Of a DNA stretch of 64,000 nt, positions 1 to 64,000 are shown piece by piece. This stretch comes from Frigoribacterium sp. Leaf263. GTDB lineage: Bacteria; Actinomycetota; Actinomycetes; Actinomycetales; Microbacteriaceae. Both the position numbers and the translations under genes were made by a program. The stretch covers positions 1-64,000 of the forward strand of contig NZ_LMMO01000001.1 of assembly GCF_001422285.1 (NCBI RefSeq), written 5' to 3'. Numbering within the stretch: position 1 is the stretch's first letter; every line of letters begins with the position of its first letter. The notes under the pieces are model-generated. The model was not told the origin of the DNA. It saw only the letters and a list, made by a program, of their open reading frames with translations, and ran no database searches.

Positions 1-1
1 G

Positions 2-331
2 GTCGACGCGGCGCGCATGGTCGCCGACGGGAAGGCCGACCGGGCGATCCTGATCTGCGGCACCGGTCTCGGCGTCGCGATCGCGGCGAACAAGGTGCCC
101 GGCATCCGCGCGGTCACGGCGCACGACTCGTTCTCGGTCGAGCGCAGCGTGCTCTCGAACGACGCGCAGGTGCTCTGCATGGGCCAGCGCGTCGTCGGAC
201 TCGAGGTCGCGCGGCGCATGGCGCGCGAGTGGCTGGGTTACGAGTTCGACACCTCGAGCGCCTCGGCCGAGAAGGTGCAGGCGATCTGCGAGTACGACGG
301 CTCCGCTCAGCCCGTCGGCCTCGACGCCTGA
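2..331 (+). CDS. RpiB/LacAB-family sugar-phosphate isomerase, C-terminal part (5' end outside window)
   Basis: The reading frame is already open at the window edge (frame from base 2), so the first ~45 residues of a normally ~150-residue protein are missing. The visible part begins [11 protein letters not shown] and contains [17 protein letters not shown], the RpiB signature with the active-site cysteine and anion-binding loop, then [13 protein letters not shown] and a C-terminal helix. Family enzymes interconvert aldose and ketose phosphates such as ribose 5-phosphate/ribulose 5-phosphate; actinobacterial relatives also act on tetrulose phosphates. Which substrate applies cannot be told without the upstream neighbours. 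The family call is secure, the substrate open. Confidence 0.88.
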
Positions 332-357
332 CCGGCACGACCGGCACGACCTCGTCG

Positions 358-403
358 ACGCGGCGGAGGCGCCGAGCGGGAACGCTCGCAGCCTCCGCCG
401 CGT
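358..403 (+). terminator. Strong hairpin between rpiB-like gene and DUF2256 gene
   Basis: Perfect 13-base inverted repeat ACGCGGCGGAGGC (358-370) and GCCTCCGCCGCGT (391-403), with a 20-base loop that itself folds (GAGCG/CGCTC). There is no U-run, as is common in high-GC actinobacteria. It ends only 11 bases before the next start codon, so it could also act as an attenuator or mask the start of that gene. Confidence 0.65.
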
Positions 404-414
404 TGACTGTCAGC

Positions 415-804
415 ATGAGCCCTGCGACACCCGAATCGAAGACCTGCCGCTCGTGCGGTCGACGCATCGAATGGCGCAAGAAGTGGGCGTCGAACTGGGA
501 CGACGTGGCCTACTGCAGCGACGCGTGCCGCAAGCACAAGGTGACCGCTCGGGATCGCGAGCTCGAGCAGCGCATCCGCGACCTGCTCGCCGCTCGGGCG
601 GCGTCGTCGAGCATCTGCCCCTCCGACGTGGCGCGCTCGCTTCGCCCCGACGACGAAGACGCCTGGCGCGGCCTGATGGAGCCCGTCCGCCGGGCGGCCC
701 GACGCCTCGTCGCCGCTGGCGAGGTCGACATCACGCAGGGCGGCTCGGTCGTCGACCCGTCGACCGCCAAGGGCCCGATCCGCATCCGCCGCCACCGCCC
801 CTGA
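415..804 (+). CDS. DUF2256/DUF3253 two-domain protein
   Basis: A 129-residue protein. The N-terminal ~45 residues carry a treble-clef-like zinc motif (CRSCGRRIEWRKKW, then YCSDACR), matching DUF2256, followed by KVTARDRELEQRI. The C-terminal part (ICPSDVARSLRP, WRGLMEPVRRAARRLVAAGEVDITQ) is DUF3253, a small winged-helix-like domain. Fusion of the two is seen in other actinobacteria; neither has an established biochemical role. The start is the ATG at 415, which fits the beginning of the zinc domain; the frame is open further upstream but enters the hairpin. A nucleic-acid-binding role is an inference from the two folds only. Confidence 0.82.
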   Translation: MSPATPESKTCRSCGRRIEWRKKWASNWDDVAYCSDACRKHKVTARDRELEQRIRDLLAARAASSSICPSDVARSLRPDDEDAWRGLMEPVRRAARRLVAAGEVDITQGGSVVDPSTAKGPIRIRRHRP

Positions 805-822
805 CGGTCCGCGCCACCGCGC

Positions 823-1368
823 TCACACGGGTTCGAGCGGGGCCCACGGCCGTGGCGGGCGTTCGACCGCGACCACGTCGCCCGACGCGACCCGCCCTCC
901 CTGCACCACCACGCCCATGACTCCGGCCTTCCGCACCAGCTCACCGGCGTCGTCCCGTCCGACCACGGCCTTGAGCAGCCCCGATTCGAACCGGTCGATC
1001 TGCAGGCACGGGTTGCGGAGGCCGGTGATCTCGACCCGCGCCTCCTGCCCCAGCGCGAGGACGGTGCCGGTCGGGAGTCCGAGGAGGTCGACTCCGCGCG
1101 TCGTGACGTTCTCGCCGAGCGCCGACGGGGCGACCTCGAACCCGAGGGCCGCGAGGTCGTCGAACAGCTCGGCGTGCATCAGATGCACCTGCCGCAGGTT
1201 CGGCTGGCCGGGGTCGCGAGCCACCCGTGAGCGGTGCTGGACCGTCCGGCCGAGGTGCGCATCCCCCTCGACGCCGAGGCCCTCGAGAAGGGTGATCGAG
1301 TCGACCGGCCGCTTGCTGAAGCGGTGCGCGGAGTCGAGGCCGACGGAGACGACGGAGGCGCGGGTCAT
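823..1368 (-). CDS. MOSC domain-containing protein
   Basis: A 181-residue protein whose whole length fits a stand-alone MOSC (molybdenum cofactor sulfurase C-terminal) domain: GLGVEGDAHLGRTVQHR near residues 31-46, GENVTTRGVDLLGLP near 85-99, and the conserved cysteine in GLRNPCLQIDRF (Cys121) thought to handle sulfur. Relatives such as YiiM and YcbX act in molybdenum-cofactor-dependent detoxification or sulfur transfer. The ATG at 1368 is preceded by GAGGAG about ten bases upstream. The nearby MobA-like and XdhC genes suggest molybdenum metabolism, but they lie in separate transcription units. Confidence 0.85.
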   Translation of the reverse strand: MTRASVVSVGLDSAHRFSKRPVDSITLLEGLGVEGDAHLGRTVQHRSRVARDPGQPNLRQVHLMHAELFDDLAALGFEVAPSALGENVTTRGVDLLGLPTGTVLALGQEARVEITGLRNPCLQIDRFESGLLKAVVGRDDAGELVRKAGVMGVVVQGGRVASGDVVAVERPPRPWAPLEPV

Positions 1369-1488
1369 GACGGTCAGTCTCCTCGCCCAGCCCCGCCGCG
1401 TCGAGCCCCCTCGCTCTGCGCCCGGTGCGAACCGACGTGAGCGCGCTCGCCGGGGGCGGGGCGTCCGGGTCGTCGGAGCGGTGGGCTG

Positions 1489-2007
1489 TCAGCGGCGCAC
1501 GTCGTGCAGGTGATGCAGGGGGTCGTGCACGAAGTACCGGGCGAGCGAGTCGATGGTGAACGCCGAGCCGTCGCTGCGCAGGCCCGTCCGGCCGAGCTCG
1601 TCGTCGGGGACGGCCTCGAAGGCGCTCGCCACGGTCTCGGCGGCGGACACCAGCTCGGCGGCCACGGCCTCGGGTCGCTGCGCGGCGTAGTCGTCGGCGA
1701 GGGCCGTGGCGTCCTGATCCCAGTCGGCGAAGGCGGGGGAGTCGTCGGCACGCATCAGCGCCAGCCGCCCCGCGAAGACCCGGAACACGTCTCGCACGTG
1801 AGCCGCGTACTCGAGCGTCGACCAGGTCGCGTCGTCGGGGCGGTCGCGCGCACCCGGTCGGGCGAGCTCGGCGGGCCAGGCGGCGGCGTTGCGCCTGACG
1901 AGCTCGGGCACGTCGCGGTACCCGATGGTCGCGGCGTCGAAGCCGCACTCCGCGCACGGGCGCTCGAGCACCCAGGTCCAGTTCTTCGTGTCGGGCGTGA
2001 TCGGCAT
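1489..2007 (-). CDS. DinB-like (mycothiol/maleylpyruvate isomerase superfamily) protein
   Basis: A 172-residue helical-bundle protein. The spacing of three possible metal-ligand histidines, EYAAHVRDVF (His70) and YFVHDPLHHLHDV (His161 and His165), matches the DinB/MDMPI four-helix fold, in which mycothiol-dependent enzymes coordinate a divalent metal. An N-terminal CAECGFDA (Cys18, Cys21) is typical of this actinobacterial subgroup. The substrate is unknown. The start at 2007 looks leaderless: TAGCGT (2014-2019 on the minus strand) lies six bases before the ATG. The gene stands alone between converging and diverging neighbours. Confidence 0.75.
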   Translation of the reverse strand: MPITPDTKNWTWVLERPCAECGFDAATIGYRDVPELVRRNAAAWPAELARPGARDRPDDATWSTLEYAAHVRDVFRVFAGRLALMRADDSPAFADWDQDATALADDYAAQRPEAVAAELVSAAETVASAFEAVPDDELGRTGLRSDGSAFTIDSLARYFVHDPLHHLHDVRR

Positions 2008-2133
2008 GAGATGACGCTAGGGCCAGCCGTCGGCGGTCGCCATCGACATCCTGCCGTTCGCCGTGCCCCCGGTGCCAGACTCGACGACGCCACCGCCCCG
2101 CCGCCGCCGCCACCGCCTGGTGTCGCCCCCGGG

Positions 2134-2751
2134 TCAGCCGGTGGGCCCGTCGACGTCGCGGCCGTCCCAGAGGTCGAGGCAGTCGATGCGCTCGGCGCCG
2201 TGCTCGCGCAGGTACCGCCCGGCTCCGCGGTCGCCCTCGAGCGTCGAGGCCAGATCGCGCCAATGCGCCCGCCCCACGACCACGGGATGGCCCGGACGCC
2301 CGCCGAACACCGACTGCCGCAGCGCGTCCACCCCGAGCGCCGCCGGACCGCCCGACAGCGACCGCGCGACGGCGGACGCCGGCAGCGTCGGGTAGTCGAC
2401 CAGCGAGACGACGGCGACCCGCGCCTCCTGCAGGTCGGGGTCCGAGTCGATCGCCCCGAGTCCGGCCCGAAGCGATGCCGAGAGCCCCGTCGCCCAGTCG
2501 TCGGCCACGACCACGCCGACCGCGGAGCCGAGGAGGCGCGGGTCGGCCGCCAGCACCGCCGCGGCATCGTCCGCCTCCGCGCCCAGCACGACGACGACCC
2601 GGTCGCACCCGCCGGCCATCAGGGTCGCCACGCCCCGGGTCAGCCAGGGCCCGTGCTCGTCGGCGGCCAGCGCCTTCGGTCCGCCCCGGCGCGACCCCGC
2701 GCCCGCCGCGAGCAGGAGCCCCACGATCGGGCCGGGTCGTGCGAGCGCCAT
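2134..2751 (-). CDS. MobA-like nucleotidyltransferase (molybdenum cofactor modification)
   Basis: About 205 residues. The N-terminus has GLLLAAGAGSRRGGPKAL, the nucleotide-binding signature of MobA/MocA-type transferases that attach CMP or GMP to molybdopterin, followed by VVVVLGAEADD and SLVDYPTL, which corresponds to the metal-binding acidic loop. These enzymes commonly accompany xanthine-dehydrogenase-type hydroxylases; the divergently placed xdhC supports that role. I chose ATG 2751, because TAGCCT (2758-2763, minus strand) lies exactly six bases upstream and predicts a leaderless message; a GTG two codons earlier (2757) is the alternative. Which nucleotide is transferred cannot be seen. 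Confidence 0.78.
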   Translation of the reverse strand: MALARPGPIVGLLLAAGAGSRRGGPKALAADEHGPWLTRGVATLMAGGCDRVVVVLGAEADDAAAVLAADPRLLGSAVGVVVADDWATGLSASLRAGLGAIDSDPDLQEARVAVVSLVDYPTLPASAVARSLSGGPAALGVDALRQSVFGGRPGHPVVVGRAHWRDLASTLEGDRGAGRYLREHGAERIDCLDLWDGRDVDGPTG

Positions 2752-2824
2752 GGCCACAGGCTAGCCGTCGACGAGGGCGCTCACGCCCTACGATTGACGC
2801 CACCCGTCCACCCCGAGGAGCCGT

Positions 2825-3799
2825 GTGTTCGAGATTGCCGATCGCCTGCTCGCCCTGCTCGACGCGGGCGAACGGCTCGCCGTCGCGACGGCCGTCTCGA
2901 TCGACGGCAGCGCGCCGCGCACCGTGGGCACGTCGATGGCCGTGACCGCCGACGGCGCGGTGATCGGCAGCATCTCCGGCGGCTGCGTCGAGGGAGCCGT
3001 GTACGAGACGTGCCGGCAGGTGCTCGACGACGGGGTGGCGCAGCTCGACGTGTACGGCTTCAGCGACGAGACGGCGTTCGAGGTCGGGCTCAGCTGCGGC
3101 GGACGGATCGAGATCCTCGCCCGCCTGGTCACCCCCGCCGACGCCGTCACGATCGCCGCGCTGCGGGAGGCCGCGGCGGGGCGCGAGGCGACGGCGCACG
3201 TCGTGGTCGGACCCGTCCGCGTCGGCGAGGTGGCGGCGTCGATCGACGACTGCGCGGGTCTGCGGGTCTTCAGCGAGCGCTCCGTTCCGCCGCCGCGCCT
3301 CCTCGTCTTCGGGGCCGTCGAGTTCGCCGTGGCCCTCTGCGGCGCCGGGGCCGTGCTCGGCTACCGGGTGACCGTGTGCGACCCGCGGCCGGTGTTCCTC
3401 ACCCGTGAGCGCTTCCCGGCGGCCGAGCAGGTCGTCGTCGAGTGGCCGCCGAACTACCTCGCCCGCACCGAGGTCGACGAGCGCACGGTGATCGCGGTGC
3501 TCTCGCACGACGAGCGGTTCGACGCCGATCTCGTCGCGGCGGCTCTCGCGTCGCCGGCCGTCTACGTCGGCGCGATGGGGTCGCGGACGACGCACGACCG
3601 GCGGCTCGCCGCGCTGCGCGAGCGGGGAGTCCCCGAGGAGGCGCTGGCCGGCCTGCATTCCCCGATCGGCCTCGATCTCGGTGCGAGCACCCCCGAGGAG
3701 ACCGCGGTGTCGATCCTCGCCGAGGTGCTCGCCGTGCGATCGGGCGCCTCGCGTGCGTCGTTGCGCGAGCGGTCGGGCAGCATCCACTCTCTGAGCTGA
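2825..3799 (+). CDS. xdhC: XdhC/CoxI family maturation factor for molybdenum hydroxylase
   Basis: A 324-residue protein with the two usual halves: XdhC_CoxI (IDGSAPRTVGTSMAV, SGGCVEGAVYE near residues 51-60, GLSCGGRIEI near 88-96) and a C-terminal Rossmann-like domain (LLVFGAVEFAVAL, then YVGAMGSRTTHDRR). XdhC proteins bind the molybdenum cofactor and aid its sulfuration and insertion into xanthine dehydrogenase. The GTG at 2825 follows a good GAGGAG site; a -10-like TACGAT is at about 2790. The likely client enzyme, the xanthine dehydrogenase at 36.7-40.3 kb, is ~33 kb away. The glycine-rich loop of the Rossmann part is slightly altered (GAVEFA). Confidence 0.9.
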   Translation: MFEIADRLLALLDAGERLAVATAVSIDGSAPRTVGTSMAVTADGAVIGSISGGCVEGAVYETCRQVLDDGVAQLDVYGFSDETAFEVGLSCGGRIEILARLVTPADAVTIAALREAAAGREATAHVVVGPVRVGEVAASIDDCAGLRVFSERSVPPPRLLVFGAVEFAVALCGAGAVLGYRVTVCDPRPVFLTRERFPAAEQVVVEWPPNYLARTEVDERTVIAVLSHDERFDADLVAAALASPAVYVGAMGSRTTHDRRLAALRERGVPEEALAGLHSPIGLDLGASTPEETAVSILAEVLAVRSGASRASLRERSGSIHSLS

Positions 3800-3897
3800 C
3801 GCCCCGGCGCTCCGCGTCACGAACGGGTCACGAGTGGCCCGCGGGTCTTGCCCGCAGCGGCCGCGACTTGGTTCCCTGAGCCGAGAGGGGGGGCGAG

Positions 3898-4425
3898 ATG
3901 CCGTCGAGCGAGACAGTGACCGGGTCCGGCCGCGCCGACCGCCGACGCCGCGCCGACCCCCGGCGTCTGGCTGCGACCGGCACCGCCGCCCTCCTGCTGG
4001 TGCTCGCTCTGGCCGGCTGCGCGTCGGGCCCCGCGCCGGCGCCTGACCCCGACGACCCGATCGCCGCCGCGCGAGAGCTCGTGGACGCCGGAGGCGTCGT
4101 GAAGTCCGGCGACGCCACCGCCACCTGCGGCGAGTTCGTCCTGCCGCAGGGCGTCGAGCTCGACCCTGCGGCGCTCGACTGCCTCGCCGACGCATCCGTC
4201 GCGGGGGCGTCGGCCGAGCTGGCCTGGGCGTACCCGACGACCGAGGGCGACCCGATCGTCTCGTTCGCCTTCGTGCGTCCGGGCGTCGAGGGCGTCGAGA
4301 CGTACACGACGACCGCGTTCGACTCGCACGGCGGGGGAGCCGTCGGCTCGTGGTCGGGGACCCTCTGCCCCGACCCGCGCGACGTCTACGGCGAAGGCGA
4401 CTGCCGCCTCCTGCTCGAGGGCTGA
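3898..4425 (+). CDS. Small lipoprotein of unknown function
   Basis: 175 residues. A basic N-terminus (RRRRADPRR) is followed by a hydrophobic stretch and a lipobox LAGC with the modified cysteine at residue 41, so the product should be anchored outside the membrane. The mature part has four cysteines (TCGEFV, LDCLAD, TLCPDP, DCRLLL), suggesting two disulfides. I do not recognise the domain. A purine-rich GAGAGGGGGGGCG lies just before the ATG at 3898. It converges with the rhamnose regulator gene; a 62-base palindrome lies between them. Confidence 0.65.
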   Translation: MPSSETVTGSGRADRRRRADPRRLAATGTAALLLVLALAGCASGPAPAPDPDDPIAAARELVDAGGVVKSGDATATCGEFVLPQGVELDPAALDCLADASVAGASAELAWAYPTTEGDPIVSFAFVRPGVEGVETYTTTAFDSHGGGAVGSWSGTLCPDPRDVYGEGDCRLLLEG

Positions 4426-4446
4426 CCCGGCCCGCGCTGCCGGTGC

Positions 4447-4508
4447 GGCGGGTTCCCGTCCTCGGTGGCGGTTCAGCGCTGACCCGCCACGGGTGACACG
4501 AACCCGCC
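4447..4508. repeat. 62-base palindromic element, copy A (left edge of rhamnose locus)
   Basis: Two 31-base arms abut without a loop (4447-4477 and 4478-4508) and pair at 25 of 31 positions. The outer part reads GGCGGGTTC...GAACCCGCC and the centre GGTTCAGCGCTGACCC. A related element lies at 18931-18996. It sits between convergent genes, so a two-way transcription terminator is the simplest role. A dispersed palindromic repeat family is the other possibility. Confidence 0.7.
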
Positions 4509-4538
4509 GGACCCCCGGGAGCGCCGAGGAGGCGCGCC

Positions 4539-5564
4539 TCAGCCCGCGGGGGTCGTCCCGGCGGCCGTGCTCTCGCGCACGACGAGCTCCGGCTCGAAGA
4601 CGATCCGGCGGGGTGGGCGCTCGGGGTCGTCGGCCTCGTCGCGCAGGATCTCCACGGCGGTCTGCCCGATCAGCGCGCTCGGCTGACGGACCGAGGTGAG
4701 CGGCACGACGGCCGCTCGGGCGAAGTCGATGTCGTCGTAGCCGATGAGCGCGACGTCGTCGGGCACGCGCAGGTCGCCCTGCATGACGAGGGCCTGGAGC
4801 ACGCCCATGGCGGCGAGGTCGTTCGCGGCGAAGATGGCGTCGGGGCGGTCGGCGGCGTCGCGCCGGGCGATGGCGCCGGCGGCCTCGCGACCGTTCTGCA
4901 CGGTGAGCGCGGGGATCTCGACGACCTCGAGCGTGGCGCCCGGGGTGGCCGCGACGGCGTCGCGCGCGCCCGCGAGGCGGTCGGCCACCTGCTGCAGATC
5001 GGCGGGGCCGCCGACGAAGGCGATGCGGCGTCGTCCGAGGCCGAGGAGGTGCTCGGTCGCGAGGTACCCGCCGCGCACGTCGTCGACGCTGACGGACGAG
5101 AACTCGGTCAGGTCGGCCCGTCGGTCGACCAGCACGGCCGGCACGCCGCGGAGGCGCAGGCGCCGCAGGCGGTCGGAGACGTCGCCGACGGGCGAGATGA
5201 GGATGCCCATCACCCGCTGCTCGTCGAAGAGATCGAGGTAGTGCGCCTCGCGTTCGACGAGCTGATCGCTGTTGCCGAGCAGGATGATGCGCCCCGACTC
5301 CTCGGCGGCGGCCTCGGCGCCGCGGGCGACGTCGGTGAAGAACGGGTTGCCGCCGTCGAGGATGATCAGCCCGATCACGCGGCTGTCGCCGCCGCGCAGC
5401 TGGCGGGCGGCGTCGTTGCGCACGAAGCCGAGGGCGGCGATGGCGTCGCTGACGCGGGCGATGGTCGACTCGCTGACCTTGCCCGGGTTGTTCAGCACGT
5501 TCGAGACGGTGCCGACGGAGACCCCGGCCGTCTCGGCGACGTCGCGGATGCTGGCCTGCCTCAT
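4539..5564 (-). CDS. rhaR: LacI-family regulator, probable L-rhamnose repressor
   Basis: 341 residues with the classical layout: an N-terminal LacI helix-turn-helix (SIRDVAETAGVSVGTVSNVLN, residues 5-25), a hinge (ARQLRGGDSRVIGLII), then a periplasmic-binding-like effector domain ending VLIGYDDIDFARAAVVPLTS. It is transcribed divergently from the rhamnose ABC transporter operon, and both rhamnose promoters carry the 13-base word TTGAAACGATTCA at their start points, a LacI-type operator. Repression relieved by a rhamnose-derived ligand is the natural inference; the ligand itself cannot be read. The ATG at 5564 has GGGGAGGCGCG just upstream. Confidence 0.88.
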   Translation of the reverse strand: MRQASIRDVAETAGVSVGTVSNVLNNPGKVSESTIARVSDAIAALGFVRNDAARQLRGGDSRVIGLIILDGGNPFFTDVARGAEAAAEESGRIILLGNSDQLVEREAHYLDLFDEQRVMGILISPVGDVSDRLRRLRLRGVPAVLVDRRADLTEFSSVSVDDVRGGYLATEHLLGLGRRRIAFVGGPADLQQVADRLAGARDAVAATPGATLEVVEIPALTVQNGREAAGAIARRDAADRPDAIFAANDLAAMGVLQALVMQGDLRVPDDVALIGYDDIDFARAAVVPLTSVRQPSALIGQTAVEILRDEADDPERPPRRIVFEPELVVRESTAAGTTPAG

Positions 5565-5647
5565 CGCGCCTCCCCGGTGCTCTCGTGGCCTCCGACGAGT
5601 GTGCCATGCCCGTGATCGAGCTGTGATCCACCGACCGCGGGCGCCTC

Positions 5648-5705
5648 TTGACGTCGAGTCGAGTCTGCCTCTACAGTCGGCACGAACCGAATTTGAAACG
5701 ATTCA
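5648..5705 (+). promoter_or_regulatory. Promoter and LacI operator of rhamnose transport operon
   Basis: A -35 box TTGACG (5648-5653), 18 bases, then -10 TACAGT (5672-5677). The operator word TTGAAACGATTCA occupies 5693-5705, just after the expected start point (~5684). The identical word lies at 12272-12284 before rhaM. An A+T-rich leader with AGGAGAA at ~5729 precedes the GTG at 5742. Confidence 0.8.
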
Positions 5706-5741
5706 CTTTCTCGACGACGAGAACGACTAGGAGAACGATCA

Positions 5742-7301
5742 GTGACGATCGACCCCACACCGGGCGGGCCCTCCCCGACGGCGACCGTGCTCGAACTGCG
5801 CGGTGTGCGCAAGACCTTCGGGGCCGTCGTGGCCCTCTCGAGCGGCAGCGTCCGGCTGCGTGCCGGCGAGATCAACGCGCTCGTCGGCGAGAACGGCGCC
5901 GGCAAGTCGACGATGGTCAAGATCCTCGCCGGGGTGCACCAGCCCGACAGCGGCGACTTCCTCTTCGACGGCCACCCGATCGTGTTCCGCAGCCCGGCCG
6001 AGAGCAAGGCGGCGGGCGTGAGCGTGATCTACCAGGAGCCCACGCTCTTCCCCGACCTGACCGTCGCCGAGAACATCTTCATCGGTCGCCAGCCGACCAC
6101 GCGCTTCGGCTTCATCGACCGCGCGGCCATGCGGGCCGCCGCCCGCGCGCTGTTCGAGCGTCTCGGCGTGCCGATCGATCCCGACCGCGTCGCCGAGGGC
6201 CTCTCGATCGCCGACCAGCAGATCATCGAGATCGCGAAGGCCATCTCGCTCGACGCCAAGGTGCTGATCATGGACGAGCCGACGGCCGCGCTCAGCGGAG
6301 TCGAGGTCGAGCGCCTCTTCGGCGTCGCCCGGGCTCTGCGCGACCGCGGCAGCGCCATCATGTTCATCTCGCACCGCTTCGACGAGGTCTTCGGTCTCAG
6401 CGATCGCATCACCGTCATGCGCGACGGCGCGTTCATCTCGGAGCACACCACGAGCGAGGTCACCACCCCCGAGATCGTGCGGGCGATGGTCGGCCGCGAC
6501 GTCGACCAGCTGTTCCCCAAGCAGGAGGCGCGGATCGGCGACACCGTCGTGAGCGTCGACGGTCTGACGCGGGCGGGCGTCTTCCACGACGTGTCGTTCG
6601 AGGTGCGGGCCGGCGAGATCGTCGGTCTCGCGGGTCTCGTCGGCGCCGGTCGCACCGAGGTGGCGCGGGCGCTGTTCGGCATCGACCGCTACGACGCCGG
6701 CTCCGTCACGATCGGCGGTCGCCGACTCGCGCCCCGCGATCCGATGGCGTCGATCAAGGCGGGCATCGGCTTCGTCCCGGAGGACCGCCGCAAGCAGGGC
6801 CTCGTGATGGACATGTCGGTGAGCCGCAACACGACGCTCACCCTCCGGACTGCGCTCAGCCGCCTCGGTCTCGTCAGCGCGCGACGTGAGCGCGAGGCCG
6901 CCGCCGACTGGTCGCGTCGGCTGCAGGTCAAGACCGGCAGCCAGGAGCTCCCCGTCTCGACCCTCTCGGGCGGCAACCAGCAGAAGGTCGTGCTGGCGAA
7001 GTGGCTGGCGACCGACCCGACGTTCCTCATCGTCGACGAGCCGACGCGCGGCATCGACGTCGGCACGAAGAGCGAGGTGCATCGGCTGATCAGCGATCTC
7101 GCGGGTCGGGGCATCGCGGTGCTGATGATCTCGTCCGAGCTGCCGGAGGTGCTGGGCATGGCCGACCGCGTGCTCGTCATGCGCGAGGGGCGCCTCACGG
7201 CCTCCCTCGACCGCTCCGCCGCGGACCCCGAGACGGTCATGAACGCCGCCACGGGCGCCGAGCCGGCGCTCACCACCACGACGACGGAGACCAGCCGATG
7301 A
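5742..7301 (+). CDS. rhaT: Rhamnose ABC transporter, duplicated ATPase subunit
   Basis: 519 residues with two ABC domains in tandem, the form typical of ribose/rhamnose-type (CUT2) importers. Domain 1 has Walker A GENGAGKST (about residues 49-57), signature-region LSIADQQIIEIAKAI and Walker B VLIMDEPTAAL; domain 2 has the degenerate P-loop GLVGAGRTE, signature LSGGNQQKVVLAKWL and Walker B LIVDEPTRGID. It energises uptake through the two permeases that follow. The GTG at 5742 is preceded by AGGAG. Its stop overlaps the next start (ATGA). The rhamnose specificity rests on operon context and the shared operator. Confidence 0.92.
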   Translation: MTIDPTPGGPSPTATVLELRGVRKTFGAVVALSSGSVRLRAGEINALVGENGAGKSTMVKILAGVHQPDSGDFLFDGHPIVFRSPAESKAAGVSVIYQEPTLFPDLTVAENIFIGRQPTTRFGFIDRAAMRAAARALFERLGVPIDPDRVAEGLSIADQQIIEIAKAISLDAKVLIMDEPTAALSGVEVERLFGVARALRDRGSAIMFISHRFDEVFGLSDRITVMRDGAFISEHTTSEVTTPEIVRAMVGRDVDQLFPKQEARIGDTVVSVDGLTRAGVFHDVSFEVRAGEIVGLAGLVGAGRTEVARALFGIDRYDAGSVTIGGRRLAPRDPMASIKAGIGFVPEDRRKQGLVMDMSVSRNTTLTLRTALSRLGLVSARREREAAADWSRRLQVKTGSQELPVSTLSGGNQQKVVLAKWLATDPTFLIVDEPTRGIDVGTKSEVHRLISDLAGRGIAVLMISSELPEVLGMADRVLVMREGRLTASLDRSAADPETVMNAATGAEPALTTTTTETSR

Positions 7302-8329
7302 CCACCTCGCACGCCCTCGCTCCGAGCACCGGCACCGGGCGGAGCCCGATCGCGTCCCTGGTCCGTCAGCGCGAGGTGCCCGTCGCCTCGGCGCTCGTGG
7401 TGCTCGTCGTCGTGACGACGATCGCCAATCCGCTCTTCGTGTCGTCGCAGGGCGTGAAGGACCTCATGCTCAACGCGACGATCACGGTGATCATGGCCGT
7501 CGGACTCGGCACGGTCATCATCACGAACAACATCGATCTCTCGGTGGGGTCGATCCTCGGTCTCGTGGCCTTCGGCACGGGGTCGGTCTTCGCCGCGGCA
7601 CCCGACATCCCCATCGTGCTCGTCTTCCTGATCGGGCTCGCGCTCGGCGCCCTGCTCGGCGCGATCAACGGGTTCCTGGTGACGGTCGCCCGGGTGCCGT
7701 CGCTGGTCATCACCCTCGGCATGCTCTACATCTACCGGGGCGTCAACAACGCCTGGGCCGGCGGCCAGCAGTACTTCGCCGGCGACCGGCCGGCCGCGTT
7801 CGGCCGGCTGTCGGTCGACACCGTGCTCGGCGTCCCCGTCATCACGGTCATCGCGATCGTCGTCGTGGTGCTCGTCGCGGTCTTCCTGGCTCGCACCCGG
7901 CCCGGCCGCGACCTCTACGCGATCGGCTCCGACGACGAGGCCGCGCGCCTGTTCGGCATCCCCGTCAGCCGCCGCGTGCTCACCGCGTTCGTGCTGAACG
8001 GCACGCTCACCGGTCTCGCCGGCGTCCTCTACGCGTCGCGCTTCAACTCGGTCGGGGCCACCACGGGCACCGGCCTCGAGCTCGACATCGTGGCCGCGGC
8101 CGTCGTCGGCGGCATCGCGATCTTCGGCGGCTCGGGCAGCGTCGTCGGCGCCGCGATCGGCGCCGTGCTGCTGACCACCATCACGAGCAGCCTGACCGCC
8201 CTCAACGTCGACAAGTTCTGGCAGCAGGCCATCGTCGGCGTCCTCATCCTGACCGCCATCCTCGTCGAACGGATCGCCTCGATCCGCAAGGCCCGGAGAC
8301 TCCGTACGAGCGAGGCCACCAATGCCTGA
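7298..8329 (+). CDS. rhaP: Rhamnose ABC transporter permease 1
   Basis: 343 residues, a CUT2-family (RbsC-like) membrane subunit with roughly ten hydrophobic segments. The family-typical stretches NIDLSVGSILGL, ARVPSLVITLGMLYIYRG, TRPGRDLYAIGSDDEAARLFGI (the ATPase-coupling loop) and GGIAIFGGSGSVVGAAIGA are all present. The start is the ATG at 7298, overlapping the ATPase stop by four bases, which implies translational coupling. It should form a heterodimeric channel with the next gene product. Confidence 0.92.
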   Translation: MTTSHALAPSTGTGRSPIASLVRQREVPVASALVVLVVVTTIANPLFVSSQGVKDLMLNATITVIMAVGLGTVIITNNIDLSVGSILGLVAFGTGSVFAAAPDIPIVLVFLIGLALGALLGAINGFLVTVARVPSLVITLGMLYIYRGVNNAWAGGQQYFAGDRPAAFGRLSVDTVLGVPVITVIAIVVVVLVAVFLARTRPGRDLYAIGSDDEAARLFGIPVSRRVLTAFVLNGTLTGLAGVLYASRFNSVGATTGTGLELDIVAAAVVGGIAIFGGSGSVVGAAIGAVLLTTITSSLTALNVDKFWQQAIVGVLILTAILVERIASIRKARRLRTSEATNA

Positions 8330-9467
8330 GCAGACCACCACCCCGTCGGCCGCGACCTCCGGGGTCGGCCCGCGCCGCGCCTCCTCGGCCACCGGCGCCG
8401 TCGACGCCGATCGCCGCGACGCCGGTCGCGTCGACCCCGAGTCCGCGGCCGAGAGGCGCCTGCGTCGTCGACGCCGCCTGACCGGACGCGGGGCGATCAT
8501 GGTCTACGCCCTGCTCGGCACGCTGATCGTCTGCTCGCTGACGGTGCCGCGCTTCGCGAGCGTGCAGACGACCGGGTTCCTGCTGCTCGACGCCATCCCC
8601 ATCCTCATGATCGCCATGCCGATGGCCCTCGTCATCATCACCGGCGAGATCGACCTCTCGGTCGCCAGCACGGCCGGCCTCACCAGCGCCGCGATGGGCG
8701 TGCTCTGGGCGGCGGGCTGGGGGATCCCCGAGATCTTCGTCGTCTGCGTTCTGATCGGCGTCGCCTGCGGGGCGCTCAACGGGATGCTCGTCACGACCGT
8801 GGGGCTGCCGTCGCTCGCGGTCACCATCGGCACGCTGGCGCTCTACCGGGGGCTCGCGCTCGTGGTGATCGGCGACAACGCCGTCGCGGACTTCCCGCCC
8901 GCCCTGACCTCGTTCTTCACCTCGAAGATCGGCGCCACCGGGATCCCGACCGCCATGATCGGCGTGGCCGTCATCGTCGTGTTCTTCGGCGTGCTGCTGC
9001 ACCTCAGCTCGTTCGGCCGCACCCTGCCGGCGATCGGGTTCAGCAGAGAGGCGGCGAGCTTCGTCGGCGTGCACGTCGGCCGGGCCAAGTTCTGGATGTT
9101 CGTCTCGACCGGCGTCGTGTCGGCCCTCGTCGGCATCTACTGGACCCTCCGCTACTCCAGCGCCCGCAGCGACAACGCGACCGGCATCGAGCTCGCGGTG
9201 ATCGCGGCCGTGCTGCTCGGCGGCGTCTCGATCTTCGGCGGACGCGGCAGCATCCCCGGCGTCGTCGCCGGCGTGCTGATCATCTCGAGCGTCAGCTACG
9301 CGCTCCGCCTCGGCGGCATCAGCGACGTCGTGCTCAACGTCGTCACCGGCCTGCTGCTGGTCGGCAGCGTCGTCACGCCGAGTCTCATCGCCGTCATCGG
9401 CGCGAAGCGGAGGGCGAGACGCTCGGCGCGCGAGGTCCTCGCCGCCTCCGAGACCGCCGCGGCCTGA
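8322..9467 (+). CDS. rhaQ: Rhamnose ABC transporter permease 2
   Basis: 381 residues, a second CUT2 permease: GEIDLSVASTAGLTSAAMG, LPSLAVTIGTLALYRGL, FGRTLPAIGFSREAASFVGV (coupling loop), GGVSIFGGRGSIPGVVAG. Compared with RhaP it has an extra ~45-residue charged, probably disordered N-terminal tail (RRASSATGAVDADRRD). That tail contains a variant of the 14-base word discussed in the findings. It overlaps rhaP by eight bases and is followed by a cytosine-rich spacer before rhaS. Confidence 0.92.
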   Translation: MPEQTTTPSAATSGVGPRRASSATGAVDADRRDAGRVDPESAAERRLRRRRRLTGRGAIMVYALLGTLIVCSLTVPRFASVQTTGFLLLDAIPILMIAMPMALVIITGEIDLSVASTAGLTSAAMGVLWAAGWGIPEIFVVCVLIGVACGALNGMLVTTVGLPSLAVTIGTLALYRGLALVVIGDNAVADFPPALTSFFTSKIGATGIPTAMIGVAVIVVFFGVLLHLSSFGRTLPAIGFSREAASFVGVHVGRAKFWMFVSTGVVSALVGIYWTLRYSSARSDNATGIELAVIAAVLLGGVSIFGGRGSIPGVVAGVLIISSVSYALRLGGISDVVLNVVTGLLLVGSVVTPSLIAVIGAKRRARRSAREVLAASETAAA

Positions 9468-9543
9468 CGGCACCGCCTCCGCCACCCCCCCCCTACCCAC
9501 CCAGCACCGCCCCGCACCACCCCACCCAGCAAAGGACGGAACG

Positions 9544-10611
9544 ATGATGTTCACCACCTCCACGAAGCGCGGAGCGCGCCGCGCCCTCGCCACCGCGGCG
9601 GCCCTCGCGGGCGTCGCGCTCGTCGCCTCCGGCTGCGCCCTGACGGCCGGCTCGGGCGACGACGACTCGTCGTCGGGCTCCGGGTCCGACGGCGCGCAGT
9701 CGATCGCGTTCGTGCCCAAGCAGCTCAACAACCCCTACACCGACGTCGTCCTCGGCGGCGGAGAGGACGCCTCGTCGGCGATCGGCTACGACTACAGCGT
9801 CGTGGGTCCGCTCGAGGCCAGCGCGTCGTCGCAGGTCACCTTCATCAACACGCTCACGCAGCAGGGCGCCGACGTCATCGTCATCGCCGCGAACGACCCC
9901 GACGCGGTCGGGCCGGCCCTGCAGGAGGCGCGCGACGGCGGCGCGAAGATCGTCGCCTTCGACTCCGACACGAACCCCGACTACCGCGACGTGTTCATCA
10001 GCCAGGTCGAGGCGAAGGACGTCGCGCTCATCCAGATCCGCCAGATGAGCGAGCAGATCGGCGGCGAGGGCGACATCGCGATCCTCTCGGCGACGGCGAA
10101 CGCGACGAACCAGAACGAGTGGATCAAGTACATCGAGGAGGAGGTCGACACGAACCCCGACTACGCCGGGATGAACATCGTCTCGAAGGTCTACGGCGAC
10201 GACGACGACGCGAAGTCGTTCCAGGAGGCTCAGGGCCTGCTCCAGGCGAACCCCGACCTCAAGGGCATCATCTCGCCCACCACGGTCGGCATCGCCGCGA
10301 CGGCCCGCTACCTCTCGACCTCCGAGTACAAGGGCAAGGTCGCCCTGACGGGGCTCGGTCTGCCGAACGAGATGCGCGAGTTCGTGAAGGACGGCACCGT
10401 CACCGCGTTCGCCCTCTGGGACCCGGCGCAGCTCGGCTACGTCGCCGCCTACGCGGGTCAGGCGCTCGTCGACGGCACCATCACGGGTGCCGAGGGCGAC
10501 ACCTTCGAGGCCGGCGACCTCGGTGAGCGCACCGTGGGCGCCGACGGCATCGTGATCGTCGGCCCGCCGACCGAGTTCGACGCCGACAACATCGACGACT
10601 ACGACTTCTAG
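9544..10611 (+). CDS. rhaS: Rhamnose-binding lipoprotein of ABC transporter
   Basis: 355 residues. A signal sequence with twin basic residues ends in lipobox ASGC (Cys31), so the protein is membrane-anchored outside. A flexible acidic-serine linker (DDDSSSGSGSDG) leads into a type I periplasmic-binding fold (IAFVPKQLNNPYTDVVLGGG, GADVIVIAANDPDAVGPALQEA, FDSDTNPDYRD). The family matches rhamnose and AI-2-type binding proteins. AAAGGACGG lies just before the ATG at 9544; a second ATG follows at once. The spacer 9468-9543 has a run of nine cytosines and CCCACC-type repeats and may be prone to slippage. A strong terminator hairpin follows the gene. Confidence 0.9.
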   Translation: MMFTTSTKRGARRALATAAALAGVALVASGCALTAGSGDDDSSSGSGSDGAQSIAFVPKQLNNPYTDVVLGGGEDASSAIGYDYSVVGPLEASASSQVTFINTLTQQGADVIVIAANDPDAVGPALQEARDGGAKIVAFDSDTNPDYRDVFISQVEAKDVALIQIRQMSEQIGGEGDIAILSATANATNQNEWIKYIEEEVDTNPDYAGMNIVSKVYGDDDDAKSFQEAQGLLQANPDLKGIISPTTVGIAATARYLSTSEYKGKVALTGLGLPNEMREFVKDGTVTAFALWDPAQLGYVAAYAGQALVDGTITGAEGDTFEAGDLGERTVGADGIVIVGPPTEFDADNIDDYDF

Positions 10612-10619
10612 TCGCCGTC

Positions 10620-10654
10620 GCGGGGCCGCCGGGCGACCACCCCGGCGGCCCCGC
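10620..10654 (+). terminator. Terminator after rhaS
   Basis: Perfect 14-base inverted repeat GCGGGGCCGCCGGG (10620-10633) and CCCGGCGGCCCCGC (10641-10654), with a 7-base loop, starting eight bases after the rhaS stop. No U-run. It should end the transport operon and separate it from the catabolic genes. Confidence 0.8.
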
Positions 10655-10732
10655 CCTCCCTCGGAGCGCGCCTCGCGCCTCCTCGTCTCATCCGGCGCGC
10701 CAGCGCCCCGTCGACACCGGAGTCGTCACCCC

Positions 10733-12229
10733 ATGAGCATCAGCACCGCCGTGTCCGATCAGCTGCCCCCGATGCGCCGCCGTCGCACCCGCGTCGGTCT
10801 CGTCGCCGGCGGTCTCGGCACCTACTGGCCGCAGTTCCCCGGGCTGCTGCCCCAGCTGCAGGAGTCCACCCGCTACGTCGCCGACCGCTTCGGGAGTCTC
10901 GACGCCGAGGTGATCGACACCGGCTTCATCTCGGACGCCCAGGAGGCGCGGGTCGCCGCCGACACGCTCCGCACCGCCGACTGCGACCTCATCGTCGTCT
11001 TCCTGACCACGTACCTCACCTCGTCGATGGTGCTCCCGATCGCGCAGCGCGCGGGGGTGCCGGTGCTCGTGATAGACCTGCAGCCGACCGAGAGGATGGA
11101 CCACGACCGCTTCGACACCGGACTCTGGCTGGCGTACTGCGGCCAGTGCCCGGTGCCCGAGGTCGCCAACGTGTTCCGCCGGGCCGGCATCGAGTTCCGG
11201 TCTGTCACGGGGCACCTGCGAAGCGAGCGCGCCTGGCGGCGCATCGAGCGCTGGGTGCACGCCGCCGGAGTCAGGGCGAGACTGAGGGAGGCGCGGCACG
11301 GCCTCATGGGTCACCTCTACCCGGGCATGCTCGACGTCTCGACCGACCTGACGCTGCTGTCGACGCACTTCGGCTCGCATGTCGAGGTGCTCGAGTTCGA
11401 CGACCTGCGGGTGCGCGTCGACGCCGTCACCGACGCCGAGGTGCGCGACCGCGTGGCCCTGGCCCGCGAGGTGTTCGAGGTCGACGCGTCGGTCGACCAG
11501 GAGGACTTCGACGGGGGCGCCCGCGTCTCTGTCGGGCTCGACCGGCTCGTGGCCGACTTCGACCTCGACTCGCTGGCCTACTACCACCGGGGTCTCGAGG
11601 GCGAGCAGCACGAGAGGCTCGGTGCCGGCATGATCCTCGGCGCCTCTCTGCTGAATGCCCGCGGTCTGCCGGCGGTGGGGGAGTACGAGCTCCGGACGTC
11701 GGTCGCGATGCTGGCCGCGCAGGCGCTCGGCGTCGGCGGCTCGTTCACCGAGATCCAGGCGATCCACTTCGACGACGGCGTGGTCGAGATGGGGCACGAC
11801 GGGCCGGCGCACCTGGCGATCTCGTCGTCGCGGCCGATCCTCCGCGGCCTGGGGGTCTTCCACGGCAAGCGCGGCTACGGCGTGAGCGTCGAGTTCGACG
11901 TGCAGCCCGGGCCCGTCACGACCTTCGGCCTCGGGCAGGACCGCGACGGCGCGCTGTCGTTCGTCACGAGCGAGGGCGAGGTCGTGCCCGGCCCGCTGCT
12001 CCGGATCGGCAACACGACGTCGCGCGTCGACTTCGGCGGGGACCCGGGCGAGTGGGTCGACGAGTGGTCGCGCACCGGCATCGGGCACCACTGGGGGCTC
12101 TGCGTCGGGCACGTCGCTCGGGACGTCGCGGCGGCGGCGTCGCTGCTCGGCATCGACCACCGGCACGTGTCGGCCCCCTTCGACGACGCCGACGGGTTCG
12201 AGCGGAGTCTCGGGTCGACGCTCCCCTGA
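10733..12229 (+). CDS. L-arabinose/L-fucose isomerase-family protein
   Basis: 498 residues. It opens VGLVAGGLGTYWPQFPGLLPQL and has the AraA/FucI fold pattern: YLTSSMVLPIAQRAGVPVLVIDLQP, an extended middle domain, GLPAVGEYELRTSVAMLAAQALGVGG (conserved acidic residue before the active site) and GIGHHWGLCVGH near the C-terminus, where histidines bind the catalytic metal. Family enzymes interconvert aldoses and ketoses. Since a dedicated rhamnose isomerase follows, this may serve another deoxy- or pentose sugar, or be a second isomerase. It sits after the rhaS terminator and before the rhaM promoter, without a clear promoter of its own. Confidence 0.75.
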   Translation: MSISTAVSDQLPPMRRRRTRVGLVAGGLGTYWPQFPGLLPQLQESTRYVADRFGSLDAEVIDTGFISDAQEARVAADTLRTADCDLIVVFLTTYLTSSMVLPIAQRAGVPVLVIDLQPTERMDHDRFDTGLWLAYCGQCPVPEVANVFRRAGIEFRSVTGHLRSERAWRRIERWVHAAGVRARLREARHGLMGHLYPGMLDVSTDLTLLSTHFGSHVEVLEFDDLRVRVDAVTDAEVRDRVALAREVFEVDASVDQEDFDGGARVSVGLDRLVADFDLDSLAYYHRGLEGEQHERLGAGMILGASLLNARGLPAVGEYELRTSVAMLAAQALGVGGSFTEIQAIHFDDGVVEMGHDGPAHLAISSSRPILRGLGVFHGKRGYGVSVEFDVQPGPVTTFGLGQDRDGALSFVTSEGEVVPGPLLRIGNTTSRVDFGGDPGEWVDEWSRTGIGHHWGLCVGHVARDVAAAASLLGIDHRHVSAPFDDADGFERSLGSTLP

Positions 12230-12235
12230 GACCGC

Positions 12236-12286
12236 TTGCCGGGTGTGGCGGCACTTGCTACGCTCGCTGTATTGAAACGATTCAAT
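12236..12286 (+). promoter_or_regulatory. Promoter and LacI operator of rhamnose catabolic operon
   Basis: -35 TTGCCG (12236-12241), 17 bases, -10-like TACGCT (12259-12264). The operator ATTGAAACGATTCAAT (12271-12286) has 6-base arms around ACGA and covers the expected start point. Its core is identical to the operator before the transporter operon. Confidence 0.8.
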
Positions 12287-12306
12287 GACGAACCGGAGAC
12301 CCAGAG

Positions 12307-12819
12307 ATGACCGCCGACGAGCACGAGCGCTACGCGTTCCGCCTCCAGGTCGCACCCGAGCGGCTGACCGAGTACACCCGCCGGCACGCCGAGGTCTGGC
12401 CCGAGATGCTCCAGGCGCTGCACCACAGCGGGTGGCGCTCGTACTCGCTCTTCGCCGCCCCCGACGGGCTGCTGATCGGCTACGTCGAGGCCGGATCCCT
12501 CGAAGCCGCGCAGGTCGCCATGTCCGAGACCGAGGTCAACGCCCGCTGGCAGGCCTCGATGGCCGAGTTCTTCACCTCGCTCGACGGCACCCCGCCCGAT
12601 GAGGGCTTCGAGCCGCTCACGCAGGTCTTCAACCTCGAGGCGCAGCTCGGCCTGCCGGGCGGCGGTCGCTACGCAGCCCCGAAGCCCACCGCGACACCAC
12701 CGACCGCTGCGACACCACCGACCGCTGCGACACCACCGACCGCTGCGACACCACCGACCCCGGCGTCATCGACGACGCCCGGCGACACCACGATCACGAT
12801 CACGGAAGAGACCTCATGA
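12307..12819 (+). CDS. rhaM: L-rhamnose mutarotase with a repetitive C-terminal tail
   Basis: 170 residues. The first ~115 residues are a normal RhaM (YAFRLQVAPERLTEYTRRHAEVWPEM, HHSGWRSYSLF, WQASMAEFF), which converts alpha- and beta-L-rhamnose. His29 in the RRHAEVWPEM segment lies in the conserved active-site region. Family members usually end near residue 105-115; this one continues with a ~55-residue Pro/Thr/Ala tail made by an 18-base tandem repeat (ATPPTA). It is the first gene after the operator and overlaps rhaI by four bases. Confidence 0.9.
   Translation: MTADEHERYAFRLQVAPERLTEYTRRHAEVWPEMLQALHHSGWRSYSLFAAPDGLLIGYVEAGSLEAAQVAMSETEVNARWQASMAEFFTSLDGTPPDEGFEPLTQVFNLEAQLGLPGGGRYAAPKPTATPPTAATPPTAATPPTAATPPTPASSTTPGDTTITITEETS
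12691..12759 (+). repeat. 18-base tandem repeat in the 3' part of rhaM
   Basis: Unit GCGACACCACCGACCGCT, three exact copies (12691-12708, 12709-12726, 12727-12744) plus 15 bases of a fourth. It encodes the hexapeptide ATPPTA. As the period is a multiple of three, copy number can change without frameshift. Confidence 0.95.
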
Positions 12820-13979
12820 CCACCTTCGAGTCCATCGCCCCCACGCTCGAGCGTCAGGCCATCGAGCTGCCCAGCTGGGCGTTCGGCAACTCGGGCACGC
12901 GATTCAAGGTCTTCGGCACCCCGGGCACGCCCCGCACCGCCGAAGAGAAGATCGCCGACGCCGCGACCGTCCACGAGCACACGGGCCTCGCCCCGAGCGT
13001 CGCCCTGCACATCCCGTGGGACGAGGTCGACGACTTCACGGCCCTCCGCTCGTTCGCCTCCGATCACGGCGTCGCGCTCGGCACGGTGAACTCGAACACC
13101 TTCCAGGACGACGCGTACAAGTTCGGCAGCCTCGCCCACAGCGACGCGTCGGTGCGACGCAAGGCGATCGACCACCACCTCCGCTGCCTCGAGATCATGC
13201 GCGAGACCGGGTCGCGCGACCTCAAGATCTGGCTCGCCGACGGCACCAACTACCCCGGCCAGGACAGCCTCCGCCAGCGTCAGGACCACCTCGCCGAGTC
13301 GCTCGCCGAGATCTACGCCGGGCTCGACCCCGAGCAGCGCCTCGTGCTCGAGTACAAGTTCTTCGAGCCGGCGTTCTATCACACCGACGTCCCCGACTGG
13401 GGGACCAGCTACGCCCAGGTCTCGGCGCTCGGCGACCAGGCGCTGACCTGCCTCGACACCGGGCACCACGCGCCCGGCACGAACATCGAGTTCATCGTCA
13501 TGCAGCTGCTGCGCCTCGGCAAGCTCGGCTCGTTCGACTTCAACTCGCGCTTCTACGCCGACGACGACCTCATCGTCGGCGCGGCCGACCCGTTCCAGCT
13601 GTTCCGCATCCTGTTCGAGGTCGTCGACGGCGGCGGACTCGACGAGGGCTCTCCCGTCCAGTTCATGCTCGACCAGTGCCACAACGTCGAGGACAAGATC
13701 CCCGGCCAGATCCGCAGCGTGCTGAACGTGCAGGAGATGACGGCGCGCGCCCTGCTCGTCGACCGGCCCGCGCTCGACGCCGCCCGAGCCTCCCACGACG
13801 TGCTCGGCGCCAACGCCGTGCTGATGGACGCCTTCTACACCGACGTCCGCCCCGCCCTGGCCGACTGGCGCGAGGGCCGGGGTCTGCCCCGCGACCCGAT
13901 GGCGGCCTACCTCGCCAGCGGCACCCCGGAGCGCCTCGCCGAGGAGCGCGTCGGCGGCAGGCAGCTCAGCTGGACCTGA
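12816..13979 (+). CDS. rhaI: L-rhamnose isomerase (actinobacterial RhaI type)
   Basis: 387 residues with a xylose-isomerase-like TIM barrel: WAFGNSGTRFKVFGTPGTPR at the N-terminus, KIWLADGTNYPGQ, then metal-site candidates in LVLEYKFFEPAFY, CLDTGHHAPGTNIEF and FDFNSRFYADDDL. It converts L-rhamnose to L-rhamnulose. The length and motifs match the RhaI group of Pseudomonas and actinobacteria rather than E. coli RhaA. ATGA overlap with rhaM implies coupled translation. Confidence 0.93.
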   Translation: MTTFESIAPTLERQAIELPSWAFGNSGTRFKVFGTPGTPRTAEEKIADAATVHEHTGLAPSVALHIPWDEVDDFTALRSFASDHGVALGTVNSNTFQDDAYKFGSLAHSDASVRRKAIDHHLRCLEIMRETGSRDLKIWLADGTNYPGQDSLRQRQDHLAESLAEIYAGLDPEQRLVLEYKFFEPAFYHTDVPDWGTSYAQVSALGDQALTCLDTGHHAPGTNIEFIVMQLLRLGKLGSFDFNSRFYADDDLIVGAADPFQLFRILFEVVDGGGLDEGSPVQFMLDQCHNVEDKIPGQIRSVLNVQEMTARALLVDRPALDAARASHDVLGANAVLMDAFYTDVRPALADWREGRGLPRDPMAAYLASGTPERLAEERVGGRQLSWT

Positions 13980-14025
13980 GCCGCCGCTCCGGCAGCAGCC
14001 GATCCGCAGCCGACCCGCTCGACAC

Positions 14026-14039
14026 GACCCGCGCCTCCT
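14026..14039. repeat. Intergenic copy of the 14-base dispersed word
   Basis: GACCCGCGCCTCCT between rhaI and the aldolase gene, followed by CGGGGG. One of twelve exact copies in the window; see findings. Confidence 0.8.
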
Positions 14040-14065
14040 CGGGGGCCCAGACAGAAGACGGACCC

Positions 14066-16111
14066 ATGACCACGACCACCTCCACCGCCGCGGCCGACCT
14101 CATCGCCCGCAGCAACCGACTCGGGGCCGACCCCCGGGTGACGAACTACGCGGGCGGCAACACGTCGGCCAAGGGCACCGCCGTCGACCCCGCCACCGGC
14201 GAGCCGGTCGAGCTGCTCTGGGTCAAGGGCTCGGGCGGCGACCTCGGCACGCTGACCGGGTCGGGCCTCGCGGTGCTCCGCCTCGACCGGCTCCGCGGGC
14301 TCGCGGGGGTCTACCGCGGGCCCGAGCACGAAGACGAGATGGTCGCCGCGTTCGACTACGCGCTGCACGGCAAGGGCGGGGCCGCCCCCTCGATCGACAC
14401 GGCCATGCACGGTCTCGTCGACGCCGCGCACGTCGACCACCTGCACCCCGACAGCGGGATCGCCATCGCGACGGCCGCCGACGGCGAGCGACTGACGGCC
14501 GAGATCTTCGGCGGGCGCGTCGTCTGGGTCCCGTGGCGCCGCCCCGGCTGGCAGCTCGGGCTCGACATCGCCGCGATCAAGGCCGAGAACCCGGAGGCGA
14601 TCGGCACGATCCTCGGCGGTCACGGCATCACGGCCTGGGGCGACACGAGCGACGAGGCCGAGGCGAACTCGCGCTGGATCATCGAGACGGCCGAGGCGCA
14701 CATCGCCGAGCACTCGCGCGTCGACCCGTTCGGCCCCGCGCTCGACGGGTACGCCGCGCTGCCCGAGTCCGAGCGCCGCGCCCGCGCCGCCGCCCTCGCC
14801 GCCACGATCCGCGGACTCGCCTCGCACGACGCTCCGCAGGTCGGCCGATTCAGCGACGACCCCGCCGTGCTCGAGTTCCTCGCGAGCGCCGAGCACCCCC
14901 GGCTCGCCGCGCTCGGCACGAGCTGCCCCGATCACTTCCTCCGCACGAAGGTGACGCCGCTGCTGCTCGATCTGCCGGCGACCGCCTCCGTCGACGAGTC
15001 CATCGGGCGCCTCCGCGAGCTGCACGCGCAGTACCGGCTCGACTACCAGGCCTACTACGACCGTCACGCGACGCCCGACAGCCCGGCCATCCGCGGGGCC
15101 GACCCGCTCATCGTGCTCGTGCCCGGCGTCGGCATGTTCTCGTTCGGCAAGGACGCGCAGACCGCGCGGGTCGCGGGCGAGTTCTACGTCAACGCGATCA
15201 ACGTCATGCGCGGTGCCGAGGGGCTCTCGACGTACGCGCCGATCGACGAGGCCGAGAAGTTCCGCATCGAGTACTGGGCCCTCGAGGAGGCCAAGCTCAA
15301 GCGTCTGCCGGCGCCCCGGCGCCTCGCCACCCGCATCGCGCTGGTCACCGGCGCCGCGTCGGGCATCGGGAAGGCGATCGCGACGCGTCTCGCCGCCGAG
15401 GGGGCCTGCGTGGTCGTCGCCGACCTCGATCTCGCGAAGGCGCAGGCCGCGGCGGCCGAGATCGGCGGGCCCGACGTGGCACGCGGCGTCGCGGCGGACG
15501 TGAGCGACGAGGCGGCCGTCAAGACCGCGATCGACGAGGTGCTGCTCGCGTTCGGCGGCCTCGACCTGGTCGTCAACAACGCCGGGCTCAGTCTGTCGAA
15601 GTCGCTGTTCGACACCACCGAGGCCGACTGGGATCTCCAGCACGACGTCATGGCGAAGGGCTCGTTCCTCGTCGCGAAGAACGCCGCGCGGGTGCTCGTC
15701 GACCAGGGGCTCGGCGGCGACATCGTCTACATCTCGTCGAAGAACTCGGTCTTCGCGGGCCCGAACAACATCGCGTACAGCGCCACGAAGGCCGATCAGG
15801 CGCATCAGGTGCGACTGCTCGCCGCCGAGCTGGGCGAGCACGGCATCCGGGTCAACGGCATCAACCCCGACGGGGTCGTGCGGGGCTCGGGCATCTTCGC
15901 CAGCGGCTGGGGCGCCAACCGGGCCGCGACCTACGGCATCGACGAGCAGGATCTCGGCGCCTTCTACGCCCAGCGCACCATCCTGAAGCGCGAGGTCGTG
16001 CCCGAGAACGTCGCCGCCGCCGTCTTCGCCATCTGCACGAGCGACTTCTCGCACACGACCGGGCTGCACGTGCCGGTCGACGCGGGCGTCGCCGCGGCCT
16101 TCCTCCGATGA
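14066..16111 (+). CDS. rhaEW: Bifunctional rhamnulose-1-phosphate aldolase / short-chain dehydrogenase
   Basis: 681 residues in two domains. Residues ~1-410 are a class II aldolase (NYAGGNTSAKGT; zinc histidines in HVDHLHPDSG and GGHGITAWG). Residues ~425-681 are a short-chain dehydrogenase (VTGAASGIGKAIA, NNAGLSLS, YSATKAD with the catalytic Tyr near residue 571, Lys four further on). The first half cleaves rhamnulose 1-phosphate to DHAP and L-lactaldehyde. In the characterised RhaEW type the second half oxidises lactaldehyde to L-lactate. The ATG at 14066 is preceded by ACAGAAGACGGACCC, a weak ribosome site. Confidence 0.92.
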   Translation: MTTTTSTAAADLIARSNRLGADPRVTNYAGGNTSAKGTAVDPATGEPVELLWVKGSGGDLGTLTGSGLAVLRLDRLRGLAGVYRGPEHEDEMVAAFDYALHGKGGAAPSIDTAMHGLVDAAHVDHLHPDSGIAIATAADGERLTAEIFGGRVVWVPWRRPGWQLGLDIAAIKAENPEAIGTILGGHGITAWGDTSDEAEANSRWIIETAEAHIAEHSRVDPFGPALDGYAALPESERRARAAALAATIRGLASHDAPQVGRFSDDPAVLEFLASAEHPRLAALGTSCPDHFLRTKVTPLLLDLPATASVDESIGRLRELHAQYRLDYQAYYDRHATPDSPAIRGADPLIVLVPGVGMFSFGKDAQTARVAGEFYVNAINVMRGAEGLSTYAPIDEAEKFRIEYWALEEAKLKRLPAPRRLATRIALVTGAASGIGKAIATRLAAEGACVVVADLDLAKAQAAAAEIGGPDVARGVAADVSDEAAVKTAIDEVLLAFGGLDLVVNNAGLSLSKSLFDTTEADWDLQHDVMAKGSFLVAKNAARVLVDQGLGGDIVYISSKNSVFAGPNNIAYSATKADQAHQVRLLAAELGEHGIRVNGINPDGVVRGSGIFASGWGANRAATYGIDEQDLGAFYAQRTILKREVVPENVAAAVFAICTSDFSHTTGLHVPVDAGVAAAFLR

Positions 16112-16121
16112 CCGGCGTCTC

Positions 16122-17621
16122 GTGACCGCGGCAGGCGGCGGCGCGGTCGCTGCGGTCGACCTCGGCGCCACCAGCGGGCGCGTCATGCTCGGCCGGGTCG
16201 ACCGCGACGGGGTCCGGCTCCGACCGGTCGCCCGGTTCGCGAACGACCCCGTCACCGTCCCCGCTGGAGGCGCGGGTCGGGCCGGTCCACCCGCTGCCGG
16301 TCTGCACTGGGACGTCCTCGGCCTCTGGCGCTCCGTCACCGGCGGCCTGGCCGCCGCCCTGCGCGACGAACCCGACCTCCGCTCGATCGGGGTCGACTCG
16401 TGGGCCGTCGACTACGCCCTCCTCCGCGACGGACGGCTGCTCGGCGCGCCGTACCACTACCGCGATGCGCGGACGGCGGCGGGGGTGGAGGCGGTGCACG
16501 CCGCGGTGTCGCCTCGTGAGCTGTTCACGCGGGCCGGGCTGCAGCATCTGCCGTTCAACACGGTGTTCCAGCTGGCGGCCGATCGCGCCTCCGGAGTCCT
16601 CGCCCTGGCCGATCGCGCGCTGCTGGTGCCCGACCTGTTCTCGTGGTGGCTGACGGGGGTGGCGGCGACCGAGTCGACGAACGCGTCGACCACCGGTCTG
16701 CTGTCGCCCGTCGAGCGCGTGTTCGACGTCGATCTGATGAACCGCGTCGGCGTGCCCGCCGACCTCTTCGCGCCGCTCGTCGAGCCCGGCGCCCGTCTCG
16801 GGCCGCTGCTGCCGTCGATCGCCGAGCTGATCGGTGCACCGTCGTCGCTCGGTGTCACCGTCGTGGGATCGCACGACACGGCGTCGGCCGTCGTCGGCGT
16901 GCCGCTCGGCGGCGACGACGCCGCCTACGTCTCGAGCGGCACCTGGTCGCTCGTCGGCCTCGAGCTGTCCGCGCCCCTGATCACCGAGGAGGCGCGCCTC
17001 GCCGGATTCACGAACGAGGGCGGGGTCGACGGCCGCACGCGGTTCCTGAAGAACGTGTCGGGCCTCTGGCTGCTCAGCGAGTCGATGCGCACCTGGGACG
17101 GCTCCGCGGCGACGGCGGCCGAGCGCAGCAGCGATCTGGCCGCACTGCTCGCCGAGGCGGCCGACGTCGTCCGCCCCGTGCCCGTCTTCGACGCCACCGA
17201 CGAGCGCTTCTCGCCGCCCGGCGACATGCCGGCCCGCATCGCGTCGTGGTGCGTCGAGCACGACGTCGAGCCGCCCCGGGGGCGGGCCGAGACGGTCCGC
17301 AGCATCCTCGAGTCGCTCGCTGCGGCGTACGCGTCGACCCTGCGCGACGCCGAACGGCTCTCGGGTCGCACGATCCGCACCGTGCACGTCGTCGGCGGCG
17401 GCTCGCAGAACGCCCTGCTCTGCCAGCTGACCGCCGATCGGACGGGCTGCACCGTGCTCGCCGGGCCGGTCGAGGCCACGGCCCTCGGCAACGTCCTCGT
17501 GCAGGCGCGGGCCGTCGGCCTGATCGACCCGTCGTCGTCGCTCGAGGCGCTGCGGGCGCTGGTGTCGGCGTCGTCGGCACCCGTCCGCTACCTGCCCCGG
17601 GTGCCGTCGCGCGCCTCCTGA
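16122..17621 (+). CDS. rhaB: L-rhamnulokinase
   Basis: 499 residues of the FGGY kinase family: [18 protein letters not shown] at the N-terminus (phosphate-binding loop), [12 protein letters not shown] (catalytic aspartate region), [31 protein letters not shown] and [15 protein letters not shown] (ATP site). It phosphorylates L-rhamnulose at O1. The GTG at 16122 lies ten bases after the aldolase stop, with a poor ribosome site, so coupled translation is likely. The last codons (RAS) contain a variant of the dispersed 14-base word. Confidence 0.92.
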
Positions 17622-17652
17622 GCTCCCTCCGCCCATCTCGAAAGGACCACCC

Positions 17653-18891
17653 ATGGTCGACCGTCGCATCCCCAAGCTCCACGACCTCGCGCCGCTGATG
17701 CAGTTCAAGAAGCCCACCTTCGACCTGAAGGCCAAGCGGCTCCGCGAGGCGCTGACCATCGAGGACCTGCGGAGGATCGCGAAGCGCCGCACGCCGACCG
17801 CCGCGTTCGACTACACCGACGGGTCGGCCGAGGCCGAGATCTCGCTGCGCCGGGCCCGGCAGGCGTTCCGCGACGTCCAGTTCAACCCGGCGATCCTCCA
17901 CGACGTCGCCACCGTCGACACGGGCTGGGACGTGCTCGGCAAGCGGGTCGAGCAGCCGTTCGGCATCGCCCCGACGGGCTTCACCCGGATGATGCAGACC
18001 GAGGGCGAGAAGGCCGGCGCCGCGGCGGCCGCCGCCGCCGGGATCCCGTTCAGCCTGTCGACGATGGGCACCGCCAGCGTCGAGGACGTCGCGGAGGCGG
18101 CACCCGGGGGCCGCAACTGGTTCCAGCTCTACATGTGGAAGGACCGCGACCGCTCGATGGCCCTCGTCGACCGCGCGGCGGCCGCGGGCTTCGACACCCT
18201 GCTCGTCACGGTCGACGTGCCGGTGGCCGGAGCGCGCCTCCGCGATTCGCGCAACGGCATGACCATCCCGCCGTCGCTGACGCCGAAGACGATCATCGAC
18301 GCCCTGCCGCGCCCGTGGTGGTGGGTCGACTTCCTCACGACCGAGCCGCTCGCCTTCGCGTCGCTCGACCGCTGGTCGGGCACCGTGGCCGAGCTGCTGA
18401 ACACCATGTTCGACCCGACGGTGACCTACGACGATCTGGCGTGGATCAAGTCGCAGTGGCCCGGCAAGCTCGTCGTGAAGGGCGTGCAGACCGTCGACGA
18501 CGCGCGCCGGGTGACCGACCTCGGCGTCGACGCCCTGATCCTCTCCAACCACGGCGGCCGTCAGCTCGACCGGGCGCCCATCCCGTTCCACCTGCTGCCC
18601 GACGTCGTCCGCGAGGTCGGCGGCGACACCGAGGTGCACCTCGACACGGGCATCATGTCGGGCGCCGACATCGTCGCCGCGGTCGCCCTCGGCGCGCGCT
18701 TCACGCTGATCGGCCGCGCCTACCTCTACGGGCTCATGGCGGGCGGGCGCGAGGGGGTGGACCGGGCCATCGAGATCCTGTCGGTCGAGATCGCGCGCAC
18801 GATGCGCCTCCTGGGCGTGAACTCCCTCGACGAGCTCGAGCCGAGGCACGTCACCCAGCTCGAGCGCCTCGTGCCCCGGGCCCGCGGCTGA
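17653..18891 (+). CDS. lldD: FMN-dependent L-lactate dehydrogenase (alpha-hydroxy acid oxidase family)
   Basis: 412 residues. The FMN-binding TIM barrel shows [58 protein letters not shown], the catalytic His/Arg pair in [11 protein letters not shown] (His300, Arg303), and [18 protein letters not shown] with [12 protein letters not shown]. Family members oxidise L-lactate to pyruvate. As the last gene of the rhamnose operon it would convert the L-lactate made by the RhaW half of the preceding aldolase fusion. AAAGGA lies about nine bases before the ATG. Confidence 0.9.
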
Positions 18892-18930
18892 CCCGTGCCC
18901 TTGCTCGTGCCCGTGCTCGTGCCTCGGGCT

Positions 18931-18996
18931 GCGACGGGTTCCCGTCATCCGTGGCGGGTCAGCGCCGACCTGCCACGGACGACACGGACCCGCCGC
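18931..18996. repeat. 66-base palindromic element, copy B (right edge of rhamnose locus)
   Basis: Arms 18931-18963 and 18964-18996 abut and pair at 26 of 33 positions. Sequence and layout match copy A at 4447-4508 (shared GGGTTCCCGTC, GTGGCGG-TCAGCGC-GACC-GCCACGG, GACACG-ACCCGCC). It begins 40 bases after the lldD stop. Probable terminator of the rhamnose operon. Confidence 0.7.
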
Positions 18997-19079
18997 ATCG
19001 CAGGACGCCCAGCGAACCCGAGGCGAGCCGAGGAGGCGCGGTGTGCGTCACACGCCCCCGCATCGTCCACAATGGGGCC

Positions 19080-21740
19080 GTGACCGACATCGAGACATCG
19101 AGACGTGCCGACGGCAGCAGCCGTGATGACATCCGCGGGGCCGTCGACGGCGACCTGCGCGGCGACGTGAGCTTCCTCGGCAGCCTGCTCGGGCGCGTGC
19201 TGCGCGAGTCCGGCTCCGACGACCTGTTCCGCGACGTCGAGGCGGTGCGGGCCGCCGTCATCGCCGCGTACGAGGGGGCCGGCGGCGCCTCGCTGGACGA
19301 CGCGCAGGCCATCGTCGACGGCCTCGACCAGGAACGCGCCGAGCAGGTCGCCCGGGCCTTCACCTGCTACTTCCACCTCAGCAACCTCGCCGAAGAGCAC
19401 CACCGCGTCCGCGTGCTGCGTCGGCGCGGCAGCGCGCAGCGCACGGCCTCCGACTCGGTCGCCGACACGCTGCAGCAGCTCGTCGCCGAGGTGGGCGCCG
19501 ACGAGGCCTCGAAGCGCCTGAGCGACCTCCGCTTCCACCCCGTGCTCACCGCGCACCCGACCGAGGCCCGGCGTCGAGCCGTCGCGTCGACGATCCGCCG
19601 CATCAGCGACCTGATGGACGAGCGAGACCGGCTGCAGAACGACATCGCCGTCGCCGAGGCCGAGCGCCGCCTCCTCGAGGAGGTCGACACGCTCTGGCGC
19701 ACCTCGCCGCTGCGCACCACGCGCCCCACCCCGCTCGACGAGGTCCGAACGGCGATGAGCGTCTTCGACCAGACCCTCTTCGAGATCGTGCCGCAGGTGT
19801 ACCGACTGCTCGACGACCGCCTCCTCGGCGACCGGGCCGGCCGCGAGCCGGCCGTCGCCCCGGCGTTCCTCCGACTCGGCAGCTGGATCGGCGGCGACCG
19901 CGACGGCAACCCGCACGTCACGGCCGAGGTCACCCGGCAGGCCGCCGACATCGCCGCCGAGCACGTGCTGCTCGGTCTGCACCGTGCCGCGTCGCGGGTG
20001 GGTGCGACCCTCACGCTCGACGAGGCCGACACCCCCGCCGATGCGACTCTGCTCGCCCTCGCCGAGGCCCAGCGGGCGCTCGACCCCGAGCTCGCGTCGA
20101 GCATCGGCGTCCGCTCGCCGAACGAGACGCACCGTCGGGTGCTGCTCTTCGTGGCGGCCCGCATCGAGGCGACCCGTCGCGACGGCGACCCGCTCGGCTA
20201 CGACGCGCCCGAGCAGCTGCTCGCCGACCTCCGCGTCGTGCAGCACTCGCTGCGGGCGGCCGGGGCGCATCGCGCCGCGAACGGCGAGCTGCAGGGACTC
20301 GTCTGGCAGGTCGAGACCTTCGGGTTCCACCTCGCCGAGCTCGAGGTCCGTCAGCACTCGCAGGTGCACCGCACGGCGCTCGCCGAGCTGCGCGCCGGCG
20401 GTGAGACGAGCCCGATGACCGACGAGGTCCTCGCCGTCTTCCGCACCATCAAGGACCTGCAGGTGCGGTACGGGGTGCGTGCCGCCTCCCGGTACATCGT
20501 GTCGTTCACGCAGTCGTCCGCCGACCTCGCGAACGTGCACGAGCTGGCCGCGTACGCGCTCGGGTCGGCCGAGGCCGCACCCGTGCTCGACGTCGTGCCC
20601 CTGTTCGAGACGTTCGCCGACCTCGAGGCGAGCACGCGCATCCTCGAGGAGGCGCTGGCCACCGAGGTCGTGCAGCGTCGCCTCGCGGAGACGGGCCGCC
20701 GACTCGAGGTCATGCTCGGCTACTCCGACTCGTCGAAGGACGTCGGGCCGGTGTCGGCGACGTTCGCCCTGTACGACGCGCAGGCGCGCATCGCCGACTG
20801 GGCGGCCGCGAACGACATCACCCTGACGCTGTTCCACGGACGGGGCGGCGCCCTGGGCCGCGGGGGCGGTCCGGCGAACGAGGCCGTGCTGGCTCAGCCG
20901 CCGCACTCGGTCGACGGCCGCTTCAAGATCACCGAGCAGGGCGAGGTCATCGTCGCCCAGTACGGCAACCAGGCGATCGGCGCCCGGCACCTCGAGCAGA
21001 TGGCCGCCGCCACGCTGCTGGCCTCGAGCCCGTCGAACGAGTCCGAGAACGCCGAGGCCGCCGCCCGCTTCGCCGACGTCGTCACCACCATGGACGAGGC
21101 GTCCCGCGCTGCGTTCTTCGGACTGGTCAAGGCCGAGGGCTTCGCGTCGTGGTTCGCCGCCGTCACCCCGATGGAGGAGGTGGGCCTGCTCGCCCTCGGC
21201 TCACGCCCGGCCCGTCGCGGTCTCTCGGTCGAGTCGCTCGAAGACCTGCGGGCCATCCCGTGGGTGTTCGCCTGGACCCAGGCCCGCATCAACCTCGCCG
21301 GCTGGTACGGGCTCGGCTCGGCCCTCGCGGCCGTCGGCGACGTCGACCTGCTGCGCGATGCGTACAAGACGTGGCCGCTGTTCCGCACGATGGTGAAGAA
21401 CGTCGAGCTGTCGCTGGCGAAGACCGACGGGCACATCGCCCGCGAGTACCTCGGCCTCGCCGAGCGCGACGACCTCGCCGGCGCCGTGCTCGACGAGATG
21501 GCGCTCACCCGCGAGTGGGTGCTGAAGGTCAGCGAGCACGCCGAGGTGCTCGACGGTCGCCCCGTGCTCAGCCGGTCGGTGCGTCTGCGCAGCCCGTACG
21601 TCGACGCGCTGTCGCTGCTGCAGCTGCGGGCGCTCCGGTCGATCCGCGTGAACGGCGGAGGCGACCCGGCCGATGCCGACCACCGCCTCCTCCTGCTCAC
21701 CGTGAACGGGATCGCCGCCGGGCTGCAGAACACGGGCTGA
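19080..21740 (+). CDS. ppc: Phosphoenolpyruvate carboxylase
   Basis: 886 residues, normal for the family. The catalytic His is in VLTAHPTEARRRA (His159). The glycine-rich FHGRGGALGRGGGPANEAV carries catalytic residues. FRTMVKNVELSLAKTD and the C-terminal LLTVNGIAAGLQNTG are hallmark sequences. The enzyme makes oxaloacetate from PEP and bicarbonate. The start choice: CACAAT (19068-19073) lies six bases before GTG 19080, predicting a leaderless message. An in-frame GTG at 19041 behind AGGAGG is the alternative and would add 13 residues. It stands alone between the rhamnose locus and a convergent gene. Confidence 0.96.
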   Translation: MTDIETSRRADGSSRDDIRGAVDGDLRGDVSFLGSLLGRVLRESGSDDLFRDVEAVRAAVIAAYEGAGGASLDDAQAIVDGLDQERAEQVARAFTCYFHLSNLAEEHHRVRVLRRRGSAQRTASDSVADTLQQLVAEVGADEASKRLSDLRFHPVLTAHPTEARRRAVASTIRRISDLMDERDRLQNDIAVAEAERRLLEEVDTLWRTSPLRTTRPTPLDEVRTAMSVFDQTLFEIVPQVYRLLDDRLLGDRAGREPAVAPAFLRLGSWIGGDRDGNPHVTAEVTRQAADIAAEHVLLGLHRAASRVGATLTLDEADTPADATLLALAEAQRALDPELASSIGVRSPNETHRRVLLFVAARIEATRRDGDPLGYDAPEQLLADLRVVQHSLRAAGAHRAANGELQGLVWQVETFGFHLAELEVRQHSQVHRTALAELRAGGETSPMTDEVLAVFRTIKDLQVRYGVRAASRYIVSFTQSSADLANVHELAAYALGSAEAAPVLDVVPLFETFADLEASTRILEEALATEVVQRRLAETGRRLEVMLGYSDSSKDVGPVSATFALYDAQARIADWAAANDITLTLFHGRGGALGRGGGPANEAVLAQPPHSVDGRFKITEQGEVIVAQYGNQAIGARHLEQMAAATLLASSPSNESENAEAAARFADVVTTMDEASRAAFFGLVKAEGFASWFAAVTPMEEVGLLALGSRPARRGLSVESLEDLRAIPWVFAWTQARINLAGWYGLGSALAAVGDVDLLRDAYKTWPLFRTMVKNVELSLAKTDGHIAREYLGLAERDDLAGAVLDEMALTREWVLKVSEHAEVLDGRPVLSRSVRLRSPYVDALSLLQLRALRSIRVNGGGDPADADHRLLLLTVNGIAAGLQNTG

Positions 21741-21789
21741 TCCGACGAGCGGGCTCGCGAGCACCGGGCGCTTCCGCCTGAGCCTCGAT

Positions 21790-21845
21790 CGAGTGGTCCG
21801 AGAATGCTCTTCGCGGTCGTGGGAAGAGCATCTTCCGACCACTCG
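21790..21845. terminator. Long hairpin between convergent ppc and DUF6314 genes
   Basis: 22-base arms (21790-21811 and 21824-21845), 19 of 22 paired, 12-base loop. The arm begins CGAGTGGTC and ends ATGCTCTT. Placement between convergent stops suggests a two-way terminator. The rest of 21741-21942 holds nothing else that I can recognise. Confidence 0.6.
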
Positions 21846-21942
21846 AGGCACGAGGCAGGGGGTGGCACGCGGGCGGCGCGACGCGGGCGTTGCGACGCGA
21901 CGCAGCGCCGCGCGGGCGAGGCGAGCGACGCGCGAGCGCCCG

Positions 21943-22371
21943 TCAGGGGGCGCGCGTGTAGGTCGTGACGGCGTCGTACGACTTGGCCGGGCCGCGCACC
22001 GTCCACCGCTCGACGAACGACGTGGGCGACAGGACGCGCGTCTCGACGAGGTAGTCGTCGGGAGCGCACGGATGCCGCGCCTCCCAGGCTCCCGCTCGCA
22101 GGTCGAGGTCGACGAAGTGCCGTCCGTCGGCGAACCGGACGTCGAGCGACCCGTCCGCCCGCGGGTGATACGTGAGCCGTCGACCCGCGGAGGCGCGGTG
22201 CGAGCCCCGCACGACCTCCCCCTCCTCGACGTACGAGGCGGGTCGTTCGGGGTCGTCGCCCGCCGCCTCGACGACCGCGGTCCCCGTGAAGACGGTCTCG
22301 TCGCCGACGAGCCGATCGACGACGCGGCGCTCGACGCGCCAGCGGCCGAGCAGCAGCGCGAGGGTGTCCAT
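21943..22371 (-). CDS. DUF6314 family protein
   Basis: 142 residues: LALLLGRWRVERRVVDRL at the N-terminus, then VFTGTAVVEA, SYVEEGEVV, RRLTYHPRADGSLDVRFADGRHFVDLDL and HPCAPDDYLVETRVLS. The alternating beta pattern suggests a lipocalin-like barrel; function unknown. The frame is open 19 codons further up, but the ATG at 22371 fits the domain and has GACACT six bases before it, consistent with a leaderless start. It diverges from the sensor kinase gene. Confidence 0.75.
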   Translation of the reverse strand: MDTLALLLGRWRVERRVVDRLVGDETVFTGTAVVEAAGDDPERPASYVEEGEVVRGSHRASAGRRLTYHPRADGSLDVRFADGRHFVDLDLRAGAWEARHPCAPDDYLVETRVLSPTSFVERWTVRGPAKSYDAVTTYTRAP

Positions 22372-22516
22372 CCGTCCAGTGTCGCGCACGCGCGATCCCG
22401 TGGTTCCGCGGTCGGTCCGCGGTGCCACGCAGGGGCCGGTGCCGTCGAGCCGTCCGCGCGCGAACTCCGACCTTCGGTCGATCCGGCGGGCCGGGCGCCC
22501 TCCTTAGGCTCGGGGC

Positions 22517-23836
22517 ATGACCTCCTCGGCATCGACACCCCACGCGGCGCCGGTCGCGCCGTCGCTCCCGGCGGCGCCGCCGGCCCCGGCGCCCGTCCCG
22601 CCGGCCCCGCCGCGGCGTCCCGCGACCGGTGCGGGGCCCGGCCGCGCGCACCTGTCCCGGGCACGGCGCGTCTGGGCCGAGACCTGGCGACTCGGCCTCG
22701 CGACGCTGGTGGGCCTCCTGGCCTTCGCGCTCGTCTGGCCCGAGACGGCCACCGCCGACTGGAGCGACGCCCGGCTCGGGCTCGGCATGATGGGCGATCT
22801 CGCCGTCGGTGTCGCCACCCTGGTGCTGGTCGCGTTCCGCCGCCGCGCACCCTTCGTCATCGCGCTGATCCTGGCGGCCTGCGGGGGCGTCTCGACCCTC
22901 GCGACCGGTGCAGCCGTCCTCGGCCTCGTCTCGCTCGCGACCCGTCGCCGCGCTCGCGAGCTGGCGACCGTCGGGCTCGTGTACCTCGCCGCGGGCTGGT
23001 TCTCGGAGTCGGTGATGTTCCCCGCGATGGGCGACTCCCTGCCCGCCTGGCAGCTGCTGCTCAGCGGCGTCGTCCTCTACGCCCTCGTCGTGGCCGTCGG
23101 CGCCGCCATCGGCAGCCGCCGCGACCTGATCGCCTCGCTGCGCGACCGGGCGGTGCTCGCCGAGCACGAGCAGTCCCTCCGCGAAGCGCGGGCCCGCGAC
23201 CTCGAGCGCGGCCGCATCGCCCGCGAGATGCACGACGTGCTGGGGCACCGCCTGTCGCTCGTCGCCCTGCACGCCGGCGCCCTCGAGTACCGCGGTCGCG
23301 AGCTCACCCCCGACGAGGTCGTCGAGACGGCGGGCGTGGTCCGCGACAACGCGCAGTCGGCGCTCAGCGAGCTGCGCGACGTGCTCGGGGTGCTGCGCGA
23401 CCCGTCGGCGTCGGGGGCCTCCGAGGTCACGGAGGTCGCGCCTCCTCAGCCCTCGCTGGCCGACCTGCCCGTCCTGCTCGACGACGCCCGCGCCGCCGGG
23501 ACCGAGGTCTCGGTCGACGTCGACGACCGCACCGCGGCCCGCCTCGTCGAGCTGCCGACGTCGCTCGGACGCCACGCCTACCGCATCGTGCAGGAGGGGC
23601 TGACGAACGCGAGGAGGCACGCCCCGGGTCGACCGGTCGAGGTCGCCCTGTCGGATGCCCCGGGTGAGGGGCTGCGGATCGTCGTGCGGAACCCGATGGC
23701 CGGCGGAGTGACGACCACGCCGGGCCACGGTCTGACCGGGCTGGCCGAGCGGGTCCGACTCGTCGGCGGGACGTTCCGGGCCGGACCCGACGGGCGGGGC
23801 GCGCACGTCGTCGAGGCGGTGCTCCCGTGGAGCTGA
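22517..23836 (+). CDS. NarL-type sensor histidine kinase
   Basis: 439 residues. A Pro/Ala-rich N-terminal tail (PAAPPAPAPVPPAPP), five or six membrane segments between ~60 and 210, then a HisKA_3 dimerisation helix with the phospho-acceptor in RIAREMHDVLGHRLS (His239), and a HATPase_c domain near the end (HAYRIVQEGLTNARRHAPG, GHGLTGLAERVRLVGG). The signal is unknown. TAGGCT (22505-22510) lies six bases before the ATG, so the message may be leaderless. It overlaps the response-regulator gene by ten bases. Confidence 0.9.
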   Translation: MTSSASTPHAAPVAPSLPAAPPAPAPVPPAPPRRPATGAGPGRAHLSRARRVWAETWRLGLATLVGLLAFALVWPETATADWSDARLGLGMMGDLAVGVATLVLVAFRRRAPFVIALILAACGGVSTLATGAAVLGLVSLATRRRARELATVGLVYLAAGWFSESVMFPAMGDSLPAWQLLLSGVVLYALVVAVGAAIGSRRDLIASLRDRAVLAEHEQSLREARARDLERGRIAREMHDVLGHRLSLVALHAGALEYRGRELTPDEVVETAGVVRDNAQSALSELRDVLGVLRDPSASGASEVTEVAPPQPSLADLPVLLDDARAAGTEVSVDVDDRTAARLVELPTSLGRHAYRIVQEGLTNARRHAPGRPVEVALSDAPGEGLRIVVRNPMAGGVTTTPGHGLTGLAERVRLVGGTFRAGPDGRGAHVVEAVLPWS

Positions 23837-24570
23837 CGCCCGCCGCCGCGACCCGCGCCGCCGCGACCCCCGCCTCCGCGCCGATCCGGGTCGTGATCGT
23901 CGACGACGAGATGCTCGTCCGCACCGGGCTGCGGCTGCTGCTCGGCGGGGACCCGGGCATCGAGGTGGTCGGCGAGGCCGGCGACGGACTCGAGGCCGAG
24001 GGCGTCATCGAGCGCACCGAGCCCGACGTCGTGCTGATGGACATCCGGATGCCCCGCTGCGACGGTCTCGTCGCGACCGAGCGCGAGCTGGCTCGGCGCC
24101 CCGATCTCGCCGTGCTGGTGCTCACCACCTTCGACGCCGACGATCTGGTGCTCGCCGCGCTGCGCCACGGGGCCCGGGGGTTCCTCGTGAAGGACACCCC
24201 GCCGCACGAGCTGGTCCAGGCCGTCCGCACCGTCGCGGCGGGCCGGTCGATACTGTCGCCGTCGGTGCTCGACCGGGTGATCGGCGTGGCCGCCGGAAGG
24301 ATCGGCGGGCACGGCGGAACCGCAGTCGATCCGGCCGCCGGTCGCGACGAACGCGATCGCCTCGCCCGCCTCACCGGGCGCGAGACCGACGTGGCGCTCG
24401 CCGTGGCCCGCGGGGCGACGAACGCCGAGATCGCGTCCGAGCTGTACGTCAGCGTCGCCACCGTCAAGACGCACGTCGGACACGTCTACGAGAAGCTCGA
24501 GGTCGACAACCGGGTGCAGGTGGCGCTGCTCGTGCATGCGGCCGGGCGGGGTCCGGCGACGATCGCGTAA
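23827..24570 (+). CDS. LuxR/NarL-type response regulator
   Basis: 247 residues. The receiver domain has VVIVDDEMLVRTGLRLLL, the phosphorylated aspartate in VVLMDIRMP (Asp72) and the conserved lysine in GFLVKDTPP. The C-terminal LuxR helix-turn-helix (LTGRETDVALAVARGATNAEIASELYVS, then VATVKTHV) binds DNA. Partner of the overlapping kinase. GTG 23827 lies within the end of the kinase gene; the first ~17 residues are an Ala/Thr/Pro tail. Targets are unknown; the BMP lipoprotein gene downstream is a candidate by position. Confidence 0.93.
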   Translation: MELTPAAATRAAATPASAPIRVVIVDDEMLVRTGLRLLLGGDPGIEVVGEAGDGLEAEGVIERTEPDVVLMDIRMPRCDGLVATERELARRPDLAVLVLTTFDADDLVLAALRHGARGFLVKDTPPHELVQAVRTVAAGRSILSPSVLDRVIGVAAGRIGGHGGTAVDPAAGRDERDRLARLTGRETDVALAVARGATNAEIASELYVSVATVKTHVGHVYEKLEVDNRVQVALLVHAAGRGPATIA

Positions 24571-24686
24571 CAGCATCGCGCGGAGGTCGACCGCGACGGG
24601 AGCGGCTGCCATGATCATCGGAGGGCCGCCCGCCGTCCGGGTGCCTCGTCTCGAGAGCTCGTCTCGCCCGACCAGGAGGTCGCCCC

Positions 24687-25787
24687 GTGTCTGCCCGCAC
24701 GAATCGCTCGTCGTCCCGTCTCCGCCACCCGCGCCTCCTCGGCTCGGTGGCTCTCTCCGCCGTCGCGCTGATGGCGCTCGCCGCCTGCGCCTCGGCGCCC
24801 ACGTCCGAGGCGGACCCCGCCTCGACCGACTCGACGCACTGCTCGCGCATGGTCACGAACTCGGGTGGCCTCGACGACCGCTCGTTCAACCAGTCGAGCT
24901 GGGCCGGGCTGCAGAAGGCCGAGAAGGAGGACGGCATCGCGGCCGAGGTGCTCGTCTCGACCAACGAGACCGACCTCGCCCCGAACGTCGCGCAGGCGGT
25001 GTCGTCGGGGTGCGGCTTCGTGCTGACCGTGGGCTACGAGCTCGCGCCGGCCACCGAGGAGCAGGCCGCCGCGAACCCCGACATCGACTTCGCGATCGTC
25101 GACGAGACCGTCGAGGGCGACAACGTCAAGCCGATCGTGTTCGACACCGCCCAGGCGTCGTACCTCGCGGGCTACCTCGCGGCGGGGGTCTCGAAGACCG
25201 GCACGGTGGCGACCTTCGGCGGCGGCAACCAGCCCCCGGTGACCCTGTTCATGGACGGCTTCTCCGATGGCGTCGACGCGTACAACGAGGCGCACGGCAC
25301 GACCGTCGCGCTGCTCGGGTGGGACAAGGAGGCGCAGGACGGCTCGTTCACCGGCGACTTCGAAGACGTCAACAAGGGCAAGCAGCTGGCGCAGGCGCTC
25401 ATCGACCAGGGCGCCGACGTGATCATGCCGGTGGCGGGTCAGGTCGGCGAGGGGGCCGCGTCGGCGGCGCTCGACGCGGGCGACGTCTCGGTGGTCTGGG
25501 TCGACAACGACGGGTACGACACGCTGCCCGCCGAGTACCGCCCCATCCTGCTGACCTCGGTCATCAAGGACACCGAGCAGGCCGTCCAGGACATCGCGAT
25601 CTCGTCGGCCGACGGGTCGTTCACGAACGAGCCGTACGTCGGCACGCTCGACAACGACGGCGTCGGCCTCGCACCGTTCCACGACCTCGAGTCGTCGGTG
25701 CCCGCCGAGCTGAGCGGCGAGCTCGACGCCCTGCGTGCCGACATCGTCAGCGGCGCCGTGACGGTGGAGTCGCCGAGCGCTCCGTAG
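24687..25787 (+). CDS. BMP/PnrA-family substrate-binding lipoprotein (probable nucleoside uptake)
   Basis: 366 residues. Signal peptide ending in lipobox LAAC (Cys34), then the BMP fold: MVTNSGGLDDRSFNQSSWAGLQKAEKE, ISSGCGFVLTVGYELA-like region, FDTAQASYLAGYLAAGVSKTG, GGGNQPPVTLFMDGFSDGV. Members bind purine nucleosides or related ligands for an ABC importer; no permease genes lie nearby, so it must use distant partners or act as a sensor component. AGGAGGT ends six bases before GTG 24687. There are 116 bases of spacer after the response regulator. Confidence 0.87.
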   Translation: MSARTNRSSSRLRHPRLLGSVALSAVALMALAACASAPTSEADPASTDSTHCSRMVTNSGGLDDRSFNQSSWAGLQKAEKEDGIAAEVLVSTNETDLAPNVAQAVSSGCGFVLTVGYELAPATEEQAAANPDIDFAIVDETVEGDNVKPIVFDTAQASYLAGYLAAGVSKTGTVATFGGGNQPPVTLFMDGFSDGVDAYNEAHGTTVALLGWDKEAQDGSFTGDFEDVNKGKQLAQALIDQGADVIMPVAGQVGEGAASAALDAGDVSVVWVDNDGYDTLPAEYRPILLTSVIKDTEQAVQDIAISSADGSFTNEPYVGTLDNDGVGLAPFHDLESSVPAELSGELDALRADIVSGAVTVESPSAP

Positions 25788-25839
25788 GCCGCCTCAAGGA
25801 CTCGTTCTCAGCCTTCAGGAGGAGCGGCGCAGCAGAGTC

Positions 25840-25961
25840 TTGACCGCAAGACATAACGATCGGTAGCGTTTCGCGTGTCGCACTCAGGGTGCGGCCTGGG
25901 AATCCGACTGACGAACCGCATCGGCTCTCGCTGCGCTCGCGGTTCATTCGAGGTGTTGTTC
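25840..25961 (+). promoter_or_regulatory. Promoter and structured leader, copy 1
   Basis: -35 TTGACC (25840-25845), 18 bases, -10 TAGCGT (25864-25869). Leader of about 85 bases. Hairpin 1: CGCAC/GTGCG (25879-25883 with 25889-25893). Hairpin 2: GAACCGC/GCGGTTC (25913-25919 with 25939-25945). Ribosome site GAGGT (25950-25954) before GTG 25962. It aligns throughout with copy 2 at 27845-27969, with compensating changes in hairpin 1. Confidence 0.75.
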
Positions 25962-26873
25962 GTGATCCTGCCACGCCGAACGATGTCGAGGGCGGTCCTC
26001 GGCGTAGCCGTCGGTGTCTGTCTGGTCGGTCTGTCCGCCTGTACGAATTCATCGGTGCACGAGGCCGATCTGCCGCTGCCCGAGAAGAATCGGCATCGGT
26101 GGCTGTTGCCGCTCGACCAGTACCAGTGGCCGCTCGTCGATCCTGTCTCCGATGCAGAACAGGTCATCGTCGCATCGTGCCTTTCAAAGGTCGGATATGA
26201 ATGGCGCGTCGTACCGACTGAGGACGGGGCGAGTCCGCAGGAGTCCTGGAGCGACGCCGGCCGCAAACTCTTCTCCGTCGAACTCGCAGAGAAATACGGC
26301 TACGGGAATTCTCCGATGCTGGATCAGGCCCCAGCGCGTATGGACGCGGACCGCGCGAACCGCGCGGTCTCGCAACAGCACCCTGAGGCAGTCGACGCAT
26401 GTTTTGAAGAGGCTGCTCCAATTCTCGGCATCGTGGACGGTTCTGCGTACGACTTGGCTCAACAGATCGGCAACCTCGCTTACGCCGAAGCAGAACAAGC
26501 TGTCGAGGTCCGCGATGCCGCAAGCGACTGGCGAACGTGCATGAAGGATGCTGGCCTGCCCGATCTGCCCGATGTGCCCGAGGAGATGCCCCCGGCGTCG
26601 GTCGACACGGGCGACGACGGCGATGGCATCGATGCTCCCTTCCGAACCGGCGACGAACTCGACGTGCCCGCCGAAGTGCGTCGCGTCGCTGTCGCCGATG
26701 CCACCTGCCGAGACTCCACCGGCTACACGTCGACGTTCTACGACGCGGAGTGGGATGCCCAGGTAGAAGCCATGGGCTCCAGAATCGATGTTCTCGAGCG
26801 TTTCAAGCAGCAGGCCGAAGAGCAGCGTGCTCTCGCCGAGAGGTATCTCGCAGAGAATGCCGTCTCGCAGTGA
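25962..26873 (+). CDS. Four-cysteine lipoprotein, paralog 1
   Basis: 303 residues with lipobox LSAC (Cys27). The mature part opens with a PLDQYQWPLVDP segment, followed by a CLSKVGYEW motif, GRKLFSVELAEKYGYGNS, a second cysteine (DACFEEAAP), WRTCMKDAGLPDLPDVPEEMPP, ATCRDSTGYTS, and a charged C-terminal helix likely to form a coiled coil. Four non-lipobox cysteines are conserved in all three paralogs here. GTG 25962 fits GAGGTG upstream; ATG 25983 is possible but would shorten the signal sequence. I know no function; similar proteins with a YGYG motif occur beside peptidoglycan-binding/ABC export genes in other actinobacteria. The next gene overlaps by four bases. Confidence 0.72.
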   Translation: MILPRRTMSRAVLGVAVGVCLVGLSACTNSSVHEADLPLPEKNRHRWLLPLDQYQWPLVDPVSDAEQVIVASCLSKVGYEWRVVPTEDGASPQESWSDAGRKLFSVELAEKYGYGNSPMLDQAPARMDADRANRAVSQQHPEAVDACFEEAAPILGIVDGSAYDLAQQIGNLAYAEAEQAVEVRDAASDWRTCMKDAGLPDLPDVPEEMPPASVDTGDDGDGIDAPFRTGDELDVPAEVRRVAVADATCRDSTGYTSTFYDAEWDAQVEAMGSRIDVLERFKQQAEEQRALAERYLAENAVSQ

Positions 26874-27787
26874 GGAAACGATCACGATTCGCCCTGCTCG
26901 TTCCCGCCGCGGTGGTCGCGTCGGCGGCCCTTGCGGGGTGTGCGACCGCTGCTGTCCAGGGTGCGGACCTCGACCTGCCCGCAAAGAACCAGTCCCAGTG
27001 GCGACTTCCGCTCGATCAGTACCTGCTGCCGCTCATCGACGTCGAGTACGACGCCCAGCAGGTGTTCGTCCACAAGTGCATGGCTGAGGCTGGGCGCGAG
27101 TGGGTGGTCCGTCTCGACCCTCCGGGCACCACGACCGGCGAGTCCTGGAACGCTGCGGGCCGCAAGCTCTTCTCAGTCGAGCTCGCCGAAACGTACGGCT
27201 ACGGGAACTCCGGCCAGATCGCGAGATCGCCGGAGGCTGAACAGGCTTGGCTCAATGGCGAGAGATCCAGACGGGCTGTGGCTGAACAGGCGCCGGAAGC
27301 CGCCGAGGGTTGTTTCGAGCAGAGCACGGCAGTCCTGGACGATGAACCGAGTTGGCAGGTCTACGACCTGGCGATGGAGATCGCGGGTGGCGCCTCGGGT
27401 GATGCGCAAGAGTTTCCGGAGGTCGAAGAGGCGGCCTCTCGATGGCGCGAATGCATGGCCGACGCAGGGCTCCCCGACCTTCCGGCCGTGCCTGAAGAGA
27501 TGCCACCGGCATCTGTCGATGACGGAGGTGGCCCGGCCATCGACGCGCCGTACTCGGTCGGCGACGAATTCGACGTCTCCGCGGAGGAGCGCCGGGTGGC
27601 GGTCGCGGATACGACGTGTCAGGACTCCTCGGGTTATGCGAGCGCCCTGTACGACGCGGAGTGGGAGGCGCAGGCCGAAGCCATGGAGTCGCATGCGGAC
27701 GACCTCGTGCGGTACGGAGCGCAGCTCGAGGAGCAACGCGCACGCGCAGAGTCGTACCTCGCCGAGAACACCCCGGAGGCTCGATGA
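26870..27787 (+). CDS. Four-cysteine lipoprotein, paralog 2
   Basis: 305 residues, lipobox LAGC (Cys24). It is clearly paralogous to the gene before it: PLDQYLLPLIDVEYDAQQVF, KCMAEAGREW, GRKLFSVELAETYGYGNS, EGCFEQST, WRECMADAGLPDLPAVPEEMPP, TTCQDSSGYASALYDAEWEAQAEAM. GTG 26870 overlaps the previous stop (GTGA), so the two are translationally coupled. A tandem duplication is the simplest origin. The base composition is less GC-rich than flanking housekeeping genes, pointing to horizontal acquisition. Confidence 0.72.
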   Translation: MRKRSRFALLVPAAVVASAALAGCATAAVQGADLDLPAKNQSQWRLPLDQYLLPLIDVEYDAQQVFVHKCMAEAGREWVVRLDPPGTTTGESWNAAGRKLFSVELAETYGYGNSGQIARSPEAEQAWLNGERSRRAVAEQAPEAAEGCFEQSTAVLDDEPSWQVYDLAMEIAGGASGDAQEFPEVEEAASRWRECMADAGLPDLPAVPEEMPPASVDDGGGPAIDAPYSVGDEFDVSAEERRVAVADTTCQDSSGYASALYDAEWEAQAEAMESHADDLVRYGAQLEEQRARAESYLAENTPEAR

Positions 27788-27844
27788 GACCCGGGGTCGA
27801 GCCCGACGTGCCACGGGAGGTGCAGCATCCGACCCAACGTGTCG

Positions 27845-27969
27845 TTGACAGTTATGCATATCGGTTGTTAGTGTTTAATCTGCCACCTTGAAGGGTGGTC
27901 TTGGGCACCGTCGAACGAACCGCAACGGTCCTCTTGCGGTACTGGCGGTTCGTTTAGAGGTCCTACTTC
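27845..27969 (+). promoter_or_regulatory. Promoter and structured leader, copy 2
   Basis: -35 TTGACA (27845-27850), 18 bases, -10 TAGTGT (27869-27874). Hairpin 1: CCACC/GGTGG (27883-27887 with 27894-27898). Hairpin 2: AACGAACCGC/GCGGTTCGTT (27914-27923 with 27945-27954). A competing 7-base pairing ACCGCAA/TTGCGGT (27919-27925 with 27934-27940) excludes hairpin 2, so the leader could switch. GAGGT (27957-27961) precedes ATG 27970. Confidence 0.78.
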
Positions 27970-28374
27970 ATGGCTAGATCAAGCCGACCGATTCTCAGCG
28001 CCCTAATCGCGCTTGGGATTCTCTCCTCCTCCGTCATCATGGCCGCACCAGCCTCGGCGGCGCCCAGTGGATGCTCCACGCGGGGGCACGGATGCACGTA
28101 CGAGGATTCCGGCTACCGCGGCGGCCGTATCAACTTCTATGAGTACGTACGAAACTTCAAGGACGTCTGGCAATGGGGCGGAACGAACCATTTCCTGACC
28201 AACGACTCGGCCTCCTCTGGCTTCAACAACGGGACCACGAATCGCGTCGTCAAGTGGTTCGATGACGCGAACTATCAGGGCCCTCGTAAGACCGCGGCCC
28301 CGCAACGAGGGCTCAATTTCGGTACGTCCAACGACAAGATCTCCTCGGCGTGCTTCGAGGGCTACTGCAAGTGA
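27970..28374 (+). CDS. Secreted small protein, peptidase inhibitor I36-like (beta-gamma crystallin type)
   Basis: 134 residues. A Sec signal peptide (hydrophobic 8-25, cleavage after ASA at ~30) precedes a ~104-residue mature protein. GCTYEDSGYRGGRINFYEY, then WFDDANYQGPRKTAAPQRGLNF look like two Greek-key motifs of the kind in the I36 inhibitor/beta-gamma crystallin group; cysteines 35, 42, 128 and 133 could form two disulfides. Known I36 members inhibit metalloproteases, but many homologs have no tested activity, and a toxin or bacteriocin role cannot be excluded. It has its own promoter and structured leader and overlaps the next lipoprotein (GTGA). Confidence 0.72.
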   Translation: MARSSRPILSALIALGILSSSVIMAAPASAAPSGCSTRGHGCTYEDSGYRGGRINFYEYVRNFKDVWQWGGTNHFLTNDSASSGFNNGTTNRVVKWFDDANYQGPRKTAAPQRGLNFGTSNDKISSACFEGYCK

Positions 28375-29285
28375 AGCGCCCCTCGATCAGGTGGTCGAGC
28401 GTCGTGGTCGTCATCGGGACATCCCTGAGCCTCGTCGCATGCACCGAAGACCCGGTCGACGACTCCGTCGTTCTCACCGAGAAGGATCGCGCATCGTGGA
28501 GTCTCCCGCTCGACCCGTACCAGAGGCCTCTCGTCGATGTCGTCGCCTCCGCGCAGGATGCGTTCATCCAAGACTGCATGGGGGACTCGGGGGTTCTGTG
28601 GAAGGTCGCACCGACCGAGCGCGAGGCGGCTGTCGGTGAATCGTGGAACCCGGTCGGACGAAAGCTCTTCTCCATCGAACTCGCGAGCGAATACGGCTAC
28701 GGGAACTCATCGGAGATCGCACGATCTGTCGCCGCGCAACGAGCGATGTACGAAGCCGAGTCAGCGAACAGGAGCTTGCCCGAGAGCGCCCATGCGGTCT
28801 TCGATCGGTGCCTCGCGGACTCTCGGGAGATGACGAATGAGGCTTCGGGGCGCGGCTCATACGAATTGGCGGAGCAGCTCGCGGGAGTGGCCTACGGTGA
28901 CGCGAAGGCTGATGACGATGTCGAGGCGGCGGCGTCTCGATGGCGCGGATGTCTCCGTGAAGCCGGTGTGCCGGATCTCCCACGATCACCCGATCAGATG
29001 CCCCCTGACTCGATCGCGGGGCTGAGGGGGTCCAATGTCGATGGCGCGGACGCTTCCGGCGAGGATGAACCCGTCCCTGCGGAGGAGATACGCCTCGCCG
29101 TCGCCGATGCCGCCTGTCGCGAGTCGGTCGCGTACGCCAGCGCCCTCTACGAGGCTGAATGGCAGGCGCAGGCGGAGGCTGTGGCGGCACGGGCCGATGA
29201 TCTGAGCCGCTACAAGCGACAGATCGACGACGAACGGGCGCGAGCCGAGGCGTACCTCGCTGAACACGCCGCCGATGCGCGATGA
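28371..29285 (+). CDS. Four-cysteine lipoprotein, paralog 3
   Basis: 304 residues, lipobox LVAC (Cys24). Same order of motifs as paralogs 1 and 2: PLDPYQRPLVDV, DCMGDSGVLW, GRKLFSIELASEYGYGNSS, DRCLADSRE, WRGCLREAGVPDLPRSPDQMPP, AACRESVAYASALYEAEWQAQAEA. It is the most diverged of the three. GTG 28371 overlaps the stop of the I36-like gene, so both proteins should be made together. This pairing suggests the lipoprotein handles, binds or neutralises the secreted protein (inference). Confidence 0.72.
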   Translation: MKRPSIRWSSVVVVIGTSLSLVACTEDPVDDSVVLTEKDRASWSLPLDPYQRPLVDVVASAQDAFIQDCMGDSGVLWKVAPTEREAAVGESWNPVGRKLFSIELASEYGYGNSSEIARSVAAQRAMYEAESANRSLPESAHAVFDRCLADSREMTNEASGRGSYELAEQLAGVAYGDAKADDDVEAAASRWRGCLREAGVPDLPRSPDQMPPDSIAGLRGSNVDGADASGEDEPVPAEEIRLAVADAACRESVAYASALYEAEWQAQAEAVAARADDLSRYKRQIDDERARAEAYLAEHAADAR

Positions 29286-30591
29286 CAGCCCATCGAGCGG
29301 CAGCACGGGTGCGAACTTGACCCTCATCCGTTCCCGCAAGACCCTCGCCGTCGGCGGAAGTGCGGCGATCGTCGCGCTCCTCGCCGGCGGCTGGGGGCTG
29401 GCCCACGCGTTCGAGTCGCCCGCCCAGCGCGAGGCGGCCGCGACCGCCCCGTCGCCGCTCCCGGTGACGAGCGAGGTCCGAGTCGGCGACCTCACACGCC
29501 GCATCACCTTCCAGGCGACGGTGGGTCGCACCGGCCTCATGTCCGTCGCGCTGCCCGCCCCGGCGGCCGAGCCTGCCTACGTGACCGGGAAGCCCACGTC
29601 GGCCGGTGCCCCCGTCACCGCAGGCCAGGTCGTCACCGAGGTCAACGGCCGCCCGGTGTTCGCCGTCACCGGCGCCTTCCCCTTCTACCGCGAACTCCGC
29701 CGAGACCACACGGGCCCCGACGTGCGACAACTGCAGACGGCCCTGCGCGATGCCGGCATCCCCACGACCGTCGACGGTGTGTTCGGCGCCGGTACCGAGC
29801 GATCGCTGGCGGCGCTCTACTCTCGGGCCGGACACGCGCCTCCCACCGAGGTCGCCATCGAGGAAGACCGGGGCGTCCCCGGTACAGACGCCACCCCCGG
29901 CACGGGCGCGGCCGTCGACGCGACCGGCGCACAACCCGCACCGGTGGGCACCCCTGCACCCTCATCGAGCGCCGGCTCCGCTCCCTCCGCAGCGGACACG
30001 AGCGACACCGAGGCGACCTCCGACCGCCCCATCAGGCGTCGAGTGGTCGCCTCGCCGTCCGAGTTCGTCGTCGTCCCGACCCTCCCGGCCGTCGCGGCCG
30101 AGACGCCGGCCGTCGGAACCGCCGCCAGCTCCGAGGTCCAGCTCCGCCTGGAGTCCGGCCGCCTGCGCGTGACCGCCGATGTTCCCGTGCTCATCGCCGA
30201 GACCCTGATCGAGGGCTCCACCGGCACCTTCTCCGCTCCCGACGGCGCGACCACGCCGATCACGCTCGAGACCGTCGTGCCCGGGGGCGACGACGATGCC
30301 GAGTCCCGCGTGATCCTCGACGCGGCTGACGGTGAGCTCGCGGCCGACCTGCTCGGAGCGGAGGGCCTCGTCGCCCTCGACATCGAGACCGTGCAGACCG
30401 GGAGCCTCATCGTCCCCACGGTCGCGGTCGCCGGTGGTGGATCAGGTGAGGCGCACCTCCTCGTCGAAGAGGACGACGGGACCTTCCGTCGCATCCCCGT
30501 CATCGAGACCGGCCAGCTCGACGGCGAGAGCGCCGTCGAGCCGACGGACCCCGACGACCTCGCCGAGGGCGACCGCGTGCGGGTCGACTGA
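29275..30591 (+). CDS. Peptidoglycan-binding export adaptor (HlyD/MFP-like)
   Basis: 438 residues. One N-terminal membrane anchor (about 24-43), a stretch resembling membrane-fusion-protein lipoyl/hairpin regions (EVRVGDLTRRITFQATVGR, VTAGQVVTEVNGRPVF), a PG_binding_1 domain at ~141-187 (GPDVRQLQTALRDAG, VDGVFGAGTERSLAALY), a long Ala/Pro/Ser/Thr spacer, then a C-terminal beta-barrel region. Such proteins pair with MacB-type ABC transporters in actinobacteria and are thought to link the exporter to the cell wall. The ATG at 29275 overlaps the lipoprotein gene by 11 bases; the ABC gene follows with one base shared. Confidence 0.8.
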   Translation: MRDDSPSSGSTGANLTLIRSRKTLAVGGSAAIVALLAGGWGLAHAFESPAQREAAATAPSPLPVTSEVRVGDLTRRITFQATVGRTGLMSVALPAPAAEPAYVTGKPTSAGAPVTAGQVVTEVNGRPVFAVTGAFPFYRELRRDHTGPDVRQLQTALRDAGIPTTVDGVFGAGTERSLAALYSRAGHAPPTEVAIEEDRGVPGTDATPGTGAAVDATGAQPAPVGTPAPSSSAGSAPSAADTSDTEATSDRPIRRRVVASPSEFVVVPTLPAVAAETPAVGTAASSEVQLRLESGRLRVTADVPVLIAETLIEGSTGTFSAPDGATTPITLETVVPGGDDDAESRVILDAADGELAADLLGAEGLVALDIETVQTGSLIVPTVAVAGGGSGEAHLLVEEDDGTFRRIPVIETGQLDGESAVEPTDPDDLAEGDRVRVD

Positions 30592-32744
30592 TGGCCCTGC
30601 TGCAGCTCCGCGGGGTCGGACGCACGTTCTCGGGCGCGGTCGAGGTCGCCGCCCTCGACGACGTCACCCTCGACATCGAGGCGGGCGAGTTCTTCGCCAT
30701 CATGGGCCCCTCCGGCGGCGGCAAGTCCACACTGCTCAACACCGTCGGTCTGCTCGACCACCCCACCACCGGCACGTACACGATCGCCGGTCACGACATC
30801 GATGGATCGACCTCGCGTCACCTCGCGGAGACACGATCCGAGACCTTCGGCTTCGTCTTCCAGGGCTTCCATCTGCTCGACCAGCGACCCGTCCGCGACA
30901 GCGTCGAGCTCGGCCTCCTCTACCGCGCCGTGCCGGCCGCCGAGCGTCGCGTCCTCGTCGACGACGCGCTCGCCCGCGTGGGGCTCGACGGGCTCGGCGA
31001 CCAGCTCGCCGCGAAGCTCTCCGGCGGCCAACGTCAGCGGGTCGCCATCGCCCGGGCGCTGGCCGCCGGCACCCCCGTCATCGTCGCCGACGAGCCGACC
31101 GGCAATCTCGACTCCGAGAACGGCGCGCTCGTCGTCGAGACCCTCCTCGCCCTCCGCGACGCGGGCACGACGGTCGTCCTCGTCACCCACGACCCGACCG
31201 TCGCCCGCGCGGCCGATCGTGTCGCGCACCTCCGCGACGGGCGCATCGAGTCGGTCGACCCGGCCGGACCGGTCGGACAGGCCGGACAGGTCGAGTCGGT
31301 CGAACCTGTCCCGGTCGAGCCGGTCGAGCCGGTCGAGCCGGTCGAACCGGTCGAACGGGTCGAGTCGGCCCCGGCCGGTGCCGGCGCGGTCGCCGCAGGG
31401 GATCTCGCGGTCACGACCGGCGCGACCGGTGCGCGGCGGACGACCCGCGCCTCCTCGGCTCCCGCGCCGACGGGCTCAGGAGGCGCGGGTCGGCGACCCG
31501 AGAGACCGGGCCGCCCGTCGCGCCTCCGGTTCCGCGACCTCGCCGTCGACGCCCTGCGCTCGGTCACCTCGCGGCTGGGCAAGACCGCGGGCCTCGTGGC
31601 CGCCGTCGCCGTGGCGGTGGCGCTCGCCGTCGCCAGTCTCGGGCTCTCGGCGTCGGCGCGCGCCCAGGTCGGCGACACCTTCGATCTGCACACCAACCGC
31701 GACGTCGGGGTCTCGTGGGACTCCCCGGTGGACCCGACCGCCGAAGGGGAGGCTCCGGGGGCGATCGGCGGGGGCGCGGTCGTCGCTCCGTTCGGGAGCC
31801 CCGCGGCCGCGGCCGATGTGGCCGGCAGGCTCGCCCGGGTCGCGGCGCTCAGCGGGGTCGAGTCGGTCGGGGCTCTGCACGAGCGGGGCTCGGCCGTCGT
31901 CCGGGCGACCACCATGCGCGACGCCCTGCAGGCACCGGTCGTGAGCATCGAGGGGGACCTCCTCGCGGCCGCCCGCGTCGACGTCGAGTGGCTCGCCCGC
32001 CACGGCCCGACGCTCGGCGAAAGGGAGGTGCTGATCGGCCGCGGTCTCGCCGCTCAGCTGCCCCTCGGTCCGCTCGCCGCGGCGCCCGTCGTCACCCTGG
32101 GCGACACCGAGGTCGCCGTCGTCGGCATCGTGGACGACTCGCCGCGCGTGCCGAGCCTCGTCGGAGCCGTGACGACCGGGGCGCACTCCCTGGCGGGAGT
32201 CGAGAACCCCTCCCAGACGTCCGTGCTGATCCGGACCGGTGCGGGCGCGGCTCAGCAGGTCGCCCGGCAGGCGCCGGTCGCCATCGATCCCGTCGCCGCC
32301 GAGACGTTCCGGATCGATGCCCCGATCGACCCGACCACCCTCCGCGCCGAGATCGAGTCGGACGTCGCGTCCACCCTGCTGGCCTTCACCGGGGTGGCGC
32401 TCCTCGCGGCCGTGGCGGGTCTCGGCAACTCGATGGTGCTCGCCGTCCTCGAACGGCGCAAGGAGCTCGGTCTGCGCCGAGCGCTCGGCGCCCGCCCCGG
32501 TCACATCGCCGGGCTCGTGCTCGCCGAGTCCGTGGTGATCGGCGCCCTCGGCGGACTGCTCGGGCTGGCGCTCGGACTCGGGGCGTTGCTGGTGATGACC
32601 ATCGCCCGGCAGTGGATCCCCGTCTTCGATCTGCGTCTCGCACCCGCCGCACTCGTGGGCGGAGTCGTCGTCGGTGCGGCCGGCGGGCTCATCGCGGCCT
32701 GGCGGGCGAGCCGCATCGAGCCGCACGAGGCGCTCCGCCTCTGA
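30591..32744 (+). CDS. MacB-like ABC transporter, ATPase fused to FtsX-type permease
   Basis: 717 residues. Residues 1-225 form a LolD/MacB-type ATPase: Walker A GPSGGGKST (38-46), FQGFHLLDQRPVRDSVELGL, signature LSGGQRQRVAIARAL, Walker B VIVADEPTGNLDS. A repetitive linker (PVEPVEPVEPVEPVERVE) leads to an FtsX/MacB permease with one membrane helix near 335, a large extracellular domain, and three helices at the C-terminus (VALLAAVAGLGNSMVLAVLERRKE... EPHEALRL). These exporters act on substrates outside the membrane together with an adaptor, here the preceding gene. Substrate unknown; the I36-like protein or the lipoproteins are candidates. Confidence 0.87.
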   Translation: MALLQLRGVGRTFSGAVEVAALDDVTLDIEAGEFFAIMGPSGGGKSTLLNTVGLLDHPTTGTYTIAGHDIDGSTSRHLAETRSETFGFVFQGFHLLDQRPVRDSVELGLLYRAVPAAERRVLVDDALARVGLDGLGDQLAAKLSGGQRQRVAIARALAAGTPVIVADEPTGNLDSENGALVVETLLALRDAGTTVVLVTHDPTVARAADRVAHLRDGRIESVDPAGPVGQAGQVESVEPVPVEPVEPVEPVEPVERVESAPAGAGAVAAGDLAVTTGATGARRTTRASSAPAPTGSGGAGRRPERPGRPSRLRFRDLAVDALRSVTSRLGKTAGLVAAVAVAVALAVASLGLSASARAQVGDTFDLHTNRDVGVSWDSPVDPTAEGEAPGAIGGGAVVAPFGSPAAAADVAGRLARVAALSGVESVGALHERGSAVVRATTMRDALQAPVVSIEGDLLAAARVDVEWLARHGPTLGEREVLIGRGLAAQLPLGPLAAAPVVTLGDTEVAVVGIVDDSPRVPSLVGAVTTGAHSLAGVENPSQTSVLIRTGAGAAQQVARQAPVAIDPVAAETFRIDAPIDPTTLRAEIESDVASTLLAFTGVALLAAVAGLGNSMVLAVLERRKELGLRRALGARPGHIAGLVLAESVVIGALGGLLGLALGLGALLVMTIARQWIPVFDLRLAPAALVGGVVVGAAGGLIAAWRASRIEPHEALRL
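31442..31491. repeat. Inverted pair of the dispersed 14-base word in the ABC linker
   Basis: GACCCGCGCCTCCT (31442-31455) and its exact complement (31478-31491) lie 22 bases apart in the linker-coding part of the ABC gene. They are read in different codon frames (TRASS and GGAGR). The pair could form a 14-base stem in DNA or RNA. Confidence 0.8.
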
Positions 32745-32767
32745 GAGCCGAGGAGGCGCGGCGCCCC

Positions 32768-33586
32768 TCAGTCGCGCAGCGCGCCCACCGCGAACCGCTG
32801 GTTCGCCAGCACCGGCAGCGACCCGCGCGCCGCATCGACGGACGAGAGGTCGACGTCGACGACGAGCAGCTCGGGCTCGGCCCCGAGCTCGTGAAGCACC
32901 ACGCCGAACGGCGACACGACCATGCTGTGCCCCACGCCGGTCGGCGCCGTGCCGGGCGTCTCGACGCCCTGCGACGCGGGGTCGCCCTGCCCGACCGCGA
33001 CGACGACCGTCGTCGTGTCGACCGCCCGGGCGCGCGCGAGCAGCTGCCACTGCTCGATCTTGCCCGGCCCCGCACCCCACGACGCGCACACGACGCTCAG
33101 CCGCGCCCCCGCCGCCGCGTTCGCCACGAACAGCGACGGGAAGCGGATGTCGTAGCAGGTCGCCAGGCCGACCAGGGTCTCGCCGACCGTGACGGTCACG
33201 GCGCGCTCGCCGCCCTCGACCGAGTCCGACTCGGCGTAGCCGAAGGCGTCGAACAGGTGCATCTTGTCGTACGAGTCGTCGGTCTCGGCCGTCGGCCCGG
33301 CGACGATCAGGGTGTTGCGCACCCGCCCGCCCGAACCCGGCGTGAAGGCGCCCACGACGATCGTGGTGCCGAGGCGTCGGGCGAGCGCCCGCACCTCCGT
33401 GGCCCAGGGCCCGTCGAGCGGCTCGGCGACGGCGCCGAGGTCGTTGCCGAAGGCGCACAGGGCGGCCTCGGGGAACACGACCAGCTCGGCTCCCTGGGCG
33501 ACCGCCGCCTCCGTCGTCCTCCGGATCTCGGCGAGGTTCGCCCGGGGGTCGGCCGAGCTGATCATCTGAGCGAGCGCGATGCGCAT
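32768..33586 (-). CDS. Carbon-nitrogen hydrolase (nitrilase superfamily)
   Basis: 272 residues with the full catalytic triad: Glu40 (LVVFPEAALCAF), Lys108 (SYDKMHLFDAF) and Cys144 (GLATCYDIRFP). The pattern fits branch 10-type hydrolases such as omega-amidase/Nit. They hydrolyse small amides; the exact substrate is not evident. The gene is divergent from the GntR regulator with only ~38 bases between starts, and may be controlled by it together with the MFS and DUF2848 genes. It converges with the ABC gene; a variant of the 14-base word fills the 23-base gap. Confidence 0.88.
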   Translation of the reverse strand: MRIALAQMISSADPRANLAEIRRTTEAAVAQGAELVVFPEAALCAFGNDLGAVAEPLDGPWATEVRALARRLGTTIVVGAFTPGSGGRVRNTLIVAGPTAETDDSYDKMHLFDAFGYAESDSVEGGERAVTVTVGETLVGLATCYDIRFPSLFVANAAAGARLSVVCASWGAGPGKIEQWQLLARARAVDTTTVVVAVGQGDPASQGVETPGTAPTGVGHSMVVSPFGVVLHELGAEPELLVVDVDLSSVDAARGSLPVLANQRFAVGALRD

Positions 33587-33604
33587 GGTTTCTCCGATCG
33601 GTGG

Positions 33605-33618
33605 TGTATACGTATGGT
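33605..33618. promoter_or_regulatory. Candidate GntR operator / leaderless promoter
   Basis: TGTATAC at 33605-33611, followed by TATGGT (33613-33618), which lies six bases before ATG 33625 and can serve as -10 of a leaderless message. TGTATAC recurs at 35774-35780 before the DUF2848 gene, as expected for a shared GntR site. Confidence 0.5.
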
Positions 33619-33624
33619 ATGCAG

Positions 33625-34284
33625 ATGAGCCCCGAATCGCCCGTCCCCGCGGCCTCGGGGCGCGACCGGGCCTACGAGTACCTCTACTCTCAGGTGCTCG
33701 TCGACCCCGCCATGCAGGGGGCGTTCCTCAGCGAGCAGGACATCGCCGAGCGCGTGGGCGTCTCGCGCACCCCGGTCCGCGAGGCGCTGCTGCTGCTCGC
33801 GTCCGACGGGCTGGTGCAGATGATCCCGAAGCGGGGGGTGCGCGTGCCGGTCATCAGCGGTCGCGAGATCGCCGAGCTGATGGAGCTCCGCGGGGTGCTC
33901 GAACGCCACGCCGCCACGACGACCCTCGCCTCGGGTCGTGTGCCGCTCGAGGCGATGCGGGTCGTGCTCGCCGCCCAGCACGGGTTGAAGGACCTCGATC
34001 CGCGCGAGAGCGGCCAGCGCTTCATCGAGCACGACCGCGAGTTCCACCAGCTGCTGGTCGACGCGGCCGGCAACGACCTCATGTCGCGCAGCTACGAGAA
34101 GCTGCGCGCGCGTCAGGTGATGGTCGGCGTCGAGGCGCTGTTCCGTCGCACCGATCGGCAGGAGCGGGTCTGCGCTGAGCACGACGAGATCGTCGAGGCC
34201 CTCGCGTCGGGCGACGCCGAGGCCGCGCGTGATGCGATCGATCGTCACCTCGGGGTGACGCTCGACCTCCTCCTGCGCAGCTGA
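33625..34284 (+). CDS. GntR-family regulator, FCD (FadR-like) effector domain
   Basis: 219 residues. Winged helix at ~15-75 (YLYSQVLVDPAMQGAFLSEQ, DIAERVGVSRTPVREALLLLASDG) and an all-helical FCD domain with the usual metal-binding pattern (RGVLERHAATT, FIEHDREFHQLLVDAAGN, CAEHDEIVEALASGDAEAARDAI). FCD regulators respond to small carboxylates. I chose ATG 33625; ATG 33619 and GTG 33601 are in frame but the -10-like TATGGT argues for 33625. It probably regulates itself, the divergent nitrilase and the DUF2848/MFS pair. Confidence 0.9.
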   Translation: MSPESPVPAASGRDRAYEYLYSQVLVDPAMQGAFLSEQDIAERVGVSRTPVREALLLLASDGLVQMIPKRGVRVPVISGREIAELMELRGVLERHAATTTLASGRVPLEAMRVVLAAQHGLKDLDPRESGQRFIEHDREFHQLLVDAAGNDLMSRSYEKLRARQVMVGVEALFRRTDRQERVCAEHDEIVEALASGDAEAARDAIDRHLGVTLDLLLRS

Positions 34285-34312
34285 CGTCACGGCGTCGCCC
34301 GATCGGCGCGGG

Positions 34313-35713
34313 TCAGTCCCGGCCCGCCGCGGACGGCCCCGAGGAGGCGCGGGTCGCGTCGACCCCGTCCGTCGCCGGAGCCTCGGCCAGGTAGTCGGCG
34401 TCCTCCTGGACGTTCGAGTCGCGCCCGAGCGCCAGCCCCACGAGGGTCAGCACGACGGCCACGGTCAGGTAGACGGCGACCCCGAGCCCGCTCCCCGTCT
34501 CCTCGAAGATGATGGTGAACATCAGCGGGGCGATGGCTCCGCCGAAGACGCCGGCGATCGTGTAGGCGAGCGAGCTGCCCGTCGAGCGGAGCCGCGGCGA
34601 GAACTGCTCGACGATGAACGCGGCCTGCGGCCCGTACATGAACGAGTGGAAGACGAGGGCCAGCACGATGCCGATCGTCAGGACGACGGTCGACGAGCCG
34701 TCGGTGATCGCGAAGAACACGTAGGCCCAGACCGCGGCTCCCACGGCGGCGACCGCGTAGAGCAGTCGACGGTTGATGCGGTCGGACAGCGCGCCCGCGA
34801 GCGGGATGCACGCGAGCTGGAAGGCCGAGCCGATGAGCACGGCGACCAGGACCTGACTGCGCTCGAGTCCGAGGGTGACGGTGCCGTAGGTCAGCGTGAA
34901 GACGGTGAAGAGGGCGTAGGTGACGTCGGGTCCGATGCGGCTGAGGATGGCCGCGATCAGCGGCCGCAACTGCGTGGTGAACACCTCGCGGACGGGCGCC
35001 GCCGGAGCATCGCCGCGCGCTTCGAGAGCCTGGAAGACGGGGGTGTCCTCGAGCTTCAGGCGGATCCAGAGGCCGAAGCCGACCAGCACGGCCGAGGCGA
35101 GGAACGCCACGCGCCAGCCCCAGTCCAGGAAGGCCTCCTCGGTGAGCACGGCCGTGAGCACCGCGAGAGCGCCGTTGGCGAGCAGGTTGCCGGCCGGGGG
35201 ACCGACCTGGGCGGCGGACGACCAGAAGCCGCGCCTCCTCGGGTCTCCGAACTCGCTCGACAGCAGCACCGCGCCGCCCCACTCGCCGCCCACGCCGACG
35301 CCCTGCGCGAAGCGCAGCAGCACGAGGAGGATGGGTGCCGCGAGGCCGATGGTCGCGTAGCTCGGCAGCAGTCCGATGAGGAACGTCGCGAGGCCGATGA
35401 TCAGCAGCGTCGTGACGAGCACGGGCTTCCGACCGATCTTGTCGCCGAGGCGCCCGAACACGAACCCGCCGACGGGCCGCGAGACGTAGCCGACGGCGTA
35501 CGTCGAGAAGGCGAGGATCGTCGCCGTGTAGGGGTCGCTCGCCGGGAAGAACACGACGGGGAACACGACGGCCGACGCCGCCGAGTACACGGCGAAGTCG
35601 TACCACTCGAGCGAGGTGCCGGTGAGCGAGGCCGTGAACGCCTTCGCGAGCGATCGGCGACTGGCCGGAGCGTCGTCGACCAGGGGGTCCGGCGTCTGTG
35701 GATCGGTGGTCAT
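34313..35713 (-). CDS. MFS transporter, metabolite:proton symporter (MHS) family
   Basis: 466 residues, 12 membrane segments. The N-terminus reads KAFTASLTGTSLEWYDFAVYS, the MHS hallmark, then VGYVSRPVGGFVFGRLGDKIGRKPVL and RFAQGVGVGGEWGGAVLL. MHS carriers import organic acids such as citrate, shikimate, alpha-ketoglutarate or betaines. The frame stays open far upstream, but ATG 35713 gives the standard length. The C-terminal tail contains the 14-base word (read TRASS). Neighbouring nitrilase and DUF2848 genes suggest an amide or carboxylate substrate. Confidence 0.9.
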   Translation of the reverse strand: MTTDPQTPDPLVDDAPASRRSLAKAFTASLTGTSLEWYDFAVYSAASAVVFPVVFFPASDPYTATILAFSTYAVGYVSRPVGGFVFGRLGDKIGRKPVLVTTLLIIGLATFLIGLLPSYATIGLAAPILLVLLRFAQGVGVGGEWGGAVLLSSEFGDPRRRGFWSSAAQVGPPAGNLLANGALAVLTAVLTEEAFLDWGWRVAFLASAVLVGFGLWIRLKLEDTPVFQALEARGDAPAAPVREVFTTQLRPLIAAILSRIGPDVTYALFTVFTLTYGTVTLGLERSQVLVAVLIGSAFQLACIPLAGALSDRINRRLLYAVAAVGAAVWAYVFFAITDGSSTVVLTIGIVLALVFHSFMYGPQAAFIVEQFSPRLRSTGSSLAYTIAGVFGGAIAPLMFTIIFEETGSGLGVAVYLTVAVVLTLVGLALGRDSNVQEDADYLAEAPATDGVDATRASSGPSAAGRD

Positions 35714-35773
35714 GGGCTGTCCTATCGAGTTCGGTGGGGATCGGTCGGAGGGTGGTGCCACGGCGATACCGTG

Positions 35774-35781
35774 TGTATACA
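35774..35781 (+). promoter_or_regulatory. Second TGTATAC site before DUF2848 gene
   Basis: TGTATACA in a divergent spacer between the MFS gene and the DUF2848 gene. TATACA (35776-35781) is also a plausible -10 for the plus-strand gene. Same 7-base core as at 33605-33611. Confidence 0.45.
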
Positions 35782-35875
35782 GTAGGTGTACGACAAGCCG
35801 GACGACAGGGCCGAGCGTCGACCCGGCACATCTTTTACCGGACCGAAACACACGACCGCCTTCTGAGGGAGACCC

Positions 35876-36559
35876 ATGAGCACGCTCCACTTCACCTTGC
35901 CCGACGGCTCGACCGAGACCGTCGAGGTCACGCGCCTCCTGAACGCCGGATACGCCGGTCGCGAGCAGGACGAGGTGCAGGCGCACATCGCCGAGCTCGC
36001 CGAGCTGGGCGTGCCCGGCCCGACGACCACGCCGGCGCTGTACCCGGTCTCGCCCTACCTCGCCTCGCAGGCGACCGCCGTCGACGTGCAGCACGAGCGC
36101 ACCAGCGGCGAGGCCGAGTGGGCTCTCGTCATCACCGGCTCGGGCGTGCTGCTCACCGTCGCGTGCGACCACACCGATCGCGCGCTCGAGGTGCACGGCG
36201 TCGCGTGGAGCAAGAACGCCAGCCCCGACGTGCTCGGCACCCGCGCCTGGCGCCTCGACGACGTCCGCGACCACCTCGACGACATCACCCTGCGCGGGTA
36301 CGTCGGCGAGGGCGACGCCCGCCGGCTCATCCAGGACTCGACCCTCGGCGCGCTGCTGACCCCCGACTACTGGCTCGACGTGCTCGCCGAGCGCGACCTC
36401 GCCACGCCCGGCACCGTGCTCATCTCGGGCACCGTCGCCATGCTCCCGGGCGTCGACCAGTTCGCCGACTCGTGGTCCGTCGAGATGCACGACCCGGCCA
36501 CCGGCGACACCCTCGAGGCGGCGTACCGCGTCGTCCCGATGCCCGCGCCGATCGGCTGA
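35876..36559 (+). CDS. DUF2848 family protein
   Basis: 227 residues covering the whole DUF2848 domain: NAGYAGREQDEVQAHIAELAELGVPGP, LYPVSPYLASQ, ALVITGSGVLLTVACDHTDRALE, WSKNASPDVLGTRAWRLDDV, LRGYVGEG. The pattern resembles the fumarylacetoacetate-hydrolase-like fold, so a hydrolase or isomerase role is possible, but the family has no settled function. Divergent from the MHS transporter and probably under the same GntR protein. GAGGGAGACCC precedes ATG 35876. Confidence 0.82.
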   Translation: MSTLHFTLPDGSTETVEVTRLLNAGYAGREQDEVQAHIAELAELGVPGPTTTPALYPVSPYLASQATAVDVQHERTSGEAEWALVITGSGVLLTVACDHTDRALEVHGVAWSKNASPDVLGTRAWRLDDVRDHLDDITLRGYVGEGDARRLIQDSTLGALLTPDYWLDVLAERDLATPGTVLISGTVAMLPGVDQFADSWSVEMHDPATGDTLEAAYRVVPMPAPIG

Positions 36560-36600
36560 GCCGACCCGCACCTCCTCGGCCCCGGGCCCGGCCCGTCGAC

Positions 36601-36636
36601 CCCGGCCCGGTGCCCGGGCCCAGACCCCGGGCCGGG
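36601..36636. terminator. Hairpin between convergent DUF2848 and xanthine dehydrogenase genes
   Basis: 10-base perfect arms CCCGGCCCGG (36601-36610) and CCGGGCCGGG (36627-36636), 16-base loop, in a very GC-rich spacer between two converging genes. Suits a two-way terminator. Confidence 0.65.
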
Positions 36637-36671
36637 TGCGGTCGTCAGCGGGCCCGGGCTCGTGCCGCCCC

Positions 36672-39497
36672 TCAGCGGGCGAGGCGCCAGAGGCGGTCGC
36701 GCGACATCGGCAGCTCGTGCGGACGCACGCCCAGGGCGTCGCGGATCGCGTTCGCCAGCGCCGGGGCGACGGGGTTGTACGGCGCCTCGCTCATGCTCTT
36801 CGCGCCGAGCGGCCCCAGCTCGTCGTGGGTCTCCGCGAACAGGACCTCCGTCTCGGGGACGTCCGAGAACTTCGGCAGCCGGTAGTTGCGCAGCGCCGTC
36901 GTGAGCACGCGGCCCTCGCCGTCGAGCATCATCTCCTCGTAGAGGGCGGTGCCGATCGCCTGGGCCGTGCCGCCCTCGATCTGCCCGCGCAGCTGCTCGG
37001 GGTTCAGCACGGTGCCGGCGTCGGCCGCCTGGATCGAGCGCAGCATGCGCACCTCGCCGGTGGACCGGTCGACGGCCACCCGGAACGCGTGCACGTTGAA
37101 CGCGACCGAGCGCGGGGTGCCGTCGTGACTGCCGTCGGCCACGAGGGGCCCGTCGGCGAGCAGCTCGTCGACCGTCACCAGCCGGGACGAGGGCGGACCA
37201 GCCGAGGAGGCGCGGGTCACGACGACCCCGCCCGGCACCACCTCAGGTGCGGCGCCCCCGTCGACGACGTCCGCCGCGCCTCCTGAGAGGGCCAGCGCCC
37301 GATCGACGAGAGCGGCTCGCAGCTTGTGCGCCGCGGCCCAGAGGGCCTTGCCCGCGACGACGACGCCGGCCGAGCCGAAGGCGCCGGAGTCGTAGCGGGC
37401 CACGTCGGTGTCCGACTGGCGGATCGAGACCCGGTCGGGAGTCGTGCCGAGGGCGGTGGCGACGAGCTGAGCGTGCACGGTCGTCGTGCCGTTGCCGAAT
37501 TCCGCGGTGCCGACGCCGATGTCGTAGCCGCCGTCGGGTCGCAGCTCGACCGTGGTGTCGGCGAAGTGCCCGCGCGGCGGCATCGTGGCGATCATCGCGA
37601 GGGCCATGCCGGTGCCGGTCGACCAGGTGGGGCCCACGGGGGCGGGCTCCGGGTCCGGGCCGGCCAGCGCCTCCTCGACGAGATCGAGGCACTGGTCGAG
37701 GCCGTAGCTGCCCCAGATGAGGTCGGTCTCCTCGTCGGGGTCGGTGACGACCATCGCATCGCCGGGCACGACGACGTTCTTCCGGCGCAGCTCGAAGGGG
37801 TCGATGCCGAGCCGGATCGCCAGCTCGTCCATCGCCGACTCGATGGCGAAGATCACCTGCCCGAGGCCGTACCCGCGGAACGCGCCCGACGGCAGGTTGT
37901 TCGTGTAGACCGATTCGGCGTCGACCCGCTTCGACGCGCAGCGGTAGACCGCGATCGACTCGTGCACCGAGTGGTACATGACGCCGACGCCGTGGTTGCC
38001 GTAGGCGCCGGTGTCCATCAGCTGGTCGACGTGCAGGGCGGTGAGCGTGCCGTCCGCGTCGGCGCCGAGTCGGACGCGCACGCGCATCGGGTGCCGGGTC
38101 GGGGCGATGGTGAACTCGTCGTCGCGGGTGAACTCGTACTGCACGGGGCGGCCGGTGGCCAGCACGGCGAGCGTGACGAGGTCTTCGGTGAGGAGCTCCT
38201 GCTTGCCGCCGAAGCCGCCGCCGACGCGTTTCGTGAAGACCCGGACCCGGTCTTCGGGCAGTCCGAAGACGTGGGCGATCTCGTCGCGCACGAGGAACGG
38301 GACCTGACTCGAGGTGCGGAGGACCAGCCGCCCGTCGTCGTCGAGCCAGCCGCGGGTGGCGTGAGTCTCGAGCGAGCCGTGACTGACGCGCTGCGTCGTC
38401 CAGGTGCCCTCGACCGTGGCGGCGGCCGCGGCCAGGGCCGCCTCGACGTCGCCGGTCTCGCCGTGCATGGCCGCGACGGTGTTGCGCTCGGGGAACGCGA
38501 TGCGCGAGACCTCGCTGGTCTTCTCGCCGTGCAGCAGTGGGGCTCCGGGGCGCCGCGCCTCCTCGGGGTCGAAGACCGCGGGCAGCACCTCGTACTCGAC
38601 GACGATCGCGTCGCGGGCGAGCTCGGCCTGCCGCCGCGACTCGGCGACGACCGCGGCCACCCGCTGGCCGCGGAACCGCAGCACGGGGTCGATCACGAGG
38701 CCGTCGTCGGGGTCGTCCTCGCGGTCCTCGTGGCGGCCGGTCGAGAACAGGGTGGAGGGGGAGTCGTGGTGGGTGAGCACCGCATGCACGCCGGGCAGGG
38801 CCAGGGCCGCGGTCGTGTCGATGCGCACGATGCGCGCGTGCGGGTGCGGGCTGCCGAGCACCGCGATGTGCAGCAGCGTCGTCGGGGCGGGGGAGTCGAG
38901 CGTGAACTCCTCGCGCCCGGTCACGACCCTCAGGCCGGCCGGCGCCTTGACCGAGCGCCCCGCCGCCTGTCCGACGGCCGGCGACACCGTGTTGTCGACG
39001 CCGCAGACGGCGTCGCGGATCGCCCGGTACCCGGTGCACCGGCAGATGTTCCCCTTGAGGAGGCGCGGGAGGTCGTCCCGATCGGCCTCCGTGAACGTCG
39101 AGGCCGTCACGACCATGCCGGCCGTGCAGAAGCCGCACTGGAACCCGGCCGCGTCGACGAAGGCCTGCTGCATCGGATGCGGGGCCTCGGGGGTGCCGAG
39201 CCCGGCGGCCGTGGTGACGCGGCGGCCGTCGAGTCGATGGGCGGGGTAGACGCACGAGTGCACCGGATCGTCGTCGACGAGGACCGAGCAGGCGCCGCAG
39301 TCTCCCGCGTCGCAGCCCTTCTTGACGCTGTGCACTCCGGCGTCGCGGAGGACGGTGCGTAGCACCTGCCCCGCGGCGACCGGGGCGTCGATCGACTCGC
39401 CGTCGACCTCGAACACGACGCGTCGACCGTTGTTCGTGATGCCCTGCGTCCCCGTCGAGCCGTGGCGGCGCCGTGCGCCCTCGTCGTGCGTGCTCAC
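36672..39497 (-). CDS. Xanthine dehydrogenase, fused [2Fe-2S] and molybdopterin subunit
   Basis: 941 residues. An N-terminal plant-ferredoxin-type cluster (Cys62, 67, 70, 82) and a helical second cluster (Cys121, 124, 152, 154; CGFCTAGMV, ICRCTGYRAI) are joined directly to the molybdenum-binding domain (TKRVGGGFGGKQELL, SGAFRGYGLGQVIFAIE, LGAKSMSEAP with the catalytic-glutamate position). It hydroxylates purines, hypoxanthine to xanthine to urate. The join of small and large subunits, with a separate FAD subunit, differs from the three-gene XdhABC form. GTG 39497 overlaps the stop of the FAD gene. The 14-base word lies inside (read TRASS), in a probable loop. Confidence 0.9.
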   Translation of the reverse strand: MSTHDEGARRRHGSTGTQGITNNGRRVVFEVDGESIDAPVAAGQVLRTVLRDAGVHSVKKGCDAGDCGACSVLVDDDPVHSCVYPAHRLDGRRVTTAAGLGTPEAPHPMQQAFVDAAGFQCGFCTAGMVVTASTFTEADRDDLPRLLKGNICRCTGYRAIRDAVCGVDNTVSPAVGQAAGRSVKAPAGLRVVTGREEFTLDSPAPTTLLHIAVLGSPHPHARIVRIDTTAALALPGVHAVLTHHDSPSTLFSTGRHEDREDDPDDGLVIDPVLRFRGQRVAAVVAESRRQAELARDAIVVEYEVLPAVFDPEEARRPGAPLLHGEKTSEVSRIAFPERNTVAAMHGETGDVEAALAAAAATVEGTWTTQRVSHGSLETHATRGWLDDDGRLVLRTSSQVPFLVRDEIAHVFGLPEDRVRVFTKRVGGGFGGKQELLTEDLVTLAVLATGRPVQYEFTRDDEFTIAPTRHPMRVRVRLGADADGTLTALHVDQLMDTGAYGNHGVGVMYHSVHESIAVYRCASKRVDAESVYTNNLPSGAFRGYGLGQVIFAIESAMDELAIRLGIDPFELRRKNVVVPGDAMVVTDPDEETDLIWGSYGLDQCLDLVEEALAGPDPEPAPVGPTWSTGTGMALAMIATMPPRGHFADTTVELRPDGGYDIGVGTAEFGNGTTTVHAQLVATALGTTPDRVSIRQSDTDVARYDSGAFGSAGVVVAGKALWAAAHKLRAALVDRALALSGGAADVVDGGAAPEVVPGGVVVTRASSAGPPSSRLVTVDELLADGPLVADGSHDGTPRSVAFNVHAFRVAVDRSTGEVRMLRSIQAADAGTVLNPEQLRGQIEGGTAQAIGTALYEEMMLDGEGRVLTTALRNYRLPKFSDVPETEVLFAETHDELGPLGAKSMSEAPYNPVAPALANAIRDALGVRPHELPMSRDRLWRLAR

Positions 39498-40303
39498 CAG
39501 GAGCCCCCCAGTTCTCGTCGGATCTCCTCGGCGAACCCGCCGCTCGTCGCGCGCCGCCAGTCGGGGGCGCCGTGCGGGTCGTCGTACCACTCGTCGACGC
39601 GGCTCATCGCGTCGGACAGCGCCCTCGCGCCCGGCACCTCGTCGAAGCGCAGCTGCACGGGGCGGACCGTGCCGGCCGTGACGGTCACGACGAACTCGCC
39701 CGACGCGGCGAGCCGCCCGGTGACGAGCGTGCCCGACCGGCCCAGCGGGCTGAGCGCGATGCGGCGGAAGGCCGTCCGCGACTCGAGCGACGCCGCGGGG
39801 ACCTCGAGCGCCCGGAGCACCTCGCCGGGAGCGAGCGCCGACTCGCGGACGCCCGTGACGAACTCGGCGACCGCCGTGCGGCGTTCGCCGCCGTCGGTCG
39901 TCCAGACGACGGCCGTCGCGTCGAGGGTCGCCATGAGCGAGGTCATCGCGCCGGCGGGCAGGCCCAGGGCGACGTTGCCCCCGACCGTGGCGACGTTCCA
40001 GATCTTGAACGAGGCCAGCAGGCTCTCGGCGCACTGACGGACGAGCGGCAGGGCCGACCACCCGGGGCGGGGCGCCAGCCCGGTCAGCTCGGCGATCGTG
40101 CACGTCGCGCCGACGGTCAGCCCGTCGGCGGTCTCGCCGCACGGCGACCAGCCGAGCGAGGTGAGGTCGACGAGCCCCGTCAACCCGGGCTGCGCCTCGG
40201 AGTACAGCCACGTGCCGCCGCCGAGCGGCCGCTCGCCCGGAGCGAAGACGAGCTCGTCGCGGGTCGAGGGGGTGCGGACGTCCGCCACCGTCACCAGGTC
40301 CAT
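39494..40303 (-). CDS. Xanthine dehydrogenase FAD-binding subunit
   Basis: 269 residues: GGGTWLYSE (FAD pyrophosphate loop), LASFKIWNVATVGGNVALGLPAGAM, FVTGVRESALAPGEVLRALEVP. It passes electrons from the iron-sulfur clusters to NAD. The frame is open well upstream, but ATG 40303 (MDLVTVADVRTP) starts the domain and has GGGAGCATCGG before it. It is the first gene of the pair; its stop overlaps the start of the fused subunit (GTGA). Divergent from uraD with 57 bases between starts. Confidence 0.88.
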   Translation of the reverse strand: MDLVTVADVRTPSTRDELVFAPGERPLGGGTWLYSEAQPGLTGLVDLTSLGWSPCGETADGLTVGATCTIAELTGLAPRPGWSALPLVRQCAESLLASFKIWNVATVGGNVALGLPAGAMTSLMATLDATAVVWTTDGGERRTAVAEFVTGVRESALAPGEVLRALEVPAASLESRTAFRRIALSPLGRSGTLVTGRLAASGEFVVTVTAGTVRPVQLRFDEVPGARALSDAMSRVDEWYDDPHGAPDWRRATSGGFAEEIRRELGGSW

Positions 40304-40360
40304 CCGATGCTCCCGCCTGTGGTCGTCGGCGTGCAGCCAGTCGTGGATACAGTGTCGTCC

Positions 40361-40912
40361 ATGATCGACGTCTCCGAGAGCCAGCTGCGCGAGCACCTCG
40401 CGACCGCCCTGTCCGTGCAGCGCTGGGTCGACGACGTCGCCGCCGAGGCGCCCTTCGCCGACGTGTCCGACCTCGTGGCCGCCGCGGAGCGCGCCGGGGA
40501 GCGTCTGACCGACGCCGAGATCGACGAGGCGCTCGCGCACCACCCGCGCATCGGCGAGGCTCCCGACGGCGAGGGTGCGTCGCAGGACTTCAGCCGCCGC
40601 GAGCAGCAGGCGTCGCAGCTGACCGACGACCCCGCCGAGGTCAAGGCGCTCGCCGAGGGCAACGCCACGTACGAGGAGCGCTTCGACCGGGTGTTCGTCG
40701 TGCGGGCCGCCGGGCGCAGCAAGGCCGAGATCATCGCCGAGCTCGACCGTCGTCTGAAGCTCGACGACGAGTCCGAGAAGCAGGAGGCCGGCGCCCAGCT
40801 GGTCGAGATCGCCGTGCTGCGACTGCGGCAGACCTTCGGGCGCACCAGCGCCGAGACCGGCCGCTCGGCCGAGACCGCGTCGCCCCGCGAGCCCGAACCG
40901 CTCGGCGCATGA
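40361..40912 (+). CDS. uraD: OHCU decarboxylase
   Basis: 183 residues. 2-oxo-4-hydroxy-4-carboxy-5-ureidoimidazoline decarboxylase: ALSVQRWVDDVAAEAPFADVSDL, the catalytic histidine in ALAHHPRIGE (His61), then YEERFDRVFVVRAAGRSKAEII. It finishes urate breakdown to S-allantoin after uricase and HIU hydrolase. TACAGT (40348-40353) lies seven bases before ATG 40361, pointing to a leaderless message. A ~20-residue tail is extra. The next gene overlaps by four bases. Confidence 0.92.
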   Translation: MIDVSESQLREHLATALSVQRWVDDVAAEAPFADVSDLVAAAERAGERLTDAEIDEALAHHPRIGEAPDGEGASQDFSRREQQASQLTDDPAEVKALAEGNATYEERFDRVFVVRAAGRSKAEIIAELDRRLKLDDESEKQEAGAQLVEIAVLRLRQTFGRTSAETGRSAETASPREPEPLGA

Positions 40913-41235
40913 GCCACGTCACGACGCACGTGCTCGACGCCGCGCTCGGCCGACCGGCGGCCGGCGTGCCGGTCGTGCTGACCGACGAGTCGGGCGAGGT
41001 CATCGCCTCGGCCGTCACCGACGACGACGGCCGCGTCGGCGACCTCGGCCCCGACTCTCTGCCGGCGGGCGTGTACCGCCTGGTCTTCGACACCGCCGTC
41101 TACTTCGCGGCCGCCGATCGCCGCACCTTCTACCCGCGGGTGACGATCGACTTCGACCTCGTCGACGAGGGCGCTCACCACCACGTGCCCCTGCTGCTCA
41201 GCCCGTTCGCGTACTCGACGTACCGGGGCAGCTGA
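40909..41235 (+). CDS. uraH: 5-hydroxyisourate hydrolase (transthyretin-like)
   Basis: 108 residues ending in the family tetrapeptide YRGS. HVLDAALGRPAAGVPV and the YPRVTIDFDLVDEGAHHHVPLLLSPFAYSTY region supply the active-site His, Arg and Tyr. It hydrolyses HIU to OHCU between uricase and UraD. ATGA overlap with uraD. The 14-base word begins at the stop codon (41234-41247). Confidence 0.95.
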   Translation: MSHVTTHVLDAALGRPAAGVPVVLTDESGEVIASAVTDDDGRVGDLGPDSLPAGVYRLVFDTAVYFAAADRRTFYPRVTIDFDLVDEGAHHHVPLLLSPFAYSTYRGS

Positions 41236-41247
41236 CCCGCGCCTCCT
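41234..41247. repeat. 14-base dispersed word at the uraH stop codon
   Basis: GACCCGCGCCTCCT begins inside the TGA stop of uraH and runs into the spacer between convergent uraH and guanine deaminase genes. Confidence 0.8.
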
Positions 41248-41269
41248 GAGTCCGTCCGCCGACACCGGC

Positions 41270-41800
41270 CTAGTAGTCCGTCCGGTGGTCGTGAGCGAGC
41301 CAGGCGTCGAAGGGAGCCGGGGCGTTCTCGGGTCGGACGGCGTCGACGGGGAGGTCCCACGTCGCGCGGTCGCGGCCGAACAGCTCGTAGAACTCGAGGT
41401 CGTCGAAGCCGCCTCGTGCGGCGTCGTGCCGGTCGGCGGCGTAGACCACGCGGTCGACACGGGCCCACAGCGCCGCCGAGAGGCACAGCGGGCAGGGCTC
41501 GCACGAGGTGTACAGGGTCGCCCCGGCCAGCGAGAAGTCGCCGACCGCGGCGCAGGCCGCGCGGATCGCGACGACCTCGGCGTGCGCCGTCGGGTCGAGG
41601 TCGCGGGTGACCCGGTTCTGCCCCTCGGCGAGCACGACCCCGTCGCGCACGATGAGGGCCCCGAACGGGCCGCCGCCGTCGGCGACGTTCGCCACGGCGA
41701 GATCGATGGAGCGGGCGAGCCACTGGGCGTCGTCGGTGCCGGGCATGGCGCCTCCTGCGGGGGTGTCGGGTGCGGGTCGGGTGGGGGAGGCGGCGGTCAT
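41270..41800 (-). CDS. guaD: Guanine deaminase (cytidine-deaminase-fold)
   Basis: 176 residues. Zinc site: His73 and catalytic Glu75 in TAHAEVVAIR, Cys103 and Cys106 in EPCPLCLSA. GGGPFGALIVRDGVVLAEGQNRV precedes them, and the C-terminal FYELFGRDR region is typical of GuaD. It turns guanine into xanthine, feeding xanthine dehydrogenase. ATG 41800 overlaps the uricase stop by four bases; a shorter start at MPGTDDAQW is possible. The gene lies downstream of uricase in one operon. Confidence 0.85.
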   Translation of the reverse strand: MTAASPTRPAPDTPAGGAMPGTDDAQWLARSIDLAVANVADGGGPFGALIVRDGVVLAEGQNRVTRDLDPTAHAEVVAIRAACAAVGDFSLAGATLYTSCEPCPLCLSAALWARVDRVVYAADRHDAARGGFDDLEFYELFGRDRATWDLPVDAVRPENAPAPFDAWLAHDHRTDY

Positions 41801-42690
41801 GCGAGACCCGCGGAGGCGCGCCAGGCGTCGCCCGCGGGGGGCGCGTCGTCGCGGAGCAGCGTGGCCTCGATCAGACCGTAGGGCCGGTCGGCGGCCCAGA
41901 AGACCTCGTTCTGGTTCTCGAGACCGAACCGGTCGAGATCGTAGGCGAAGTGGTGCCGGTTCGGGGCGACGAGACGGATCTCGGCGATCGCGGGCACCGC
42001 CTCGAGCACGGCGCGGCCCATGTGCCAGAGGGTCTGCTGCAGGGCGAGCGACTGCAGGGTCGCGAAGTGGGCGACGAGCAGTCTCTTCACCTCGGCGTAG
42101 ACGCCCTCCCAGTCGACGTCGGTCGAGGTGAAGCGCCACTTCGCGTCGAGCGCCGTGGCCATGACGCGGTCGTGGGTCTCGGGCAGGGTGGTGAACTCGT
42201 CGCTGAGGAACCCCGCGAACTCCGAACCCGTCGACTTCAGCAGCACGAGGTCCTTCAGGCCGCCGATCACGTGCTCGCCGCTCGCGTCGACGGTGACCGC
42301 GGCCGTGCGGATCTCCTGCCCGGAACGCAGCCAGGTGTGGTCGTGCTCGACGCCGTCGACCACCGCACGCTGCCACGCGTACTCCTCGATCTCGATGCGA
42401 GCCCCTTCGACGGGGCCGACGTCGGTGACGAAGTGGCGCGCCAGGTCGAGGCCGAACCGCTCGATGGAGGTCACGCCGTGCGACTTGGCGAACGCGAAGG
42501 TCGTGTTCTTCTGGGTGTCGGTGGGGAGCACCGCCGACTGATCGCCCTCGAGGTACGCCGCCTCGAACGGACCCCGCAGCGCGGTGGTCACGTTGAGGTC
42601 GCGGATCTCGTGCCGGGGGCTGTCGCGCACGATGCGCACGAGCCGGGACTCCGCCTTGCCGTACTGATTGTCGCCGAGGATGATCGCCAT
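41797..42690 (-). CDS. pucL: Urate oxidase (uricase)
   Basis: 297 residues. ILGDNQYGKAESRLVRI provides the catalytic lysine (Lys12) and LPTDTQKNT the catalytic threonine (Thr57); RLVAPNRHHFAYDL carries the Asn and His that bind oxygen and urate. It oxidises urate to 5-hydroxyisourate. GAGGATCACCGC precedes ATG 42690. The upstream spacer carries repeated operator-like sequences (42701-42760). First gene of a uricase-guanine deaminase operon. Confidence 0.94.
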   Translation of the reverse strand: MAIILGDNQYGKAESRLVRIVRDSPRHEIRDLNVTTALRGPFEAAYLEGDQSAVLPTDTQKNTTFAFAKSHGVTSIERFGLDLARHFVTDVGPVEGARIEIEEYAWQRAVVDGVEHDHTWLRSGQEIRTAAVTVDASGEHVIGGLKDLVLLKSTGSEFAGFLSDEFTTLPETHDRVMATALDAKWRFTSTDVDWEGVYAEVKRLLVAHFATLQSLALQQTLWHMGRAVLEAVPAIAEIRLVAPNRHHFAYDLDRFGLENQNEVFWAADRPYGLIEATLLRDDAPPAGDAWRASAGLA

Positions 42691-42700
42691 GCGGTGATCC

Positions 42701-42760
42701 TCACACGGCCGTGTGAACGGCGTGTTTCACGATCGGCGGTTTGTGAACTGATTGTTTCAG
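42701..42760. promoter_or_regulatory. Operator cluster between uricase and formamidase genes
   Basis: A perfect 16-base palindrome TCACACGGCCGTGTGA (42701-42716) overlaps the first of two 18-base repeats with the form GTGAAC-N5-GTTTCA(C/G), at 42713-42730 and 42743-42760, exactly 30 bases apart (three helix turns). Half-sites of the same kind recur at 62247-62263 before the PucG-type gene. Probably the target of a purine- or urate-responsive regulator, which is not identified in this window. Confidence 0.65.
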
Positions 42761-42848
42761 AGGCGCCCTCGGGAGGGACGGCCTGCTGGGTAGGGTCGAG
42801 AGGGCCCCGGGGCGGACAGCCCCGATGCGCGAGATCGAGAGGCACCGC

Positions 42849-43976
42849 ATGACCGACCCCCGCCCCGTCGTCCCCGTCCTGCAGCCCGGCGAGGGCGACC
42901 TGCCCGGCGACGCGTATCTGCCGGCCACCCCCGAGACGACCCTGTGGGGTCGACTGCCGTGCGCCTCCGACGCCCCGGTGCTCTCCATCGAGTCGGGCGC
43001 GACCGTCACCATCGACACGGTCAGTCACGAGGGGGTGCTCGACGACCAGGGGCGCGACCCGCTCGCCTACTTCGCCTCCCACGGGGTGCCCGCCGAGGGG
43101 GTGCTGCGCGACGCCGTGGCCATCGCCGCCTCCGACGCCTCGGGTCGCGACGCCGCCGCCGACGGGCCGCACGTCGTCACCGGCCCCGTCGAGGTGCGCG
43201 GCGCCCGCCCCGGCGACCTGCTCAAGCTCACGGTCGTGACGGCCACGCCGCGGGTGCCCTACGGCGTCGTCTCGAACCGGCACGGCCGCGGCGCGCTGCC
43301 CGGCGAGTACCCGCTCGGCGCCGACCCGGTCAGCGTGTTCGCCGGCGTCGACCAGGGCCCCGACGGTCTCGTCGGCACGATGCCCATGGTGCCGGGCGGG
43401 CCGCCGGTGGTGAGGTTCCCGTTGCGGCCGTTCCTCGGCATCATGGGCGTCGCCGTGGCCGGCGACGAGCGGCCGCACTCGGTTCCGCCCGGTCCGCACG
43501 GCGGCAACATCGACATCAACCTGCTGACGGAGGAATCGTCGCTCTACCTGCCGGTGCAGGTCGACGGCGCCCTCGCCTACGTCGGCGACCCGCACTTCGC
43601 CCAGGGAGACGGCGAGGTGGCGTTGACGGCCATGGAGGCGTCGCTGCGTGTGACCCTGCGCTTCGACGTCGTGCCGCACGACGTCGCCGTGACCGAGTTC
43701 GGCGAGCTCGCCGGGCCGCTCGTCGAGACGCGCGAGCACCTCGTCCCCACCGGCATGGACCCCGATCTCGACGAGGCCGTCCGCGCCTGCGTCCGCGCCG
43801 CGATCGCTCTGCTGCGCGCCCGCTGGGGCATGGACGAGACCCTCGCCTACGCCTATCTCAGCGCCGCCACCGACTTCGACATCTCGCAGGTCGTCGATCT
43901 CGTGACCGGCGTGCACGCGCGCATCCGCGTCGCCGACTTCGACGGCGTCGCCCGCGGAGGGGTCTCCCGTGGCTGA
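42849..43976 (+). CDS. Acetamidase/formamidase family protein
   Basis: 375 residues, an FmdA_AmdA family zinc hydrolase: LSIESGATVTIDTVSHEGVLDDQG, VTGPVEVRGARPGDLLKLTV, PHGGNIDINLLTEESSLYLPV, VGDPHFAQGDGEVALTAMEASL. Members release ammonia from short amides. Divergent from uricase, sharing the operator cluster, and overlapping an amidase gene by eight bases, so it likely helps recover nitrogen from purine-derived or similar amides (inference). GAGAGG precedes ATG 42849; an upstream ATG at 42825 would add eight residues. Confidence 0.85.
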   Translation: MTDPRPVVPVLQPGEGDLPGDAYLPATPETTLWGRLPCASDAPVLSIESGATVTIDTVSHEGVLDDQGRDPLAYFASHGVPAEGVLRDAVAIAASDASGRDAAADGPHVVTGPVEVRGARPGDLLKLTVVTATPRVPYGVVSNRHGRGALPGEYPLGADPVSVFAGVDQGPDGLVGTMPMVPGGPPVVRFPLRPFLGIMGVAVAGDERPHSVPPGPHGGNIDINLLTEESSLYLPVQVDGALAYVGDPHFAQGDGEVALTAMEASLRVTLRFDVVPHDVAVTEFGELAGPLVETREHLVPTGMDPDLDEAVRACVRAAIALLRARWGMDETLAYAYLSAATDFDISQVVDLVTGVHARIRVADFDGVARGGVSRG

Positions 43977-45750
43977 GCGCGCACTCGACGACGCGGGTCG
44001 GGCCGGCGGCTCCGAGGAGGCGCGGGTCGCGCCGACCAGGCAGCCCACGACGATCGAAGGGGCCGCTGCCGATGCGCTGCCCGCCGGGCTGCTCGAGGCG
44101 TTCGACGCGTACGAGCACGCGCTGGCAGCCGACGACCAGGAGGCTCTGGCGTCCGCCTTCGAACCGACGGCGACAGTGATGCGGGCCGACGCCGGCGGTC
44201 TGCTGGTGGGGCACGACGCGATCACGGCGTTCCGCGGTCGACGCGGCGGCGGGCCCGTCCGTCGGGTCGTCGAGGTGCACGTGCGGGTGATCGGCGACGA
44301 CGCCGCGCTGATCGTGTCGGTGAACGCGCCGGCCGGCGGCGGACGGGGCGTGGTGACGCAGCTCTGGCGCCGCGTCGGATCCGATGCGAGCGCGGGCGCG
44401 AGCGCGAGCACGAGCACGAGCGCGAGCACGAGCACGAGCGCCGGCGCCACCGCAGACGCAGACGCAGACGCAGGCGCGGAATCGGGCGGCCCGGCGCAGG
44501 GCCCGTGGCGCATCGCGTCGGCGCACGTCCAGGCGCCGGCGCCCGCCGTCGACCGGCGCGTGTGGCGTGTGGTGGGGGAGCCGCTCGTGCCGGGGCGGCG
44601 GGGTGACGGGGCGACCGGCACCGCGCCTCCTGAGGGGGCTGCCGACGGCGTCGAGCCGACCCTCGTCGGCGAGACCGTCGCCGTCAAGGACCTCTTCGCC
44701 GTCGCCGGGCACGCCGTCGGGGCGGGGGTGCCCGCCTACCTCGAGGGCGCCGCCGTGCAGACCGAGCACGCCGCCGCGGTGCGCCGACTGCTCGACGCGG
44801 GCGCCTCGATCACGGGCATCGCCCAGACCGACGAGTTCGCGTACAGCATCGCCGGGCGCAACTCCGCCTACGGCACCCCGCCGAACCCCGCCCGGCCCGG
44901 CGCGATCTCCGGCGGCTCGACCAGCGGCCCCGCCGCAGCGGTCGCCCTCGGTCAGGTGAGCATCGGCCTCGGCACCGACACCGGCGGGTCGCTGAGGGTG
45001 CCCGCGTCGTATCAGGGGCTGTGGGGCATCCGCACGACCCACGGCGCCGTCGACCGCACGGGTCTGCTGCCTCTCGCCCCGAGCTTCGACACCGTCGGCT
45101 GGCTGACCCGCGATGCCGGCACCCTGCTCAGGGCCGCCGCGACGTCGCTGCCCGCCGACGAGCAGCGCGGGGTCGATCCGGTGTTCGCCGTCGATCCGAC
45201 GCTGCTCGCCGCCGTCGCGCCCGAGGTCCGCGACGCGTTCACCCGATCGATCGACGAGGCCGTCGCGGAGGGGCGCATCGCCCGCCCCGAACCGGTCGAG
45301 CTCGGCGACGTGGCCGCGCTGTTCGAGCTCTTCCGGGTGCGGCAGGCGTACGAGGCCTGGCGCTCGAACGGCGACTGGATCGAAGCGCACCCCGGGCAGC
45401 TCGCCGACGACGTCGCCGCGCGCTTCGCCTTCGGATCGAGCGTCTCGCCGCAGAGGGCCGAGGAGGCGCGGGTCGCCCTCGCCGACGAGCGTCACCGCCT
45501 CGAGGCGGTGCTCGCCGACCGGGTGCTGCTGCTGCCGAGCGCCTCGTCGGCCGCGCCCTCGCTGAGCGCCACGTCGGCCGAGGTCGACGCGGTGCGGTCG
45601 GCGACACTGGGGCTGACGTGCGTGGCGGGGGTGCTCGGCGCGCCGGCCGTGTCGGCGCCGCGGCTGCACGGGCCGGTCGGGTTGTGCTTCATGGGGCCGA
45701 GGGGCTCCGACCTGGCGCTGCTGGGACTGGCGGCGGCGTGGTCGGGGTGA
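43969..45750 (+). CDS. AtzH-like domain fused to amidase
   Basis: 593 residues. Residues ~38-190 look like an AtzH/NTF2-like domain (LLEAFDAYEHALAADDQEALASAF, RVVEVHVRVIGDDAALIVSVN, GPWRIASAHVQ), interrupted by a low-complexity Ala/Ser/Thr/Asp insertion at ~140-168. Residues ~235-593 are an amidase-signature enzyme with the Ser-cisSer-Lys set (VAVKDLFAVAG; SGGSTSGPAAAVA; GTDTGGSLRVPAS). AtzH-type domains accompany amidases of urea-derivative breakdown. The substrate is unknown; formamidase coupling and uricase nearby suggest an amide from purine or ureide metabolism. GTG 43969. Two exact 14-base words lie inside, both read EEARVA. Confidence 0.82.
   Translation: MAERALDDAGRAGGSEEARVAPTRQPTTIEGAAADALPAGLLEAFDAYEHALAADDQEALASAFEPTATVMRADAGGLLVGHDAITAFRGRRGGGPVRRVVEVHVRVIGDDAALIVSVNAPAGGGRGVVTQLWRRVGSDASAGASASTSTSASTSTSAGATADADADAGAESGGPAQGPWRIASAHVQAPAPAVDRRVWRVVGEPLVPGRRGDGATGTAPPEGAADGVEPTLVGETVAVKDLFAVAGHAVGAGVPAYLEGAAVQTEHAAAVRRLLDAGASITGIAQTDEFAYSIAGRNSAYGTPPNPARPGAISGGSTSGPAAAVALGQVSIGLGTDTGGSLRVPASYQGLWGIRTTHGAVDRTGLLPLAPSFDTVGWLTRDAGTLLRAAATSLPADEQRGVDPVFAVDPTLLAAVAPEVRDAFTRSIDEAVAEGRIARPEPVELGDVAALFELFRVRQAYEAWRSNGDWIEAHPGQLADDVAARFAFGSSVSPQRAEEARVALADERHRLEAVLADRVLLLPSASSAAPSLSATSAEVDAVRSATLGLTCVAGVLGAPAVSAPRLHGPVGLCFMGPRGSDLALLGLAAAWSG
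44386..44473 (+). repeat. Hexanucleotide microsatellite inside the AtzH-amidase gene
   Basis: 44386-44439 is built of GCGAGC/ACGAGC hexamers (peptide ASAST repeats), followed by GCAGAC units at 44451-44473 (ADADAD). It keeps the frame and falls between two predicted strands of the NTF2-like domain. Confidence 0.9.
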
Positions 45751-46003
45751 CCCGCGCCTCCCCGGCTCCCGCCTCGCTGGTGGCAGAGGCCGTGGTGGCT
45801 CTCACCCTCTGGGTGCGCGGTGACATCCCCACGGATCGCCTCATCTTCGAGGTCGAGCGATGCGCCCACGTCCGGTTCTCTGACGACAGGCGGAATGAGC
45901 ACTCTCCTGCGGACTCGTCGACACGGTCGCCGTCTCTGCGCAGCTCGCCAGGCGATTCTTCTCGTGCTGCTCTGACCCCATCCCGTCTGGGTGTGCGGTC
46001 GTG
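45751..46003. other. 253-base spacer, possible gene remnant
   Basis: No convincing gene. A plus-strand frame stays open from the amidase stop (LVAEAVVALTLWVRGDIPTDRLIF...) but has no ribosome site and no family I recognise. Composition shifts here from strongly GC-rich to more mixed, and it marks the start of the accessory block. A one-base variant of the 14-base word lies at the amidase stop (45748). Confidence 0.4.
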
Positions 46004-46441
46004 TCAGTCGGCGTGACCATCGATGATCGCGGTGACGCGGATCTCGACGCGCATTCCGGGGAGCCCGAATGCGGGTGCCCCGATCTGGGTCCAGGTGGGT
46101 CTGCGTTCGCCCATGCGCTGGCGCAGTCGAGCCACCATCAGTCGTGTGTCCTCCGATCCGATCACGCCCCCGTCGGGGAGGTGGAACGAGATGACGTCGA
46201 TGACGTCGTGCCAGCTGGCCCCGGCGGTCGCGAGAGTCCGTTCGACGTTGTGGAACGCGCGGTCGATCTGCTGTTCCAGGGTGTCGGCGATCACCATGTC
46301 GTCGTCCCATCCTCCCTGGCCGGAGGTCTCGACGCGCTGGCCGATCCGGACGGCCTGAGACGCGTGCACCGTGTGTCGTGCCGTATCTCCGTAACCCGGA
46401 GTGGCGAAGAACTGCGGGATTCTGTCACTCGATCCGGTCAT
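46004..46441 (-). CDS. RidA family (YjgF-like) protein
   Basis: 145 residues: HASQAVRIGQRVETSGQGGWDDD, QIDRAFHNVERTLATAGASWHDVIDVISFH, RPTWTQIGAPAFGLPGMRVEIRVTAI with the arginine that binds the substrate carboxylate. RidA proteins hydrolyse reactive enamines/imines; this longer subgroup often accompanies oxidoreductases. Only seven bases separate it from the aldo/keto reductase upstream, so both should form one operon behind the HTH regulator gene. Confidence 0.86.
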   Translation of the reverse strand: MTGSSDRIPQFFATPGYGDTARHTVHASQAVRIGQRVETSGQGGWDDDMVIADTLEQQIDRAFHNVERTLATAGASWHDVIDVISFHLPDGGVIGSEDTRLMVARLRQRMGERRPTWTQIGAPAFGLPGMRVEIRVTAIIDGHAD

Positions 46442-46448
46442 CGGATGC

Positions 46449-47429
<981 letters not shown>

Positions 47430-47529
47430 GAGCAGGTGCTTCTTTCGGTGATGGGCGTGTTGATGACGTGGGGAGAGGACGCAGCGGAGTCGATCGCGTC
47501 GGCGGGGAAGTCATCCGCTGCCGAGGGCA

Positions 47530-48426
47530 TCACCTCTGCTGCGGCGTGGCCTGGGCGGTCGCGCCCGAGGCCTGCGGTTGGTTCAGGTTGGCGAGTAGCT
47601 GGAGGCCGTCGGCGGAGGGGGAGCCGGGCTCGGCGGTGAAGACGAGCATCTGCAGGCCACGCTCGGAGGCGAGGTCCATCGTCTCGAATGAGAGGGACAG
47701 GTCGCCGACGACGGGGTGGTGCACGTTCTTCGTGCCCGTGCGGTGCTCGCGGACGTCGTGGGAGGCCCAGAGCCGACGGAACAGATCGCTGCGGGTGGAC
47801 AGCTCGCCGACGAGGTCGCTCAACTCGCGGTCGTAGGGCGACCGTCCCGCTTCGCGTCGGAGGACGGCGACGATCTGCCGGGCGTTACCGTCCCAGTCTC
47901 GGTAGAAGTCCTGTGATCGGGCGTCGAGGAAGACGAACCGGGCCGCATTGACGGGGCTGCCCTGGCCGCGGAAGAGCTCGGAGAAGAGGGCACGTCCGAG
48001 GGGGTTCGTGCCGACGGCGTCGAGGCGCCCGTTCTGAACGAACACCGGGACGGTCGTCATCGCGGCGAGCATCTGCTGCACGCCGGGACGGAGCTGGTCT
48101 CGCCGCGGTGCCAGCCGCTTCTTCATGGGATGCGTGCCGGCGTTGGCGATCCGGACGAGGTCCAGCAGGTGGGCGGACTCCGTCTCGTCGAGTTGCAGAG
48201 CGCGGATGATGCCGTCGAGGACCGAATCGGAGACGCCCAGGGCGGTCCCTCGCTCGAGCTTGCGGTAGTACTCCGGGCTCACCCCTGCCAGCAGGGCGAC
48301 TTCCTCGCGTCGGAGACCGGGCACACGTCGGCGACCGCCGAAGTCCGGCAGCCCGGCGTCCGCGGGGGACAACCGTGCTCGTCGGGAGGTGAGGAAGCCC
48401 CCGATGTCGTCGTGCTCTCTGTCCAT
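47530..48426 (-). CDS. MmyB-like HTH transcriptional regulator (copy 1)
   Basis: 298 residues. The N-terminal XRE helix-turn-helix (GRRRVPGLRREEVALLAGVSPEYYRKLERG) is followed by an MmyB-like ligand-binding domain (PVFVQNGRLDAVGTNPLGRALFSELF, ARFVFLDARSQDFYRDWDGNARQIVAVLRREAGR). Such regulators often sit next to short-chain dehydrogenase genes and may bind fatty-acid-like ligands. It diverges from the SDR gene at 48605, with an operator-like region between. Highly similar to the gene at 50547 and the remnant at 59804. Confidence 0.9.
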   Translation of the reverse strand: MDREHDDIGGFLTSRRARLSPADAGLPDFGGRRRVPGLRREEVALLAGVSPEYYRKLERGTALGVSDSVLDGIIRALQLDETESAHLLDLVRIANAGTHPMKKRLAPRRDQLRPGVQQMLAAMTTVPVFVQNGRLDAVGTNPLGRALFSELFRGQGSPVNAARFVFLDARSQDFYRDWDGNARQIVAVLRREAGRSPYDRELSDLVGELSTRSDLFRRLWASHDVREHRTGTKNVHHPVVGDLSLSFETMDLASERGLQMLVFTAEPGSPSADGLQLLANLNQPQASGATAQATPQQR

Positions 48427-48458
48427 GAGTCGAACCTACGACGAGGCACGACTGACAA

Positions 48459-48537
48459 AGGGGTCCTCTTGATGACCCCCTCGGAGCGTCGCACGCCGTG
48501 CAGCATGCCTTTCTAGGGGGGTCTCACGCGGGCCCCT
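48459..48537. promoter_or_regulatory. Candidate operator region for MmyB-like regulator 1
   Basis: Inverted repeat GGGGTC-N8-GACCCC (48459-48478), and a G-rich block AGGGGGGTCTCACGCGGG at 48515-48532, continuing CCCCT to 48537. The block resembles AGGGGGGTTCTCGCAGGG at 51456 in the other regulator's divergent spacer. Confidence 0.5.
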
Positions 48538-48604
48538 CTCCCGAAGCCGCCGATGCCTACCGTCGAATCCGTCGCGAGGTACGCGACGACAGGAGAGGAA
48601 CACA

Positions 48605-49366
48605 TTGAGCAAGACACTCACCGGCACCGTCGCGATCGTCACGGGTGCCAGCAGCGGTATCGGTCACGCCACCGCGTTGTCCCTCGCCGAACGGGGCGCC
48701 TCCATCGCCCTCGTGGCGCGCCGTCAGGACCGCCTCGACTCCCTTGTGAGCGAGATCGAGGCCGCTGGCGGGACCGCTCTGGCGGTCGCGACCGACGTCT
48801 CCGACCGCGAACAGGCGGAAGCGGCCGTCCAGAAGACCGTCGAGCGCTTCGGACGCCTGGACATCCTCGTCAACAACGCCGGTCTGATGATCCTCGGCCC
48901 GTTCGCGGACGCTGACGTCGACGACTTCGAGCGCATGATCGCCATCAACCAGAAGGGGCTTCTCTACCTGACCAAAGCCGCCTTGCCGTACCTGACGAAG
49001 TCGGCCGGCGATGACGTTCGCGGCGTCGCTGACATCGTGAACATCTCGTCCATCGCGGGCCGCGAGGCCTGGGGCGGCTACGGCGTCTACGCCATGACGA
49101 AATTCGGCGTCAACGGTTTCACCGAGGCTCTTCGCCAGGAGATCACCCAGAGCCACGTCCGTGTGGGCGTGCTCGAGCCCGGCGCCGTCGACACCGAGCT
49201 CGTCTCGCACAACACGGATGAGATAGCGGCGGGCATCGCAGCGTTCCCCGAGGGCAAGCAGAAGCTGCTTTCTGAAGACATCGCCGACGGCATCGCCTAC
49301 ATGGTCACCCGACCTCGTCACACGTCGATCGGCGAGCTCTGGATCATGCCCACCGACCAGGCCTGA
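48605..49366 (+). CDS. Short-chain dehydrogenase/reductase
   Basis: 253 residues, classical SDR: cofactor loop VTGASSGIGHATALSL, NNAGLMILG, active-site Ser in NISSIAGREAWGG and YAMTKFGVNGF (Tyr/Lys). NADP-type acidic/basic pattern (ARRQDRL). The start is a TTG at 48605 after GAGAGGAACACA. Substrate unknown. Followed after 40 bases by an aldo/keto reductase, and divergent from the MmyB-like regulator. Confidence 0.92.
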   Translation: MSKTLTGTVAIVTGASSGIGHATALSLAERGASIALVARRQDRLDSLVSEIEAAGGTALAVATDVSDREQAEAAVQKTVERFGRLDILVNNAGLMILGPFADADVDDFERMIAINQKGLLYLTKAALPYLTKSAGDDVRGVADIVNISSIAGREAWGGYGVYAMTKFGVNGFTEALRQEITQSHVRVGVLEPGAVDTELVSHNTDEIAAGIAAFPEGKQKLLSEDIADGIAYMVTRPRHTSIGELWIMPTDQA

Positions 49367-49406
49367 CCTCATCCCATCCCGCCACACCGACAGGAGGACA
49401 CATTCC

Positions 49407-50462
49407 ATGAAGTACCGCATGCTCGGCAGCACCGGCACCAGCGTCTCGAACATCGCCCTCGGCACGATGGGCTTCGGCACCGAGACCGACGAGGCCGAGG
49501 CCTTCGCCATCCTCGATCGATTCGTCGAGGCAGGAGGCAACCTCATCGACACCGCGAACGTCTACGGCGGGGGTGCGTCGGAAGAGCTGCTCGGTCGATG
49601 GTTCACGAATCGGCCCGGCGACGTCACCGACCGGGTCGTGCTCGCCACCAAGGGACGATTCGGTTTCGGGCCCGACATGAACGATGCGGGCCTCTCGCGC
49701 CGGAACCTCGATCGTGCGCTCGGGGGGTCCCTGCGCCGTCTCGGCCTCGACACCATCGATCTGTACCAGCTTCACGGTTTCGACCCGTTGACCCCCGTGG
49801 AGGAGACCTTGTCGTTCCTCGACGATGCTGTTCACGCCGGCAGGATCCACTACATCGGCCTGTCGAACTTCACCGGCTGGCAGCTGCAACTCGTGCTCTC
49901 CACGGCGAAGGCCATGGGGCTGCAGCTGCCCGTCACCCTGCAGCCGCAGTACAGCCTGGTGTCACGGGAGATCGAGTTCGAGATCGTACCTGCCGCACTG
50001 CATTCCGGCATCGGCCTCCTGCCCTGGTCGCCCTCCGCCGGCGGTTTCCTCACCGGCAAATACACCCGTGACGTCCTCAAGCTCGACGGGACTCGCGCGG
50101 GCGCGGACAACCCCATGAACGACCACATCTTCGGGGACCTCGCGCGCACGGATCAGAACTGGGCCACCCTCGACGCCGTCAAGGAGATCGCCTCAGAGAT
50201 CGGGGCGACACCGAACCAGGTCGCGCTCAGCTGGGTCACCGCCCGTCCCGGCGTGACGGCGCCGATCGTCGGGTCGAGGACCTTGGCGCAGTTGGAGGAG
50301 AACATCGCCGCCGCTGACCTCGAACTCCCGGTCGAGGCCACGGCGAAGCTGGACGCGGTGAGTGAGCCGACCCCGAACGACTACCCGTACGGACCATTCG
50401 GGGTGAAGCAGCGCGACCGCTACGTCGACTCGAGCGAGCAGGCGATTCAGGAACTCTTCTGA
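49407..50462 (+). CDS. Aldo/keto reductase (second)
   Basis: 351 residues. Catalytic positions in LIDTANVYGGGASEELLGRW (Asp, Tyr), VLATKGRFGF (Lys) and LYQLHGFDPLTP (His); cofactor motif APIVGSRTLAQLEENIAAADLEL. The family is the AKR11/12-like group. AGGAGGACACATTCC precedes ATG 49407. It shares an operon with the SDR before it and ends at a terminator facing the second MmyB-like regulator. Confidence 0.92.
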   Translation: MKYRMLGSTGTSVSNIALGTMGFGTETDEAEAFAILDRFVEAGGNLIDTANVYGGGASEELLGRWFTNRPGDVTDRVVLATKGRFGFGPDMNDAGLSRRNLDRALGGSLRRLGLDTIDLYQLHGFDPLTPVEETLSFLDDAVHAGRIHYIGLSNFTGWQLQLVLSTAKAMGLQLPVTLQPQYSLVSREIEFEIVPAALHSGIGLLPWSPSAGGFLTGKYTRDVLKLDGTRAGADNPMNDHIFGDLARTDQNWATLDAVKEIASEIGATPNQVALSWVTARPGVTAPIVGSRTLAQLEENIAAADLELPVEATAKLDAVSEPTPNDYPYGPFGVKQRDRYVDSSEQAIQELF

Positions 50463-50485
50463 GCCGGTCTCGTCACGACCCTCGC

Positions 50486-50523
50486 GTGCGGCCCGCCATG
50501 ACCATCGTCCGGGCGGGCCGCAC
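50486..50523. terminator. Hairpin between convergent aldo/keto reductase and regulator genes
   Basis: Perfect 12-base arms GTGCGGCCCGCC (50486-50497) and GGCGGGCCGCAC (50512-50523), 14-base loop, between two converging genes. Probable two-way terminator. Confidence 0.75.
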
Positions 50524-50546
50524 CCGCTTCTGCGTCTTCGTCCGCG

Positions 50547-51425
50547 TCAGGGTCGTGGGGGCTGCGACGTCGTGGCGGTGGCGATGAGGTTGCCCAGCAG
50601 CTGCAGGGCAGTCGCCGACGCGGAGGCCGGTTCGGCGGTGAAAGCGACGAGTTGCAGACCGGGTCCGCCGGTGACGTCGAGTGCCTGGTAGTCCAGCTCG
50701 ACATCCCCGAGGGTGTCGTGGTGGAGGCGCTTCATCCCCGTGCGGTGCTCTCGGACGTCATGTGAGCCCCAGAGGGCGCGGAACGCGTCGCTTCGCGTCG
50801 AGAGCTCGCCGACGAGGTCGCTGAGCTCGCGATCGAAGGGCGCCCTGCCGGTCTCGACGCGCAGCAGGGCGACGAGCTGGTCGGCCGATTCATCCCAGTC
50901 ACGGTAGAAGCCGGTGCTCCGGGGGTCGAGGAAGAGGTAGCGGGCGAAGTTCGGCGTCCGCTCGGCGTCGTCGAACATCTGGTCGAAGAGGGCCCTGGCC
51001 ATCGCGTTGGTTCCGAGCACATCGAGGCGGCCGTCCTGCACCAGGGCAGGGACGCCGGTCAGGGCGTCGAGCAGTTGCTGTACGGACGGCGCGACCGCGC
51101 GTGGACGTGCTGGAGCGCGCCTCCTCACGGGTCGGACGCCGTCGTTGGCCGCCCGGACCAGGTCGTGCAGGTGCGCCCGCTCGGTGTCGTCGAGGCGGAG
51201 GGCTCGGCTGACGCCATCGATGATCCCCTCGGAGACACCCGAGGCGTTGCCGCGCTCGAAGCGCACGTAGTACTCGGCGCTCATGCCCGCCAACAGTGCG
51301 ACCTCCTCACGGCGGAGGCCTGCCACGCGGCGACGTCCGCCGAAGTCGGGCAGGCCGACCTGCTGGGGCGTGAGACGTGCGCGCCGCGACGTGAGGAAGT
51401 CGCGGATGTCGTGTGGCTGTTCCAT
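50547..51425 (-). CDS. MmyB-like HTH transcriptional regulator (copy 2)
   Basis: 292 residues. Same layout as copy 1: DIRDFLTSRRARLTPQQVGL, HTH (GLRREEVALLAGMSAEYYVRFERG), ligand domain (PALVQDGRLDVLGTNAMARALFDQMF, LFLDPRSTGFYRDWDESADQLVALLRVETGR, GSHDVREHRTGMKRLHH). ATG 51425 (MEQPHDIRDF) matches copy 1's start; the open frame upstream is not likely used. Diverges from the SDR gene at 51580. Confidence 0.9.
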   Translation of the reverse strand: MEQPHDIRDFLTSRRARLTPQQVGLPDFGGRRRVAGLRREEVALLAGMSAEYYVRFERGNASGVSEGIIDGVSRALRLDDTERAHLHDLVRAANDGVRPVRRRAPARPRAVAPSVQQLLDALTGVPALVQDGRLDVLGTNAMARALFDQMFDDAERTPNFARYLFLDPRSTGFYRDWDESADQLVALLRVETGRAPFDRELSDLVGELSTRSDAFRALWGSHDVREHRTGMKRLHHDTLGDVELDYQALDVTGGPGLQLVAFTAEPASASATALQLLGNLIATATTSQPPRP

Positions 51426-51455
51426 GCACCGAATGTAGGCGTCCCCCGGGGTGGC

Positions 51456-51478
51456 AGGGGGGTTCTCGCAGGGACCGT
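51456..51478. promoter_or_regulatory. Candidate operator for MmyB-like regulator 2
   Basis: Begins AGGGGGGTTCTCGCAGGG and resembles the block at 48515-48537 in most of its 23 positions. Both lie in the divergent spacer between an MmyB-type regulator and an SDR gene. Confidence 0.45.
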
Positions 51479-51579
51479 GTAGGGCGGGTCTGTCTCGGTC
51501 ACGGGTGGTGTCGTTGACTGGGGACATCGCCACCGCGGACCGGAATCATCACGGCCCGCTCGACAAGAAGGACATCATC

Positions 51580-52422
51580 ATGGCTGACAAGAACGTCTGG
51601 TTCGTCACCGGTGCGAGCCGCGGGCTCGGCACCGACATCGCCCGCGCCGCTCTCGCCGCAGGACACTCCGTCGTCGCGACGGGTCGCGACGCCGCCAAGG
51701 TCGAGGCCGCCGTCGGCGCCCACGACGACCTCCTGACCCTCTCCCTCGACATCACCGACCCGGCCGCCTCCGACGCCGCCGTGGTCGCGACCGTGGAGCG
51801 CTTCGGTCGCATCGATGTGCTCGTGAACAACGCCGGCAACTTCTACGCCGGGTTCTTCGAGACGCTGACCCCCGAGCAGATCCGTGCTCAGATGGAGACG
51901 AACTTCTTCGGCCCCTTGAACGTCACCCGGGCCGTGCTGCCCCTGCTGCGTGAACAGCGCTCGGGGCAGATCATCACCGTCACCTCGACGGCGGCCTTCG
52001 TCGGTGGCGCGTTCACATCCGCCTACGCCGCGTCGAAGTTCGCACTCGAGGGCTGGGCGGAGTCGCTCGCCCCCGAGCTCGAACCGTTCGGCATCTCGTC
52101 GATGACTGTCGTTCCCGGCTTCTTCCGCACCGAGCTGCTCGTCGAGGGTTCGTCGACGCTCTGGCCCGAGATCGAGATCGCTGACTACGCCGAAGGCACC
52201 GCCCAGACCCAAGCCGCCTTCCGCGGCATGAACGGGCAGCAGGGCGGCGACCCCGCCAAGCTCGCCGACGCTCTCGTCCAGCTCTCGGACGGTGACGCAC
52301 TGCCGGCGCGCTTCGTCGCCGGCGCCGACGCCATCGGCGGCATCGAGCAGAAGCAGGCCCTCGTGCAGCAGCAGATCGAGGCGAACCGGGCCCTGTCCGA
52401 GTCGCTCTCGCACGACTCCTGA
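51580..52422 (+). CDS. Short-chain dehydrogenase/reductase (second)
   Basis: 280 residues: VTGASRGLGTDIARAAL cofactor loop, LDITDPAASDAAV, NNAGNFYAGFFE, Ser in TVTSTAAFVGG, Tyr/Lys in YAASKFALEGW, and a long C-terminal extension typical of the retinol-dehydrogenase-like group. ATG 51580 starts MADKNVWFVTG, the natural N-terminus; AGAAGGACATCATC lies before it. Divergent from regulator copy 2 and followed by a dinucleotide-binding reductase gene. Confidence 0.92.
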   Translation: MADKNVWFVTGASRGLGTDIARAALAAGHSVVATGRDAAKVEAAVGAHDDLLTLSLDITDPAASDAAVVATVERFGRIDVLVNNAGNFYAGFFETLTPEQIRAQMETNFFGPLNVTRAVLPLLREQRSGQIITVTSTAAFVGGAFTSAYAASKFALEGWAESLAPELEPFGISSMTVVPGFFRTELLVEGSSTLWPEIEIADYAEGTAQTQAAFRGMNGQQGGDPAKLADALVQLSDGDALPARFVAGADAIGGIEQKQALVQQQIEANRALSESLSHDS

Positions 52423-52480
52423 CCCACCCCGCCCCTCCTTCTCTCCCATCCCTTCTTCGCTCTTCACGAAAGGCACGACC

Positions 52481-53230
52481 ATGGCAGCACCCCTCGGCAT
52501 CATCGGCTCCGGTGCGATCGGCAGCACCCTCGCTCGCCTCGCGATCGCAGCCGGCCTCGACATCGTCATCAGCAACTCCCGCGGGCCGGAGAGCCTGACC
52601 GGACTCGTCTCCGAGCTCGGTCCGCGTGCCCGGGCGGCGACCGTCGTCGACGTGGCCCGCGAGGCCGACATCGTGATCACGGCGATCCCGCTGGCCGCCG
52701 CGACCGACCTGCCCGCTGAAGCCCTGGCCGGCAAGATCGTCCTCGACACGACGAACTACTACCCGCAGCGCGACGGCCGGATCGCGGCCCTCGACTCGAA
52801 CGAGTCGACGGCCAGCGAGCTCGTCCAGGCGCACCTCGCCGACTCGCACGTCGTCAAGGTCTTCAACGCCATCACCTTCGCGAGCCTCGGCAACGGTGCA
52901 CGGCCTGTGGGCGACCCCGAACGCAGCACCCTGCCGATCGCGGGTGAGGACGCCGAGGCCAAGGCCCGAGCAGCCGAGGTCGTCAGCACCCTCGGGTATG
53001 ACACACTCGACACCGGCAGGCTGGCGGACAGCTGGCGCTTCGAGCCCGGCACGCCGATCTACTGCGACCCGTACATGCCGGCCTGGCCGACGGAGAAGCT
53101 GCCCTTCGACGAGCTGCTCGCGTGGCTGCTGTCCGCGCCCGTGATCACCATGTCCCCGGAGCGTGCCCAGGAGCTGATCGACAGCGCCGTCCGCGGTGCG
53201 GCCGGCGGGTACTTCCCCGAGACCGCGTAG
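52481..53230 (+). CDS. F420H2/NADP oxidoreductase-like dinucleotide-binding protein
   Basis: 249 residues. Rossmann start GIIGSGAIGSTLARLAIAAGLDIVISNSRGPESL, then EADIVITAIPLAAATDLP and LDTTNYYPQRDG match NADP-reductase/F420 (COG2085) proteins. VKVFNAITFASL is the next conserved block. Function is probably NADPH- or F420-linked reduction; substrate open. GAAAGGCACGACC precedes ATG 52481. Same operon as the SDR upstream. Confidence 0.83.
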   Translation: MAAPLGIIGSGAIGSTLARLAIAAGLDIVISNSRGPESLTGLVSELGPRARAATVVDVAREADIVITAIPLAAATDLPAEALAGKIVLDTTNYYPQRDGRIAALDSNESTASELVQAHLADSHVVKVFNAITFASLGNGARPVGDPERSTLPIAGEDAEAKARAAEVVSTLGYDTLDTGRLADSWRFEPGTPIYCDPYMPAWPTEKLPFDELLAWLLSAPVITMSPERAQELIDSAVRGAAGGYFPETA

Positions 53231-53260
53231 CCGGATGGCCCGCCGTCGTCCCCTCTCGGT

Positions 53261-55228
53261 CTAGGCCTCGAGGTCGTCCACCGGGAGCCAGACCCGCATC
53301 GTCGACGGGCCGCGGTTGCCCCACGTGGCGTAGGGCACGAGCTCCACGCTGCCCAGAGAATCGGCGGTCGCGGTGGAGCGGCCGTAGGGCCATCCGCCGG
53401 CAGGCGTGCGGCTGCGCGAAAGCTCGACCCGGGCACCGGCCGGCGTCGTGACCGGGTCGACGGTCGTGTCGACGAGCACGTCGTTCACGGTGCCGGAGGG
53501 CAGGTCGGTCGACTCGAGCGCGAGCACGAGGGGTCCTCTCTGAACGGCGACCTGGCCGCGCGCGGCGTCGATGCGAGCATCCGGTCGGACCCACTCGGCA
53601 GGGGTCGGCAGATCGAGCACGACGACGTCGCCCGCCGAGAAGCGGCGGCGGACGACGATCGTCGGCCCCTGGGCCTCTCCGGCCTCCTCGCCGGGCAGTG
53701 CCACCGTCACCGCGGAACCGTCGGCCCAGGAGGGGACACGGAGAGCGAGCTCCACCTCGCGGTCGACGTCGCCGCGCCACGTCACCGCGACTCGCCCGTC
53801 GAGGGGGTATCCGCTCGTGACCGACAGCGCCACGGGCGTGCCGTCGTCGAGCACGGTGTCGACGTCGTAGCTGCCGTACTGGTGCAGCTGCACCCCGTCG
53901 GCCGTGCGAGTGGCGAAGAACTGCTCGACGCTGGCCAGCGTGCGGGCCACGTTCGTGGGGCAGCACGACACCTCGAACCAGGGCGCGCGCAGGCTGGACA
54001 GGGCGCGGGCGTTCAGCTCGTCCTCGTCGGGCTCGACGCCCTCGGTCCTCTGGTGGAGCGTGTTCGTGTAGAAGAACGCGCGCCCGTCCTCGCGCGGCGA
54101 GGCGAGAACCACGTTCAGCAGGGTCCGCTCGATCAGGTCGGCGTACCGGGCGTCGCCATCGGCGAGCAGCAGCCGCCAAGAGAGCATCGTCGAGGCGATG
54201 CCCGCGCAGGTCTCGGAGTAGGCGCGGTCGGGCGGCAGCTCGTGGTCGGCGCCGAAGGCCTCGTCCTGGTGGTGGGAGCCCATGCCGCCCGTGACGTACG
54301 TGCGGGCCGCGACGGTCGCCTCCCACTGTCGACGGACCGCATCGGCGAGCTCGTCGTCCCGGGTCTCGACCGCGACGTCGAGAGCGCCCGCCGCGAGGTA
54401 GAGGGCCCGGACCGCGTGACCGCGCAGCACGTCGGCGTCGCGCACCGGCACGTCGTCCTGGAAGTACTCGGAGCCGTACTCGATCTGGCCGAGCAGCCCG
54501 TGCCCTCGCCGCTCGACGAAGAGGCGGGCGAGCTCGACCCAGCGCGGTTCGTCGAGGGCGCGGCCGAGCTCGGCCAGGGCGACCTCCACCTCCGGGTGCC
54601 CGCAGATCGCGACCCTGCCCTCAGGGCCGAAGACGGACCACAGGTGCTCGGCGAGACGGCGACCGACCTCGACCAGGCGGGGCGAGGCGCCGGTGCGCTC
54701 GGCGGCGACCACGGCCTGCAGCAGGTGGCCCATCGAGTACAGCTCGTGGCCCCACTCGAGGTCGCTCCACCGTGGGCGCTGCCAGGCACGGCCGAAGCTC
54801 GTGTGCAGGTAGCCGTCGTCCTCCTGCGCTGCGGCCACCCGGTCGACGAGGGCGTCGTAGCGGGCCTGCAGGGCCGGTTCGCGCTCGCGTCCGAGCTCCC
54901 AGGCCATGCCCTCGAGGAGCTTGTAGACCTCCGAATCGACGAACTCGATCCCGGAGTGCTCCCAGGGGGTGCCGGGATCGCCGAGGCCGGCCGCGGCACG
55001 GTCGAAGTTGCCCGTCCAGCCGATGCGCTCCATCCAGTCCTCGCAGTGGCGCAGCACGACGTCGGCGTTAAGGGCCTGCTTCTCGGCCCAGAAGCCGTCG
55101 GTGAGGCGGATCTCGGTCGCGTCGAGCGGGGTCAGCGTCGAGGAGGACGGCGAGACGGTTCCCGCGAACCGGCGGGCGCCGGCGACGGCTGACGAGGAGG
55201 TGCGGGTGGCGGGAGCAGTGGTGGTCAC
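53261..55228 (-). CDS. GH127-family beta-L-arabinofuranosidase
   Basis: 655 residues, full length for GH127 (formerly DUF1680). An (alpha/alpha)6 barrel is followed by beta domains. The adjacent cysteines in WFEVSCCPTN (Cys422, Cys423) match the zinc/nucleophile pair of the characterised HypBA1 enzyme (417/418), and YSETCAGIAS provides a further cysteine (341). No signal peptide, so it should act in the cytoplasm on imported beta-arabinofuranosides. It is the last gene of an operon with a sugar ABC importer. ACTCGGAGAACTCACGTG lies before the start. Confidence 0.9.
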   Translation of the reverse strand: MTTTAPATRTSSSAVAGARRFAGTVSPSSSTLTPLDATEIRLTDGFWAEKQALNADVVLRHCEDWMERIGWTGNFDRAAAGLGDPGTPWEHSGIEFVDSEVYKLLEGMAWELGREREPALQARYDALVDRVAAAQEDDGYLHTSFGRAWQRPRWSDLEWGHELYSMGHLLQAVVAAERTGASPRLVEVGRRLAEHLWSVFGPEGRVAICGHPEVEVALAELGRALDEPRWVELARLFVERRGHGLLGQIEYGSEYFQDDVPVRDADVLRGHAVRALYLAAGALDVAVETRDDELADAVRRQWEATVAARTYVTGGMGSHHQDEAFGADHELPPDRAYSETCAGIASTMLSWRLLLADGDARYADLIERTLLNVVLASPREDGRAFFYTNTLHQRTEGVEPDEDELNARALSSLRAPWFEVSCCPTNVARTLASVEQFFATRTADGVQLHQYGSYDVDTVLDDGTPVALSVTSGYPLDGRVAVTWRGDVDREVELALRVPSWADGSAVTVALPGEEAGEAQGPTIVVRRRFSAGDVVVLDLPTPAEWVRPDARIDAARGQVAVQRGPLVLALESTDLPSGTVNDVLVDTTVDPVTTPAGARVELSRSRTPAGGWPYGRSTATADSLGSVELVPYATWGNRGPSTMRVWLPVDDLEA

Positions 55229-55298
55229 GTGAGTTCTCCGAGTGGTGAGGGAGGGGAGACGAGCGGGGGAGGAGATGCTGGCGCTCTCGGCGCCGGTG

Positions 55299-56180
55299 TC
55301 AGTCCTTGACGGCTCCGGCGGTGACGCCGGCGGCGACGTAGCGCTGGGCGACGACGAGCAGGACGGTGGCGGGGATCGACGCGACGACGGCGGTCGCCAT
55401 GATCGAGTTCCACTCCTGGTTGTTGTTGCCGATGTACCGGTAGATGCCGAGGGTGATCGTCTGCGCGTCGCCGCCGCTGTTCAGGGTCGACGAGAACACG
55501 AAGTCCGACCAGGCCCACAGGAACGCGAAGAGCCCGACGGTCACGGCCGAGTTGCGGCTCACGGGCAGGACGATGGACCGGAAGGTGCGCCACGCCCCGG
55601 CGCCGTCGAGCTTCGCGGCGCTCATCAGCTCGTCGGGGATGCCCCGCATGAAGGCCGTGAAGATGAGCACGCCGAAGGGCACCGCCAGGGTCGAGTCGGC
55701 GATGACGAGTCCCCACCACTGGTTGAGGATCCCCAGGTTGAGGTAGATCGCGTAGAAGCCCATGGCCATGATCACCTGGGGGATCATCTGCGCGACGATC
55801 ATCACGAAGCTCAGCGCGCCTCCTCCGACCGGTCGGAGCTTCGCGAGCGAGTACGCGGCCGGTGCCGAGAGGGCCACCGTCACGACGACGGTGCCGAGGC
55901 CCACCAGCAGGCTGGTGCCGAGGTAGGGCAGCTGCTCGGCGACGACGGCCCGGTAGCCGTCGAGGGTCGGCGCGGAGGGGAACCACGACGGCGGACTCTG
56001 CCGCATCTGCGCGGTGGGCGTCAGCGAGACGTTGATCATCCAGTAGATCGGGAACAGCATGATCGCGGTCAGCACGACGCCGATCAGGGTGGTGGCGAGG
56101 CTGCGGCGTCCGGCACGACCCGAGGAGGCGCGGCGGGCGGCGGAGGTCGGGGCGGCGGCCGGCCGGATGGTGGCGCTCAT
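55299..56180 (-). CDS. Sugar ABC transporter permease (MalG type)
   Basis: 293 residues, six membrane segments, CUT1 family. The coupling loop is DELMSAAKLDGAGAWRTFRSIVLPV (EAA motif). ATG 56180 overlaps the stop of the next upstream gene (ATGA). An Ala/Arg-rich N-terminal tail precedes the first helix. It pairs with the MalF-type permease and the lipoprotein to import an oligosaccharide, probably arabinofuranosyl; the ATPase is not in the cluster, so a shared MsiK-type ATPase is likely. Confidence 0.92.
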   Translation of the reverse strand: MSATIRPAAAPTSAARRASSGRAGRRSLATTLIGVVLTAIMLFPIYWMINVSLTPTAQMRQSPPSWFPSAPTLDGYRAVVAEQLPYLGTSLLVGLGTVVVTVALSAPAAYSLAKLRPVGGGALSFVMIVAQMIPQVIMAMGFYAIYLNLGILNQWWGLVIADSTLAVPFGVLIFTAFMRGIPDELMSAAKLDGAGAWRTFRSIVLPVSRNSAVTVGLFAFLWAWSDFVFSSTLNSGGDAQTITLGIYRYIGNNNQEWNSIMATAVVASIPATVLLVVAQRYVAAGVTAGAVKD

Positions 56181-57157
56181 GACCGGTCCTGCTTCCTCTG
56201 CACGCGCAGGTAGACGAACCCGCAGACCAGGGCCATGACGATCAGCAGGTTGCCGACCGCGGCGGCGGGGCCGAAGGAGGGGAGGGTGGAGCCGAAGCCC
56301 AGCTGGTACGACCAGATGGCGAAGGTGGTCGAGGCGTCCCCGGGCCCGCCGCGGGTCATGATCCAGATGATGTCGAACACCTTCAGCGTGTAGACGAGTC
56401 CGAGCAGGATGGTGATGGCGGAGACCGGGCGCAGCAGCGGGAACGTGATGCGCCGGAAGACCTGCCAGGCGTTCGCCCCGTCGAGCGCGGCCGCCTCGTA
56501 GATGTCGCCGGGGATGTTCTGCAGGCCGCTGTAGAGGATGACCAGGTTGAACGGGATCCCGATCCAGATGTTGGCGATGATGACGCTCGTCAGCGCCCAC
56601 TGCGGAGAGGTCAGCCAGTTGACCTGGTCGCCTCCGAGGGTGCGGATGACCGAGTTGACGACGCCGCTCTCGCTGTTGAGCATCCACGACCAGGTCGATG
56701 CGCTGACGATCAGCGGCAGCAGCCACGGGACGAGGAACAGCGCCCTGAGAGTCGAGGAGAGCGGGAACCTCTGGAAGAAGAACACGGCGAGGGCCATGCC
56801 GATCGTGAACTGGAACGCGATCGAGACACCCGTGAAGAGGAGGGTGTTCATCAGGGCCGGGCCGAAGGTCGGGCTGGCGAACACGTCGGCGAAGTTCTCG
56901 AGGCCGATGAAGGGGGCCGTGCCGTCGATGAACGACCGGACCGTGTAGTCGTGCGTCGAGAGGTCGACGTTCCGGACGAGCGGCCAGACGTAGAAGACGG
57001 CGAGGTAGGTGACGACGGGGGCGAGGAACGCCCAGGCGGTGAGCTGGGAGGCGCCTGGTCCGCGTCGGCGCCGGGGCCCGGCGCCGGGGAGGCCGGGGTC
57101 CGGGTCCGGCCTCCCCCCGGGCGGTGCCTCGCGACGTTCCATCGTGTCGATGCTCAT
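56177..57157 (-). CDS. Sugar ABC transporter permease (MalF type)
   Basis: 326 residues, six membrane helices: WAFLAPVVTYLAVFYVWPLVRN, then the EAA loop DIYEAAALDGANAWQVFRRITFPLL and ILLGLVYTLKVFDIIWIMTRGGPG. Start ATG 57157 (MSIDTMERREAPP) follows GAGGAGCAGCACC; the frame is open 16 codons further. Partner of the MalG-type permease. Downstream of the substrate-binding lipoprotein gene. Confidence 0.92.
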   Translation of the reverse strand: MSIDTMERREAPPGGRPDPDPGLPGAGPRRRRGPGASQLTAWAFLAPVVTYLAVFYVWPLVRNVDLSTHDYTVRSFIDGTAPFIGLENFADVFASPTFGPALMNTLLFTGVSIAFQFTIGMALAVFFFQRFPLSSTLRALFLVPWLLPLIVSASTWSWMLNSESGVVNSVIRTLGGDQVNWLTSPQWALTSVIIANIWIGIPFNLVILYSGLQNIPGDIYEAAALDGANAWQVFRRITFPLLRPVSAITILLGLVYTLKVFDIIWIMTRGGPGDASTTFAIWSYQLGFGSTLPSFGPAAAVGNLLIVMALVCGFVYLRVQRKQDRS

Positions 57158-57221
57158 GGTGCTGCTCCTCGTCGTCGGGCGTCGTCCGGTGCGGTGGGTG
57201 GTCAAGTGGGTGTCGGTGCGG

Positions 57222-58478
57222 TCACTCGGTGGCGGACGCGGCGGCCTGCTGCGCCTCCTTCAGGGCGTCCGCGGGGTCGGATGACCCGCTGAGGCTGTTC
57301 TGCACGGCCTTCCAGAGCTGCTCCGAGATCTTCGGGTAGTCCGTGCCCAGGTCGTCGCTCGTGCGGCCCTTGGCATCGGCGACCGCGGTGACCCACGGCT
57401 CGAGATCGGGGTCGGTCGCGACCTGCTCGGTCTGAGCGTCCTTCGTGGGGGCGACGTACGACAGGGTCGTGTCCGTGGCGACGAGGTTGTCGGTGCTCGT
57501 GAGGCACGACTGGATCTTCTCGCTCACCTCGTACCGGGCGTCGTCGCTCTGCACGGGGACGGTCAGGAACTCGCCACCGGTGGGGGCGGGGGCCGCGCCG
57601 CCGTCCTTCGACGGGATCGAGATGATGCCGTAGTCGATGCCGGACTCCTTCACGCCCGCGAGCTGCCAGGTGCCGTTCTCGCTGAACGCGTACTCGCCGG
57701 TGAGGAACTCCTGCCAGCTCGTGGTCTGCGTGTTGTTGATCACCGAGTTCGGGGCGTAGCCCTTCTCGACCCAGTCGGTCCAGAGGGTCAGAGCCGAGAC
57801 GGCGTCGTCCGAGTCGAGTTCGGTGAGATCGGCGCCGGAGCCCCAGTACCAGGGCAGGAACTGGAAGCTGCCCTCCTCGGTTCCGATGCCCGAGAACGTG
57901 ATCCCCTTGCCTCCGGAGGCGGAGACCGCCTCGAGGGCGGAGATGAGGCTGTCCCAGTCGGTGATCGACGCGGGGTCGACCCCGGCGGCGTCGAGGACGG
58001 TCTTGTTGTAGTACAGCGCGAGCGTGTTGGCGCCGATGGGGACGCCGTAGGTCTTCCCGTCGAGCTGGCCTGCGGCCAGGATGTTCGCCTCGATCGTCGA
58101 GGTGTCGGCGCCCGTCTCGTCGGTGTCGGTGAGCAGGCCCGCTTCGGCGAGGGTCGAGACGACCGGGTTGTCGACGAGGAGCAGATCGGGCGAGTTGCCC
58201 TGCTGTCCCGCGAGCAGGGCCTTGCTGGTGAGGTCGGAGGTGTCGTAGCCGGTGCGCTCGACCGTCACGCCCGCTTCCGTGCCGCACTTCTCGATGAGCT
58301 TCGCCCAGTCGCTGGTGTCGTCGAACTGGGGGTACGGGTCCCAGAACGTGTAGGTGCCGGAGGCGGCGTCGGACGAGCCGCCGCCTGCCCCGCCGGCGCA
58401 GCCGGTCAGGGCCAGGGTGGCGGCGGCCAGGCCGACCATCGCCACGGCGGTGCGCTTGCTGCGGATGAACGAGATCAC
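57222..58478 (-). CDS. Sugar-binding lipoprotein of CUT1 ABC transporter
   Basis: 418 residues. Signal sequence MISFIRSKRTAVAMVGLAAA ends in lipobox LTGC (Cys27), glycine-rich linker, then an extracellular solute-binding family 1 fold (YTFWDPYPQFDD, NSPDLLLVDNPVVSTLAEAG, KTYGVPIGANTLALYYNKTVLDAAG, WQEFLTGEYAFSENGTWQLAG). GTG 58478 is supported by GAGAGG eight bases upstream; the open frame extends further but would spoil the signal peptide. First gene of the GH127 operon, directly behind the operator-promoter region. Confidence 0.9.
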   Translation of the reverse strand: MISFIRSKRTAVAMVGLAAATLALTGCAGGAGGGSSDAASGTYTFWDPYPQFDDTSDWAKLIEKCGTEAGVTVERTGYDTSDLTSKALLAGQQGNSPDLLLVDNPVVSTLAEAGLLTDTDETGADTSTIEANILAAGQLDGKTYGVPIGANTLALYYNKTVLDAAGVDPASITDWDSLISALEAVSASGGKGITFSGIGTEEGSFQFLPWYWGSGADLTELDSDDAVSALTLWTDWVEKGYAPNSVINNTQTTSWQEFLTGEYAFSENGTWQLAGVKESGIDYGIISIPSKDGGAAPAPTGGEFLTVPVQSDDARYEVSEKIQSCLTSTDNLVATDTTLSYVAPTKDAQTEQVATDPDLEPWVTAVADAKGRTSDDLGTDYPKISEQLWKAVQNSLSGSSDPADALKEAQQAAASATE

Positions 58479-58566
58479 AGGAGGTTCCTCTCTGAACTGC
58501 TGCGGGTGCTCCATCAGAGGGCCCGGCAGGTGCAGCACAGGGCGCTCATCGTCGAGAGCAACGAGA

Positions 58567-58638
58567 CCGAAACTGGTTTCGGGAGTGAAGTTACACGGCA
58601 CGCAGTTGCCCGTCAATGCCCAAGTGAACTAATTTCGG
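58567..58638. promoter_or_regulatory. Divergent promoters and two LacI operators of the GH127 locus
   Basis: Minus-strand promoter: TTGACG (58616-58611), 17 bases, TAACTT (58593-58588). Operator CCGAAACTGGTTTCGG (58567-58582), 7-base perfect arms, covers its start point. Plus-strand promoter: TTGCCC (58606-58611), 18 bases, TAATTT (58630-58635), overlapped by a degenerate operator GAACTAATTTCGG (58626-58638). The two -35 boxes overlap at 58611. Confidence 0.8.
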
Positions 58639-58641
58639 TAC

Positions 58642-59664
58642 ATGACCACTGCAGGAGAGGGCAAGGCGATGGCGTCGCCCGTCACGCTGGCTGATGTGGC
58701 ACGAGCTGCCGGAGTCTCGGTCGCCACGGCGTCCAAGGCGCTGAACGGCCGGGCCCAGGTGCGCGAATCGACCCGCGTCAGGGTGCAGGAGGCTGCTGCG
58801 GCTCTCTCGTTCACCCCCAACTTCTTCGCCCAGGCGCTGAACTCGGCGCGGACGGGCACGATCGGGATGGTCACGAGCGACCTCGACAACCGCTTCGTGC
58901 TCCCGGTGCTGCTCGGCGCCGAGGACGCCTTCGGCTCGGGTTCGCTCTCGGTGCTGCTCGCCGACGCCCGGGACGACGCGCTCCGCGAGCAGCTCCACCT
59001 GCAGACGCTCCTCACGCGCCGAGTCGACGGGCTGCTCATCGTCGGTCGGACGACGAATCCGCGCCCGCCCGTCCCTCTGCTCGCTGACGTCCCCGTCGTC
59101 TACGTCTACGCCCCGTCGAGCGACCCGAAGGACGCGTCGTTCACTCCGGACAACGTGCAGGCCGGACGACTGGCGGCGGAGCATCTGATCGAGAAGGGTC
59201 GGACCCGCATCGCCCTGATCAACGGCGAGGCCTCGTACGCCGCCGCTCGTGATCGCGCGGCGGGTGTCCAGCAGGCTCTGACGGCGGCGGGGCTAAAGAT
59301 GGTCGGCGGCACCGCTCTCTTCGGGCAGTGGGGCGAGGGCTGGGGTCGCGACTGCGCGCGCCTCCTGGTCCGGGGCGGCGAGCCGGTCGACGCGATCATC
59401 GGAGGCAGCGACCACATCGCCCGGGGCGCCATCGACGCCCTCCGCGACGAGGGCGTGCGGGTTCCCGAGGACATCTCCGTGGTCGGCTTCGACAACTGGG
59501 ATCTGCTGGTCCGCGAGTCGCGACCGCCCCTGACGAGCATCGACATGTCGCTCGAGGAGCTCGGCCGCGCCGCCGCTCAGCACCTCGTCGACGCCATCGG
59601 CGGCGCACCGTCACCGGGCGTCGTCGCCGGTCCGGTACGACTGGTCGTCCGAGACTCGGCCTGA
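58642..59664 (+). CDS. LacI-family regulator of the GH127/arabinoside locus
   Basis: 340 residues. HTH at ~15-35 (TLADVARAAGVSVATASKALNG), hinge, and effector domain (GTIGMVTSDLDNRFVLPVLLGAE, RRVDGLLIVGRTT, ISVVGFDNWDLLVRESRPPLTSI). Divergent from the transporter/GH127 operon, with an operator over each promoter, so it should repress both itself and the operon. Start: TAATTT is six bases before ATG 58642 (leaderless form); ATG 58669 with GGAGAGGGCAAGG upstream is an alternative that drops nine residues. Confidence 0.9.
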   Translation: MTTAGEGKAMASPVTLADVARAAGVSVATASKALNGRAQVRESTRVRVQEAAAALSFTPNFFAQALNSARTGTIGMVTSDLDNRFVLPVLLGAEDAFGSGSLSVLLADARDDALREQLHLQTLLTRRVDGLLIVGRTTNPRPPVPLLADVPVVYVYAPSSDPKDASFTPDNVQAGRLAAEHLIEKGRTRIALINGEASYAAARDRAAGVQQALTAAGLKMVGGTALFGQWGEGWGRDCARLLVRGGEPVDAIIGGSDHIARGAIDALRDEGVRVPEDISVVGFDNWDLLVRESRPPLTSIDMSLEELGRAAAQHLVDAIGGAPSPGVVAGPVRLVVRDSA

Positions 59665-59803
59665 CCGCGGGCGGAGGTGCTCGACCCTGTCCGGTCGATC
59701 AGCTGATCGCCGGCCGCCGGACCGGGTGTCGGCGAGGTGGGATGGAGAGGGGTGCACTGACCGTGCATCCCGAAGACGGCCCGCGGGTCGTACGGTCGTC
59801 GTC

Positions 59804-60022
59804 ATGGACAACAGGAGCGAGGTGCGGGACTTCCTCACGACGAGTCGCGCCCGTGTGACTCCGGAGCAGGTCGAGCTGCCCGGCGGCCCGGGGCGTCGCG
59901 TGCCCGGCCTGCGACGGGCCGAGGTGGCGATGCTCGCGGGTGTCAGCGTCGAGTACTACTCGCGCCTCGAGCGAGGCGATCTCAAGGGGGTCTCCGACGC
60001 CGTGCCCGAGGCGGTCGGCTGA
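59804..60022 (+). pseudogene. Truncated MmyB-like HTH regulator remnant
   Basis: A 72-codon frame with only the first part of an MmyB-type regulator: EVRDFLTTSRARVTPEQVEL, GRRVPGLRRAEVAMLAGVSVEYYSRLERGDLKGVSDAV, then a premature end (PEAVG). Full relatives at 47530 and 50547 continue for over 200 residues. No ligand domain follows in any frame that I can see. TACGGT lies seven bases before the ATG. A 14-base palindrome CGATCAGCTGATCG lies upstream (59696-59709). It might still make a small DNA-binding protein. Confidence 0.75.
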
Positions 60023-60083
60023 TCCTGCACCGGGTGTCAGCTCGGCTCCTCCTGCCGGTGACGCGCGTCCGTGGTGGTGCGTG

Positions 60084-61079
60084 CTACGGGAGGGTGACGA
60101 CGGCCTTGCCGCGGATGCGGGTCTTCCCGAGGGCGTCGAGTGCTGTCGCGGTCTCGGCGAACGGGTGGGTGGCGCCGACGACCGGTCGGATGACTCCAGC
60201 GTCGACGAGTGCTGCGATCTCGGCCAGCTGACCGCCGTCGGCGCGCATGAAGAGGAACTCGTACGAGACGCCGAGCTTCTTCGCCCGGGCCCGCACCGTG
60301 CGGCTGAGCCCGGCGATCGCCAGGCGCAGGACCGGGTTCAGCCCGGCGGCCTTCGCGAAGGCGGGGGTGGGTGGTCCCTGGATGCCGATCGCGAGACCGC
60401 CGGGGCGGAGCACCCGCAGCGATTTCGCGAGGTTCTCGCCGCCGAGGCTGTCGAGGACGAGGTCGTAGCCGGTGAGCTCCTCCTCGAAGTCCTGGGTCCG
60501 GTAGTCGATGACGACGTCGGCGCCGAGATCGCGGAGGAAGTCGGAGTTCGCCGAGGAGGCGGTGGTCGCGACGTGCGCTCCGAGGTGCTTCGCGAGCTGG
60601 ATCGCGATCGTGCCGACGCCGCCGGCGCCCGCGTGGATCAGCACCTTCTGGCCGGGCCCGACGTTCCCGCGCTCGACGAGGGCCTGCCAGGCGGTCAGGG
60701 CGACGAGGGGGAGGGACGCGGCCTCGACGGTGCTGATCGTGGTCGGGGCGAGGGCGACGTCGGCTTCGTCGACGGCGATCCGCTCGGCGAAGGTGCCGAT
60801 GCGGGGATCACGGGGTCGGGCGAAGACCTCGTCGCCGGGCTTCAGGCTGCGGACGGAGCCGCCGACCTCGATGACCGTCCCGGCGACGTCGTGGCCGAGG
60901 ACGAGGGGCGCCTTGTAGGGGAGGATCAGCGTGAACTCGCCCTCGCGGATCTTCGCGTCGAGGTGGTTGAGGCCGGCGGCTGCGACGTCGATCAGGACGT
61001 CGTGGTCGCCGAAGGTCGGCTCGGGGACGTCGACCTCGTGCAGGGGCTGCTTGTAGGCGTCGAAGGCGAAGGCTCGCAT
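60084..61079 (-). CDS. Zinc-independent MDR-family NADP-dependent oxidoreductase (quinone reductase-like)
   Basis: 331 residues: an N-terminal GroES-like domain (AAAGLNHLDAKIREGEF, LGHDVAGTVIEVGGSVRSLKPGDEVFA) and the Rossmann NADPH domain (VLIHAGAGGVGTIAIQLAKHLGAHVATTAS). The usual structural-zinc cysteines are absent, which places it in the quinone oxidoreductase branch. ATG 61079 (MRAFAFDAYKQPLHEV) follows AGGAGATCCCCTC. The upstream spacer has a palindromic operator inside a good promoter. Confidence 0.9.
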   Translation of the reverse strand: MRAFAFDAYKQPLHEVDVPEPTFGDHDVLIDVAAAGLNHLDAKIREGEFTLILPYKAPLVLGHDVAGTVIEVGGSVRSLKPGDEVFARPRDPRIGTFAERIAVDEADVALAPTTISTVEAASLPLVALTAWQALVERGNVGPGQKVLIHAGAGGVGTIAIQLAKHLGAHVATTASSANSDFLRDLGADVVIDYRTQDFEEELTGYDLVLDSLGGENLAKSLRVLRPGGLAIGIQGPPTPAFAKAAGLNPVLRLAIAGLSRTVRARAKKLGVSYEFLFMRADGGQLAEIAALVDAGVIRPVVGATHPFAETATALDALGKTRIRGKAVVTLP

Positions 61080-61144
61080 GAGGGGATCTCCTGATGAACT
61101 GAGGCGGGTGGTGCCGAGGACGCCGCGGGCGCGCCGTATCCGAC

Positions 61145-61181
61145 TGAGCTCAATACTGAGTGCACTCAAGAACTTTGTCAA
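61145..61181 (-). promoter_or_regulatory. Promoter with palindromic operator for the oxidoreductase gene
   Basis: Minus-strand -35 TTGACA (61181-61176). Two palindromes follow: TGAGTGCACTCA (61157-61168) in the spacer and TGAGCTCA (61145-61152) further down; CAGTAT between them can serve as -10. The placement suits a TetR-, MarR- or HxlR-type repressor. No such regulator gene is adjacent. I see no gene in 61182-61306. Confidence 0.6.
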
Positions 61182-61306
61182 GGCGTCGGCGTCAGGGGGC
61201 GGCGTGAGTTCCATGCCCGAGGTGCTCGCCGTCGCGCCCGACCGGCGGCGACGTCGTCGTCGTCGACCTGTTCAGCAGGCGACCACGGGCCGCTCCGCTC
61301 CGGGTC

Positions 61307-61759
61307 TCAGAGGTGCTTCTCCATGCAGTAGCTCGTCGGGTCGTCCGCGTACGTCCCGAAGCGGGGGATCTGCTCGTAGCCGAGCTTCTCGTACAGCGCG
61401 ATCGCCGCGACCTGAGGCAGCCCGGTCTCGAGCTGCACCGTGGTGATGCCGGAGGCCCGTGCGTGCGCCTCGAGCGCCTCCAGGAGGCGCCGCCCGATGC
61501 CGAGCCCCCGGGCGGCGTCGGTGACGAACATCCTCTTGATCTCGGCCGAACCGTCGCCGCGGTCGACGAGGGCCGCCGTCCCCCTCGCGGCGCCGTCCTC
61601 GCGAGCGACGAAGAGCGAGACGTCGTCGGCCTCGAGGGCTGCGAGATCGAGTCCGTAGTAGCTCTCGGCCGGGTAGAGCGAGAGGGCGAACTCGTCGCCC
61701 TGGCGCAGCAGGGCGATGACGTCGTCGGACTGCGGGCTCTCGATGCGGATCGTGGGCAT
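61307..61759 (-). CDS. GNAT family N-acetyltransferase
   Basis: 150 residues. Acetyl-CoA loop RGLGIGRRLLEALEAHARASG after strand IKRMFVTDAA, then TVQLETGLPQVAAIALYEKLGYEQI and a C-terminal YCMEKHL. Acceptor unknown. TAGAAT (61765-61770 on the minus strand) is five bases before ATG 61759, suggesting a leaderless message. Confidence 0.9.
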   Translation of the reverse strand: MPTIRIESPQSDDVIALLRQGDEFALSLYPAESYYGLDLAALEADDVSLFVAREDGAARGTAALVDRGDGSAEIKRMFVTDAARGLGIGRRLLEALEAHARASGITTVQLETGLPQVAAIALYEKLGYEQIPRFGTYADDPTSYCMEKHL

Positions 61760-61826
61760 GAGTCATTCTAGGAACGGACCGGCCGGACGCCGACCGCCCG
61801 ACATCACGGCGTCCCGAGGTCGACGG

Positions 61827-62132
61827 CTACGACAGAGCGCCGTCGCGACGCTCGGCCGGGACGCCGTTCACCTGCGCCCAGGCCAGCTCGAGCTGGGCGA
61901 CGACCGCGCGCGGGATGACGACCGTGACCCTCTTGCCCCGCACCAGCGCCGTGATGGTGGTCTCCTGGCGATCCGTGACCCGCGACAGCACCTCAAACCC
62001 CGCGGGTTCGACCCGGGTCATCGACAGCGGCCCGGTCGATCGGGCGGGCGCGGAGCCCCACAGCAGATACCCCTCATGGGTCTCGGCCGCGTAGGCGACA
62101 CCTCGGGCTGTCCACTCCGCACGAAAAGGCAC
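61827..62132 (-). CDS. Small protein of unknown function
   Basis: 101 residues from GTG 62132 (VPFRAEWTARGVAYAAETHEGYLLWGS). Later parts: LSMTRVEPAGFEVLSRVTDRQETTITALVRGKRVTVVIPRAVVAQLELAWAQ is not matched to any family by me, but has a beta-rich pattern ending in a helix. The frame is open further upstream, across the PucG promoter, which I take as chance. Divergent from the PucG-type gene. I assign no function. Confidence 0.5.
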   Translation of the reverse strand: MPFRAEWTARGVAYAAETHEGYLLWGSAPARSTGPLSMTRVEPAGFEVLSRVTDRQETTITALVRGKRVTVVIPRAVVAQLELAWAQVNGVPAERRDGALS

Positions 62133-62246
62133 ACCGGAGTCTACTGGCACCGCCCCCGACCCGAGCCGGGCGTCCGGCGCGCCGACCGGGCGTCCGGCCC
62201 GCCGAGCCGCACCCGCCGCCCAGCGCCGCACTGCACGGCCCGGGCA

Positions 62247-62279
62247 GTTCACGTGCCTGAAACACGGGTTGCGTATCAT
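62247..62279 (+). promoter_or_regulatory. Purine-type operator half-sites and -10 before the PucG-type gene
   Basis: GTTCAC-GTGC-CTGAAAC (62247-62263) uses the same half-sites as the repeats upstream of uricase (GTGAAC and GTTTCAG on the other strand). TATCAT (62274-62279) lies seven bases before GTG 62287, consistent with a leaderless start. Confidence 0.5.
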
Positions 62280-62286
62280 CTCCAGG

Positions 62287-63558
62287 GTGAAACGCGTCTT
62301 CCAGCAGATCGATCCCCCCGCTCGTCTGTTGATGGGCCCCGGCCCGATCAACGCCGACCCGCGCGTGCTGCGCGCCATGTCCGCGCAGCTCGTCGGTCAG
62401 TACGACCCGGCGATGACCGCCTACATGGACGAGACCCAGGCCCTCTACCGCGAGGTCTTCCAGACGGCCAACGAGCAGACGGTCCTCGTCGACGGCACGT
62501 CGCGCGCCGGCATCGAGGCCGCGCTGGTGTCGCTGATCGAGCCGGGCGACCGCGTGCTGGTGCCGGTCTTCGGGCGCTTCGGGCACCTCCTGCGCGAGAT
62601 CGCCGAGCGGTGCGGAGCCGAGGCGCACACGATCGAGGCGCCGTGGGGCCAGGTCTTCACGCTCGAGCAGATCACCGCCGCGATCGAGCGGGTCAGGCCC
62701 TCGCTGCTCGCCGTCGTGCACGGCGACACCTCGACCACCGTCGCCCAGCCGCTCGAGGGTCTCGGCGAGGTCTGCGCCGAGCACGGCGTGCTGTTCTACA
62801 CCGACGTCACCGCGTCGATCACCGGCAACGCGTTCGCCACCGACGAGCTCGGCCTCGACGCCGTCACCGCCGGGCTGCAGAAGTGCCTCGGCGGCCCCTC
62901 CGGGTCGGCCCCCGCCACGTTCTCGCCGCGAGCGGTCGAGGCGATCCGCGCCCGGACGTCGGTCGAGGCCGGCATCCGCGGCGAGGGCGACGTCACGAGC
63001 AGCCGTCGCATCGCCTCGAACTACTTCGACCTCGCGATGATCTTCGACTACTGGGGCCCGCAGCGACTGAACCACCACACCGAGGCGACGACCATGCTCT
63101 ACGGCGCCCGGGAGTGCGCCCGACTGGTGGTCGACGAGGGTCTCGACCGCACGATCGCCCGGCATGCGCTGCACGGCTCGGCCATGCTCGCCGGGGTGCA
63201 GGGCCTCGGGCTCGAGGTCTTCGGCGACCTCGCGCACAAGATGAACAACGTCGTCGCCGTCGTGATCCCCGACGGGGTCGACGGCGACGCCGTGCGCGGC
63301 GCGATGCTGACCGACTTCGGCATCGAGATCGGCACCTCGTTCGGTCCGCTGCATGGCAAGGTGTGGCGCATCGGCACGATGGGCTACAACGCCCGCCGCG
63401 ACACCGTGCTCACGACGCTGTCCGCCCTCGAGGCCGTGCTGCGGCGCGCCGGCGCCCCCGTCACGACGGGCGGCGGGGTGGGTGCCGCCTACGACGTCTA
63501 CATCGACGCCGACCGCGCGGCGGCCGCGACGACAGGCGGCGCAGGAGGCGCGGCGTGA
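62287..63558 (+). CDS. pucG: PucG-type aminotransferase (ureidoglycine-glyoxylate / alanine-glyoxylate family)
   Basis: 423 residues, PLP-dependent class V fold: LLMGPGPINADPRVLRAMS at the N-terminus, VDGTSRAGIEAALVSLIEPGDRVL, YTDVTASITGN (PLP-binding aspartate), LQKCLGGPSGSAP (Schiff-base lysine), then HKMNNVVAVVIPDGVDG. The DGTSRAG motif and coupling to an allantoate amidohydrolase gene favour S-ureidoglycine:glyoxylate aminotransferase in purine catabolism over plain alanine-glyoxylate activity. GTG 62287 is chosen from the -10 position. It overlaps the next gene (GTGA). Confidence 0.85.
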   Translation: MKRVFQQIDPPARLLMGPGPINADPRVLRAMSAQLVGQYDPAMTAYMDETQALYREVFQTANEQTVLVDGTSRAGIEAALVSLIEPGDRVLVPVFGRFGHLLREIAERCGAEAHTIEAPWGQVFTLEQITAAIERVRPSLLAVVHGDTSTTVAQPLEGLGEVCAEHGVLFYTDVTASITGNAFATDELGLDAVTAGLQKCLGGPSGSAPATFSPRAVEAIRARTSVEAGIRGEGDVTSSRRIASNYFDLAMIFDYWGPQRLNHHTEATTMLYGARECARLVVDEGLDRTIARHALHGSAMLAGVQGLGLEVFGDLAHKMNNVVAVVIPDGVDGDAVRGAMLTDFGIEIGTSFGPLHGKVWRIGTMGYNARRDTVLTTLSALEAVLRRAGAPVTTGGGVGAAYDVYIDADRAAAATTGGAGGAA

Positions 63559-64000
63559 GCCCCGACGCGCTGACCGTGCTCGAGCGCTGCGACGTGCTCG
63601 CCGCCGTCTCGTCGAGCGGCACCGGCCTCACCCGCGTCTACCTCAGCCCCGAGCACGCCCGGGTCAACGAGCTCGCCGCGGGCTGGATGCAGCAGGCCGG
63701 CATGACGACGTGGCTCGACGCCGCCGGCAACCAGCGGGGCCGCTACGAGGGCGCGGAGCCCGGGGCGCCCGCGCTGCTCCTCGGCTCGCACCTCGACACG
63801 GTGCCCGACGCGGGCCGCTACGACGGCATGCTCGGCGTGCTGCTGGCGATCGCGGTCGTCGAGCGTCTGAACGTCGAGGGGGTGCGCCTGCCGTTCGCCG
63901 TCGAGGTCATCGCGTTCGGCGACGAGGAGGGCACGCGCTTCGGCACGGCCCTGCTCGGATCCCGGGCGGTCGCCGGCACGTGGGACGCCGACTGGTGGGG
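63555..64000 (+). CDS. allC: Allantoate amidohydrolase (M20 family), 3' end outside window
   Basis: 148 complete codons are visible, from GTG 63555: SSSGTGLTRVYLSPEHAR, GWMQQAGMTTWLDAAGNQRGRYEG, then the first metal ligands LLLGSHLDTVPDAGRYDG (His, Asp) and the catalytic-glutamate block VIAFGDEEGTRFG. This is the hydantoinase/carbamoylase-allantoate amidohydrolase branch of M20 peptidases. With pucG overlapping upstream, release of ammonia from allantoate is the likely role. The rest of the ~400-residue protein runs off the edge. Confidence 0.88.
   Translation, partial: MSPDALTVLERCDVLAAVSSSGTGLTRVYLSPEHARVNELAAGWMQQAGMTTWLDAAGNQRGRYEGAEPGAPALLLGSHLDTVPDAGRYDGMLGVLLAIAVVERLNVEGVRLPFAVEVIAFGDEEGTRFGTALLGSRAVAGTWDADWW

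Follow-up and report, generated by a model that had tools for sequence, protein, structure and literature searches.

Six consecutive genes in the window, that is, the whole stretch of 64,000 nucleotides from Frigoribacterium sp. Leaf263 that was analyzed, combine three four-cysteine lipoproteins (LP1-3) with a small secreted protein, an adaptor and an ABC pump, which raises the question of what such a combination is for. Our results incline us slightly toward a bacteriocin-type operon, which would make, export and self-protect against a small secreted cargo whose toxicity, export and immunity we infer. In the open-licence PMC papers that we consulted, we found no description of this operon.

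Gene layout and base composition

All features described here lie on the forward strand. Two four-cysteine lipoprotein genes, identified from their open reading frames and by comparison, come first: LP1 (25983-26873 from an ATG, or 25962-26873 from the GTG used in the preliminary description) and LP2 (26870-27787). The cargo gene follows (27970-28374) and encodes, according to Pfam and alignment, 134 amino acids with a signal peptide, an I36/beta-gamma-crystallin domain and four cysteines. Immediately after it lies LP3 (28371-29285), another four-cysteine lipoprotein gene recognized in the same way as LP1 and LP2. The set is completed by the adaptor gene (29275-30591), whose product carries PG_binding_1 at residues 146-180, and by a gene for a fused ABC_tran-FtsX protein of MacB type (30591-32744; Pfam and PDB matches). 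The six genes had been described as tightly coupled, and their content, order and overlaps of 1 to 11 bases were reproduced, including the overlap reported between the I36-like gene and LP3 (4 bp). LP1 and LP2 also overlap by 4 bp, the adaptor and ABC genes by 1 bp, and LP3 and the adaptor by 11 bp, a value that depends on the start chosen (in the sister species, the adaptor ORF as called begins 34 bp past LP2'). The proposed division into two transcription units fits with the 182-bp gap between LP2 and the cargo gene, and a consensus scan of positions 25700-29400 yielded neither a sigma-70-type promoter nor a terminator.

The block had also been described as AT-richer than its surroundings, which holds for LP1-3 and the cargo gene (GC of 0.60-0.67) but not for the adaptor and ABC genes (0.74-0.75). 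A comparison of GC3 across 17 cassettes gave the same split on average (Wilcoxon p 0.004), though not in every one of them, and with two cassette pairs having a pump in common. The HK, RR and BMP genes upstream were judged to lie outside the cassette, because the BMP gene was found in 16 of 16 genus genomes and RR or HK ORFs stand beside BMP in the cassette-less genomes G678, G298 and G035.

The region ahead of LP1 (25838-25960) aligns with the leader of the cargo gene (27843-27965) and with the leader of the corresponding gene in the sister species. It contains a dyad, GAACCGC...GCGGTTC (25913-25945), which is found again 5' of the cargo gene (27917-27951). Leader RNA folding was better than that of shuffled sequences in just one of three leaders; we therefore set aside an RNA leader element and take the dyad as DNA conservation. 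Promoter hexamers were recognized in the first leader by eye only, the consensus scan finding none.

The cargo, the lipoproteins and the pump

The designation of the cargo as I36-like is borne out by its match to PF03995 (2.3e-6, above the Pfam cut-off), and this gene is the only PF03995 match that we found in the 3.24-Mb host assembly. The protein carries two calcium-type motifs, NDSASS and NDKISS, which follow the N/D-N/D-x-x-S/T-S pattern given for microbial beta-gamma-crystallins in PMC3551895, and the sole solved structure matched by the cargo profile at E<=1 was spherulin 3a (two chains). With two such motifs and this similarity, the domain is better read, from its sequence, as a beta-gamma-crystallin with calcium-type motifs than as a sign that the protein inhibits proteases. 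Both these motifs and the cysteines are among the conserved positions. At least two calcium-type motifs were present in 13 of 29 cassette cargos, that of the window among these 13, which is not a rate because the 29 (the window plus 28 pairs with the cargo upstream of a lipoprotein on the same strand, made up of 27 lipoproteins with one from L033 used twice, and with a partial cargo in L096) include loci chosen for I36. The AF2 model of the cargo, built from a four-row alignment, reached a pLDDT of 39, too low to be informative on a double Greek-key fold. At E<=1, the window cargo matched neither PF09683 nor TIGR01653, and the host genome gave no PF09683 match. Precedents for the fold are a yeast killer toxin, according to a reference title in PMC12715866, and MiAMP1, according to PMC7886984. 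In an order sample, 55 of 71 PF03995 matches had no LP directly downstream (3 of the 55 being the same cassette in another arrangement), which suggests that I36 domains serve other uses too.

LP1 and LP3 are respectively 54% and 44% identical to LP2, and all three share four cysteines in addition to that of the lipobox, along with the GRKLFS-ELA-YGYGNS block, in agreement with their initial description as paralogs. None of them had a family match in Pfam or NCBIfam, and the gene was annotated "hypothetical protein" where an annotation was visible. The LP model is all-helical and of low confidence (pLDDT 59), and nothing in the PDB matched its fold at E<=0.001. A fourth homologue was found at G000:C4:47130-48005, and five LPs adjoin a single pump in L154, L230 and L243. 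We did not find positive selection: dN/dS was 0.40 or below wherever computable (one block, the 3' part of the G028 cargo, was saturated and not computable), and hence there was no sign of an arms race.

The adaptor matched PG_binding_1 (4.5e-5, above the Pfam cut-off); its membrane anchor and MacA-like layout were assigned by eye, and its position fits a MacA-type protein. It matched no Pfam adaptor family and no PDB entry at E<=0.1. The ABC protein combines an N-terminal ABC_tran with a C-terminal FtsX domain and has MacB as its best PDB chains, which identifies it as MacB-type. A role of the cassette in defense, which had also been put forward, found no such backing. Five of the six proteins had no match among the PADLOC models at E<=0.01, and the ABC protein matched seven models via its ATPase or permease regions, the best being mad3 (3.9e-31, through the ATPase region). 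Since only the ABC protein matches anything among these models, a phage-defense role is unsupported.

Recurrence and turnover of the module

We assembled 57 LP loci, of which L154-L156, L107 and L109 came from a phylum search, a plasmid search or named contigs and the rest from family and order searches; all 26 places outside the window were taken from one search, and the strongest and some weaker matches from another. Genes in the compared loci were called with our own ORF scripts, and the near-identical L089, L098, L108 and L128 were removed before locus classes were assigned by hand. Seventeen of the 57 loci were TCS-linked, with a histidine kinase/response regulator ahead of the LP gene and no partner from the cassette. 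Among the 40 others, 21 had an I36-type gene, 27 had an adaptor and/or ABC gene and 13 had both; 35 thus had at least one kind of partner and 5 had neither. These results indicate that the module is real and recurrent, and the comparison of sequences shows its four protein families recurring together. Association with I36 or ABC genes, as initially proposed, applies to most homologs, with the TCS-linked loci and the five partnerless loci forming a minority without it. At 14 of the 40 loci, the adaptor/ABC genes occurred without I36, and a PG_binding_1 protein occupied its slot in two of them (L094 and L095). Genome counts are lower bounds: G401, which has five LPs in L230, is absent from the LP genome-search matches. 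Using an adaptor profile that was built from LP-linked adaptors, an LP match was found beside the adaptor in 25 of the 30 loci listed (one per genome; 30 of 74 matches), and when 20 adaptor loci were taken with more flanking sequence, an LP match was missing in five and marginal in one. Plasmids yielded two weak matches, one TCS-linked and one an I36-LP pair of Nonomuraea. Finally, distances across 17 cassettes were correlated between cargo and LP (r 0.58) and between cargo and ABC protein (r 0.68), and Mantel tests on these cassettes (L103 and one L033 pair excluded) did not reveal pump-independent coevolution of cargo and LP (partial r 0.16 given the pump, p 0.08).

The sister species (G686) presents the order cargo'-LP1'-LP2'-adaptor-ABC at the same site. 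Its cargo', adjoining LP1, is absent from the window except for its start: alignment with G686 (L128/L107) identified a remnant of an I36-type gene at 25962-25988, comprising its nine opening codons (VILPRRTMS, against MILPRQTLS in the sister), and the LPs were kept. Compared with the sister, the window has a different cargo and LP3 ahead of the adaptor. Synonymous divergence (dS) between the two was 1.8 for the cargo, 0.53 for LP1 and 0.16-0.41 for HK, RR, BMP, LP2, adaptor and ABC. The cassette was detected in 2 of 16 genus genomes, and the flanking genes lie 165-222 bp apart in 3. In the two tandem units of G028, the 5' part of the cargo gene and the 3' part of the LP gene are near-identical and the junction between them is divergent. 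These patterns show that the cassette is present or absent at a single site and that cargo-lipoprotein units turn over as a mosaic.

Lactococcin 972 operons and competing explanations

Judging from its genes, the plan of the operon is one known from Lactococcin 972 bacteriocin operons, and it is the cargo protein that differs here. In the host family, a homologous adaptor was found downstream (1.5-kb flank) in 15 of 28 Lactococcin_972 loci, L331 and L332 being near-identical. A lipoprotein ORF with four cysteines after the lipobox (five in one, as called) lies between the Lactococcin_972 gene and the adaptor in 12 of these 15 cases, and an ABC ATPase lies directly downstream of the adaptor in 14 (13 genomes re-searched). 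L310, for instance, reads Lactococcin_972 (PF09683, 5.6e-8), lipoprotein, adaptor, ATPase and an ORF judged a permease by eye. The adaptors of these operons, L310 included, showed homology at 2e-9 to 3e-25. In the order sample, a homologous adaptor was near a Lactococcin_972 gene in only 1 of 13 loci. The same order of cargo, lipoprotein, adaptor and ABC is present in the window, homology of the lipoproteins themselves not being established: with signal peptides removed, which left 10 short proteins (of 11) and 48 long ones (of 82) for the comparison, we found no significant profile similarity between the long LPs and the Lactococcin-operon lipoproteins (3.7%). The same comparison with signal peptides gave 55%, and an earlier set of five proteins had given 76%, so that this homology was suggestive with signal peptides and unsupported without them. 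In the signal-peptide-free comparison, a single reversed protein was listed, and all 10 short proteins ranked higher than it. With homologous adaptors and an ABC ATPase behind Lactococcin_972 genes, the resemblance to bacteriocin/immunity units is stronger than the preliminary description could know.

We favor the bacteriocin-type reading because the adaptor stands behind true Lactococcin_972 genes and because the I36-LP unit acts like an exchangeable cassette. Alternatively, lipoprotein, adaptor and ABC protein might detoxify foreign wall-active peptides, as in YknWXYZ or Bce, with the I36-like protein as a secreted decoy or sensing partner. The 14 loci with an adaptor/ABC pair and no I36 gene point in this direction, the LP homologues behind a histidine kinase/response regulator suit sensing, and YknXYZ is protective against SDP according to PMC5985334; yet a true bacteriocin family is also found in the position ahead of the lipoprotein, accompanied by the same adaptor, and the absence of a cargo whose LPs were kept fits immunity better than a decoy, which makes this explanation rather unlikely. 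It appears less likely still that the cargo is a surface protein, structural or adhesive, that binds calcium and is placed in the wall by pump and lipoprotein, a role that the calcium-type motifs of the 13 cargos and the PG_binding_1 proteins in the slot of L094 and L095 would suit; patchiness within the genus, unit turnover and LP arrays would be unusual for a structural protein, and Lactococcin_972 shares the operon plan. SMPI inhibits extracellular metalloproteases, and the PF03995 match above the cut-off speaks for the I36 protein doing the same, but its only structural match is to spherulin 3a, calcium-type motifs and cysteines are among its conserved positions, and an inhibitor would need neither a pump nor a lipoprotein array. 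We consider protease inhibition very improbable and, from the PADLOC result, set phage defense similarly low.

Under the bacteriocin-type reading, the cargo would be exported by Sec and, once beyond the membrane, fold with the help of disulfides and probably of calcium; it may then act on or in the wall of related bacteria. By analogy, the MacB-type ABC protein and the peptidoglycan-bound adaptor would push it outward from the membrane/wall space or, alternatively, hold it away from the membrane of the producer itself. According to PMC5985334, MacAB is the exporter of a disulfide toxin that Sec delivers. The four-cysteine lipoproteins would sit on the outside of the producer's membrane and may bind the cargo, which would provide self-protection and/or handover to the pump. 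A broader and tentative proposal, which we hold to be quite possible though short of probable, is that Actinomycetota possess a class of antibacterial secreted beta-gamma-crystallins, each with a dedicated four-cysteine lipoprotein for both immunity and the loading of a wall-anchored MacAB pump. A block of cargo tail and lipoprotein head would be swapped, old lipoproteins would constitute an immunity memory, and the exporter chassis would be shared by unrelated cargos (I36, Lactococcin 972, PG-binding and other small secreted proteins). If true, a widespread gene set with a "hypothetical protein" lipoprotein could be read as a single antibacterial system whose cargo is interchangeable, bacteriocins would gain another protein fold, and an unassigned lipoprotein family would receive a name. 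Both the role of a MacAB-type pump in a one-membrane cell and the self-protection of producers of wall-acting bacteriocins would become testable.

Relative to known systems, the cargo shares its above-cut-off PF03995 domain match with SMPI and peptidase inhibitor family I36 and differs by its calcium-type motifs and pump context. MacAB, YknWXYZ and Spr0693-0695, as far as our sources describe them, likewise pair an ABC protein of MacB type with a neighboring adaptor gene, whereas the adaptor here has PG_binding_1 and is usually adjoined by a lipoprotein gene. Cassette turnover with retention of partner genes is common to polymorphic toxin/immunity systems, but no long carrier protein with a variable tip is present here, and lipoprotein immunity is an exception in those systems, limited to Imm65 as described in PMC3482391. 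Like the Lactococcin 972 operons of the host family, the operon in the window places a small secreted cargo first and follows it with a lipoprotein that has four cysteines, an adaptor homologous to theirs and an ABC ATPase; its cargo is an I36/beta-gamma-crystallin protein rather than PF09683, its lipoproteins are ~300 aa long against ~200-240 aa as called in those operons, and its ABC protein is fused, in contrast to the ATPase-sized ORFs of most of them.

Composition of the cassette and distribution of its lipoproteins

All six genes claimed in the preliminary description are present in the order and arrangement that it gave: the paralogous lipoproteins LP1 to LP3, a secreted I36-type cargo between LP2 and LP3 (27970-28374), an adaptor (29275-30591) and a fused ABC protein (30591-32744), all on the forward strand. 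The three lipoproteins present the lipoboxes LSAC, LAGC and LVAC and four additional cysteines each, and they match no family in Pfam or NCBIfam. An alignment of 14 such proteins (A1), three of them from the window, revealed as invariant the four cysteines, P-x-D, GY, W..C and a C-terminal A..D..C block. The window cargo matches PF03995, and spherulin 3a, a beta-gamma-crystallin, was the sole solved structure matched at E<=1 by a profile of four cargo proteins. The cargo contains two N/D-N/D-x-x-S/T-S motifs, described in a section of PMC3551895 as calcium-binding motifs of the beta-gamma-crystallin fold. Counting that of the window, 20 of 29 cassette cargos carry one or more such motifs and 13 carry two or more; among 2000 shuffled sequences, the corresponding shares are 3.5% and zero. 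The adaptor possesses a PG_binding_1 domain, and we read its layout by eye, without a database match, as MacA-like; the ABC protein resembles MacB. A Pro-Val-Glu repeat linker (VEPVEPVEP, 31290-31370) joins ATPase to permease in the latter, which is 717 aa long in the window and 680 aa in the sister species (G686). Lower-GC stretches (0.67-0.69) also occur elsewhere in the window, at 46000-51000 and 55000-59000.

The preliminary finding is borne out and the distribution is wider than it stated. With all counts being lower bounds that include the own genome, LP homologues were found at E<=1e-8 in at least 19 of 299 genomes of the family and at least 39 of 396 of the order, and at E<=1e-10 in at least 5 of 396 of the phylum sample. 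The 57 loci obtained by LP searches split into two neighbourhood groups. At 17 of them, the homologue comes after a histidine kinase and/or response regulator gene and has no cassette partners; one such locus is in the host genome (G000:C4:47130-48005; L031:7086-8018). Such homologues recur in the family (also L041-L055 and L155), keep the four cysteines, mostly without a recognisable lipobox, and are possibly an accessory sensor. The remaining 40 loci present an I36-type gene (21), an adaptor and/or ABC gene (27), both (13), either (35) or neither (5). In most cases the I36 gene precedes a co-oriented LP, frequently overlapping it. The two are divergent at L087, the order is I36-adaptor-ABC-LP at L238, and one unit of L033 also departs from the usual arrangement. 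Viewed from the adaptor, an LP match adjoins it in 25 of 30 loci among the matches listed; in 20 adaptor loci with longer flanks, the match is clear in 14, marginal in one and absent in five. Of these 20 loci, L292, L293 and L295 nevertheless have other cysteine-rich lipoprotein ORFs at that place. Starting from PF03995, an LP lies directly downstream in 16 of 71 matches of the order sample. In each of three distant genomes (L154, L230, L243), a single adaptor/ABC pair is surrounded by five LP genes. At L103:7383-8326, the LP is present as two ORFs between the I36 gene and the pump (adaptor plus ABC) and appears broken.

Variable cargo slot and Lactococcin_972 operons

The cargo slot ahead of the LP is variable among loci. 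It holds a secreted PG_binding_1 protein at L094 and L095, small secreted ORFs without family assignment at L239, L277, L292 and L293, and an SH3-like small secreted ORF (match below cut-off) at L279. The slot of L310 is occupied by a Lactococcin_972 protein, which exceeds the PF09683 cut-off (5.6e-8) but not that of TIGR01653; a lipoprotein, the adaptor, an ATPase and another ORF that we judge by eye to be a permease come after it. Some 4.5 kb upstream of the PG_binding-LP-LP-adaptor-ABC set of L094, and co-oriented with it, is a Lactococcin_972 gene (PF09683 3.1e-6) accompanied by genes for an ABC ATPase and a protein of 631 aa (11370-14294).

Because of L310, the search was reversed and Lactococcin_972 loci were checked for the adaptor. 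In the host's family, 28 such loci were found, in 22 of 199 genomes, and in 15 of the 28 the adaptor lies on the same strand within a 1.5-kb flank; in the order sample, it is near Lactococcin_972 in 1 of 13 loci. Between the two genes, 12 of the 15 family loci carry a lipoprotein ORF with four cysteines after the lipobox (five as called in one of them); the ORF script found none in the other three. An adaptor-profile search of 13 of these genomes found an ABC ATPase next after the adaptor in 14 of 15 linked loci, one of these 15 (in G028) lying beyond the 1.5-kb flank of the adaptor count and G128 being left out. Adaptor and ATPase are thus common to the cassette and Lactococcin_972 operons. 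The lipoproteins of these operons are shorter than those of the window, and the similarity between the two is not significant once signal peptides are removed; sharing is therefore shown for adaptor and ATPase, whereas common descent of the lipoproteins is not supported by this comparison. Part of a Frigoribacterium genome paper (PMC12823222) lists a lactococcin 972 family cluster for the genus; in our family search, neither the own genome nor any of three further genus members listed matched PF09683.

Turnover of the cassette within the genus

In 2 of 16 genus genomes, the cassette occupies the interval flanked by the BMP-lipoprotein and nitrilase genes; these two genes are 165-222 bp apart in three, separated by one other gene in four, and have another neighbour in seven. 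The sister order is cargo'-LP1'-LP2'-adaptor-ABC. The window keeps the leader and first nine codons of cargo' joined to the signal region of LP1, and on this remnant cargo' was probably deleted in the window lineage, with LP1 and LP2 retained; a gain of cargo' in the sister would be a less simple history. Besides this probable deletion, the window differs from the sister in having a different cargo and LP3 ahead of the adaptor. LP1 and LP2 match their sister counterparts at about 89%, and LP3 is close to neither of the sister LPs. Between the two species, dS is 1.8 for the cargo, 0.53 for LP1 and 0.16-0.41 for the histidine kinase, response regulator, BMP-lipoprotein, LP2, adaptor and ABC genes. 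The dyad GAACCGC...GCGGTTC precedes LP1 (25913-25945) and the I36 start codon (27917-27951) and recurs at L107:6631-6663; among 246 loci, it is confined to own-genome and sister stretches. RNA folding of the dyad leaders was better than shuffles in one of three.

Genome G028 has two tandem units in which the 5' part of the cargo and the 3' part of the LP are almost identical and the block across the junction is divergent. The LP 3' halves differ by one synonymous and no nonsynonymous change in 151 codons, versus about 50 synonymous and 78 nonsynonymous in 124 codons of the 5' halves. From these comparisons of sequences, together with the arrays of five LPs at L154, L230 and L243, we read the cassette as turning over while its partner genes are retained. 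Two results speak against the strongest form of this idea: no cargo-LP signal beyond the pump (partial Mantel r 0.16, p 0.08) and no positive selection by dN/dS.

Proposed mechanism and comparison with known systems

Passages of PMC5985334 describe MacAB-TolC as exporting a disulfide toxin delivered by Sec, YknXYZ as shielding its host from SDP, and extracytoplasmic mechanical work as the role of MacB-type proteins. Parts of PMC7248182 and PMC9964109 describe Lcn972 as having a Sec-type signal peptide and binding lipid II. We lean, by a little over even chances, towards a mechanism in which the cargo would be exported by Sec, stabilised by disulfides and calcium, and would encounter the lipoprotein at the membrane face, where the wall-anchored pump would drive it outward or hold it away from the membrane. 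The sequences show the composition of the cassette, its recurrence, the adaptor and ATPase that it has in common with bacteriocin genes, and its turnover; cargo toxicity, target, immunity and export direction are what we infer in this scheme. Since the window cargo is not recognised as a Lactococcin 972 family protein, the cassette lies outside that family; it is best filed as sharing the working plan of a Lactococcin-972-type bacteriocin operon.
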